Part shown: positions 1 through 34,418 of the stretch, one piece after another
How the letters are laid out: each line of letters begins with the position of its first letter
Numbering within the stretch: the stretch's first letter is position 1
DNA from: Nitrospirota bacterium
GTDB taxonomy: Bacteria; Nitrospirota; RBG-16-64-22
Assembly (NCBI GenBank): GCA_016195465.1
Contig: JACPZO010000085.1
Span: 1 to 34,418 of the forward strand
Length of the DNA: 34,418 bases
Direction of reading: 5' to 3'
Translations under genes and position numbers: made by a program
The notes under the pieces: generated by a model
Database searches by the model: none
Seen by the model: the letters and a program-made list of their open reading frames with translations, nothing else
What the model was told of the DNA's origin: nothing

Positions 1-2
1 AC

Positions 3-80
3 GGGCTGTTCCAGGAAGAAGACAGGGACAGTTACGTGCGGAGCATGCTCGAAGCAACGGGTGCCGGAGGCGCGGGGTGA
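3..80 (+). CDS. C-terminal tail of an unidentified gene (5' end outside window)
   Basis: The third frame is open from the window edge to a TGA at 78-80 and encodes about 25 residues, ending SMLEATGAGGAG. The acidic, helical-looking tail (FQEEDRDSYVRSMLEATG) reads like the end of a soluble protein. Too little is present to recognise a family. The assignment rests only on the open frame at the edge and the gap before the next gene. Confidence 0.35.
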   Translation, partial: GLFQEEDRDSYVRSMLEATGAGGAG

Positions 81-157
81 GAGATGTCCGTCACGTGGTG
101 AGGCGATTGGTCGGGGAGAGAGGCAACAAGAAAGTCCGGGGACATGGGTGACACGCC

Positions 158-881
158 ATGACGCTTGAGTCCGCCGAGAGGCAGAGGGGGAGGGGGGGAA
201 TAAACCGCGTTGCGCTCGTCACCGGCGGCGCCAGGCGGCTTGGGCGGGGGATCGCGCTCGCGCTTGCGCGGGAGGGGTACTCCATCGCCGTCAACTACCT
301 GACCACGCCTCCGCCGCGCGTGAAGGAGACGGAGGCCGAAATCTCCGCCGCGGGCGTTCTTTGCCGGTCGTTCAGGGCCGACGTTTCGAAGCCGGAGGAG
401 CTTTCCCCTCGTGAACAACGCCGCGGTCTTTCTCCCCGGAGCGGTGGACGACGTCACTCCCGAGGTCTGGGACCGGACGCTCGACGTCAACCTGAAAGGC
501 CCCTTCTTCGCGGCCCAGGCGATCGGGCGGCGCATGCGGGAGGCGGGCGGCGGGTGCATCGTGAACATTGCCTCCCAGGGCTCCCTCCAGCCTTTCACCC
601 GGCACATCCCGTACTCCGTGTCCAAGGCCGGGATCGTGATGCTGACGCGCCTTCTGGCGCTCGCCCTCGCGCCCTCCGTCCGTGTGAACGCCGTGGCGCC
701 GGGGACGATCATCGTGCCGGGGGAGGAAGAAGGAACGCCGGCGAAGCCGCCGGCGGATACGATTCCCTTCAAGCGTTACGGGACGCCGGAGGACGTGGCC
801 GAGGCCGTGATTTACCTTGCGAGGGCGGAGTACGTGACGGGGGTTGTGCTTCCCGTGGACGGCGGGGCGACGACGGGGTAG
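158..881 (+). pseudogene. short-chain dehydrogenase/reductase, interrupted by an internal deletion with frame change
   Basis: The first part (158 to about 405) encodes an SDR N-terminus with the cofactor motif TGGARRLGRG and continues to an ADVSKPEEL segment like that found before helix C of the family. The rest of the enzyme is in another frame from about 411: NNAAVF, then the catalytic Ser region (IVNIASQGS), Tyr and Lys (YSVSKAG), and the C-terminal VLPVDGGATTG. Between the parts, the roughly 20 residues that normally link the ADV segment to LVNNAG are missing, so this is not a single-base slip but a loss of about 60-70 bases. The N-terminus resembles FabG/pteridine-reductase-like SDRs; the substrate is unknown. 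Either the gene is inactivated in this strain or the assembly has lost a segment. The start at 158 is uncertain. Confidence 0.75.
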
Positions 882-894
882 GGGGATCTGGTTG

Positions 895-942
895 GCAAAT
901 TGATAATTGGAAATTGAAAATTGAAAATTGTAAATTGGAAAT
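895..942. repeat. AAATTG-type short tandem repeat
   Basis: A run of near-identical six- to seven-base units (AAATTGG, AAATTGA, AAATTGT) fills the gap between the SDR remnant and the converging PilZ gene. The same AT-rich family recurs near 5882, 20431 and 20566 and stands out sharply from the GC-rich surroundings. Confidence 0.85.
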
Positions 943-951
943 CTAAGCCGC

Positions 952-2922
<1,971 letters not shown>

Positions 2923-2949
2923 GGACAGCCCCCTTCGCTCAAGTCCGCC

Positions 2950-2978
2950 TTGACACTCCCGCGATCTGTTCATAACAT
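2950..2978 (+). promoter_or_regulatory. sigma70 promoter for tRNA-Leu(CAG)
   Basis: A perfect -35 box TTGACA (2950-2955), a 17-base spacer and a -10 box TAACAT (2973-2978) place the start near 2985, about a dozen bases before the mature tRNA. Confidence 0.85.
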
Positions 2979-2996
2979 ACGCCCTGTTTGCCGCGC

Positions 2997-3084
2997 GCCG
3001 AAGTGGTGGAATTGGTAGACACGCTAGATTCAGGGTCTAGTGGGCCTTGCGCCTGTGGGGGTTCGAGTCCCCCCTTCGGCACCA
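2997..3084 (+). tRNA. tRNA-Leu (anticodon CAG)
   Basis: The acceptor stem GCCGAAG (2997-3003) pairs with CTTCGGC (3074-3080). The anticodon stem CTAGA/TCTAG encloses the loop TTCAGGG, giving anticodon CAG. A long class II variable arm and the T-loop GTTCGAGTC are present, and CCA is encoded (3082-3084). It is preceded by its own promoter. Confidence 0.97.
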
Positions 3085-3094
3085 AATAAGGCAA

Positions 3095-3145
3095 GGGTGA
3101 ATCGGTGAATAGGTGAATCGGTGAATAGGTGAATCGGTGAATAGG
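3095..3145 (+). repeat. GGTGAATN octamer array downstream of tRNA-Leu(CAG)
   Basis: About six units of GGTGAATN, with A or C at the variable eighth base, begin about ten bases after the tRNA CCA end and run towards queF. Confidence 0.9.
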
Positions 3146-3195
3146 AACCCCCCTCTCTTCCTTGCGCCATCGTCGTTCTCCGACTGACAGCGGGT

Positions 3196-3597
3196 TTGAC
3201 CCGGCCAACCGTGCCCACGCAGCCTTCCAAGACGATCGAGACCTTTTCCAACCCGAAGCCCGGCCGGGACTACGAGATCTCCTTCGAGTGCCCCGAGTTC
3301 ACGTGCCTCTGTCCGCGGACCGGCCAGCCGGATTTCGCGACGATCCGGATCCGGTACGTTCCCGACACGCTCTGCGTGGAGCTCAAGAGCCTCAAGCTCT
3401 ATCTCTGGTCGTACCGGAACGAAGGCGCCTTCCACGAGGCGGTGACGAACGAGATTCTCGACGATCTCGTGGTTGCCTGCCATCCCCGATTCATGCAAGT
3501 TGTCGGCGACTTCTTCGTCCGAGGGGGAATCCACACGGTCGTTACGGCGACGCACGGCGAGCGGTCCGAAAAGAGCCTGTCCTCACCCATTTCTTGA
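3196..3597 (+). CDS. queF: NADPH-dependent 7-cyano-7-deazaguanine reductase (type I QueF)
   Basis: QueF reduces preQ0 to preQ1 in synthesis of the modified tRNA nucleoside queuosine; it is a tunnelling-fold enzyme of the cytoplasm. The 133-residue length fits the single-domain type I form. The signature [13 protein letters not shown] carries the nucleophilic Cys (C39 here, equivalent to C55 of Bacillus subtilis QueF) and the catalytic Asp (D46). [18 protein letters not shown] is the NADPH/substrate segment. The start is uncertain: TTG at 3196 gives the longest sensible product, and GTG at 3211 is an in-frame alternative; neither has a strong ribosome site. It sits alone between two tRNA-Leu genes. 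No other queuosine gene is visible in the window. Confidence 0.93.
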
Positions 3598-3736
3598 CGG
3601 ATCGTCCGCTTTCATGCGATCTTTACCCAAGTTGAGCGCCCAGCGAGCCGGATCGACCGCGCGCGAGGTGTTTGGGCGGCGGGACTTCGCCTCGAGTGCC
3701 CGGCGTTCGCCGCCGGCCGTTGTGCAACTTCGGTTC

Positions 3737-3819
3737 GCGAGAGTGGCGGAACTGGCAGACGCGTCGGACTTAGGATCCGGTGGGCAACCATGGGGGTTCG
3801 ACTCCCCCCTCTCGCACCA
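3737..3819 (+). tRNA. tRNA-Leu (anticodon TAG)
   Basis: The acceptor arms GCGAGAG (3737-3743) and CTCTCGC (3809-3815) pair. The anticodon loop CTTAGGA gives TAG. A class II variable arm and the T-loop GTTCGACTC are present, and CCA is encoded at 3817-3819. The trigger factor gene follows at once, so the two are probably co-transcribed. Confidence 0.96.
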
Positions 3820-3848
3820 TGATTTCAGGACAGGAAACGAGGAAACCC

Positions 3849-5147
3849 GTGAAAGTTGACGTCGAAGAACCGAGCGCGACGAGGCGCGTTTTCAAGATCG
3901 AAGTCCCATCGGACGAAGTGTCGCGGGCCTACTCGAAGGCCCAGGCCGCCGTGGGCCGGAAGGCGAAGATTCCCGGTTTTCGTCCCGGGAAGATTCCCGC
4001 GTCGATCCTGGAGCGCCAATACGCGGGCGAGATCGAGAACGAGATGATCCAGAAGCTCGTTCCGACGAGCTTCGCGCGCGCCCTCCAGGAGACGGGCGTT
4101 ACGCCCGTGGACGACCCGACGTTCAGCGAGCTCAAGGTGGCCAAGGGCGAGCCGCTCCGATTCACCGCCGCGGTCGATGTTCTCCCGGAAATCAAGCTCG
4201 GGCGGTACGACGACCTTCCGATCGAGGGGGAAGACGCCGCGGTGACGGACGAGGACATCGAGAAGGGGATCGCGGCCATCCGCAACGTGCGCGCGGAGCT
4301 CGTCCCGGCGCTGGAAGGGGCGCGCGTGGCGGGCGGGGACTACATCCGCCTGGACTACGACGGCGCGATCGACGGCGAACCGGCGGAGAAGGTGCAGGGC
4401 CAGGACCTCCTCATCGAGATCGGAACGGAGACCCTGGTGCCCGGATTCGAGGCCCAAGTCGTCGGCGCGGGCGAGGGAGAGACGCGCGAAGTTGTCGTGA
4501 CGTTTCCCGGCGACCACAAGAACCCGCGCCTCGCGGGCAAGAGGGTGACGTTTCAAGTGACGGTCAAGGAGATCAGACGAAAGGTTCTGCCGGAGGTCGA
4601 CGACGAGCTGGCGCGGGACATGGGGCACGAGACGCTCGACGCCCTTCGCGCGGATCTCCGCGGGAAGATCGAGGGCGAGAAGACTCGGGTCCGGGAGCGG
4701 AACTACAAGGAGAAGATCGTCCGGTCGCTCGTGGAGGCCCACCCGGTCGAGATTCCCGAATCGCTGGTGGAGCGGCGGGTGGGGAGCATGATTCTTCAAG
4801 CGCACATGGACCTCATCCAGGCCGAGGACGCGGAACGGCTGAAGGCGCTCTCCGAGCGTCTCCGTCCCGTGGCGCGCGATCAGATCCGGGGAGAGCTTGT
4901 CCTGGAGAAGATCGCCGGCGCGGAGGGGATCGCCGCGACCGACGCCGAGGTGGACGGCGAAATCGAGAAGATGGCCGAGCTGCGCTCCGGCCAGCCGCAA
5001 CGCTCGCCCGAGGCGGTCCGCGCGGCGATCCTCAAGCGGGAAGGGAGTCTGGACGGCCTGCGGGCGGCCGTTCGCCAGGAGAAGGCGCTGGCGTTTCTCC
5101 TCTCGCGGGCGAAGATCGCGGCGAAGTCCAGGATCATTGTGCCGTAG
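3849..5147 (+). CDS. tig: trigger factor, ribosome-associated chaperone and prolyl isomerase
   Basis: Trigger factor binds near the ribosome exit tunnel and shields nascent chains. The 432-residue product has the usual three parts: an N-terminal ribosome-binding domain with GFRPGKIP (residues 43-50), an FKBP-like isomerase domain (about 150-240, with EIGTETLVPGFE), and an alpha-helical C-terminal domain. I chose GTG at 3849 because it gives the typical start KVDVEEPSATRRVFKIEVP and follows an ACGAGGAAA ribosome site; an ATG at 3819 would overlap the tRNA CCA end. It leads the conserved tig-clpP-clpX cluster. Confidence 0.95.
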   Translation: MKVDVEEPSATRRVFKIEVPSDEVSRAYSKAQAAVGRKAKIPGFRPGKIPASILERQYAGEIENEMIQKLVPTSFARALQETGVTPVDDPTFSELKVAKGEPLRFTAAVDVLPEIKLGRYDDLPIEGEDAAVTDEDIEKGIAAIRNVRAELVPALEGARVAGGDYIRLDYDGAIDGEPAEKVQGQDLLIEIGTETLVPGFEAQVVGAGEGETREVVVTFPGDHKNPRLAGKRVTFQVTVKEIRRKVLPEVDDELARDMGHETLDALRADLRGKIEGEKTRVRERNYKEKIVRSLVEAHPVEIPESLVERRVGSMILQAHMDLIQAEDAERLKALSERLRPVARDQIRGELVLEKIAGAEGIAATDAEVDGEIEKMAELRSGQPQRSPEAVRAAILKREGSLDGLRAAVRQEKALAFLLSRAKIAAKSRIIVP

Positions 5148-5149
5148 GG

Positions 5150-5266
5150 TTTGGTCAACCGCTGAGAACGCAGAGGACGCCGAGATGGGCAGCAAAAGAC
5201 TCGGAACGTGACGAAGGCACGGCTTCCCCGGGGTCTCCGCGATCTCCGCGGTGAACAAGAAGACGG
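5150..5266. repeat. repeat-bearing tig-clpP gap (inverted ACCGCTGAGAACGCAGAG-type arms)
   Basis: The gap opens with ACCGCTGAGAACGCAGAGG, and near its end GGTCTCCGCGATCTCCGCGG reads as a diverged inverted copy of the same eight- to nine-base periodic motif. The clpP ribosome site ACGGAGGA follows directly. Confidence 0.55.
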
Positions 5267-5273
5267 AGGATTC

Positions 5274-5873
5274 ATGAACCTCATACCCATCGTTGTCGAA
5301 CAGACCAACCGCGGGGAGCGCGCGTACGATATCTACTCCCGGCTCCTTCGCGACAGGATCGTCTTTCTCGGGACGCCGATCGACGACATCGTCGCCAACA
5401 CGGTGATCGCCCAACTCCTTTTCCTCGAGGCGGACGATCCCGAGAAGGACATCAACGTCTACATCAACTCGCCCGGGGGGATCGTGACGTCGGGGCTCGC
5501 GATCTACGACACGATCAACTACATCAAGAGCCCGGTCTCCACGATCTGCATCGGCCAGGCCGCGAGCATGGGGTCGCTCCTCCTGTCGGCCGGGACGAAG
5601 GGGAAGCGGTTCTCTCTTCCCAATGCCCGGATCATGATCCACCAGCCGCTCGGGGGGTTCCAGGGGCAGGCGACGGACATCGAGATCCACGCGCGGGAGA
5701 TCCTCCGGATGCGCGAGACGCTGAACGAAATCTACGCCCGGCACACCGGCCAGGCGATCGACCGGATCCGGACGGATACGGAGCGCGACTTCTTCATGTC
5801 GGGCGATCAAGCGAAGGAATACGGCCTGATCGACGAGGTGATCGTCATGAAGGAAAAGCCGAAGAAGGGTTGA
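5274..5873 (+). CDS. clpP: ATP-dependent Clp protease proteolytic subunit ClpP
   Basis: ClpP forms a double-heptameric serine protease chamber that degrades proteins unfolded by ClpX or other Clp ATPases. The 199-residue product has an intact catalytic triad: S98 in [11 protein letters not shown]123 in MIHQP, and D172 in TERDFF, at the same numbering as the Escherichia coli precursor. The N-terminal [22 protein letters not shown] is the typical mature ClpP start. The ATG at 5274 is preceded by ACGGAGGA, an excellent ribosome site. It lies between tig and clpX, with repeats in both gaps. Confidence 0.97.
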
Positions 5874-5881
5874 AAGGCGGC

Positions 5882-5915
5882 GATTGGAAATTGTAAATTG
5901 GAAATTGGAAATTTG
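5882..5915. repeat. AAATTG-type short repeat between clpP and clpX
   Basis: Four to five units of GAAATTG/TAAATTG occupy most of the 64-base gap between clpP and clpX, showing that the repeat tolerates insertion into an operon. Confidence 0.85.
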
Positions 5916-5937
5916 AGATCGGGAGCGGAGGGGACCC

Positions 5938-7185
5938 ATGTCCAAGCGGGGTGAGGAGGGAGGCGGGCTCCGGTGCTCGTTCTGCGGGAAGAGCCAGGAC
6001 GAGGTGAAGAAGCTCATCGCCGGTCCCACCGTCTATATCTGCAACGAGTGCATCGACCTCTGCAACGACATCCTCGCCGAGGACAACACCGCGGCCGCGC
6101 CCAAAGGGGGCGGAAGCATCCCGCGCCCGTCCGAGATCCGGAAAGTCCTGGACGACTACGTCATCGGCCAGGAACGGGCCAAGAAGATCCTCTCGGTCGC
6201 GGTGCACAACCACTACAAGCGGATCTCCGCGCCGGCCGACCGGGACGGCCTGGAGCTGCAGAAGTCGAACATCCTCCTGATCGGGCCCACGGGCACGGGC
6301 AAGACGCTCCTGGCCCAGACGCTCGCCCGGATGCTGGACGTTCCGTTCACGATCGCCGACGCCACGACGCTGACCGAGGCGGGGTACGTGGGGGAGGACG
6401 TCGAGAACATCATCCTCAAGCTCCTGCAGACCGCTGAATACGACGTGGAGCGGGCCCAGCGGGGGATCATCTACATCGACGAGATCGACAAGATCAGCCG
6501 CAAGGCCGAGAACCCCTCCATCACGCGCGACGTTTCCGGCGAGGGCGTCCAGCAGGCCCTGCTCAAGATCATCGAAGGGACGACGGCCTCCGTCCCCCCG
6601 CAGGGAGGGCGCAAGCACCCCCACCAGGAGTTCGTCCACGTCGACACGACGAACATCCTCTTCATCTGCGGGGGGGCGTTCATCGGACTGGAATCGATCA
6701 TCGAACAGCGGACCGGACAGAAGGTCATCGGCTTCGGCGCCGACGTCAAGAGCCGGGCCCAGCGCCGCAACGGGGAGATCCTCGCGGCTCTCGAGCCGGA
6801 AGACCTGCTCAAGTACGGCCTGATCCCGGAGTTTATCGGGCGCCTCCCGGTCACAGCCACGCTCGAGGAGCTGGACGAGCAGGCGCTCGTGCGGATCCTC
6901 ACCACGCCGAAGAACGCCCTCATCAAGCAGTACCAGAAGCTCCTTGCCTTCAACAACGTCCGCCTTCGGTTCACGGACGGGGCGCTCGCCGCGATCGCGC
7001 ACAAGGCCGGCCGGCGGAAGACCGGGGCCCGGGGTCTCCGCGCGATCCTGGAGCAGACGATGCTCGACATCATGTACGAGATCCCGTCGAGAAACGACGT
7101 GCGCGAAGTCGTCATTAACGAGGACGTCATCGCGAGCGGCTCCCAGCCCATCCTCCTCGTCGAGGCCCAGGCCGAGAGCGCGTAA
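5938..7185 (+). CDS. clpX: Clp protease ATP-binding subunit ClpX
   Basis: ClpX is the hexameric AAA+ unfoldase that feeds substrates to ClpP. The 415-residue product has the N-terminal zinc-binding domain (C13, C16, C35, C38), the Walker A motif GPTGTGKT (116-123), a Walker B segment [10 protein letters not shown], the [11 protein letters not shown] pore/sensor region, the ClpP-docking loop (IGFGADV) and a C-terminal AAA+ lid with [10 protein letters not shown]. The ATG at 5938 follows GGAGGGGACCC. Nothing is missing. It is very likely co-transcribed with clpP. Confidence 0.97.
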
Positions 7186-7196
7186 GGAGCGGCGGC

Positions 7197-7448
7197 GTGA
7201 TTCCTCCCAAGCATATCGTCTGGTTTGCCGGGAACCGCGAGATCGATCTTGACGATTCAGCCGAGAGGGCTTGGTGGATCAAGCAGGTGCTCATGCGCGG
7301 GCGCATGGAGGACGTCCTCTCCCTCGATTTCAATGAGATCGAGAGACTCCTTCCCGAGTTCCATCTACCCCCACCCGTCAGGAAGCTTTGGAGCGACTAC
7401 TTTGCCGCGAAAGGAAATTCTAAGCCCGCTCCAGAAAAAAGTTCTTAG
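7197..7448 (+). CDS. DUF6922-like small protein, probable antitoxin partner
   Basis: An 83-residue soluble protein starting with GTG at 7197 after AAGGAGCGG. Its pattern ([27 protein letters not shown], and a C-terminal KLWSDYF) resembles the small DUF6922 proteins often found immediately upstream of AbiEii-type nucleotidyltransferases. It overlaps the next gene by 47 bases, which suggests translational coupling and balanced expression. An antitoxin role is inferred from gene order; I recognise no DNA-binding motif. It follows clpX by only 11 bases and may be read from the same transcript. Confidence 0.65.
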
Positions 7449-8076
7449 CGTCCTCTCTTCGATTGAAGAGAGCAGGGCTTTCCACATTACGGGCGGCACG
7501 GCCCTGGGCGCTTTCTATCTGGGGCACCGGCTCTCCGAAGATATCGACATCTTCACTTCCGACGAGCCTCTGATCTCCATCTTGGCGGAGAAGATCAAGG
7601 CCTCTCTCCGGACGGCCGGGATTCAGGTCGCCGAGATCAGGAACTTTCGCAGTTTCTGGGAAGCCGTACTTACCCAGAACAACGAAAGCATCAAGATCCA
7701 GATCGGCTACGATTCGCCCTTTACGCTTTCCGATTTCGTGGAGAAACAGGGCCTGAAGATTCACAGCCTTCAGGACATCGCGGCGGGAAAGCTTCTCGCC
7801 CTCTACGGAAGAGCGGAAGAAAGGGATTTCATCGACATCTACCTGCTCGCCAGAGATGGGCGGCTCTCGCTCGAGGAGATGATCGATCTTGCCAGGAAGA
7901 AGGACCCCGGTCTCGATGAATACTACCTTGCTGTCGCTTTTGAGCAGTCCGAGAAGCTCCCCGACGATCCCGCCAAGCTCAAGGTTTCACTTCTCTCCCA
8001 GGTCGATCCGAAGGAAGTGAAGGCGTTCTTTGCCTCCAAGGCGGTAGCGCTCTTGAAGAAGCGCCGGGGCGGGTGA
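7402..8076 (+). CDS. AbiEii/AbiGii-family nucleotidyltransferase (toxin-like)
   Basis: A 224-residue nucleotidyltransferase-fold protein. The N-terminal ITGGTALGAFYLGHR followed by SEDIDIFT carries the family's GG motif and the metal-binding D-x-D pair. AbiEii proteins are toxin components of abortive-infection and toxin-antitoxin pairs that transfer nucleotides to cellular RNAs such as tRNA. The start is TTG at 7402, placed nine bases after GGAG inside the preceding gene; no ATG or GTG lies nearby in frame. This strong overlap supports a two-gene module with the DUF6922-like gene. Defence activity is inference from the family. Confidence 0.78.
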   Translation: MPRKEILSPLQKKVLSVLSSIEESRAFHITGGTALGAFYLGHRLSEDIDIFTSDEPLISILAEKIKASLRTAGIQVAEIRNFRSFWEAVLTQNNESIKIQIGYDSPFTLSDFVEKQGLKIHSLQDIAAGKLLALYGRAEERDFIDIYLLARDGRLSLEEMIDLARKKDPGLDEYYLAVAFEQSEKLPDDPAKLKVSLLSQVDPKEVKAFFASKAVALLKKRRGG

Positions 8077-8100
8077 ATTGCATTATCGGCTCGTAGAGCG

Positions 8101-8685
8101 ATGAGGATCCTCTCCGCCGAGTTCGTCAAGAGCGCGGCCGATCCGAAGGACGCGCCGGTCGGCCGCCTGCCTCAGGTCGCCTTTGCCGGGCGGTCGAACG
8201 TCGGCAAGTCTTCCCTCATGAACGCCCTCCTTCACCGGAAGAACCTCGTGAAGACGAGCGCGACGCCGGGGAAGACCCAGCTCCTCAACTTCTTCCTCGT
8301 CAACGAACGGTTCTACCTGGTCGATCTCCCCGGCTACGGGTACGCCCGCGTTCCGGAAGCCGAGCGGAAGAAGTGGAAAGCCCGGATCGAGGGGTACATC
8401 ACCCACGCGGAGTCCCTCCGAGGCGTCGTTCTTCTGATGGACCTTCGCCGCGCCCCTTCCCCCCTCGATCGGACGATGGTTCAATGGCTCGATCATTGCG
8501 CCGTCCCGTTCGTTCTGGCCGGGACGAAGGCCGACAAGCTCTCCCGGAACGAACAACGGCAGCAGGCGGCGGCGATCGCGCGGGAACTGGGGATGGAGGA
8601 GGGCGCCGTCGTCCCGACATCCGCCGTCGGGGGAGAAGGAATTGCGGAGGTATGGAAAAAAATCGGTGAATGGGTGAATGGGTGA
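8101..8685 (+). CDS. engB: ribosome biogenesis GTPase EngB/YsxC
   Basis: EngB is an essential GTPase in late assembly of the large ribosomal subunit. The 194-residue product has G1 GRSNVGKS (30-37), the conserved TSATPGKTQ G2 region, G3 DLPGYG, G4 TKAD and a late G5 SA motif (TSAVGG). The natural end would be close to IAEVWKKI; the last residues GEWVNG are encoded by the first GGTGAATN units, so a repeat array has replaced or extended the original C-terminus. It lies 24 bases after the AbiEii-type gene. Confidence 0.95.
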   Translation: MRILSAEFVKSAADPKDAPVGRLPQVAFAGRSNVGKSSLMNALLHRKNLVKTSATPGKTQLLNFFLVNERFYLVDLPGYGYARVPEAERKKWKARIEGYITHAESLRGVVLLMDLRRAPSPLDRTMVQWLDHCAVPFVLAGTKADKLSRNEQRQQAAAIARELGMEEGAVVPTSAVGGEGIAEVWKKIGEWVNG

Positions 8686-8730
8686 GTCGGGGAAACGGTG
8701 AATCGGTGAATTGGTGAATCGGTGAATCGG
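8661..8730 (+). repeat. GGTGAATN octamer array at the engB 3' end
   Basis: About eight units, some degraded (GGTGAGTC, GGGGAAAC), start inside the engB coding sequence and fill the gap to the converging rlmD gene. The array reads in the direction of engB. Confidence 0.9.
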
Positions 8731-8775
8731 AAGAACAAGGGAGGCCTTTGAGACCCGTTTACCCAGTGGGCCTGT

Positions 8776-10125
8776 TCACCGTCTCAGCACCGCCAGCGTC
8801 TCCAGGTGCGGGGTCTGGGGGAAGAAGTCGAACGGCGCGATCCGCAGGGCGCGGTATCCTTCGGACGCGAGAACCTTGATGTCCCGGGCCAGCGTGACGG
8901 GATCGCAGGAGATGTAGAGGACCGCCGCCGCCCCGAATCCGACGATCCGTTTGATGACTTCGCGCGAAGCGCCGGTCCGCGGCGGGTCGAGGATGACGAG
9001 GCCCGGTTTCCCGCCGGCGCCTTCGAGCAGTTCGAGCCCTCTTTCCGCGCTCTCCTCCAGGAACTTGACGCGCCCGGACATCCCGGCGGCTTCCGCGTTC
9101 GCCCGGGCGTCGCGGACGGCGGCCGGGTTTTCCTCCACGCCGAAGACGCGCGATTGGGACAGGACCTTGGCGACGGGCAAGGCGAAGTTGCCGATCCCCG
9201 TGTAGAGGTCGAAGACGCACTCGGGTTCGGGGCGGAGGCCGCGGACGAAGTGCGTCACCTCCTCGACGAGCTTCACGTTCATCTCCGGGTTCGATTGCGT
9301 GAAGGCCTCGTCGCCCGCCTGAAGGACGAGATCGCCGAGACGGAAGTGGACCGTCTCGCCGCCGAAGACGATCCTCTTCCGTCCCTTGCGGACCCGCGCG
9401 ACGACGTGGGCGGGAGTCCCGATCCGGCCGAGAGACTGGTGCAGGCGCTTGACGGCCCCCGGATCGGCCCATTCGAGGTCGAGGGCCGCGAGGGGCGGCT
9501 CGGAGGCGTCGCCGCTCTGAAGATGGACTTCCGTGAGGCCCGAGAACCGGTCGCCCCCGGCGTTCAGCGCCTCGGTGAGAGGGGCGACGAGGCGGGACAA
9601 GGCCGGGACGAGCACGGGGCAGTCGCGGATGGGATGAACAAGGTTGGTCCCTTCCCGGTGGAAGCCGAGCCGGATCTCCTTCCGGGTTCGATCGACATTG
9701 AGCCGGGCCCGGGAGCGGTACCCGAGGGGATTCGGGGCGGGGACGGCCGGCTCGATGGTGAGGCCGGCGAGCCCGCCGGTCCGAGCGAGCGCTTCCTTGA
9801 GGAGCGCCTCTTTCGCCCCGATCTGCGCGGCGGGGGAGAAGGACATCCAGGGACAGCCGCCGCAATCGGGATGCTCGGAACAGGGGGGGACGATCCGGTC
9901 CGGCGACGGGGAGACGATCCGTTCGACGCGCGCGAAGGAGACGTTCTTCTTCCGCTGGACGACTCGGGCTTCGACGACTTCCCCCGGGAGCGTTCCCGGA
10001 ATGAAGACGGTCTCCGTTCCCCGGCGGGCGAGGCCCGCTCCCCCGGGGACGATCTTCTCGATATCGTAGGAGTGAAAGACCGCGGCGCGGCCTGTCCCGG
10101 CCTTCGCGGCCCGTTTCGGTTTCAC
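8776..10125 (-). CDS. rlmD: 23S rRNA (uracil-5)-methyltransferase, RumA/RlmD family
   Basis: RumA-type enzymes methylate C5 of a specific uridine in 23S rRNA using SAM. The 449-residue protein starts with a TRAM RNA-binding domain (about 17-70), followed by the [4Fe-4S] cysteines C82, C88 and C91 in CSEHPDCGGC plus a later one in RDCPVL. The SAM-binding DLYTGIGNFALP, DPPRTGA, and the catalytic YISCDPVTLARD (C407) with a terminal ETLAVL follow. The start is GTG at 10125, whose bases overlap the stop of the upstream response regulator (GTGA), so it is the last gene of the galT operon. The exact position methylated (RlmD versus RlmCD or RlmC type) cannot be told by eye. Confidence 0.88.
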   Translation of the reverse strand: MKPKRAAKAGTGRAAVFHSYDIEKIVPGGAGLARRGTETVFIPGTLPGEVVEARVVQRKKNVSFARVERIVSPSPDRIVPPCSEHPDCGGCPWMSFSPAAQIGAKEALLKEALARTGGLAGLTIEPAVPAPNPLGYRSRARLNVDRTRKEIRLGFHREGTNLVHPIRDCPVLVPALSRLVAPLTEALNAGGDRFSGLTEVHLQSGDASEPPLAALDLEWADPGAVKRLHQSLGRIGTPAHVVARVRKGRKRIVFGGETVHFRLGDLVLQAGDEAFTQSNPEMNVKLVEEVTHFVRGLRPEPECVFDLYTGIGNFALPVAKVLSQSRVFGVEENPAAVRDARANAEAAGMSGRVKFLEESAERGLELLEGAGGKPGLVILDPPRTGASREVIKRIVGFGAAAVLYISCDPVTLARDIKVLASEGYRALRIAPFDFFPQTPHLETLAVLRR

Positions 10126-10481
10126 TCGCCCAGGATGGTCCGAAGGGTCGTCTTGAGCTCGCCCAGATCGGCCGACTTGACGACGTAGGCGTCGGACGCC
10201 CAGGCGCCGAACTCCTGGCGGTAGACCGGGTACGCGGTGCAGATGACGACGGGAAGCCTGGGCCAGCGCTCCTTGATCTCCCGGAGGAGCGAGATGCCGT
10301 CCTCCTCGGGCATCTTGATGTCCACGGTCACGAGGTCGGGCGCCGAGGCCTTCACCGCCTGGAGAGCTTCCCGGGCCGAGGCCGCCGTCTCGACGGCGTA
10401 TCCCGCTTCGGACAGCTCTTCCCGGTAGAGTTCCCGGACCCCAGCCTCGTCATCGACAACGAGAATCCGTTTCGCGCTCAC
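10122..10481 (-). CDS. single-domain response regulator (CheY-like)
   Basis: A 119-residue receiver domain with no output domain. The acidic pair DD (10-11), phosphoacceptor D54 in VTVDIKMPEEDG, T82 and K102 form the standard phosphorylation site. It follows the GAF histidine kinase with a 4-base GTGA overlap, so the kinase is its probable phosphodonor. Without an output domain it must act by protein contact or by relay to a partner elsewhere. The start codon is GTG at 10481. Confidence 0.93.
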   Translation of the reverse strand: MSAKRILVVDDEAGVRELYREELSEAGYAVETAASAREALQAVKASAPDLVTVDIKMPEEDGISLLREIKERWPRLPVVICTAYPVYRQEFGAWASDAYVVKSADLGELKTTLRTILGE

Positions 10482-12886
10482 GGTGCGTCCTCCTTGGCCT
10501 CCGGCAGGGGGCAGACGGTCGCCGCCGGCAGGTGAATCCGGAACGTCGCGCCCTCCCCGGGCCTGTTGACGACTTCGATCTCCCCCTTATGGTGGTCCAC
10601 GACGATCCGCCGGGTAATGGCGAGACCGAGGCCGGTCCCCGTGGCCTTCGTGGTGAAGAACGGGTTGAAGATATTGGCCATGATGTCGCCCGGGATCCCT
10701 CCGCCCGTATCGGCGATCTCGATCGAGATCCGTTCTTCCGGGAAGGGGGTCCGCCGGAGGTGGACGGTGATTTCGCCGCCGCGTCGGATCGCCTGGACCG
10801 CGTTGGTGAAGAGGTTGAGGAGCGCCTGCTTGACCTGGGCCGGGTCCGCCAGCGTGTAGACCGGCTCGGGCGGAAGATCGGCGATCAGGCCGATCCCGTT
10901 CTCCCGGCAGTCGTCCTCGATGAAGGACAGCACTTCGTTGACGAGGGACGCGATGTCGCAAACCACCAGATCGGGGCGGGCGTCGCGGGAGAACACGAGC
11001 ACTTCCTCCAGGATCTTTTCGAGGCGCTTGACCTCCTTGACGATGATCTCCCCGTAGTGGCGCTCGGCCGTCATCGCCTCGGGCAGACGGGCCATGAGGC
11101 GGCGGGCGAAGCCCCCGACGACCGCGAGGGGGTTCCGGATCTCGTGGGCGATGCTCGCGGCCATCTCGCCCAGGGCGGCCATCTTCTCGGTCTGAATGAG
11201 CCGGTCCTGAAGTTCGAGGAGCGACTTCCGGGCGGCGTCCAGGCCGGCGACGGCTTGGGCGTTCTCGATCGCGCGTCCCGCCTGATGGGCGAAGAGGGTG
11301 AGGAAGCGCACGTCGTCTTCCGTGATCGGGCGCCGGTTGAAGAGGTTGTCCACCAGGATGGCGCCCATGACGCGGTCCTTGGCGATCAGCGGGACGGTGG
11401 CGAAGGCGTTGGTCCCCAGGCGCGCCGCGAGCTCGGGGTTGGTCCGGGGGTCGTTTAGCGCGTCGGGGATGTTGAAGGGGACCGCTTCCAGGACCGTGCG
11501 GGCCAGGACGCCGGCGTCGGGCACCACCTTGATCCGGATCGACCGGGCCAGCTTCGTGAGGGCCGATTCCTCGGGCTCGGCCGTTCGATCGGTGGTCTTG
11601 GCCCACTCGTCGACCGTCCGAACGTGCGAGATCCTCTGCCAGATCGACCAGGCTTCCTCCGCGTCCCTCGGGCCGACTCCGAGGACGCCTTCCAGCGTCC
11701 GGGCGCGGTCGTCGTAGAGGAACAGCATGGCGCGGTTGAAGCCGAGACCGCCTCCGATCGTCACGCCCGTGAGGATGATCTGGAGAAGGCGGTTCAGGTC
11801 GACCGTCGTGCTCATCGCCTGCCCGATGTCGTACAGGATGGAGAGTTCCATCAGCCGGCGTTGGCTCTCCTCCGCGAGGGCCTCGGACCGCTCGTGCGCC
11901 AGGGCGTTCTCCACGGCGATGGCGACGTGCTCCCCAACGGTCACGAGCAGGTGCTCGTCCCGTTCGTTGAACGGGCCCGGCAGGTCTCCGCCCCGGTCGT
12001 AGAGGGCGAGGGTCCCCAGGACCTGGTTCTTCGAGACGAGCGGGACGCACAGGATCGACTTGAACAGGCCCGTGGCGGCGACGAGGGGATCGTGCGACGC
12101 GTCGTCGATCCGGACCGGGCGCCGGTCGACGGCGACGCGGCCGGCAATCCCTTCCCCGAACGCCAAGGCGCGGCTGCGCGCGACGTCGGGCGGCAGGCCG
12201 TACGAAGCGCGGATCTCGAGCGTCTGCGTCTCCGGATTCAGGAGCCGCAGGATCGCCCCCCGGGCCTTCAGGAGGTTCACCGATTTCTCGACGATCAGGT
12301 TGAGGAGCCGGTCCAGGTCGAGGGTGGAGATGAGCGCCCGGCTGATCTCGGAGATCGCCGTGAGGGCGGCGAGTTGTTCCTGGCTGTTCTTGTAGAGCTG
12401 GGCCGTCCGGATGACGCCCGAGACGGCCGAGGCGATCGTGGTCAGGAGCTCGATCTTGTCGGAGGTGTACGACGAAGGCGAGAGCGTCTGGACCACGAGG
12501 GCGCCGATGCACTCCCCCTGGAGGAGGATCGGGACGGTGAGCAGGGACTGGAAACGCTCCTCTCCCGTGGCCCCCAGGTACTTGAAGCGGGGATCGGCTT
12601 GGGCGTTGTCGACGGCCACCGGGACGCGGTGCACGCACGCCCATCCGACGAGTCCTTCGCCCAGGAAAAGGCTCACCCGCCCGACCGACTCGGGATTGAG
12701 GCCTTGCGACGCCCGCAGGACCAGGCGTCCGTCCTCGAGAAGGAAGATCGAGCAGACGTCCTGGCCCATCCGGTGGGCCGTCAGATCGACGATCTGGCGC
12801 AGGCGCTCTTCCAGGTCGGTCGTCGCGTTGACGATGCGGACGATCTCGGAGAGGATTTCCGCGCCGGCGGTCTCGACCTGACTCAC
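10478..12886 (-). CDS. multi-GAF sensor histidine kinase
   Basis: An 802-residue soluble kinase with no membrane segment. Three GAF-type sensor domains occupy about residues 10-155, 170-330 and 345-545. A helical linker leads to a HisKA domain with H581 in SIAHEIRNP and a HATPase_c domain with the N box (NLFTNAVQA), G1 (DTGGGIP) and G2 (TGTGLGLAI). The start is GTG at 12886, overlapping the glgA stop in a GTGA. Being locked between glgA and a lone receiver suggests it senses a cytoplasmic metabolite or redox state linked to carbohydrate storage; that link is inference from gene order. The bound ligand is unknown. Confidence 0.93.
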   Translation of the reverse strand: MSQVETAGAEILSEIVRIVNATTDLEERLRQIVDLTAHRMGQDVCSIFLLEDGRLVLRASQGLNPESVGRVSLFLGEGLVGWACVHRVPVAVDNAQADPRFKYLGATGEERFQSLLTVPILLQGECIGALVVQTLSPSSYTSDKIELLTTIASAVSGVIRTAQLYKNSQEQLAALTAISEISRALISTLDLDRLLNLIVEKSVNLLKARGAILRLLNPETQTLEIRASYGLPPDVARSRALAFGEGIAGRVAVDRRPVRIDDASHDPLVAATGLFKSILCVPLVSKNQVLGTLALYDRGGDLPGPFNERDEHLLVTVGEHVAIAVENALAHERSEALAEESQRRLMELSILYDIGQAMSTTVDLNRLLQIILTGVTIGGGLGFNRAMLFLYDDRARTLEGVLGVGPRDAEEAWSIWQRISHVRTVDEWAKTTDRTAEPEESALTKLARSIRIKVVPDAGVLARTVLEAVPFNIPDALNDPRTNPELAARLGTNAFATVPLIAKDRVMGAILVDNLFNRRPITEDDVRFLTLFAHQAGRAIENAQAVAGLDAARKSLLELQDRLIQTEKMAALGEMAASIAHEIRNPLAVVGGFARRLMARLPEAMTAERHYGEIIVKEVKRLEKILEEVLVFSRDARPDLVVCDIASLVNEVLSFIEDDCRENGIGLIADLPPEPVYTLADPAQVKQALLNLFTNAVQAIRRGGEITVHLRRTPFPEERISIEIADTGGGIPGDIMANIFNPFFTTKATGTGLGLAITRRIVVDHHKGEIEVVNRPGEGATFRIHLPAATVCPLPEAKEDAP

Positions 12887-14355
12887 GCCGCGCCCCCCCG
12901 GTCCATGACGGCTTTCCGGTAGAGATCGGCGTAGGCCCGGGCCGAGGCGTCCCAGGAGAAGTCCGCCCGCATCCCGTTCCGCACGAGACGCTCCCAAAGA
13001 TCGGGTTCGTGGAAAAGGTTGATGGCCTTGAGGCAGGCGATCAGGAACGCCTGGGGATGGTACTCCTCGAACACGAAGCCCGTCCCCGTCCCCCGTTCGG
13101 CCGAGAACGGAAAGACGGTGTCGGCGAGACCGCCGGTCCGGCGGACGATCGGGACCGTGCCGTACTTGAGGGAGATCATCTGGCCCAGGCCGCACGGCTC
13201 GTAGCGCGAGGGCATGAGGAAGAGATCGGCCCCCGCGTAGATCCGCCGGGCGAGTCCCGCGTCGAAGCCCAGCGTGACGGAGATCTGTCCCGCGGCGTGC
13301 TCGGCCGCGGCCTTGAGGTGGTCCGCGTACTTCCGGTCGCCGTCGCCCAGGACGACGATCTGAATCTCCTGTTCGAGGAGCTCGTCGAGCGCCCCGATGA
13401 CGAGGTCGAACCCCTTCTGCTCGGCGAGGCGGGAGATGACGGCGAAGAGGGGCGTCCGAGGGGAGGGCTGGAGTCCGCACTCGCGCTGGAGCGCCTCCTT
13501 GCACGCGGCTTTTCCGGCCAGGTCCTCCGGGCCGAAGCGGGCCGGGATCTCGTCGTCGCTCGCCGGATTCCAGGAGGAGTCGATTCCGTTCAGGATTCCG
13601 GTCAACCGGTCGGCCCGTCCGCGCAGGACCCCTTCGAGTCCCACGCCCTGCTCGGCGGTCTGGATCTCCCGCGCGTACGTCGGGCTGACCGTCGTGAGGC
13701 GGTCGGCGTAGACGAGCCCCGCCTTGAGGCAGTTGATCTTTCCGTAGAACTCGATTCCTTCCGGCGTGAAGACGTCCCACGGGAGGCCGGTGAGAGGCAT
13801 GTCGAGGCTCCAGAAGGCCCCCTGGTAGCCGAGATTGTGGACCGTGAAGACCGTCGCGGTCCGGGCGAGGCCGGGCGCGCCGCGGTAGAACCGGTCGAGG
13901 TAGAGGGGAACGAGCCCGGTCTGCCAGTCGTGGCAGTGGATCACGTCGGGGGCGAGCCCAAGGGCGCTCACCGCCTCGACGACCGCGCGGGAGAAGAAAA
14001 AGAACCTCTCCGCGTTGTCCCAGTAGTCCTTCCCGTCCTCCTGGTAGAGCCCGGTCCGGTCGAAATAGGCCGACTGGTCGATGAAGAAGGCGGGGATATC
14101 GTCCGCGAGACGTCCTTCGAGGACGTCGGCCGGGACGGTCCGGCCGGCGACCGGGACGGCGATCCGAACTCCCGTCCCGCGGAGCTGGAAGCGCCCCGGA
14201 GCGATGCTCCGGTAGCGGGGCATGACGACGACCGGCCGGACGCCCGTCGCGCGGAGCGCGAGGGGAAGCGCGCCCGCGACGTCGGCCAGCCCCCCCGTCT
14301 TGGCGAAGGGGACGACCTCGGACGCGGCGTGGACGACGAGAAGGGGTTCGCTCAC
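12883..14355 (-). CDS. glgA: glycogen synthase, ADP-glucose type
   Basis: GlgA transfers glucose from ADP-glucose to the growing alpha-1,4-glucan. The 490-residue product is a GT5-family, two-Rossmann (GT-B) protein: the N-terminal PFAKTGGLADVAGALP contains the KTGGL sugar-nucleotide motif (19-23), DVIHCHDWQTGL lies mid-protein, and the C-terminal half carries SRYEPCGLGQM with the retaining-glucosyltransferase E-x7-E region. The start GTG at 14355 is separated from the galT stop by one base, so translation is coupled. No glgB or glgC is visible. Use of UDP-glucose cannot be excluded. Confidence 0.94.
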   Translation of the reverse strand: MSEPLLVVHAASEVVPFAKTGGLADVAGALPLALRATGVRPVVVMPRYRSIAPGRFQLRGTGVRIAVPVAGRTVPADVLEGRLADDIPAFFIDQSAYFDRTGLYQEDGKDYWDNAERFFFFSRAVVEAVSALGLAPDVIHCHDWQTGLVPLYLDRFYRGAPGLARTATVFTVHNLGYQGAFWSLDMPLTGLPWDVFTPEGIEFYGKINCLKAGLVYADRLTTVSPTYAREIQTAEQGVGLEGVLRGRADRLTGILNGIDSSWNPASDDEIPARFGPEDLAGKAACKEALQRECGLQPSPRTPLFAVISRLAEQKGFDLVIGALDELLEQEIQIVVLGDGDRKYADHLKAAAEHAAGQISVTLGFDAGLARRIYAGADLFLMPSRYEPCGLGQMISLKYGTVPIVRRTGGLADTVFPFSAERGTGTGFVFEEYHPQAFLIACLKAINLFHEPDLWERLVRNGMRADFSWDASARAYADLYRKAVMDRGGAA

Positions 14356-14356
14356 T

Positions 14357-15355
14357 TCAGATCTTCGCCTCGCGCAGGAACTTGGCCGCCTCCTCCGGCG
14401 GCGTCGGGTTGATGTAGAAGCCGGAGCCCCACTCGAAGCCGGCCACGTGCGTCAGCTTCGGCATGAGCTCGATGTGCCAATGGAAATAATCGTTCCGCTC
14501 GTCCCGGAACGGCGACGTGTGGATGATGTAGTTGTACGGCGGGACGGAGAGGACGCGGTCGAGCCGCTTGAGGGTCTCCTGGAGGATAAGGGCAAGGTTC
14601 GCGTACTGCTCCGGCGTTCCGGACGAGTAGTTCGACGAATGCGCTTTCGGTATGATCCACGTCTCGAACGGAAAGCGGGGGGCGAACGGCGCGAACGAGA
14701 CGAAGTCGCGGTTCTCCGCGATCATCCGCGATCCCGTCATCGTCTCCTGGCGGATGATGTCGCAGTAGATGCACCGTTCCTTCAGGTTGTAGTGCTGCTT
14801 CGCCCCTTCGACTTCCTCGATGACGGACTTGGGGACGATGGGGAGGGCGATGAGCTGGGAGTGGGAGTGCTCGAGCGTGGCGCCGGCCGACTCCCCTTCG
14901 TTCTTGAATACGAGAATGTAGGAGAAGCGCCGGTCCTTCTTCAGGTCCTCGATCCGGTCGCGGTAGGCCCACAGGACGTCCTCGACCCGCTTGATCGGCA
15001 TGGCCGAGAGGGTCTCGTTGTGATCGGGGGTCTCGATGATGACCTCGTGGGCGCCGATGCCGTTCATCTTGTCGTAGATCCCCTCGCCCATCTTGTTGAG
15101 CATCCCTTCCACCTGGAGAGCCGGGAACTTGTTGGGGACGACGCGGAGCTTCCAGCCGGGGCCGTTCGGAGAAGAGCCCCCGTCCCGGTAGGCCAGGACC
15201 TCCGGCGGGGTCGTGGACTCGTTCCCCGTGCAGAACGGACAGAAGCCGCCCTTGCGCCTCCGGCCCTCGTCGGGGAAATCGGTGGGCCTTCGCCCCCGCT
15301 CGAGCGAGATGATGACCCATCGGCCGATGATCGGATCCTTGCGAAGCTCCGGCAT
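14357..15355 (-). CDS. galT: galactose-1-phosphate uridylyltransferase family protein
   Basis: GalT-family HIT enzymes move a nucleotidyl group between sugar phosphates through a histidine intermediate. The 332-residue product has the zinc-type CPFC pair (C39, C42), the active-site HSHSQ (H163-H165-Q167, where classical GalT has HPHGQ), and a C-terminal FHWHIELMP metal/active-site block. The altered HSH motif is common in bacterial and archaeal GalT-like proteins, some of which may act on ADP-glucose. Given that the next gene is glgA, a role as an ADP- or UDP-sugar phosphorylase in glycogen metabolism is as likely as the Leloir pathway. The ATG at 15355 heads the operon. Confidence 0.85.
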   Translation of the reverse strand: MPELRKDPIIGRWVIISLERGRRPTDFPDEGRRRKGGFCPFCTGNESTTPPEVLAYRDGGSSPNGPGWKLRVVPNKFPALQVEGMLNKMGEGIYDKMNGIGAHEVIIETPDHNETLSAMPIKRVEDVLWAYRDRIEDLKKDRRFSYILVFKNEGESAGATLEHSHSQLIALPIVPKSVIEEVEGAKQHYNLKERCIYCDIIRQETMTGSRMIAENRDFVSFAPFAPRFPFETWIIPKAHSSNYSSGTPEQYANLALILQETLKRLDRVLSVPPYNYIIHTSPFRDERNDYFHWHIELMPKLTHVAGFEWGSGFYINPTPPEEAAKFLREAKI

Positions 15356-15396
15356 GCGCGTCTCCGGCGGGAATGAGGGAATCGTGCGGCAAGACC

Positions 15397-15425
15397 ATTA
15401 TAAGAACGGGCGCCCGTCTTGGCAA
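15397..15425 (-). promoter_or_regulatory. sigma70 promoter of the galT-glgA operon with a palindromic spacer
   Basis: Read on the minus strand, TTGCCA (15425-15420) and a consensus TATAAT (15402-15397) are 17 bases apart, about 40 bases upstream of galT. The spacer contains ACGGGCGCCCGT (15406-15417), a perfect 12-base palindrome, nearly extended by AAG/CTT arms. Its position between -35 and -10 fits a repressor operator. Confidence 0.8.
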
Positions 15426-15563
15426 GGTGAGGTTGGGCGGATGAGATTGGGCGGAGATACGGCGCGAGTCCTGACGCGGGCCGGTTCCTGCCTGGCGATT
15501 CCCCGGCCGCGCCCCCGCCGGGAGAGGTGCGGAAGAGGGCTTTGAGAGCGCGCAAGTTCCTCT

Positions 15564-15592
15564 TTGACACGCCGGCTCGGGAATGTTAATAG
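15564..15592 (+). promoter_or_regulatory. probable promoter of the Phd/RelE-type module
   Basis: TTGACA (15564-15569) is followed after 17 bases by TAATAG (15587-15592). The transcript would have a leader of about 145 bases containing two GC-rich hairpins before the antitoxin gene. Confidence 0.65.
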
Positions 15593-15617
15593 ATTCATTA
15601 ATCAATCCGTTGAAGAA

Positions 15618-15637
15618 CCCCGCCTTGAAAGGCGGGG
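15618..15637. repeat. REP-like palindrome 1
   Basis: CCCCGCC (15618-15624) pairs with GGCGGGG (15631-15637) across TTGAAA, in the context GAAGAA...ATTCT. Such sequences resemble REP or IS200/IS605-type end hairpins, but no transposase is seen here. Confidence 0.6.
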
Positions 15638-15687
15638 ATTCTCCGACCTCTAAGGTACTTTGCATTATTTGCATTCGTGCGCCTTGA

Positions 15688-15707
15688 CCCCGCCCCAAGG
15701 GGCGGGG
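15688..15707. repeat. REP-like palindrome 2
   Basis: CCCCGCCCC (15688-15696) and GGGGCGGGG (15699-15707) form a near-perfect palindrome related to the one about 70 bases upstream. Between them lie two TTTGCATT-like direct repeats (about 15659-15677) that could be operator half-sites. Confidence 0.6.
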
Positions 15708-15742
15708 ACTCGCGCGCACTGCGCGGTTCATGGAGGAGTTCC

Positions 15743-16033
15743 ATGCCCCTCACGTCCGAAGATATCGTTCCCTTGAACCAGGTCCGCGCACGCCTGACGG
15801 ACCTGGCCGAGGAGGTCCGGGCCGGACACGAGAAAATCATCACCCGCAACGGCAGAAGCTACGTGGCGCTGGTTGACGCCCGGCGCCTTGACTACTACCA
15901 CCGCCTTGAGCGCGAACACGTCCACCTGATCCTGCTGGAGGAGGCGGCGCGCGGGCTCGACGATGTGTCGGCGGGCCGGCTCATGAGCGTGGCCGAACTG
16001 AGAGCCAAGTACCGACGGGTCCGGAAGCGCTGA
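15743..16033 (+). CDS. Phd/YefM-family antitoxin
   Basis: A 96-residue protein whose N-terminal half has the Phd/YefM pattern: DIVPLNQVRARLTDLAEEV followed by KIITRNGRSYVALVDARRLD. This fold binds operator DNA, and the C-terminal tail wraps the toxin. The ATG at 15743 follows GGAGGAG, and homologues start here. The toxin gene follows after 16 bases. Autoregulation at the upstream promoter region is expected for the family but not shown by the sequence. Confidence 0.88.
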   Translation: MPLTSEDIVPLNQVRARLTDLAEEVRAGHEKIITRNGRSYVALVDARRLDYYHRLEREHVHLILLEEAARGLDDVSAGRLMSVAELRAKYRRVRKR

Positions 16034-16049
16034 GGCGCAGCCGCCGCGC

Positions 16050-16421
16050 ATGGCCCGTGCCACCGTCCGGATCACCGCGAATTTTCACCGAAACCTGGAG
16101 GAAATCCGCCAGTTCCTCGCGGAGAACGACGCCGGGCGGGCATTCGACGCTCTGCTGGACCGGGTCTTCGACAACGCGATCCCCAACCTTGAGCGTTTCC
16201 CCGAACTTGGCAAGGACTTCCTTGCCCGGGGGCCGCGGTCGGCCGAAGGACTGGCGCTGTTCAACAAGGTGAAAAAACGGCTCGGCCGCGGGTTTGCCCT
16301 GCGCGAGTACATCACGGGCGACACCATCGTCCTGTACGCTGTCCGGGGCCGCGAGGTCTTTCTCCTTTGCATCCGAAACCATCGCCAGATGTCGTTCGAT
16401 TTCAGGAACGTCTGGAGATGA
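16050..16421 (+). CDS. RelE/ParE-family toxin
   Basis: A 123-residue protein with the RelE/ParE fold pattern: VRITANFHRNLEEIRQFL, a middle NLERFPELGKDF segment, and a C-terminal beta portion FALREYITGDTIVLYAVRGREVFLLCIRNHRQMSFDF. Members either cleave mRNA on the ribosome (RelE) or poison gyrase (ParE). The length and the YAVRGREVFLLCIRNHRQ strand pair fit the family, but the target cannot be decided. It is paired with the upstream Phd-type antitoxin. Confidence 0.82.
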   Translation: MARATVRITANFHRNLEEIRQFLAENDAGRAFDALLDRVFDNAIPNLERFPELGKDFLARGPRSAEGLALFNKVKKRLGRGFALREYITGDTIVLYAVRGREVFLLCIRNHRQMSFDFRNVWR

Positions 16422-16595
16422 CGGGTCCGGTGGGGTTCCTTCGGCGAGCAACAGAGCATTGTGCAATCCTGATTGACGAGGTCTGGCTCGCGGAAAGAAG
16501 GGCAATATCCTCACAATCCGGGGCCTTGGAAAGCCCCGCGAAGTTCTGTAGGATAAACAAGGCGGTTTGCGCCGTCCGAAAATGGGGGTTCGGCC

Positions 16596-16916
16596 GTGAT
16601 TTCAATGGATGACATTCAGGCCCTTGCCGACCGCATTGCGAGGGAATTCCTTCCCGAGAGGATCGTTCTTTTCGGTTCCTACGCTTCGGGGACGCCCTCT
16701 CCGGACTCCGACGTGGACCTCCTTGTCGTGCTTCCGTATGAGGGTAAGAGCTGGGCGAAGGCCGCGGAGATTCGCGGACGTCTCCGGCCGCGGTTTCCGC
16801 TTGATCTCTTGGTGCGGACCCCTCAACAGGTCCTTGAGCGCTTGGAAATGGGAGACTCGTTTCTCCGGGACGTTTCGGAGCGGGGAACGGTGCTGTATGA
16901 AGCCCGTCACGGCTGA
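16596..16916 (+). CDS. MNT-type minimal nucleotidyltransferase
   Basis: A 106-residue nucleotidyltransferase-fold protein with GSYASGTPSPDSDVDLLV, the GS-x10-DxD active site of the MNT family. In MntA-HepT-type systems this protein AMPylates and neutralises the HEPN partner. The start is GTG at 16596, with an in-frame ATG three codons later (16605) as an alternative. It overlaps the HEPN gene by 20 bases. The order antitoxin-first matches such modules. It could instead be an uncharacterised nucleotide-transfer pair with no toxin role. Confidence 0.82.
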   Translation: MISMDDIQALADRIAREFLPERIVLFGSYASGTPSPDSDVDLLVVLPYEGKSWAKAAEIRGRLRPRFPLDLLVRTPQQVLERLEMGDSFLRDVSERGTVLYEARHG

Positions 16917-17283
16917 GTGGGTGGCGAAGGCCGAGGGCGACTGGACGACGGCCCACAGGGAGATGGAGGCCGCCGGCTCGCCGAACTTCGACGCCGCCTG
17001 CTTCCATGCCCACCAGTGCGTTGAGAAATACCTCAAGGCGCGGCTGGCCGAGGAGGGGAAATCCCTCCCCAAGACTCATGACCTATCGGCGTTGCTCGAC
17101 CTTCTTTTGCCCCTGGAGCCCAAGTGGATTCGCTTCCGGCAGGAGCTCGATGTTCTGACCGACCTTGGAATCGAAGTGCGGTACCCAGGCGTTTTCGCCG
17201 AAATCGAGGATGCCCGGCGTGCGGTCGAAACGGCCGGGGAAGTCCGCCAAGCGGCGCGCCGGTCGCTGGGCGAAGTTCCATAG
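16897..17283 (+). CDS. HEPN-domain protein
   Basis: A 128-residue all-helical HEPN-domain protein. The core AEWVAKAEGDWTTAHREM, FHAHQCVEKYLKARL and KTHDLSALLDLL segments are typical of the PF05168-like group. I do not see a clear R-x4-6-H ribonuclease motif, so it may be a non-nuclease member or use a diverged site. The ATG at 16897 lies within the MNT gene. Function as the toxin half of an MNT/HEPN pair is inferred from context. Confidence 0.8.
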   Translation: MKPVTAEWVAKAEGDWTTAHREMEAAGSPNFDAACFHAHQCVEKYLKARLAEEGKSLPKTHDLSALLDLLLPLEPKWIRFRQELDVLTDLGIEVRYPGVFAEIEDARRAVETAGEVRQAARRSLGEVP

Positions 17284-17294
17284 GGAGTGTTGAC

Positions 17295-17804
17295 TTGGCC
17301 GCAAAGGAAAGACGACTTCGGTCCATCCGCGAGATCCTCGGCCGCGTGGTCGATTCGTGCGGGATCGCGGGCCGGCTCGACGAGCAGAGCGTCATCGAGC
17401 GGTGGGCCGAGGCCGTGGGTCCGGAGATCGCCCGGCACACCTGCGCCCTTCGCGTTTCCGGGCGCGTTCTCCACGTCACGGTCGATACGTCTCCCTGGGC
17501 GCAGGAACTCTCGCTTCTGAAGCCGCTCATCCTGGAGGCGCTGGCCCGCGTCGGAGGGAAGAGCGTCGTCCGGGACGTCCGGTTCGCGGTCGGGGTCCTT
17601 CCGCCGCGTCCCCCCCAAGACCCCCAAGACGTCCCCCGGGACGTCCCCCAGGATGTCAAAGCCGCTCCCGACCGGGAACGCGCCGCCCGCCGAATCACGG
17701 ACTTGTCGCCTTCCCTGGAGAGCGTCCCGGACCCGGCCCTTCGGGAGAGGCTGGCCAAGATTCTCGTCAAGCACGTCGAGACCTCCAGGGGGAGTACGGA
17801 GTAG
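17295..17804 (+). CDS. dciA: DciA-like (DUF721) protein, replicative helicase loader candidate
   Basis: DciA is the ancestral bacterial loader of the DnaB replicative helicase. The 169-residue protein has the DUF721 core: IREILGRVV, VIERWAEAVGPEIARHT, LHVTVDTSPWAQELSLLKP and VRDVRFAVG. A low-complexity Pro/Asp-rich linker (PPQDPQDVPRDVPQDV) follows, then a short helical tail. The TTG at 17295 is preceded by AGGGAG at good spacing; no ATG or GTG fits. It is not near dnaA or gyrB here, so the name rests on the domain alone. Confidence 0.78.
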   Translation: MAAKERRLRSIREILGRVVDSCGIAGRLDEQSVIERWAEAVGPEIARHTCALRVSGRVLHVTVDTSPWAQELSLLKPLILEALARVGGKSVVRDVRFAVGVLPPRPPQDPQDVPRDVPQDVKAAPDRERAARRITDLSPSLESVPDPALRERLAKILVKHVETSRGSTE

Positions 17805-17830
17805 GGAGTAGGGAGCGGCGGCGAAACCCG

Positions 17831-17862
17831 TTGACGGCGCTCTTCGAGGGGTGCTATATAAT
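17831..17862 (+). promoter_or_regulatory. promoter of iscU
   Basis: TTGACG (17831-17836) followed at 18 bases by TATATA, overlapping TATAAT (17855-17862). The transcript would start near 17868, about 78 bases before iscU. Confidence 0.7.
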
Positions 17863-17945
17863 TCTTGACTGAATAACTTGGGAATAGGAAAAGGCGCTCA
17901 GCCCCTTGAGTCAATCGCACCGAGGGGCCGTTTGGAGGGACGAAG

Positions 17946-18353
17946 ATGAACTACAACGACACGGTCATGGATCACTTCACGAACCCCCGCAACGTCGGGG
18001 AGGTCCGGGACGCCGACGGCGTCGGCCAGGTCGGGAACCCGGCCTGCGGCGACATCATGAAGATCTCGCTTCGCGTCAAGGACGATCGGATCGAAGAGGT
18101 CAAGTTCAAGACGTTCGGATGCGGCGCGGCGATCGCAAACTCGTCCATGATGACCGAGATGGTCAAGGGGAAGTCGGTGGGGGATGCCGCGGCCCTCAAG
18201 AATACGGACATCGCCGAGGCGCTGGGCGGACTCCCGCCGATCAAGATGCACTGTTCGAGCCTGGCGGCCGACGCCCTGCACGCGGCGATCGAGGACTACA
18301 AGAAGAAGAAAGCGGCCCAGGGGTCTCCCGCCGAGACGGCCGCCGCGTCCTGA
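17946..18353 (+). CDS. iscU: iron-sulfur cluster scaffold protein IscU/NifU N-domain
   Basis: IscU is the scaffold on which a cysteine desulfurase builds [2Fe-2S] clusters for transfer to client proteins. The 135-residue product has the three ligand cysteines C34, C59 and C103 and the conserved Asp of NPACGD (D36), with the FGCGAAIANSSMMTE helix. The LPPVK motif that recruits HscA is present as LPPIK (97-101). The last 20 residues are a Lys/Ala-rich tail. It has its own promoter and no iscS, hscA or fdx neighbours. It is the only visible cluster-assembly gene, though the window's own Fe-S enzymes need such a supply. Confidence 0.9.
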   Translation: MNYNDTVMDHFTNPRNVGEVRDADGVGQVGNPACGDIMKISLRVKDDRIEEVKFKTFGCGAAIANSSMMTEMVKGKSVGDAAALKNTDIAEALGGLPPIKMHCSSLAADALHAAIEDYKKKKAAQGSPAETAAAS

Positions 18354-18367
18354 GGGATTCGCCGGTT

Positions 18368-20290
18368 CTACGGTTTTGCCGGGGTTCCGTCCGGCGCTTT
18401 CTTCGGCGCGTCGAGGACGGCGCGGGCTTTCAGCGCCAGGACTTCCGGAGTGAAGGGTTTCTGCAGGAACGCCGCGCCTGATTGAAGGGCTCTGCTCCAG
18501 CCGACCATATCGTCCGTATATCCCGACATGTAAAGGACTTTTGCCTCCGGGCGGAGGGCCGCGAGACTTTCGGCCAGGGCAAGCCCGCCCATTCGCGGCA
18601 TTACGATATCCGTTACGACGAGATCGATCGGGCCGGCGTGGTTCTTCGCGACGAGAAGGGCCTCGTCGCCGTTTCCGGCCTCGATCACGGCATATCCCCG
18701 GTCCCGAAGAACGCGGCCGGCGAAAACGCGCACCGTCGGGTCGTCCTCGACGAGCAGGATCGTCTCCGTTCCGCGAAGCTCCTCGGACGGGACGCTTTCC
18801 TGGCCCGGCGTTGCCTCCTCTTCCGCCTTGGGGAAATAGATCTTGAACGAGGTTCCCTTTCCCGGAGAGCTTTCGATCTCGATGTGCCCCCCGCTCTGCC
18901 TGACGATCCCGTAGACCGTGGCGAGTCCCAGGCCCGTCCCCTTGCCCACCTCCTTCGTCGTGAAGAACGGCTCGAAGATGTGCGAGCGCGTCTCGTCGTC
19001 CATCCCGTGCCCCGTGTCCGAGACCGAAAGCATCACGTGCCGGCCCGGAACCACGCCGACGTGCTCGCGGACGTACGCCTCGGAAAGATCCACGTCCGCC
19101 GTCTCGATCGTGAGCTTCCCCCCCTCCGGCATGGCGTCCCTGGCGTTGACCGCCAGGTTCATGACCACCTGCTCGATCTGCCCCGGATCGGCCTTGACGT
19201 TCGAAAGACCCCGGCCCAGGACCATTATAATCTCCACGTCCTCGCCGATCAGGCGCCCGAGCATCTTCTCCATCTCCGAAACGACCTTGTTCAGGTTCAA
19301 GACCTGGGGCGCCAGGACTTGGCGGCGGCTGAAGGCGAGGAGCTGTCTCGTGAGCCCCGCCGCCCGCTCCCCCGCCTGGCGGATCGCCGAAATCTCGGAC
19401 CGGATGGGGTCGCTCTCCGAAAGCCGCTTGAGCAGGAACTCGCTGTACCCCGTGATGACGGTCAGCATGTTGTTGAAGTCGTGGGCCACGCCCCCCGCGA
19501 GACGCCCCACCGCCTCCATCTTCTGAGACTGGCGGAGCTGGGCCTCGAGCTCTCTCTCGCGTGTGACGTCGAGTTTGATGGCGACGTAGTTGGCGATGCG
19601 GCCGTCCGCGTCGCGGATCGGCGAGATGACCGTCTCCTCCTGGTAGAGCGTGCCGTCTTTCCGCCTGTTCACGAGAACGCCGGTCCAGGCTTCTCCCTTG
19701 AGGAGCGTCCCCCACATTCTCTCGTAGAACGCCCGGTCGTGCCTTCCGCTCTGCAGGATGCTCGGACGCTTGCCGAGCACTTCCTCGCGGGTGTAGCCGG
19801 TCTGCTTCTCGAAGGCGCGGTTGACGTAGACGATCGCGGCGTCGGGGTTCGTGATGATGATCGGCTCGACGGCCTGCTCGACCACGGCGATCATGACGTC
19901 GCGCTCGGCCTCGATCTTTTTCCGTTCGGTCAGGTCGCGGATGATGACGAAATCGGCCGGGTTTCCGCGCCAGGTCGTGATCGACGCCGTGAACTCGACC
20001 GGAACGCTCCGGCCGTCTTTCCGGACCATGAGCGTTTCGTATTGGTGTGGGGTCGTTAATCCCGCCATCCGGCCGTGGAATCGCTCGAGGACCTTGTCCG
20101 CTTCGTCAGGATAGACGACGTCCTTGATGCGGAGATTGTACATCTCCTCGATAGAGTACCCCAGGACTTCGGCGGCGCGCTTGTTGGTGTAGAGGAGGAC
20201 CTCCGGACTGCCGATGACGACGATCCCGTCGTTGGCGTTGTCGACGAGGGCCCGGAAGCATTGCTCGTTGTGTCCGAAGTCGCCTTGCAT
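18368..20290 (-). CDS. hybrid histidine kinase with two PAS domains and a C-terminal receiver
   Basis: A 640-residue cytoplasmic sensor with two PAS domains (about 8-125 and 130-248), a HisKA region with H270 in [11 protein letters not shown], a HATPase_c domain ([33 protein letters not shown]), and a receiver with D561 (DIVMPRMGG) and K611. No transmembrane segment is seen. The ATG at 20290 follows GAGGAAT at good spacing, whereas a longer open frame upstream has no ribosome site and a random-looking composition. It is a single gene converging on iscU. The signal is unknown. Confidence 0.93.
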
Positions 20291-20599
20291 CCGCGTATTC
20301 CTCGCTTCGCTGGGAGGCGTCGACTTCCGCGCCGTCGGTCCTGGACGGGGGAACTCAAGTCGTCTGGCCCGCCTCCTGCGGACGTTGGCAACTCTCGGCC
20401 ATCTTACCACAAGCCCTCTTCAAGGAGAAGGAATTGAAAATTGGAGATTGAAAATTTCAAAGTGAAAAGCCAGAGGAAAGGTGTAAATCGCAAAGAAGGG
20501 AACTTCTTCTCTGTTCTTTCGCTTTACAATTTTCACTTTTCGAGTAACGGGATGAGTGTCTTCGGCAATTTACAATTTGAAATTTACAATTTCCAATTT
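20291..20599. other. 309-base gap with inverted AAATTG-type repeats and no gene
   Basis: This region between the hybrid kinase start and the LysR gene end holds AAATTG-type units at 20431-20460 in one orientation and again at 20566-20606 in the opposite one (CAATTT, TTTACAATTT). The pair flanks about 100 AT-rich bases with no credible gene. Upstream of the kinase I see no convincing -35/-10 pair. Confidence 0.6.
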
Positions 20600-21577
20600 T
20601 CAATCTGTCTTTCTTGAATCGGTGACCCGCCCTGCTTGCCCCGCGGCCCGGCGGAGAATGGCCAGGAACGCGAGGAGGGGCGGCGTGGGGTTCCGGGCCC
20701 GCGCCATTACGACCCACGCCGTCAATGGGATCGCGATGCTCTCGCCGCCCACCCGGACGAGACTTCTCCCGGCGGAAACGTACGCCGGAAGGAATGCAAC
20801 GCCGACGCCCTCTTCAACGCACCGGACCAGCCCTTCTATTCCCTCGCGGACCTGAATTCGGGCCGGCCGGATTCGCGTTTCTTCAAGGAACTTCATGACC
20901 GGTCCCCGCCACCCCGGGTAGGCCGGCACGAGAAGCGCGCTCCTCGCGAGGACTTCGCCGATCCCTTCCCCGGTTCCGGCCGCCTTTCCCCGCTTCTTTC
21001 CGGCTCCACCCCCGGCGGGCGCCGCGGCCGATCGCCCCATCATGACCAGCGGGGCCCTGAACAGCGGTTCGGAGAAGAGGGCGCCGGCCGCGGCCGGCGC
21101 GTCGGTCAGGGCGACGTCGCTCCCGCCGGCGATGAGCCGTTCTTCGATGTTCTCGTGCGGCCCGCAACGGACGTCGACGTCCGGCTGGACGCGAAGCAGT
21201 TCCCCCAGGCGGGCGGGAAGCCAGTAGTCCCGGAGCGGCGGAACGGCGCTGATCGTAAGACGCGCCGCTCGGCCGCCGCTCCATTCCTGGATGGCGCGAA
21301 CGGCGTCCGCGCCGAGGGTGAAGATCCGTTGCGCGTGGTCGAGGAGGAGCCGGCCGGCGTCCGTGAGGAGAATCGTCCGTCCTTTGCGGACGTACAACTC
21401 CGCGCCGAGATGATCGGCGAGGGCGCGCACCTGGCGGGAGACCGAAGGCTGGCTCGTGCGGAGAGCGCGGGCGGCCCCCGAGACGCTCCCGAACCGGGCG
21501 ACGTTGTAGAAGAGCCAGAGATGGTTGAAGTTGGGTTGTCGCGGGGTCTCGGCCGGCGTGGAATCGTCCACTTTCAT
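20600..21577 (-). CDS. LysR-family transcriptional regulator
   Basis: A 325-residue LTTR. The N-terminal winged helix-turn-helix spans about residues 17-76 (LWLFYNVARFGSVSGAARAL, then SQPSVSRQVRALADHLG). The rest is a co-inducer-binding domain with an unusual Ala/Gly/Lys-rich insert (about 195-225: PAGGGAGKKRGKAAGTG). The ATG at 21577 follows a perfect AAGGAGGT; the earlier ATG at 21595 lies upstream of that site. A minus-strand TATAAT (21614-21609) is a good -10 box. The gene is divergent from selD with a hairpin-rich spacer between, so it may control the selenium/sulfur genes. That is inference from position. Confidence 0.9.
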   Translation of the reverse strand: MKVDDSTPAETPRQPNFNHLWLFYNVARFGSVSGAARALRTSQPSVSRQVRALADHLGAELYVRKGRTILLTDAGRLLLDHAQRIFTLGADAVRAIQEWSGGRAARLTISAVPPLRDYWLPARLGELLRVQPDVDVRCGPHENIEERLIAGGSDVALTDAPAAAGALFSEPLFRAPLVMMGRSAAAPAGGGAGKKRGKAAGTGEGIGEVLARSALLVPAYPGWRGPVMKFLEETRIRPARIQVREGIEGLVRCVEEGVGVAFLPAYVSAGRSLVRVGGESIAIPLTAWVVMARARNPTPPLLAFLAILRRAAGQAGRVTDSRKTD

Positions 21578-21654
21578 TCCAGACCTCCTTGGCATGAATT
21601 ACGTGCAAATTATATATTGGAAGTCTGTGCGTTCGCCAGGTATTGTTTTCCCCA

Positions 21655-21801
21655 GCAGGCTGCTGAAAAACAGCAGCCTGCGCGCGGTGCAGGGATGCAC
21701 CGCCAAATCGCGAAGATTTGGTGTCGAGCGATTTGAAAGACTTGCGCGAATTGACTTCGCGCAAGTCGTGGCTGAAAAAGCCATGGATGGACTTTTTCAG
21801 C
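21655..21801. mobile_element. chain of perfect hairpins, possible MITE-like element
   Basis: Five hairpins follow one another: GCAGGCTGCTG/CAGCAGCCTGC (21655-21681), GCGGTGCA/TGCACCGC (21684-21703), CAAATC/GATTTG (21704-21720), GACTTGCGCGAA/TTCGCGCAAGTC (21739-21767, 12 pairs) and GCTGAAAAAG/CTTTTTCAGC (21771-21801). The outer ends share G-TGCTGAAAAA in inverted orientation, as in a small non-autonomous element. There is no transposase. It could also act as a structured leader for selD. Confidence 0.6.
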
Positions 21802-21838
21802 ATCTTGATAGATAAAGACCGAAGGAGAGCCTGCTCCC

Positions 21839-22873
21839 ATGCTGCCGCTTCCGCTCACCCAGTTCTCCCACGGCGCCGGCTGAGCCTGCAAGATCAGCCC
21901 GCAGGACCTGGTCCAGGTCCTCCGCTATCTTCCTCCCGTGACCGATCCCAACGCCCTTGAGGGCCGGGGCCACATGGACGACGCCGCCGTCTACCGCCTG
22001 ACCGACGACCTCGCCGTCGTTCAATCCGTCGATTTCATCACGCCCGTCGTCGATGACCCGTACCGCTTCGGCCGGATCGCCGCCGCGAACGCCCTTTCGG
22101 ACATCTACGCGATGGGCGCGAAGCCGCTCTTCGCCCTGAACCTCGTGGGGTTCCCGGTGAAGACGCTCCCCATGGGCGTCCTGGGAGAGATTCTGAAGGG
22201 CGCGGCCCACAAGGCCGCGGAGGCGGAGATTCAAATCCTCGGCGGGCACTCGATCGAGGACTTCGAGCCGAAGTTTGGGCTGTCGGTGACGGGAGTCGTC
22301 CATCCGGCCCGAGTCGTCCGCAACTCCACGGCCCGCCCGGGAGACCGGCTGATCCTCACGAAGCCGCTGGGAATCGGGGTCATCACGACGGCGGGGGATC
22401 GAGCGGGTTCGGATGTTTTGGAGCGGGCGGTCGCCGCGATGGAAACGCTCAACGCCGCCGCGAGCGGCGCGATGACGAACGTCGGCGTCTCCGCGTGCAC
22501 GGACGTGACGGGGTTCGGGCTCCTGGGGCACCTGTACGAGATGGCCACGGCGAGCGGCGTGGGCGCCGTCGTCATGGCGGCGTCCGTCCCCGTTCTTCCG
22601 GAGGCGGAAAGGCTCGCGTCCGAGGGAATCGCGCCGGCCGGAAGTCACAGCAACCTCGCGTATCTCGAGGACCGGGTGGAGTGGGGGAGGGCCGCGACGA
22701 AGACCCGGAAGATTCTCCTTTCCGACGCCCAGACGTCGGGGGGGCTTCTGATCGCCGTGCCGGCCGCGAGGAGCCGCAAGCTCCTGAAGAGACTCCACGA
22801 GGCCGGCGTGGCGGAGGCCGTCGAGATCGGCGGGATCGTGACCGACAAGTCGGCGATGATCAAGATCGTTTGA
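21839..22873 (+). CDS. selD: selenophosphate synthetase, selenocysteine-containing
   Basis: SelD makes selenophosphate from selenide and ATP, the selenium donor for selenocysteine and other seleno-modifications. The full product is 344 residues if the in-frame TGA at 21881-21883 is read as selenocysteine. The N-terminus then reads LTQFSHGAGUACKI, with U15 and C17 aligning to C17 and C19 of the Escherichia coli enzyme; K18 is the expected catalytic Lys. The ATP-binding body (HMDDAAVY, VDFITPVVDDPY, GRIAAANALSDIYAMG, LGGHSIED, TDVTGFGLLGH, SDAQTSGGLLIAV) is intact. A start after the TGA would delete the active site. The ATG at 21839 has GGAG about 12 bases upstream. A hairpin suitable as a SECIS follows the TGA. 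Confidence 0.95.
21881..21920 (+). promoter_or_regulatory. UGA(Sec) codon and SECIS-like hairpin in selD
   Basis: After the TGA (21881-21883), GGACCTG (21904-21910) pairs perfectly with CAGGTCC (21914-21920) across a GTC loop, so GGTC sits at the apex 27-30 bases after the codon. Bacterial SECIS hairpins carry a G in the first apical-loop positions at about this distance. Confidence 0.8.
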
Positions 22874-22878
22874 AGGCC

Positions 22879-22982
22879 GGTGAATGGGTGAATCGGTGAA
22901 TGGGTGAATCGGTGAATCGGTGAATCGGTGAATCGGTGAATCGGTGAATGGGTGCATCGGTGAATGGGTGAATCGGTGAATT
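22879..22982 (+). repeat. GGTGAATN octamer array downstream of selD
   Basis: Thirteen uninterrupted units. The eighth base is C in eight units, G in four and T in one. Only one unit has a change elsewhere (GGTGCATC). The array begins six bases after the selD stop. Confidence 0.95.
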
Positions 22983-22987
22983 GAAAA

Positions 22988-23083
22988 ACTCCTCCCCTTT
23001 GTAAGGGGAGGCTGGGTGGGGTAGAAGCCCTCCGTTCGACGGCCGCTTCTACCTCCCCCGACCCCTCCTTACAAAGGAGGGGA
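22988..23083. mobile_element. 96-base inverted-repeat element, copy 1
   Basis: Two arms of about 40 bases face each other around a centre GTTCGACGGCCG: the left arm begins ACTCCTCCCCTTTGTAAGG and the right arm ends CCTTACAAAGGAGGGGA. Each arm can also fold on itself. An ungapped second copy, differing at 8 of 96 bases by my count, lies at 32623-32718. It sits directly before the ribosome site of the YeeE/YedE gene. Confidence 0.75.
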
Positions 23084-23106
23084 GGAATAGACGAAGGAGG
23101 TTCGCC

Positions 23107-24234
23107 ATGATCGAAGCGGGAATCAAGGGACTCCTTATGGGGGCGGCGGCGGGATTCGTCCTGCACAGGTCGGGGCTCACGCGCTATTCGCGGATCGCGG
23201 GGGCGCTCCTTCTCCAGGACCTCAAGGCGATCAAGTTCATGTTCGGCGCCCTCGCGACGGCGATGCTGGCGTATGGTCTCGCGGCCGCGTGGGGCGTCCC
23301 CGTCACGCCCCGCGTGAACGCCTACGTGGGGCCGGCCCATCTCCTGGGCGGCCTCCTCTTCGGCGTCGGGATGGGCGCCGCAGGGTTCTGACCCGGCACC
23401 TGCGTGGCCCGGTGGGCCGCGGGGCGCTGGATCGTGACGGGCGGCGTGATCGGCCTCCTGGCCGGCGCGTTCGCGTACGACCTTTTCTTTCCGTCGATGT
23501 TTGCTTGGGGACTGTTCGCTCCTCCGCAGAGCGCGACGCTTCCAATCGTCCTGAACGTTTCATTCGCCGCTGTCGCCCTGCCTCTCGGCGTCCTCATCCT
23601 CCTCATGATGGCCTTGGCCGACAGGCTGGACCCGGCCCGCGGGCGGGCCGCGGCGGGAGAGGGCTCCGAGCCTGTTCTCTACGACCGGATCTTCCGGAAG
23701 GAGTGGGGATGGATCTCCGGGAGCGTCCTTTTCGCCGGCCTGGTCGTCCTGGCGACGGCCCAGGGGGAGTACCTGGGAATCGCGGGCGGGATCCCGTCCT
23801 TCCTCGCCCACGTCACGGCGCCTCTCGGCTACAAGTTCCAGACGGTCGGGGGGCTTTCCGATCACACGGCGTGGCGCGCGGCCCTCATCGTCGGCCTCGT
23901 GCCCGGCGCCTTGATCGCGGCCCGGTTGGCGCGCGTCTCCGCGACGGCGGCCGTGGCGCCGATGTGGAGCGAGGTCATCGGGACGTCGACGGCCAAGCGC
24001 GTCGCCGTGACGACGGGGGCGGGTTTCCTCCTTTCGTTCGGGGCGATGGTCGGCGGCGGATGCACCTCCGGCGCGTTCGTGGCGGGGTGGCCGACGCTCT
24101 CGGTCGGGAACTTCGCCATGGGGATGACCTTCTTCATGACGGCGATGGCGACGGCGTTCCTCGTGTACGGGCGGAAGCGCGCGCGGTTCCACGAGATCCG
24201 CGCCGCCCGCAACATCTCCCTGGCCGACGATTGA
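23107..24234 (+). CDS. YeeE/YedE-family transporter, candidate selenoprotein
   Basis: YeeE/YedE proteins are polytopic inner-membrane carriers for thiosulfate or related sulfur (possibly selenium) species, passing the substrate along conserved cysteines. Reading TGA at 23389-23391 as selenocysteine joins two halves into a 375-residue protein with about ten hydrophobic segments. The first half ends GVGMGAAGF; then U95-P-G-T-C99 replaces the family's C-P-G-T motif, and the second half carries the matching GGGCTSG motif. Stopping at the TGA would leave an 94-residue fragment, and the rest has no independent ribosome site. The ATG at 23107 follows GAAGGAGG. A SECIS-like hairpin follows the TGA. 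Its place after selD suggests transport linked to selenium or sulfur supply. Confidence 0.88.
23389..23421 (+). promoter_or_regulatory. UGA(Sec) codon and SECIS-like hairpin in the YeeE/YedE gene
   Basis: CGTGGCCC (23403-23410) pairs with GGGCCGCG (23414-23421) through eight pairs, one of them U-G, around a GGT loop that lies 20-22 bases after the TGA. The spacing and loop fit a bacterial SECIS. Confidence 0.8.
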
Positions 24235-24382
24235 GAAGTCGTCTCGATATGCGTTTTGGAGGTGTGGCTTCGGAGCGGGTCCTGTCCTCGGCCAGCCCCA
24301 CCGTCCTCGCGGCGAAGCCGCTCCGGGCGGTGAGGCGCCCCGGCCTCGGCCACCCGCTCCAAATGGACGCGAGGGAGAAGAT

Positions 24383-24820
24383 ATGAACGCTCGCTGGCAC
24401 GTTTTCTATGGGTTGCTGATCGTCGTTCTTCTGCTGGGCCTGATCGGCATGGGAAGGCAGGCTGGGGCAACCGCAAAACCGGCCAAGGCCGAATTGACCG
24501 CCGAGGAGGTCTTCGAGAAACTCCTGGCCAATCCCCGCGCCCTTCAGGTGGTGGACATGAGAGGGAAAAAGGACTACGAGGAAGGGCGGGTCCCGGGCGC
24601 GATCAGGCTGGCCCTCGAGACGTTCGAGAAGGTCGACCGGTACAAGGAGACGGTCTTCGTCTCGGACGACGGGGATCGGAAGGCTTTCCGGGAGAAGAGG
24701 GAGATGGTCCTCGTTCCGCGCAACCTCAAGGGGGGGATGGTCGCGTGGGCGCTCGCCCGCCTTCCCCAGGATACGGGCCCGTACGATCCGTTGAAGGCCG
24801 GCCTGATCCGACCCGGCTGA
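24383..24820 (+). CDS. membrane-anchored rhodanese-like protein lacking the catalytic cysteine
   Basis: A 145-residue protein with an N-terminal hydrophobic segment (YGLLIVVLLLGLIGMG, about 9-24), either a signal peptide or a membrane anchor, followed by one rhodanese-fold domain: LQVVDMRGKKDYEEGRVPGAIRLAL, then a VFVSDDGDRKAF loop. In active rhodaneses that loop begins with Cys; here it is Ser followed by DDGD, so persulfide chemistry there is unlikely. The ATG at 24383 follows GAGGGAGAAG. Its TGA stop is followed by CTG-TAA and a GGTC-loop hairpin identical in design to that of the next gene, leaving open a C-terminal Gly-Sec-Leu. A sulfur- or selenium-binding structural role is inferred. 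Confidence 0.75.
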   Translation: MNARWHVFYGLLIVVLLLGLIGMGRQAGATAKPAKAELTAEEVFEKLLANPRALQVVDMRGKKDYEEGRVPGAIRLALETFEKVDRYKETVFVSDDGDRKAFREKREMVLVPRNLKGGMVAWALARLPQDTGPYDPLKAGLIRPG

Positions 24821-24830
24821 CTGTAATGAG

Positions 24831-24846
24831 CCGCCCGGTCGGGCGG
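24831..24846 (+). other. GGTC-loop hairpin after the rhodanese-like gene
   Basis: CCGCCC and GGGCGG enclose GGTC, which begins 17 bases after the TGA at 24818-24820. It could be a weak gene-end hairpin (no T-run follows) or a SECIS-like element. A sister copy with a rearranged stem lies at 25398-25413. Confidence 0.5.
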
Positions 24847-24854
24847 GAAAGAGC

Positions 24855-24921
24855 CGGTGAATCGGTGAATGGGTGAATCGGTGAATTGGTGAATGGGTGA
24901 ATTGGTGAATGGGTGAATGGG
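24855..24921 (+). repeat. GGTGAATN octamer array after the rhodanese-like gene
   Basis: Eight units with C, G or T in the variable position, directly downstream of the GGTC hairpin. Confidence 0.92.
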
Positions 24922-24970
24922 GCAGAAGTCAAAGAGTCGAAGGTCGAAGGTTGAACGATCGAAGAAGACG

Positions 24971-25009
24971 TCCCCTCTCCCCTTTGGGGAGAGGGCCAGG
25001 GTGAGGGGG
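24971..25009. repeat. GAGAGGG palindrome (REP-like), copy 1
   Basis: CCCCTCTCCCC and GGGGAGAGGG form a hairpin around TTT, with a CCAGGGTGAGGGGG tail. It belongs to a widely distributed class of short intergenic palindromes and is followed nine bases later by the next gene. Confidence 0.8.
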
Positions 25010-25017
25010 TTGTAAGG

Positions 25018-25386
25018 ATGTTCACCATGCTGCAAGCGGGCGTCAGGAGAGTCCTCATGGGGGCGGCGGCGCTGTTCCTGGTCGCGCTCTGGACCGGGGA
25101 GGCGTTCGCCCTCGGCGAGCAGATGCTGGGGCGGATCACGGGAGAGAAGTGCGTCACGAAGGGCAAGTTCGGGGAATGCTACCTGAAGGACGCCTTCCCG
25201 ATGGTCTTCCTCACGGAAGACGGGAAGTGGTATCGGGTCGAATCGGTGGGCGACGTCGGGGCGGCCGAGTTGGACAAGGCGTTCGGGAAGAACGTTCTCC
25301 TGGAAGGGTGGACGACGGAGAACAAGGTCTCCATCCTCTCGATGAAGGTCCTGGAGGCGGGGAAGAAAGAATTCTTCAAAGGATGA
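25018..25386 (+). CDS. small exported protein of unknown function
   Basis: I do not recognise the family. The 122-residue product has a signal peptide (charged start, hydrophobic VLMGAAALFLVALW, likely cleavage after GEAFA at about residue 31). The mature part is about 90 residues with two cysteines close together (C46 and C54, in KCVTKGKFGEC), followed by a beta-rich segment (FLTEDGKWYRVESVG, NVLLEGWTTENKVSILSMKVLE). It looks like a small periplasmic binding or redox protein. It lies between two rhodanese genes. Its TGA stop is followed by CTG-TAG and a GGTC-loop hairpin, so a C-terminal Gly-Sec-Leu is conceivable. The ATG at 25018 follows GTAAGGATG and is only moderately supported; an ATG at 25027 is an alternative. 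Confidence 0.65.
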   Translation: MFTMLQAGVRRVLMGAAALFLVALWTGEAFALGEQMLGRITGEKCVTKGKFGECYLKDAFPMVFLTEDGKWYRVESVGDVGAAELDKAFGKNVLLEGWTTENKVSILSMKVLEAGKKEFFKG

Positions 25387-25397
25387 CTGTAGCCGCG

Positions 25398-25413
25398 CGC
25401 CCCGGTCGGGGCG
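25398..25413 (+). other. GGTC-loop hairpin after the small exported protein gene
   Basis: CGCCCC and GGGGCG enclose GGTC, beginning 18 bases after the TGA at 25384-25386. The following GGGAAAGAGCCGGTGAATCGG matches the sequence after the 24831 hairpin exactly, while the stem differs by paired changes. Confidence 0.5.
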
Positions 25414-25421
25414 GGAAAGAG

Positions 25422-25474
25422 CCGGTGAATCGGGGAATCGGTGAATGGGTGAATGGGTGAATCGGTGAATCGGC
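25422..25474 (+). repeat. GGTGAATN octamer array after the small exported protein gene
   Basis: Six units, one degraded to GGGGAATC. A further partial run (GGGTGAATCGGTGAAC) lies at about 25523-25538, just before the sulfurtransferase gene. Confidence 0.9.
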
Positions 25475-25478
25475 AGAT

Positions 25479-25514
25479 CCCCCTCTCCCTTTGGGAGAGG
25501 GATGGGGTGAGGGA
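25479..25514. repeat. GAGAGGG palindrome (REP-like), copy 2
   Basis: CCCTCTCCC and GGGAGAGGG with a TTT loop and a TGGGGTGAGGGA tail, in the same orientation as the copy at 24971. Confidence 0.8.
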
Positions 25515-25558
25515 GTGCCTGGGGGTGAATCGGTGAACCAGGAATGAGGGGTAGCGCC

Positions 25559-26455
25559 GTGAAAAGAACGATAGGTGGAGTATTGCAGGCTGTTGGTTTT
25601 TTCCTGGCCGTCGCTTCGGCCGCGTGGGCGGCGGAGGCGGGTCATGAGAGCTTCTTCATCGACACGGAGGATCTGGCGCGGATCATCGGCGCGCCGGACG
25701 TGCGGGTCGTCGACGCGGCCGACGAGGCGGCTTACGCCCGGGCGCACATTCCGGGGGCCGTCAACGTCTTCTACGTGAATCTTGCGAAGCTCGAGGAGAG
25801 ACGGAAGAGCGGCTCGCCTCTCTCCGCGGCGGACGCCGAGAAGACTTTCGGCGCGGCGGGGATCGACGCGAAGACGCGCGTCATCGTCTACGACGCGGGC
25901 GACGGGCCGGCCGCGTCGGGGGTCTGGTTCGTCCTCCAGCACATGGGCCACGACAACGTCCGCGTCCTGAACGGCGGGTTCCGGAAGTGGATGAAGGAGG
26001 GGCGCCCCGTCACGCAGGACGTCCCGAAGGTCGGGAAGAAGAAGTTCGCCGCGAACCCCCGGCTCGACCAGGTCGTGACGCTCGACTGGGTGAAGAAGAA
26101 CAAAGACCGCAAGGACGTCGTGATCCTCGATGCGCGGTCGTTCAAGGAATACATCGGCGAAGAGGTCAAGGGCGGCGCGTCGCGCGGCGGGCACGTGCCC
26201 GGGGCGGTCCATTACGAGTGGGCGCGGATGTCGGGGGCCCTCGAGACGCTCAAGCCGCTGGACGAGATCGGGAAGGACCTCGATGCCAGGGGGATCACCC
26301 GGAACAAGGAGATCGTGACCTACTGCAACACGGGGATCGGCCGCTCGACGGACGTGGCGATGGTCCTTAAGATGCTGGGGTACGAGAGGGTGCGGGAGTA
26401 CACGGGCTCATGGGAGGACTGGTCGAGCGACCCGAGGCTTCCGATCGCGAAGTGA
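25559..26455 (+). CDS. exported thiosulfate sulfurtransferase with two rhodanese domains
   Basis: Rhodaneses transfer a sulfane sulfur from thiosulfate to cyanide or thiol acceptors through a cysteine persulfide. The 298-residue product starts with a signal peptide (FFLAVASAAWA, cleavage near residue 24), so it acts outside the cytoplasm. The N-terminal rhodanese domain has Asp in place of the catalytic Cys (VYDAGDGPAAS), and the C-terminal domain carries the active C256 in TYCNTGIGRST, as in the classical two-domain enzymes. I chose GTG at 25559 because GAGGGG lies eight bases upstream; an ATG at 25544 adds five residues but has a poor site. It directly precedes the molybdoenzyme genes. Confidence 0.9.
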   Translation: MKRTIGGVLQAVGFFLAVASAAWAAEAGHESFFIDTEDLARIIGAPDVRVVDAADEAAYARAHIPGAVNVFYVNLAKLEERRKSGSPLSAADAEKTFGAAGIDAKTRVIVYDAGDGPAASGVWFVLQHMGHDNVRVLNGGFRKWMKEGRPVTQDVPKVGKKKFAANPRLDQVVTLDWVKKNKDRKDVVILDARSFKEYIGEEVKGGASRGGHVPGAVHYEWARMSGALETLKPLDEIGKDLDARGITRNKEIVTYCNTGIGRSTDVAMVLKMLGYERVREYTGSWEDWSSDPRLPIAK

Positions 26456-26462
26456 TTTCAAA

Positions 26463-26592
26463 AATCGGTGAATCGGTGAATGGGTGAATCGGTGAATGGA
26501 AGAGATCGCCACTGAGGCACGGTGACGCGGATGAGGGGATTCTTTCGAGAGCCTGTTTCTCTGTGCCTCTGTGCCTCTGTGCCTTCGTGGCC
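26463..26592. repeat. octamer array and CTCTGTGC-type repeat before the molybdoenzyme operon
   Basis: Four GGTGAATN units (26466-26499) are followed by a second family: GCCACTGAGGCACGGTGACG near 26507 and CTGTGCCTCTGTGCCTCTG near 26560, whose 8-base units face each other in inverted orientation. Confidence 0.75.
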
Positions 26593-26609
26593 GATGAAGG
26601 GGTTGTGAC

Positions 26610-29387
26610 ATGCTGACCAGACGGCAGTTCGTAAAGGGCGCGGGAATGGCGGGGATCGGGGCGATCGTTCCCGTCCCCGCGGAAGCGGCGCGCAAGAAGC
26701 GCGACCGGAAGGCGCTCAAGGCCAAGCCGCCCGAGGCGCCCTCGCGCGCGTGGGAGGATCTCTATCGGAACGAGCGGGCCGCGACGGTCGGCGACGCGCA
26801 GGGGTACGCCTTCCATTGCTCGAACTGCCAGGGGAACTGCGCGTGGCGCGTCTACGCGAAGGACGGGATCGTCACGCGCGAGGAACAGCTCGCCGAATAC
26901 CCGCAGATCAACCCGCACATCCCCGACGCCAACCCGCGCGGCTGCAACAAGGGGGCGATCAACTCCCAGGCGATGTACGAGAAGGACCGCATCCTCCATC
27001 CGATGAAAAGAAAGGAAAAACGGGGCGGGGGAAAATGGGAGAGAATCTCCTGGGACCGGGCGATCGCCGAGATATCGGAGAAGGTCGTCGATATCCTGGA
27101 GAAGCACGGGCCGGGCGGGCTCATGGTCTACGCGGGGACGGGCATCGTTTCGCAGGGGCGGCGGGCGGGGCCGCTCCGCCTTGGCTCCCTCCTCGGTTCG
27201 GTCCGCATCTATCCGTCCTCGGCCGTGGGCGACATGTTCACGGGCGCCTCGATCGCCTACGGGATCCCGAACGTGGGCCACTCGCTTGACGCCTGGTTCG
27301 AGACGGACCGGATCATCCTCTGGGGGATCAACCCGAACGTCACGAGGATCCCCGACGCCCACTACCTCTGGGAGGCGAAATACCGCGGCGCGAAGATCGT
27401 CACGATCTCGCCCGAGCATTCCTCCACGGCGATCCACTCCGACCTCTGGATTCCGATCAAGCCCGGGACCGATTCGTTCCTCGCCATGTCGATGGTCCAC
27501 GTGATTCTCAAGGAAGGGCTCGTCAACGAGGCGTTCGTCAAGGAGCAGACCGACCTTCCGTTCCTCGTCCGGAAAGACAGCGGCCGGCTCCTCCGGGACT
27601 CGGACCTGAAGAAGTTCCCCCGCGAGAACGTCTTCTACTTCTGGGACCGGAAGAAGAACGCGCCGGTCGAGGCCCTGGGGACGATGGGGCACGCGAAGGA
27701 CACGCTCCGCCTGGGCGAGGCCGACCCGGCCCTCACGGGATCGTTCGAGGTGAAGGGGAAGGACGGGAAGCCGATCGCCGTCACGACCGTCTTCGAGCGC
27801 GTCCGGGCGGAGGCGGAGAAGTTCTCCCCGGAGGCGACGGCGCGGATCACGGGCATCCATCCGTCCGTCGTCGTGAAGCTCACGCGCGACTTCGCCGCGG
27901 CGAAGAAGGCCGGGATCACGATCGGGTTCTCCCTCCACAAGTACGCTTGGGGCGTGCTCGCGTGCTGGGGCCAGGCGCTCGCGTGCGCGCTCACGGGCCA
28001 CGCGGCCGAGACGGGCGGCCTCGACACGGAGCACCAGTGGTCGCTCGGAGGGATCGGCCCTCTCACCAATCCGAAACCGGCGCGGTTCGCGTCCGGCGTC
28101 CTCTCGGAGTGGATGTCCGGGCGGATGTGGGAGACGTTCAAGACGCACTACTCCGACGAGCGGGAGTTCGCCGAGCGGGTCGGGATTCCGCCCGCCGAGG
28201 TCATCAAGATCGCCGACGAGAGCCGGGAGAAGAAATGGCTCGCCTGGTTCGGCGAGCCGCGGGGACGCATTCTCTTCGGCGACAACATGTTCAGGCGGAA
28301 CAAGTCGCAGGTGCACTACGAGAAGGCCGTCCTCGACCGGACCGACCTCTACGTCAACGTGAACTTCCGGATGGACTCCTCGGCCGAGCTGGCCGACTAC
28401 GTTCTCCCCGGCCAGAGCCACTACGAGGGATGGGATATCCGCGGCGAAGTGGGCTACCACCGCTTCGCGAACCTCATCGTTCCCCCGCCCGGCCTCAAGC
28501 CCGTCGGCGAGGCGAAGAGCGAGTGGGAGATCTGCCGCCTGCTCGCCGCCGGGATCGAGGCCGCGGCCAAGAGGCGAGGGATACCGAAGCTCGTGGACGC
28601 GGCGTTCAACGTGAAGAAGGAAGGGAAGGACGCGCCCGTCGTCCGCGACCTCGACGCGCTCCACGACGACTTCACGATGAACGGGACGGTGAAGACCGAT
28701 CAGGACGTGGTGAAGTGGCTCCTAGCGAACGTGCCGGCTTTCAAGCCGTGGAAGTTCGAGGAAGCGGTCCGGCACGGCTTCATTGTCTTGAACGAGAACG
28801 CCGGCTTTACGTCGCCCCTCTACACGGACAAACCGTACCACTCGTTCGAGGAGCAGGTCCATCTCAAGCGCCCGTACCCGACTCTCTCCGGCCGGCAGAC
28901 GTTCTGCGTCGATCACGACGTCTTCCTGAAACTCGGCGCGGCCGTCCCGACGGCCCGGAAGCCGCTCCATCCGAACAAATTCCCGCTCGCGTTCGTTTCG
29001 CCGCATACGCGGTACGGGATCCACTCCACTTGGCGGTCGAACAAGTACATGATGCGCCTCCAGCGAAGCGAGCCGTACGTCTACTTGAATCCGGCGCTGG
29101 CGAAGAGGAAGGGCATCGAGGACGGCGACCGGGTGCGCGTCTTCAACGACGTGGGGGAGTTCGCCGCGATGGCGAAGATCCATCCGGGGACGCCGCCGCA
29201 CGCGCTCTTCATGGACCATGCGTGGGAGCCGCACCAGTTCAAGGGGAGATCGGGGATGGACGCGCCCGTGGCGGGCCTCCTCTCCCCGCTCGAGCTCGCT
29301 GGCGGATGGGGGCACCTCAAGTTCGGCGCGGAGTGGGACGGCAACCAGATGGCCTACGAGTCGAGCGTGGACGTGGAGAAGGCGTGA
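26610..29387 (+). CDS. type II DMSO-reductase-family molybdoenzyme, catalytic subunit
   Basis: A 925-residue periplasmic molybdopterin oxidoreductase. A Tat signal (TRRQFVKGAGMAG, twin Arg at 4-5) leads to an FS0 cluster motif H69-x3-C73-x3-C77-x34-C112, the same spacing as in NarG and the SerA/DdhA/EbdA/PcrA group. D208 (AVGDMFTG) is the likely Asp ligand of Mo, typical of type II enzymes. A terminal MGD-binding domain (RYGIHSTWRSNKYMM, KGIEDGDRVRVFNDVG) is present. Known relatives reduce nitrate, selenate or (per)chlorate, or oxidise dimethyl sulfide or ethylbenzene; the substrate here cannot be read by eye. The setting among sulfurtransferases and selenium genes favours a sulfur or selenium compound. 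An ATG at 26610, with only a weak site (AAGGGG), starts the Tat motif correctly. Confidence 0.92.
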   Translation: MLTRRQFVKGAGMAGIGAIVPVPAEAARKKRDRKALKAKPPEAPSRAWEDLYRNERAATVGDAQGYAFHCSNCQGNCAWRVYAKDGIVTREEQLAEYPQINPHIPDANPRGCNKGAINSQAMYEKDRILHPMKRKEKRGGGKWERISWDRAIAEISEKVVDILEKHGPGGLMVYAGTGIVSQGRRAGPLRLGSLLGSVRIYPSSAVGDMFTGASIAYGIPNVGHSLDAWFETDRIILWGINPNVTRIPDAHYLWEAKYRGAKIVTISPEHSSTAIHSDLWIPIKPGTDSFLAMSMVHVILKEGLVNEAFVKEQTDLPFLVRKDSGRLLRDSDLKKFPRENVFYFWDRKKNAPVEALGTMGHAKDTLRLGEADPALTGSFEVKGKDGKPIAVTTVFERVRAEAEKFSPEATARITGIHPSVVVKLTRDFAAAKKAGITIGFSLHKYAWGVLACWGQALACALTGHAAETGGLDTEHQWSLGGIGPLTNPKPARFASGVLSEWMSGRMWETFKTHYSDEREFAERVGIPPAEVIKIADESREKKWLAWFGEPRGRILFGDNMFRRNKSQVHYEKAVLDRTDLYVNVNFRMDSSAELADYVLPGQSHYEGWDIRGEVGYHRFANLIVPPPGLKPVGEAKSEWEICRLLAAGIEAAAKRRGIPKLVDAAFNVKKEGKDAPVVRDLDALHDDFTMNGTVKTDQDVVKWLLANVPAFKPWKFEEAVRHGFIVLNENAGFTSPLYTDKPYHSFEEQVHLKRPYPTLSGRQTFCVDHDVFLKLGAAVPTARKPLHPNKFPLAFVSPHTRYGIHSTWRSNKYMMRLQRSEPYVYLNPALAKRKGIEDGDRVRVFNDVGEFAAMAKIHPGTPPHALFMDHAWEPHQFKGRSGMDAPVAGLLSPLELAGGWGHLKFGAEWDGNQMAYESSVDVEKA

Positions 29388-29389
29388 GC

Positions 29390-29857
29390 ATGTGCTCTCA
29401 TTCCCTCCCCCCTGGACAGGGGGAGAGGGCTAGGGTGAGGGGGATACGCGCGTTGCAGGAACGCAAATCGAAGCTTCGAGGTTTCGCGCGAGATCTGCGG
29501 CGAAGCGGGACGGATGCGGAACAGCGGCTTTGGACACATCTACGCGATCGCCGATTGGTCGGGGCGAAGTTTCGCCGCCAGCATCCAATTGGTCCGTTTA
29601 TTGTGGATTTTTGTTCCCCTGAGCATGGTCTTGTTGTTGAGTTGGACGGGGGTCAACACGCGGCCAACGCATCCTCCGATCAGCGGCGGACCGATTTCCT
29701 AAGTCGGCTTGGATTCCGGGTCCTCAGGTTTTGGGATCATGATTTGCTTGCCAATACGGACGCCGTATTGGAGCAGATCGCCGAAAGCCTAACCAACCCT
29801 CACCCTGGCCCTCTCCCTGCGAGGGAGAGGGGAAGTACAAAGGAAGGCGAGGCATGA
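29390..29857 (+). CDS. DUF559 endonuclease-like protein inserted between alpha and beta genes
   Basis: A PD-(D/E)xK-like DUF559 domain of about 110 residues: DAEQRLWTHLRDRRLVGAKF, RRQHPIGPFIVDFC, LVVELDGGQHA and FLSRLGFRVLRFWDHDLL. Such proteins resemble very-short-patch-repair endonucleases and are often stray genes. The frame from ATG 29390 starts with residues encoded by a GAGAGGG palindrome and ends with residues encoded by an inverted copy (NPHPGPLPARERG). The true start may be later, for example GTG at about 29435. Its stop overlaps the beta-subunit ATG (GCATGA). It interrupts a normally contiguous alpha-beta pair, and its codon use is more AT-rich than its neighbours, both of which suggest insertion. 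Confidence 0.75.
   Translation: MCSHSLPPGQGERARVRGIRALQERKSKLRGFARDLRRSGTDAEQRLWTHLRDRRLVGAKFRRQHPIGPFIVDFCSPEHGLVVELDGGQHAANASSDQRRTDFLSRLGFRVLRFWDHDLLANTDAVLEQIAESLTNPHPGPLPARERGSTKEGEA
29403..29443. repeat. GAGAGGG palindrome, copy 3 (left flank of the DUF559 gene)
   Basis: CCCTCCCCCCTGG/ACAGGGGGAGAGGG hairpin followed by a CTAGGGTGAGGGGG tail that points into the DUF559 gene. Confidence 0.8.
29797..29832. repeat. GAGAGGG palindrome, copy 4 (right flank, inverted)
   Basis: The tail CCCTCACCCTGG comes first and the hairpin CCCTCTCCCTGCGAGGGAGAGG follows, so this copy is inverted relative to copy 3 and the two tails face each other across the gene. Confidence 0.8.
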
Positions 29858-30831
29858 GCAAGCGTCAACTCGCGATGGTGATGGATCTGAACAAGTGCAT
29901 CGGGTGCCAGACGTGCACCGTGGCGTGCAAGGTCCAGTGGACGAACCGGAACGGACGCGACTACATGTATTGGAACAACGTCGAGACGGCGCCGGGGAAA
30001 GGTTATCCGAAGAACTGGCAGGAGTCGGGCGGGGGATGGGAGGGATCGGTCCTCAAGGATGGGAAGATCCCGTCGCTCGCGAACGACTACGGGATGCCCG
30101 TCCAGATGAACTACGAGCAAGCCCTCTTCGCGGGGACCGACCCGTGGCTTGCGGCGGCGAACAATCCCGCCTGGACGCCGAACTGGGACGAGGACGAGGG
30201 GGCGGGGGAGTTTCCCAACTCGCACCACTTCTACCTTCCGCGGATCTGCAACCACTGTACGAACCCGGCGTGCCTGGCCGCTTGTCCGCGCGGCGCGATC
30301 TACAAGCGGGAGGAGGACGGGATCGTCCTCGTCGACCAGTCGCGCTGTCGGGGGTACCGGCACTGCGTCGCCGCCTGCCCTTACAAGAAGGTCTATTTCA
30401 ACCCGCTGTTCAATCGCTCGGAGAAATGTATCTTCTGCTATCCGCGCGTGGAGCAGGGGATTCCGCCCGCCTGCGCGAAGCAGTGCGTGGGGCGGATCCG
30501 GCACGTCGGGTTTCTGGACGACGAGGCGGGTCCGGTCCACAAGATCGTGGTCAAGTGGAAGGCGGCGCTTCCCCTCCGGCCCGATTTCGGGACGGAGCCG
30601 AACGTGTACTACGTGCCGCCCCTCTCTTCCCCGAAGTACGATGCCGAAGGGAAGGTGACGGACGAGTCCCGCATCCCGATCGAGTTTCTGGAGAAGCTCT
30701 TCGGGCCGCGCGTGGGGGAGGTCCTCAAGCTCCTCGAAGCGGAGAGGGCGAAGAAGGGGCGGGGGGAGGAGTCGGAGCTCATGGATCTCCTGATCGCCTA
30801 TCGGCAGGAGGAGATGTTCAAGATTCGGTGA
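29854..30831 (+). CDS. type II DMSO-reductase-family iron-sulfur (beta) subunit
   Basis: A 325-residue electron-transfer subunit of the NarH/SerB/DdhB/EbdB type. Four cysteine groups ligate clusters: CIGCQTCTVAC (C15-C25), CNHCTNPACLAACPRGA, CRGYRHCVAACPYKK (where a non-Cys residue in the usual ligand position, as in NarH, suggests a [3Fe-4S] cluster) and CIFCYPRVEQGIPPACAKQC. It has no signal peptide, so it should be co-exported with the Tat-bearing alpha subunit. The ATG at 29854 overlaps the DUF559 stop. Its own stop codon (TGA, 30829-30831) lies inside the first GGTGAATN unit of the following array. Confidence 0.93.
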   Translation: MSKRQLAMVMDLNKCIGCQTCTVACKVQWTNRNGRDYMYWNNVETAPGKGYPKNWQESGGGWEGSVLKDGKIPSLANDYGMPVQMNYEQALFAGTDPWLAAANNPAWTPNWDEDEGAGEFPNSHHFYLPRICNHCTNPACLAACPRGAIYKREEDGIVLVDQSRCRGYRHCVAACPYKKVYFNPLFNRSEKCIFCYPRVEQGIPPACAKQCVGRIRHVGFLDDEAGPVHKIVVKWKAALPLRPDFGTEPNVYYVPPLSSPKYDAEGKVTDESRIPIEFLEKLFGPRVGEVLKLLEAERAKKGRGEESELMDLLIAYRQEEMFKIR

Positions 30832-30994
30832 ATTGGTGAATAGGTGAATCGGTGAATCGGTGAATGGGTGAATAGGTGAATGGGTGAATAGGTGAATAGG
30901 TGAATGGGTGAATCGGTGAATGGGTGAATGGGTGAATCGGTGAATAGGTGAATAGGTGAATAGGTGAATAGGTGAATCGGTGAATCGGTGAATC
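30827..30994 (+). repeat. GGTGAATN octamer array of 21 perfect units between beta and gamma genes
   Basis: Twenty-one consecutive units without a single change in the first seven bases. The eighth base is A in eight, C in seven, G in five and T in one. The first unit carries the stop codon of the beta gene, and the last carries the GTG start codon of the gamma gene. Confidence 0.97.
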
Positions 30995-32097
30995 GAAAAG
31001 TCGGTCTGTCGGTTGCGGGGGCGGCTGTCCTGGGTGTCCTCATGGGAATGGCTGTTCCGGTCGAGGGGGCGAGGCGGGCGAAGGGGGACCCGGTCGCCTC
31101 GTTGGCCGGGAACGGCGAGGTCGTTACGGCCGCGCGCGTGGCCGGGGAGATGCCGACGGAACCAGGCGACGGGCGGTTCGAGAACGCTGTCCCGCTGACC
31201 GTCCGGCTCTATCCTCAGACGGCGACCGAGCCGCGGGCCGAGAAGGGCGTCGTGCGCGAAGCCGCGCTCCGGGCGATCCACGCGGACACGTGGATCGCGT
31301 TCCTCGTCGAGTGGGCCGATCCGGACCGCTCCGACGTCAAACAGGGAACGACGGACACGTTCGCCGATGCCGCCGCGCTCCAATTTCCCCTGAAGTACGG
31401 CGAGGCGGCCGACCGCCTGCCGTACGTCGGCATGGGCGAGCCCGGCCGGCCGGTGAACATCTGGTTCTGGAGAAATGGAGGCGGAACGGGACCCGCCTCG
31501 CTTCGGGCCCGCGGTTTCGGGACGCTGGAGCCCGTGGCGGGCGGAGAAGTGAAGACGGCGGGGAAATGGGAGAACGGGCGAGTCCGGGTCTTGTTCACCC
31601 GCTCGTTCAGCGCGTCTTCGCCGGAAGAAGTCAAGTTCGCCCCGAGGCAAATTGGCCTCGTGCCGGTCGCGCTCGCCGTCTGGGGCGGAGAGAAAGGGGA
31701 GAGGGGCGGGCTCAAGACGCTGTCGGGCTGGCGGTTCGTGAAGTTCGACGGAGGGAAGGTGAGCCCGGCCTACGTCCGGTCGCTCGCCTGGAACCCGAAG
31801 ATCCGCGGCGACGCCAAGACGGGCAAGGCGCTCATGACGCGCCACGGCTGCGCCGGGTGCCACGCCTACCCGGGGAATCCGATCCCGACGAAGATCGGTC
31901 CGGGCCTTGCGGGGATCGGGGGAATCCACCGGCCGGCTTATCTTTTCGAGTCGCTCAAGGATCCGTCGGCCGTGATCGTCCCGCACGGGAACTATTACTC
32001 GATGAAGGACGGACAGCCGATCTCGATCATGGCGCCTTTCTCGGGGCCGGAGCGGGACGCCTATCATATCGTGGAGTTTCTTCGAAGCCTCCGGTGA
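30988..32097 (+). CDS. haem b gamma subunit of the molybdoenzyme fused to a cytochrome c domain
   Basis: A 369-residue exported protein. After a signal peptide (NRKVGLSVAGAAVLGVLMGM, cleavage near 27) comes a region of about 230 residues with the pattern of the EbdC/DdhC/SerC haem-b gamma subunits (VPLTVRLYPQ, DTWIAFLVEWADP, DAAALQFPL, MGEPGRPVNIWFW). A C-terminal c-type cytochrome domain of about 95 residues follows, with C288-AG-C291-H292 and a possible distal Met in SIMAPF. In known complexes the gamma subunit passes electrons to a separate cytochrome c, so fusion would shorten the path. The start is GTG at 30988, inside the octamer array; the next ATG would remove the signal peptide charge. 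Its stop TGA again lies in a GGTGAAT sequence. Confidence 0.88.
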   Translation: MNRKVGLSVAGAAVLGVLMGMAVPVEGARRAKGDPVASLAGNGEVVTAARVAGEMPTEPGDGRFENAVPLTVRLYPQTATEPRAEKGVVREAALRAIHADTWIAFLVEWADPDRSDVKQGTTDTFADAAALQFPLKYGEAADRLPYVGMGEPGRPVNIWFWRNGGGTGPASLRARGFGTLEPVAGGEVKTAGKWENGRVRVLFTRSFSASSPEEVKFAPRQIGLVPVALAVWGGEKGERGGLKTLSGWRFVKFDGGKVSPAYVRSLAWNPKIRGDAKTGKALMTRHGCAGCHAYPGNPIPTKIGPGLAGIGGIHRPAYLFESLKDPSAVIVPHGNYYSMKDGQPISIMAPFSGPERDAYHIVEFLRSLR

Positions 32098-32098
32098 A

Positions 32099-32166
32099 TA
32101 GGCATGAAGGCACATAGGCACATAGGCACAAAGGGGCAAAGGAACAAAGGGACAAAGGGACAAAGG
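32099..32166 (+). repeat. ACATAGGC-type repeat before the dsrE-like gene
   Basis: Units of about eight bases (CACATAGG, CACAAAGG, GACAAAGG) run from the gamma-subunit stop to the ribosome site AAAGGGGGG of the dsrE-like gene. A second array lies just after that gene. Confidence 0.9.
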
Positions 32167-32179
32167 GGGGAATGACTGC

Positions 32180-32524
32180 ATGGTTACAATCATCGTGAAT
32201 GACGCACCGTATGGAATTGAACGCTCCTGGAATGCGCTCCGGCTGGCTTCGGCCCTCCTGACGATGAAGCAGGAGGTCTCCATCTTTCTCCAGGGAGACG
32301 CGGTCCTCGCGGCGAAGAAGGGTCAGCAGGTCCCCAAGGGGTACTACAACATGGGCGAGATGCTCCAGGAGGCGCTGGCGAGGGGCGCGGACGTCTTCGC
32401 CTGAGGCACCTGCCTCAAGGCCCGTGGGGTCTTGCCGGAGGAAGTGCTGGAGGGGGTGGAAGACGGGAAGCAATTGATCCTCGCCCAGCTCGTGGTCGCG
32501 AGCGAGAAGGTCGTGACGTTCTGA
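32180..32524 (+). CDS. DsrE-family protein, candidate selenoprotein
   Basis: DsrE/TusD-like proteins carry sulfane sulfur on a cysteine in cytoplasmic sulfur relays. Reading TGA at 32402-32404 as selenocysteine gives a 114-residue protein of normal family length: an N-terminal IIVNDAPYGIERSWNALRLASAL Rossmann-like start, a central EVSIFLQGDAV strand, KGYYNMGEMLQEALARGADVFA, then U75-G-T-C78-LKARGV, and an end in LVVASEKVVTF. Cys-containing relatives have Cys at this place. Ending at the TGA would cut off the active loop and last strands. The ATG at 32180 follows GGGGGGAATG. A strong hairpin follows the TGA. U75 and C78 make a CxxC-like redox pair. Confidence 0.9.
32402..32434 (+). promoter_or_regulatory. 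UGA(Sec) codon and SECIS-like hairpin in the dsrE-like gene
   Basis: CAAGGCCC (32416-32423) pairs with GGGTCTTG (32427-32434) through eight pairs (one G-U) around a GTG loop 20-22 bases after the TGA, closely matching the design of the hairpin in the YeeE/YedE gene. Confidence 0.8.
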
Positions 32525-32532
32525 CCGAATTC

Positions 32533-32621
32533 CATAGGCACATAGGGACATAGGCACATAGGCACATAGGGACATAGGCACATAGGGACATAGGGACATA
32601 GGCACATAGGCATAGGCACAA
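32533..32621 (+). repeat. ACATAGGC-type repeat after the dsrE-like gene
   Basis: About ten units of CATAGGCA or CATAGGGA, nearly perfect, start about ten bases after the dsrE-like stop and run up to the second 96-base element. Confidence 0.92.
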
Positions 32622-32622
32622 C

Positions 32623-32718
32623 ACTCCTCCCCTTTGTATGGGGAGGTTGGGTGGGGTAGAAGCTCCCTGTTCGACGGCCGCTTCTACCTCCCCTCGCCCC
32701 TCCTTACAAAGGAGGGGA
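32623..32718. mobile_element. 96-base inverted-repeat element, copy 2
   Basis: Ungapped match to the element at 22988-23083, with the same centre GTTCGACGGCCG and the same position, ending about 19 bases before the start codon of the next gene. Differences lie mostly in the arm parts next to the centre. Confidence 0.75.
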
Positions 32719-32736
32719 ACACTTAGAGCAGGAGGC

Positions 32737-33894
32737 ATGGTGGAATCCAAGAACATCGTCATTCTCGGCGGGGGCGTGGGCGGGCTGGTCACGGCCCGGC
32801 AGTTGGCCGGCCGGCTTCGCGGGAAACACCGGATCATCCTCGTGGATCGCAGGGACCGGCACCTCTTCAGCCCGGCCTTTCTATGGGTCATGATGGGTTG
32901 GCGCAGGCCGGAGGAGACGGGCCGGAACCTTTCGGGGCTGGCCCGGTACGGGGTTGAGTTCATGCAGGCCCAGGTGGAGGGGATCGACACCGCGGAGAGG
33001 GCGGTCCGCACTTCGGCCGGAAAAGTCCCGTTCGATCATCTCGTCGTCTCCCTTGGCGCGGACGTTGTCCCGGAGGCCCTGCCCGGGCTGGCCGAGATTG
33101 CGCACACGCCGTACACGCTGGCCGGCGCCGAGAAGCTTCGCGACGCATTGACCGGTTTCAGGGGAGGGCGGGTCGTCGTGATGGTCTCGTCCGTTCCCTT
33201 CAAGTGCCCGGCCGCGCCGTACGAGACGGCCTTTCTTCTCGAAGCGTTCTTCCGGGAGCGGGGCATTCGGGGGAAGGTCGAGATGGAAATCATCACGCCC
33301 GAGCCACAGCCGATGCCCGTGGCCGGGCCCGTCATGGGAGAGGCGGTGAAAGGAATCCTTGCAGCCCGGGGGATCGGATACCGGCCGAATACGCCCGTCT
33401 CGGCCGTGAACGCCGCGGAAAAGACACTCGTGCTGAAGGACGGCGGAAGCGCGGGGTTCGACCTGCTCGTGGCCGTTCCGCCGCATCGGCCGCCGGCCGT
33501 CGTCCGCGATTCCGGGCTGGCCGGGGAGACGGGCTGGGTCCCCGTGGACCGCTTCACGCTGGAGACGAAGCAGGAGGGGATCTTTGCCATCGGCGACAAT
33601 ACGACGATCACTCTTTCCAACGGGAAGCCGCTTCCCAAGGCGGGCGTCTTTGCGCACGCGGAGGCGGTGACCGTGGCCGAGACGATCGCGGCCCGTCTTG
33701 AGGGGCGCCCATCGCCTCGCCGCTTCGACGGCAAGGGGTACTGCTGGGTCGAGATTGGGGACGGCCGGGCGGGGTTCGCGGGCGGCGACTTCTACGCCGA
33801 GCCGAACCCGGTCTTGCGGCTCCGTCCGCCCGGCCGGATGTGGCGCATGGGAAAGGTCCTGTTCGAGAAGTGGTGGATGTGGAAGTGGATCTAA
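32737..33894 (+). CDS. sulfide:quinone oxidoreductase-like flavoprotein
   Basis: A 385-residue FAD-dependent pyridine-nucleotide-disulfide-fold protein. The N-terminal GGGVGGL (11-17) is the first FAD-binding turn, a second Rossmann region surrounds residues 145-200, and IFAIGDNT is the C-terminal FAD contact. It has only two cysteines, C157 in KCPAAPYE and C336 in GYCWVEIG, spaced like the two redox cysteines of sulfide:quinone oxidoreductase that carry the growing polysulfide. The C-terminal RMGKVLFEKWWMWKW is an amphipathic Trp-rich tail suited to membrane docking. The ATG at 32737 is very close to GGAGG; GTG at 32740 is an alternative. Flavocytochrome c-type sulfide dehydrogenase is a less likely reading because there is no signal peptide. 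Confidence 0.87.
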   Translation: MVESKNIVILGGGVGGLVTARQLAGRLRGKHRIILVDRRDRHLFSPAFLWVMMGWRRPEETGRNLSGLARYGVEFMQAQVEGIDTAERAVRTSAGKVPFDHLVVSLGADVVPEALPGLAEIAHTPYTLAGAEKLRDALTGFRGGRVVVMVSSVPFKCPAAPYETAFLLEAFFRERGIRGKVEMEIITPEPQPMPVAGPVMGEAVKGILAARGIGYRPNTPVSAVNAAEKTLVLKDGGSAGFDLLVAVPPHRPPAVVRDSGLAGETGWVPVDRFTLETKQEGIFAIGDNTTITLSNGKPLPKAGVFAHAEAVTVAETIAARLEGRPSPRRFDGKGYCWVEIGDGRAGFAGGDFYAEPNPVLRLRPPGRMWRMGKVLFEKWWMWKWI

Positions 33895-33895
33895 G

Positions 33896-34135
33896 AGCGG
33901 AAACGGGGAAACGGGGAAGCGGAAGCGGGGAAACGGGGAAACGGAGAATGAGTGGACAGGGCAGCAGTCAGCACTCAGCGGTCAGCGGTCAGAAAACAGG
34001 GAAGCGATCAGCGGTCAGCAATAACGGAGCGCAAGCATTCAGTTTCTTGCCGAAAGCCGAATGCTGATTGCTGAATGCTGCAAGCTGAATGCTGAAAGCT
34101 GATAGCTGATAGCTAAAAGCTGATCGCTGAGAGCT
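33896..34135. repeat. low-complexity gap with GGGGAAACG and GCTGAT-type repeats
   Basis: Two further families fill this gap without a gene: GGGGAAACG/GGGGAAGCG units (about 33900-33945), then CAGCGGTCAG-type and AGCTGAT/TGCTGAA seven- to nine-base units (about 33965-34133), partly in inverted orientation (ATTCAG at 34039, CTGAAT after 34080). A perfect ribosome site follows. Confidence 0.8.
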
Positions 34136-34157
34136 TCTTGGAAAGGAGGTGATGCGC

Positions 34158-34418
34158 ATGAGACTCAAGTCGATGATCGGAGCAACGATGCTCTCGCTTG
34201 CACTTGCCGCGAGCGCGGAGGCCGTGACGCTCACGCTCACGCTCAACGAACCGCCGGGGGCGCGGTGAAACCGGAATATGGCCATGGCTTTCTCCATCCT
34301 TGACCAGTACAAGAACGTCAAGGTGGAGTTCATCCCCTTGAGCATGATGAAGCCGGGCCATGTGGCGCCATCGGTGATGGTGAACGGAGACGTGCTGGCG
34401 GCAGACGGCGGAAAAGGA
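34158..34418 (+). CDS. exported thioredoxin-fold-like protein, candidate selenoprotein (3' end outside window)
   Basis: The ATG at 34158 lies eight bases after AAAGGAGGTG, a near-perfect ribosome site. It encodes a signal peptide (RLKSMIGATMLSLALAASAEA, cleavage near 22), then VTLTLTLNEPPGAR and an in-frame TGA at 34266-34268 (residue 37). The frame stays open for 50 more codons to the window end: NRNMAMAFSILDQYKNVKVEF, then a VAPSVMVNGDVLAADG segment like the cis-Pro and beta-hairpin of thioredoxin-fold proteins. A beta strand followed by U, a helix and VAPS fits a thioredoxin-like active site with Sec as the nucleophile and no resolving Cys. The downstream hairpin (CTTGAC/GTCAAG, 34299-34322) has a large loop and is a poorer SECIS, so this call is weaker than the others. 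Confidence 0.65.

Follow-up and report, generated by a model that had tools for sequence, protein, structure and literature searches.

Six selenocysteine-protein genes around one molybdenum enzyme in a groundwater Nitrospirota bacterium

In the Sox system, the SoxY arm carries sulfur for the Mo enzyme SoxCD. In sulfur disproportionators, the YTD cluster comprises YeeE, TusA and DsrE-like proteins (PMC13047784). PMC13188914 cites Haft and Tolstoy (2025) for the three selenoprotein operon (Tso), represented in NCBIfam by TsoA, TsoB and TsoC, and also lists a Sec-containing YeeE with a GUxSG motif and a DsrE-like selenoprotein with a UxxC motif.

Here, we have analyzed a locus from a groundwater Nitrospirota bacterium in which six selenocysteine-protein genes lie around one molybdenum enzyme within 12.6 kb (Table 1). 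The window, i.e., the whole stretch of DNA analyzed (34,418 nucleotides), is an entire contig, the 3′ end of which falls inside the thioredoxin (Trx)-like gene. The sequences themselves show six genes with one Sec codon each, a genome equipped with Sec machinery, and a Mo enzyme of type II whose clade has a rhodanese neighbor. We lean towards considering the island a selenoprotein-rich version of a conserved, carrier-based, Sox-like sulfur-oxidation cluster of the periplasm. As in Sox, the proposed model has a periplasmic carrier arm with a reactive Cys, a Mo enzyme and cytochrome c, whereas the island Mo enzyme belongs to the DMSO-reductase type II family and its carriers are unrelated to those of Sox. 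With the YTD cluster, the island has YeeE and a DsrE-like protein in common, but no TusA is found among its annotated genes, and the Mo enzyme, rhodaneses and tails are added. The island is also a multi-selenoprotein neighborhood like Tso, and its NEPPGARU protein resembles TsoC (E 2.5e-4; 4.4e-5 for a full-length relative). Membership in Tso was nevertheless rejected, as the two proteins score 21 and 23.4 bits against the TsoC cut-off of 45 and no TsoB above cut-off is present in the island's genome (93% complete) or eight related genomes. Compared with the selenoproteins listed in PMC13188914, the island YeeE is of the same transporter family but has Sec in GFUPGTC, at the TsuA Cys91 site, whereas GUxSG fits the second Cys site; the UGTC of the DsrE-like protein fits UxxC, and only its neighborhood is new. 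Searches of open-licence literature brought up no paper describing this gene set.

Table 1. Genes and SECIS-like hairpins of the island (positions in the window)
Feature	Position	Strand	Sec codon or other features	Model match or control
selD, selenophosphate synthetase	21839..22873	+	Sec at TGA 21881-21883 (HGAGUACK)	TIGR00476 389 bits, cut-off 125
selD hairpin	21900..21924	+	loop GTC at +28	1159/5000 synonymous randomisations as strong
YeeE/YedE-family transporter	23107..24234	+	Sec95 at TGA 23389-23391 (GFUPGTC)	PF04143 84 bits
yeeE hairpin	23403..23421	+	loop GGT at +20	236/5000 as strong
RhdL, exported/anchored rhodanese-like	24383..24826	+	ends RPG-U-L-stop, Sec at TGA 24818-24820	PF00581
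rhdL hairpin	24831..24846	+	loop GGTC at +17	22/5000 shuffles as strong
Small, exported protein	25018..25392	+	ends FFKG-U-L-stop, Sec at TGA 25384-25386	
small hairpin	25398..25413	+	loop GGTC at +18	109/5000 shuffles as strong
Two-domain rhodanese (TST)	25559..26455	+	signal-like N-terminus, single Cys256	PF00581 146 bits
Mo enzyme alpha subunit	26610..29387	+	twin-arginine N-terminus, candidate Mo ligand Asp208	TIGR03479 964 bits, cut-off 984.75
DUF559 gene between alpha and beta	29390..29857	+		NF007294 108 bits, cut-off 218
Beta subunit	29854..30831	+	Fe-S	TIGR03478 545.6 bits, above cut-off 480.7
Gamma subunit	30988..32097	+	fusion of a heme-b domain with cytochrome c; start codon (GTG) uncertain	PF09459 and PF00034
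DsrE-like protein	32180..32524	+	Sec at TGA 32402-32404 (FAUGTC)	PF02635 80.7 bits
dsrE hairpin	32416..32434	+	loop GTG at +20	184/5000 as strong
SQR-like flavoprotein	32737..33894	+	Cys157, Cys336, no Sec	NF049943 248 bits, cut-off 525
TsoC-like exported thioredoxin-fold protein	34158..34418	+	Sec37 at TGA 34266-34268 (NEPPGARU), cut by contig end	NF045708 21 bits, cut-off 45

Selenocysteine codons and Sec machinery

The initial annotation had proposed four selenoprotein genes, namely selD, yeeE, the dsrE-like gene and the exported Trx-like gene. All four in-frame TGAs are present, each pairs with Cys in homologues and both flanks are conserved; the count, however, was incomplete, as rhdL and small raise it to six. 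Purifying selection continues beyond the TGA in these four genes, with dN/dS 3′ of the codon relative to Nitrospirae RBG_16_64_22 of 0.18 for selD, 0.18 for yeeE, 0 for the dsrE-like gene and 0.09 for the Trx-like gene. A search for homologues with ordinary stops and eroded downstream halves, suggested at the outset as a counter-check, found Cys instead and no erosion, and the proposed check for Sec machinery recovered tRNASec (78.2 bits), selB (365.7 bits) and selA (601.8 bits) in the genome. Judging from sequence, the selenoproteins are almost certainly real.

Cys and Sec forms coexist among homologues. The selD position is TGA in L046, L014 and L015 and Cys in L044 and L063. In YeeE, Sec95 aligns with Cys91 of TsuA, which is indispensable in that transporter (PMC11582611); the TGA is kept in all nine closest matches, at identities down to 44%, and homologues from Aquificota and Myxococcota have Cys. 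The protein reaches the PF04143 threshold but only 35.8 bits with the TsuA thiosulfate transporter model NF052577 (cut-off 400). Homologues of the DsrE-like protein have CGTC or a similar motif, and a TsoC-like homologue in L146 (57% identity) also has U. The full-length TsoC-like gene was taken from the relative L046, and the structure model of this orthologue has the thioredoxin order of strands and helices (pLDDT 87.6), with thioredoxins as top Foldseek matches (E 5e-3, TM ~0.5). The SQR-like protein has no in-frame TGA and falls below the cut-off for the SQR type III selenoprotein subtype NF049943. SelD itself makes selenophosphate and has a role in Sec synthesis, not in sulfur flow.

The two additional Sec codons are next to last in their genes: rhdL ends in RPG-TGA-CTG-stop and small in FFKG-TGA-CTG-stop. 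They were read as Sec because homologues end C-L-stop at this place, with GGGCL-stop in homologues of RhdL (GPAGUL-stop in L044) and FFKGCL-stop in those of Small. All 54 Small homologues finish with [C/U]-L-stop, with U in five loci from several phyla (L046, L044, L063, L076 and L146), and the chance of TGA followed by Leu and a stop is approximately 0.002 per gene. The idea that the TGA-CTG-TAA/TAG ends are ordinary stops plus a repeat was overturned by the C-L-stop ends of the homologues. The rhodanese domain of RhdL lacks Cys. NCBIfam has no family for Small, and Pfam yields no match of significance; its structure model is OB-like with a low-confidence tail, and Foldseek gave weak OB-like matches only. 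RhdL and Small are apparently undescribed selenoprotein families with a penultimate Sec, and these two proteins and the Sec site of YeeE differ from the entries consulted in a 2026 review table.

SECIS-like hairpins follow the TGA in five of the six genes, with individual rates of 0.004 to 0.23, i.e., weak to moderate; none was found after the TGA of the TsoC-like gene, and covariation in the yeeE hairpin was not above the shuffle control (75/500). The weak SECIS support of each gene taken singly could favor the reading that certain TGAs, in particular those at the C-terminus, are ordinary stops, yet the exact C-L-stop ends, the recurrence of U-L-stop across phyla and the sel operon adjoining the Sec form of small make this extremely improbable. 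In the cultured Thioalkalivibrio denitrificans (ALJD), small keeps its TGA, its product ending in FFKGUL, and is directly followed by selA, selB and selD in this order; in L044, selB-selD follow the gamma gene and are preceded by a selA-like frame, and in L076 selB is linked to the cluster. Such placement of sel genes beside the cluster provides independent support for the Sec reading.

The molybdoenzyme and its clade

The window also contains the further genes named in the initial annotation, namely those for both rhodanese-type proteins, for an SQR-like flavoprotein and for the Mo enzyme, the gamma subunit of which is fused to a cytochrome. The alpha subunit matches TIGR03479 over its full length, slightly below cut-off, and its conserved candidate Asp and H/C-C-C Fe-S motif align with those of PcrA, EbdA and ClrA; among its relatives are PcrA (476.7 bits) and ClrA (41% identity). 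Against TIGR03477, the gamma subunit scores 123.5 bits (cut-off 169.85, E 7e-36). In a tree built without SerA and DdhA, two of the enzymes with which a comparison had been envisaged, alpha falls into a separate type II DMSO-reductase clade with 100/100 support, the hosts of which are mostly sulfur oxidizers. The island enzyme has its alpha-beta-gamma make-up, candidate Asp ligand and Fe-S motif in common with ClrA, PcrA and EbdA but differs from them in its separate clade, rhodanese neighbor and gamma-cytochrome fusion. TST adjoins the Mo enzyme in 39 of 44 loci, and is present in every clade member having 4 kb on both sides (39/39). The DUF559 gene is probably an unrelated insertion, since L046 and L043 leave no room for one between alpha and beta. 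The type II relatives include chlorate, perchlorate and nitrate reductases.

A possible route of sulfur oxidation and its alternatives

A role of the cluster in sulfur metabolism is likely, and the direction is, with slightly less assurance, probably oxidative. The SQR-like protein would turn sulfide or other reduced sulfur into sulfane sulfur, which the exported carriers TST, RhdL, Small and the TsoC-like protein may hold as a (seleno)persulfide, in the case of RhdL and Small at the penultimate Cys/Sec of a flexible tail. The Tat-exported Mo enzyme would then use water to oxidize carrier-bound sulfur, and the electrons would reach respiration by way of Fe-S clusters, the heme b and finally the cytochrome c fused to it. 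Sec occupies the relay Cys site of YeeE, which could carry sulfur into the cytoplasm, where the DsrE-like protein might take it up for reverse Dsr; Sec would take the place of Cys where the host owns Sec machinery. We propose this carrier-tail mechanism tentatively. More speculative still is the view that the cluster represents a second Sox-like oxidation of periplasmic sulfane sulfur, in which a DMSO-reductase-type Mo enzyme acts on G-C-L/G-U-L-tailed carriers, Sec itself directly carries the sulfur in certain lineages, and Sec genes travel with the cluster. Should the proposed model hold, energy-yielding oxidation of sulfur would involve selenocysteine, and a role would be assigned to a Mo enzyme clade common to Aquificota, Campylobacterota, Myxococcota, Nitrospirota and Proteobacteria; with T. 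denitrificans as a cultured host, carrier-based sulfur oxidation is directly testable.

The initial annotation had suggested a dedicated pathway for reduced sulfur, or selenium itself, coupled to respiration. A conserved cluster for reduced sulfur with a respiratory link is borne out, and selenium as the core substrate was rejected. In a selenium island, YeeE would import selenite or selenide, the carriers would feed SelD, and the Mo enzyme would act on selenium oxyanions; selD does lie inside the island, a neighboring LysR regulator matches a selenium-associated LysR model (86 bits, below the cut-off of 250), and Se transport has been proposed for YedE (PMC9312934). However, the cluster occurs in Cys form in Persephonella, Sulfurimonas, Thiovulum and Nitratiruptor (Aquificota/Campylobacterota), in genomes with no tRNASec above cut-off, and this reading is therefore very unlikely. 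Because several lineages without detectable tRNASec use Cys versions, the core substrate is probably sulfur, with Sec an optional upgrade.

The kinship with PcrA and ClrA would also suit a reductase (acting on selenate, tetrathionate, polysulfide or a chlorate-like substrate) whose product the sulfur proteins detoxify or recycle. Such a function is unlikely given the sulfur-oxidizing hosts of most clade members, the constant rhodanese neighbor, the gamma-cytochrome c fusion, which suits electron export, and the oxidative-type DsrAB of the host's class. Somewhat less probable again is that the selenoproteins, though real, carry no substrate and serve only to maintain the reduced state of the Mo enzyme or its cysteines or to aid cofactor sulfuration. 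The thioredoxin fold of the TsoC-like protein agrees with this, as do TlpA-like thioredoxin frames (named by eye) adjoining the cluster in several homologous loci, but four different Cys/Sec carriers together with SQR, YeeE and the DsrE-like protein exceed a repair set, and RhdL has lost its domain Cys while keeping the tail.

As to the wider sulfur metabolism of the host, its Nitrospirota class has been described as possessing oxidative-type DsrAB and as suited to sulfur-driven denitrification (PMC11033732, PMC10203281). SoxB in the genome scores 424 bits, below the cut-off of 550, and dsrA is found twice.

Selenoprotein genes of the island

Six genes of the island surrounding the type II molybdoenzyme (21839-34418) almost certainly encode selenoproteins. 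Four of them, selD, yeeE, dsrE and an exported thioredoxin (Trx)-like gene at the contig end, had been proposed in the initial annotation, and their TGAs proved to be real, as aligned homologues have Cys at these positions and the flanks are conserved on either side; low nonsynonymous change was also found 3′ of the TGA in the four genes by comparison with the homologous locus of Nitrospirae RBG_16_64_22. As a total, however, four was too low, since an exported or anchored rhodanese-like protein (RhdL) and a small exported protein (Small) had been overlooked.

In yeeE, TGA was present in all nine closest matches, a count in which the window itself figures and one genome is entered twice; these matches reach as low as 44% identity and take in a Nitrospinota MAG and an Alphaproteobacteria MAG. 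Homologues of Aquificota and Myxococcota have Cys. Sec95 and Cys319 of YeeE align with Cys91 and Cys293 of the thiosulfate transporter TsuA, both of which are indispensable (PMC11582611). A review (PMC13188914) lists a Sec-containing YeeE whose motif, GUxSG, fits the second Cys site, whereas the YeeE described here has Sec at the site of TsuA Cys91. Another Nitrospirota genome has a different YeeE-type protein with GYUPGT (L033 1725). The TGA of the Trx-like gene recurs in a different Nitrospirota family (L146, 57% identity). The product of its L046 orthologue was modelled as a thioredoxin fold, in which Sec lies close to where helix 1 begins.

Homologues of RhdL end in GGGCL and those of Small in FFKGCL, each followed by a stop; the chance of Leu and then a stop after a TGA stop is approximately 0.002. 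A [C/U]-L-stop C-terminus was found in 54/54 Small homologues from a profile search, with U in L046 (Nitrospirae RBG_16_64_22), L063 (Thioalkalivibrio denitrificans), L044, L076 and L146. The rhodanese domain of RhdL lacks Cys and the tail is retained. The Small model (pLDDT 78.9) contains five strands and a low-confidence C-terminus, and its fold matches are weak.

SECIS-like hairpins were detected 3′ of five TGAs at +17 to +28 (loops GTC in selD, GGT in yeeE, GGTC in both RhdL and Small, and GTG in dsrE), with rates against randomised sequence of 0.23 for selD, 0.047 for yeeE, 0.037 for dsrE, 0.004 for RhdL and 0.022 for Small; none was found 3′ of the TGA in the Trx-like gene. Among the nine listed rows with TGA, eight retain the yeeE loop, GGT at +20; hairpins are weaker in nearly all Cys homologues (exceptions L105 and L104). 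Covariation measures for this hairpin did not exceed shuffles; slid controls, however, pair far worse.

Since TsoC is already an NCBIfam family and larger operons, Tso (three selenoprotein operon) and SAO, are mentioned in PMC13188914, multi-selenoprotein loci are of a known kind, but the gene set of the island differs from Tso, as judged by TsoB and TsoC only.

Coordinates of features in the window, its genome (G000) and homologous loci
Feature	Location	Remark
LysR-type regulator	window 20600-21595 (-)	divergent from selD
RhdL	window 24383-24826	frame continues TGA-CTG-stop
Small	window 25018-25392	frame continues TGA-CTG-stop
8-base unit arrays (GGTGAATC/G/A)	window 22878-22981, 24856-24921, 25423-25473, 26463-26497, 30827-30993	
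DUF559 gene	window 29390-29857	between alpha and beta
Rhodanese-like stretch	G000:C38:16369-16707	one in-frame TGA
sel genes	L063 2546-7277	adjoin Mo-enzyme cluster
sel genes	L044 10608-15000	adjoin Mo-enzyme cluster
sel genes	L076 1029-2963	adjoin Mo-enzyme cluster

Molybdoenzyme and its neighbours

The beta subunit exceeds its family cut-off, alpha falls just below and gamma (a heme-b domain fused to cytochrome c) below. The placement of alpha, which the initial annotation had left to a tree, is in a separate 23-row clade (support 100/100) with Thiobacillus, Thioalkalivibrio, Sulfurimonas, Persephonella and others; outside it lie Halomonas/Salipiger enzymes and then, on long branches, ClrA, EbdA and PcrA. 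Co-occurrence of the genes, a check proposed in the initial annotation, was counted among 44 homologous loci with 4 kb on either side: beta and gamma in 44/44, the two-domain rhodanese TST in 39, Small in 33, and YeeE and the TsoC-like (Trx-like) gene in 14 each. RhdL counts were left out because they include cross-hits to TST. The five loci without TST carry Halomonas/Roseobacter-type enzymes, and thus every judged clade member has the rhodanese.

L046 and L043 have no room for the DUF559 gene between alpha and beta, and L043 has a DUF559 match 3′ of beta. A second, distant alpha/beta pair was observed 3′ of the cluster, about 6 to 8 kb past the alpha start, in L071, L073-L075, L078, L081, L083, L084, L087 and L104, the hosts being Aquificota and one Myxococcota genome.

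Sec machinery in the host and other lineages

The window is the entire contig C78 (34,418 bases) of a 2.60 Mb genome (93% complete), whose nearest named match is Nitrospirae RBG_16_64_22 (97% alpha identity). Members of class RBG-16-64-22 occur in aquifers; published descriptions give them DsrAB of the oxidative type and consider them suited to sulfur-driven denitrification (PMC11033732, PMC10203281). Two dsrA genes exceed the cut-off in this genome. The Sec machinery presupposed by the initial annotation was found elsewhere in the genome, comprising adjoining selA (601.8 bits) and selB (365.7 bits) on contig C37 and tRNA-Sec (78.2 bits). A further rhodanese-like stretch on contig C38 may represent a seventh selenoprotein of the genome. 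In the set of nine genomes compared, tRNA-Sec exceeded the cut-off in eight, the exception (G030) being 79% complete.

In three other lineages, sel genes adjoin the Mo-enzyme cluster. In Thioalkalivibrio denitrificans, the U-containing Small gene is directly followed by selA (547.9 bits), selB (361.7 bits) and selD (355.3 bits); L044 has selB and selD 3′ of gamma, preceded by a candidate selA-like frame, and L076 has selB upstream.

Sulfur or selenium

The initial annotation had considered a pathway handling either reduced sulfur or selenium itself. In genomes with Cys forms from Aquificota (L071, L075) and Campylobacterota (L089, L115, L122), no tRNA-Sec exceeded the cut-off; it did so in several Thiobacillus, Rhodospirillales and Myxococcota genomes. 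Sec in the cluster is therefore optional, and sulfur chemistry is the most probable core function of the cluster, a reading that favors reduced sulfur and argues against selenium as the substrate. The neighbours, the hosts and the cytochrome c fusion make a role in sulfur oxidation likely. In DsrC and SoxY the sulfur-carrying Cys lies close to a flexible C-terminus, and by analogy RhdL and Small might, hypothetically, carry sulfur on their Cys/Sec tails.

For the LysR-type regulator, a selenium-associated LysR was among the best models, far below the cut-off. Arrays of 8-base units occupy many intergenic gaps of the window, and the units in the remaining gaps that have them are CATAGGCA or GAAAGCT.

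Follow-up and report, generated by a model that had tools for sequence, protein, structure and literature searches.

Does a TGA within the first conserved motif of a YeeE/YedE gene end the protein, or could it place a selenocysteine (Sec) at the heart of a membrane conduit for sulfur? The question is raised by a gene at 23107–24234, on the forward strand of the window, that is, of the whole 34,418-nucleotide stretch of Nitrospirota DNA analysed here. Assigned by Pfam, Foldseek and its orthologues to the YeeE/YedE (PF04143) membrane proteins, this gene would encode 375 residues with Sec at position 95, and its product is hereafter called Sec-YeeE. Frame 1 runs from the ATG at 23107 to the stop TGA at 24232–24234, and its sole interruption is the TGA at 23389–23391, codon 95 of 375, which agrees with the two in-frame halves split by TGA alone that the first-pass annotation had noticed. 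Around this codon the translation reads GVGMGAAGF-U-PGTCVARWAAGR. Since the terminator of the gene is itself TGA, this codon is not simply reassigned genome-wide. The read-through protein scores 84.2 bits against PF04143 (Pfam cut-off 27).

Conservation of the TGA and translation through it

Among 99 related genomes searched at the protein level, six full-length relatives were found, one of them the window's own protein; each has one TGA, and three are only 45–46% identical. When 84,980 species genomes were scanned with search patterns that excluded the Sec site, 16 loci emerged, and TGA was found in 14 of the 15 in which the codon is covered. Of all the loci, some are second records of one genome, and the majority are metagenome-assembled. 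The subfamily occurs in Nitrospirota, Nitrospinota, Beta- and Gammaproteobacteria and a metagenome-assembled genome (MAG) of the Rhodospirillaceae (Alphaproteobacteria). Within the window's phylum (396 genomes), all nine subfamily orthologues have TGA, as does an additional Nitrospinota locus (G801). The TGA thus shares one alignment column across several phyla and independent assemblies, in homologues only 43–53% identical, which is far more than chance would give. Searches of the viral collection (140 pattern matches) and, by tblastn, of plasmid records gave no relatives of Sec-YeeE. Searches of 369 genomes from the class to which the betaproteobacterial MAG belongs, of 248 from the order of the Rhodospirillaceae MAG and of 300 from the phylum of the Cys-bearing MAG described below added no members to those known; therefore, the subfamily is rare. 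One of the loci, L062, has its YeeE frame broken by a frameshift at about position 5510 of a MAG sequence, either by error or by decay.

Directly after the TGA, PGTC is invariant in 20 loci, with four codons used for Pro, three for Gly and two each for Thr and Cys, and L080 carries PGSC instead. The Cys of this UPGTC motif, Cys99 (codon 23401–23403), four residues past Sec95, is invariant in every homologue read. Purifying selection is strong on both sides of the TGA, and the downstream part shows dN/dS values of 0.18 and 0.15 in congener comparisons. The first possible restart codon lies 5 to 22 codons past the TGA and, since many loci have no start codon for 8–22 codons, PG(T/S)C must be translated through the TGA. 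It could be argued that the TGA is a true stop and that two half-proteins assemble like the short PmpA/PmpB or the split archaeal YedE; split YeeE-type proteins are indeed known (PMC11582611, PMC5322559), and some loci offer a GTG at five codons. However, PG(T/S)C is kept between the TGA and any start despite synonymous change, and in other loci the nearest start lies 8–22 codons off. Furthermore, the break falls inside motif 1 and not between the halves, TGA is the only stop codon found at codon 95, never TAA or TAG, and SECIS-type pairing and the Sec machinery are conserved as well (see below). We regard such a split protein as very improbable.

That the TGA reflects a sequencing error or a pseudogene in decay, conceivable for a window taken from a draft genome of 198 contigs, has a negligible probability: both flanks of the TGA are under strong selection, and error is excluded because homologues 96%, 91% and 43–53% identical, in other independent assemblies, keep the identical TGA. 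Homologues with a sense codon, which the first-pass annotation had held to speak against Sec, come down to one distant Cys protein, with TGC, in the Thermaerobacter-labelled MAG L059. Judged from these sequences, codon 95 almost certainly encodes Sec, and we infer the presence of selenium in the protein.

The SECIS-type hairpin and the Sec machinery

Folding of the region past the TGA gives a SECIS-type hairpin at 23393–23430, with an 8-bp upper stem (23403–23421) closed by a 3-nt GGU loop (23411–23413). The stem begins 11 nt and the loop 19 nt past the TGA, so that the eight-pair hairpin with a GGT loop about 20 bases downstream, reported at first pass, is recovered. The bSECIS model asks for a loop of 3–9 nt with G in its first two positions, a stem of 4–16 bp, a spacing of 16–37 nt and an MFE of at most -7.5, and the window hairpin fits it in loop, spacing and stem, as does the family-wide stem. 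The extended hairpin has a stability of -28.2 kcal/mol, equalled in 5 of 200 shuffles; the hairpin of the L073 lineage is weaker (-5.4 to -6.1). Tested locus by locus against codon-preserving shuffles, the signal is moderate (p about 0.025 to 0.45), and the joint stability over eight lineages was reached by none of 200 such shuffles.

Each of the 15 distinct sequences forms a 6-bp apical stem; at these six positions, 90 of 90 pairs are standard. When the seventh pair is included, 97 of 105 pairs are standard, compared with 35 to 61 in shifted registers; each sequence was counted in its own register, chosen from its individual fold, which somewhat favours the observed register. The stem also shows compensatory changes, namely UG/CG/GU, GC/UA and CG/UG/AU/GC. 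RNAalifold yielded no useful consensus from either a gap-free or a MAFFT alignment, since the register of pairing shifts by one base from lineage to lineage.

The window genome carries the complete Sec machinery: a tRNA-Sec of 78.2 bits (cut-off 47), selA and selB above their cut-offs, and selD. Among the 16 subfamily genomes searched, selB was detected in 13 and tRNA-Sec in 10 at the thresholds used, and several of the others are small draft genomes. Taken with the conserved TGA and the compensatory changes in the hairpin, this machinery supports the proposal, made at first pass, of a Sec in the first conserved motif.

Two further genes of the window have an in-frame TGA. The SelD gene (21839–22873, forward strand; TIGR00476, 389.1 bits) contains one at 21881–21883 (GAG-U-ACK), followed by a hairpin at 21903–21921 with a GUC loop. 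This TGA is also present in the relatives L047 and L048, and the window SelD is likely itself a selenoprotein. Its start at 21839 lies upstream of the ORF at 21938 that would be expected from a standard caller. The second gene, at 32180–32524 on the same strand, encodes a DsrE-family protein (PF02635, 80.7 bits) with a TGA at 32402–32404 (FA-U-GTCLKARG) and a hairpin at 32416–32434, whose GUG loop lies 19 nt past the TGA. When every TGA codon of the loci was scanned systematically, the outcome was too noisy as a whole but did flag this codon; it is kept in L083, and DsrE homologues without TGA occur in L050, L052 and L062. The DsrE-like protein is likely the third selenoprotein of the window. 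DsrE-like proteins with a UxxC motif are a known type of selenoprotein.

Fold, Sec site and sulfur operon

An AlphaFold2 model of Sec-YeeE, built with 13 sequences, has a mean pLDDT of 70 and a pTM of 0.76 and is weak at residues 97–104. All its confident Foldseek matches are YeeE/TsuA structures (6lep, 6leo, 8k1r and 8j4c; E 1e-7 to 1e-8). The sole NCBIfam match of the protein is also TsuA (NF052577), at 35.8 bits and thus below the equivalog cut-off of 400; the model of the selenium-linked YedE (TIGR04112) gave no match at E 0.001. In a profile alignment with the Spirochaeta thermophila protein, Sec95 corresponds to Cys91 and Cys319 (GGGCTSG, codon 24061–24063) to Cys293, both of which are indispensable in S. 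thermophila YeeE/TsuA (PMC11582611); structure 6lep is entitled inactive mutant C91A. A cysteine relay for thiosulfate has been proposed (PMC11073785). The three relay cysteines of TsuA, 22, 91 and 293, are here represented by Thr25, Sec95 and Cys319, respectively. Cys99 is specific to the subfamily, with Val95 at the matching place in TsuA.

Downstream of YeeE, on the same strand, the window encodes a membrane-anchored rhodanese-like protein without catalytic Cys (24383–24820, PF00581), which is kept after YeeE in window-type, proteobacterial and Nitrospinota loci. It is followed by a small protein that carries two Cys and an apparent signal sequence (25018–25386), a conserved neighbour without family match in NCBIfam or Pfam, and by a conserved double-rhodanese sulfurtransferase with an apparent signal peptide (25544–26455; PF00581, 146 bits over two stretches). 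The molybdoenzyme comprises a molybdopterin subunit of DMSO reductase family type II with a Tat-like N-terminus (26610–29387; TIGR03479, 964 bits, just below the cut-off of 984.75), whose nearest solved structure, 4ydd, belongs to the same type, an iron-sulfur subunit (29854–30831; TIGR03478, 545.6 bits, cut-off 480.7), and a heme-b-type gamma subunit with a fused cytochrome c domain (30988–32097; TIGR03477, 123.5 bits; PF09459, PF00034). The cluster then continues with the DsrE-like protein and a sulfide:quinone-reductase (SQR)-like flavoprotein without in-frame TGA (32737–33894). The latter resembles the model 'type III SQR, selenoprotein subtype' (NF049943, 247.6 bits, cut-off 525). The SQR-like gene of L058 contains an in-frame TAG (3393–3395), at a position where the window protein has Tyr and L052 has Met; this TAG was taken for error or decay and not for recoding. 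Runs of short repeats lie between the operon genes, at 22881–22985, 24853–24922, 32096–32180 and 32530–32622 (ggtgaatcggtgaatgggt; gcacataggcacataggg).

On all contigs of sufficient length, the operon has the core order double rhodanese, Sec-YeeE and molybdoenzyme alpha and beta, usually with the small secreted protein ahead of the double rhodanese. The window genus differs in that its YeeE gene precedes the small protein and the rhodanese, and has SelD directly upstream. The double rhodanese and the molybdoenzyme are the most constant neighbours of Sec-YeeE, and SQR, DsrE and a BigR-like ArsR regulator occur in many loci. The operons of Proteobacteria and Nitrospinota further encode a ResA-like (thioredoxin-fold) protein, and genes for an ArsR regulator, a Rieske protein or a subunit of a bd-type oxidase lie close by in some of the Nitrospirota loci. 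The operon runs into selA, selB, selD and tRNA-Sec in a gammaproteobacterial (L079) and the Rhodospirillaceae (L071) MAG. It is followed by selB and tRNA-Sec in a betaproteobacterial one (L070), whose genome holds another selB and another tRNA-Sec at a different place, and selB lies about 5 kb away in the Nitrospinota MAG.

Proposed sulfur relay and its place in the family

Taken as a whole, Sec-YeeE is probably a conduit, read through with Sec, that passes reduced sulfur; we infer its substrate, direction and chemistry. SelB and tRNA-Sec would decode the UGA at codon 95 as Sec under the direction of the hairpin, which begins 11 nt downstream. Sec95, replacing the central relay cysteine, would act together with Cys319 in passing reduced sulfur species across the membrane, and Cys99, which would lie one turn from Sec95 in a helical segment, could serve to resolve the selenolate or to hold it. 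On the extracytoplasmic side, the double rhodanese, the DMSO-reductase-type molybdoenzyme with its cytochrome c subunit and SQR could be the partners; on the cytoplasmic side, sulfur carriers may take part, i.e. the DsrE-like protein, itself probably Sec-containing. Compared with their sulfur counterparts, selenols are more acidic, and selenolates are more nucleophilic and better leaving groups. Such chemistry would suit a covalent relay. The most likely cargo would be sulfane sulfur or thiosulfate. Since the protein is so distant from TsuA by score, lacks Cys22 and has no TusA/YeeD-like partner seen in the operon, thiosulfate as the substrate, as in the 'thiosulfate-type carrier' assigned at first pass, is conjectural.

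If Sec95 is real, the protein could instead be mainly a transmembrane redox or signalling element with a Sec95/Cys99 selenylsulfide switch. The invariant Cys99, peculiar to this subfamily, does make a U-x-x-x-C pair, and the ResA-like genes of the proteobacterial and Nitrospinota operons would be consistent with such a role. However, the best structural matches are all YeeE/TsuA, and both cysteines essential in TsuA are retained, as Sec and Cys, which makes a switch rather than a conduit rather unlikely. Equally accepting Sec95, the cargo could be a selenium compound (selenide, selenite or a selenium carrier) feeding SelD, as has been proposed for the YedE of selenium users. The position of SelD in the window genus and the selA-selB-selD genes downstream in the proteobacterial loci would fit this idea, and YedE (TIGR04112) is tied to selenium use (Lin et al. 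2015, PMC5322559). On the other hand, TIGR04112 is unmatched here, the constant neighbours and those of many loci are of sulfur type, and sel genes are absent from the 8–11 kb read of Nitrospirota loci such as L057, L058 and L060. Moreover, the need to make Sec-YeeE can itself explain the presence of the Sec kit. We therefore consider a selenium cargo unlikely and retain the reduced-sulfur conduit.

Comparison with known systems shows which features are particular to Sec-YeeE. The TsuA/YeeE proteins of S. thermophila and E. coli (6leo, 8k1r; NF052577) have the PF04143 fold and the Cys91/Cys293 sites in common with it, whereas the window protein has Sec for Cys91, a PGTC with the extra Cys99, no Cys22 and no TusA-like YeeD seen in its operon. 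The first-pass annotation named no established example of Sec in the conduction motif of such a carrier; a Sec-containing member of the family is in fact already catalogued among prokaryotic selenoproteins, the YeeE/YedE protein WP_012471001.1 with the motif GUxSG, citing earlier surveys (PMC13188914). Both proteins belong to PF04143 with one predicted Sec. Compared by published motif alone, GUxSG differs from the G[F/L]UPG[T/S]C seen here; it could correspond to the Cys91 motif, which reads GCASG in TsuA, or to the second one, GCTSG in the window protein. SoxT1 and SoxT2 (PMC11582611) are likewise YeeE-family membrane proteins near sulfur oxidation genes and ArsR-type sulfur regulators, but they are Cys-based and have sox/shdr genes as neighbours; in the stretches analysed here, no sox genes could be identified. 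The YTD cluster and the type II yeeE-tusA-dsrEFH arrangement (PMC13293266, PMC13047784) resemble the window in combining YeeE with DsrE-type carriers in organisms with SQR and rhodaneses. In contrast, the operon described here has no tusA seen, a type II DMSO-reductase molybdoenzyme instead, and a Sec in its YeeE, joined in the window genus by one in DsrE. The YedE of selenium users (TIGR04112, PMC5322559) shares the superfamily and the proximity to selD, but the window protein does not match its model, carries Sec in place of Cys and has neighbours of sulfur type. Finally, the Tso and SAO multi-selenoprotein operons (cited in PMC13188914) have clustered selenoprotein genes as here; none of the window proteins reached the cut-off of the NCBIfam Tso/SAO models. 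The literature searched contained no description of a G[F/L]UPGTC Sec-YeeE subfamily. Sec in YeeE/YedE is thus already known; what is new is a subfamily with another motif, nearly Sec-only, with a defined operon and a link to the Sec machinery.

In a maximum-likelihood tree the Sec subfamily stands apart from the ordinary YeeE of the phylum (100/100). Its single Cys member (L059) represents one change inside the subfamily, on a long branch of unsure placement. The window genus is not grouped with the other Nitrospirota, the deep forks being poorly supported; this pattern may point to transfer. More tentatively, we propose that in this Sec-dominated subfamily a buried selenolate may relay sulfur covalently with Cys99 and Cys319, within a horizontally moving sulfur-respiration operon able to carry selA, selB, selD and tRNA-Sec.

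Selenoproteins are mostly soluble redox enzymes, and their Cys versions are usually more numerous than the Sec ones (PMC13188914). Here, in a membrane conduit of known structure, Sec stands in for the central cysteine that is essential there, and a single Cys version was found. Sec-YeeE makes it testable whether sulfur passes through YeeE-type proteins via weak S-H-S contacts or by covalent chemistry, for which Sec and Cys should differ strongly. Furthermore, the linkage to selA-selB-selD-tRNA-Sec suggests that the need for a single Sec protein can be enough to bring the complete Sec trait from one phylum to another.
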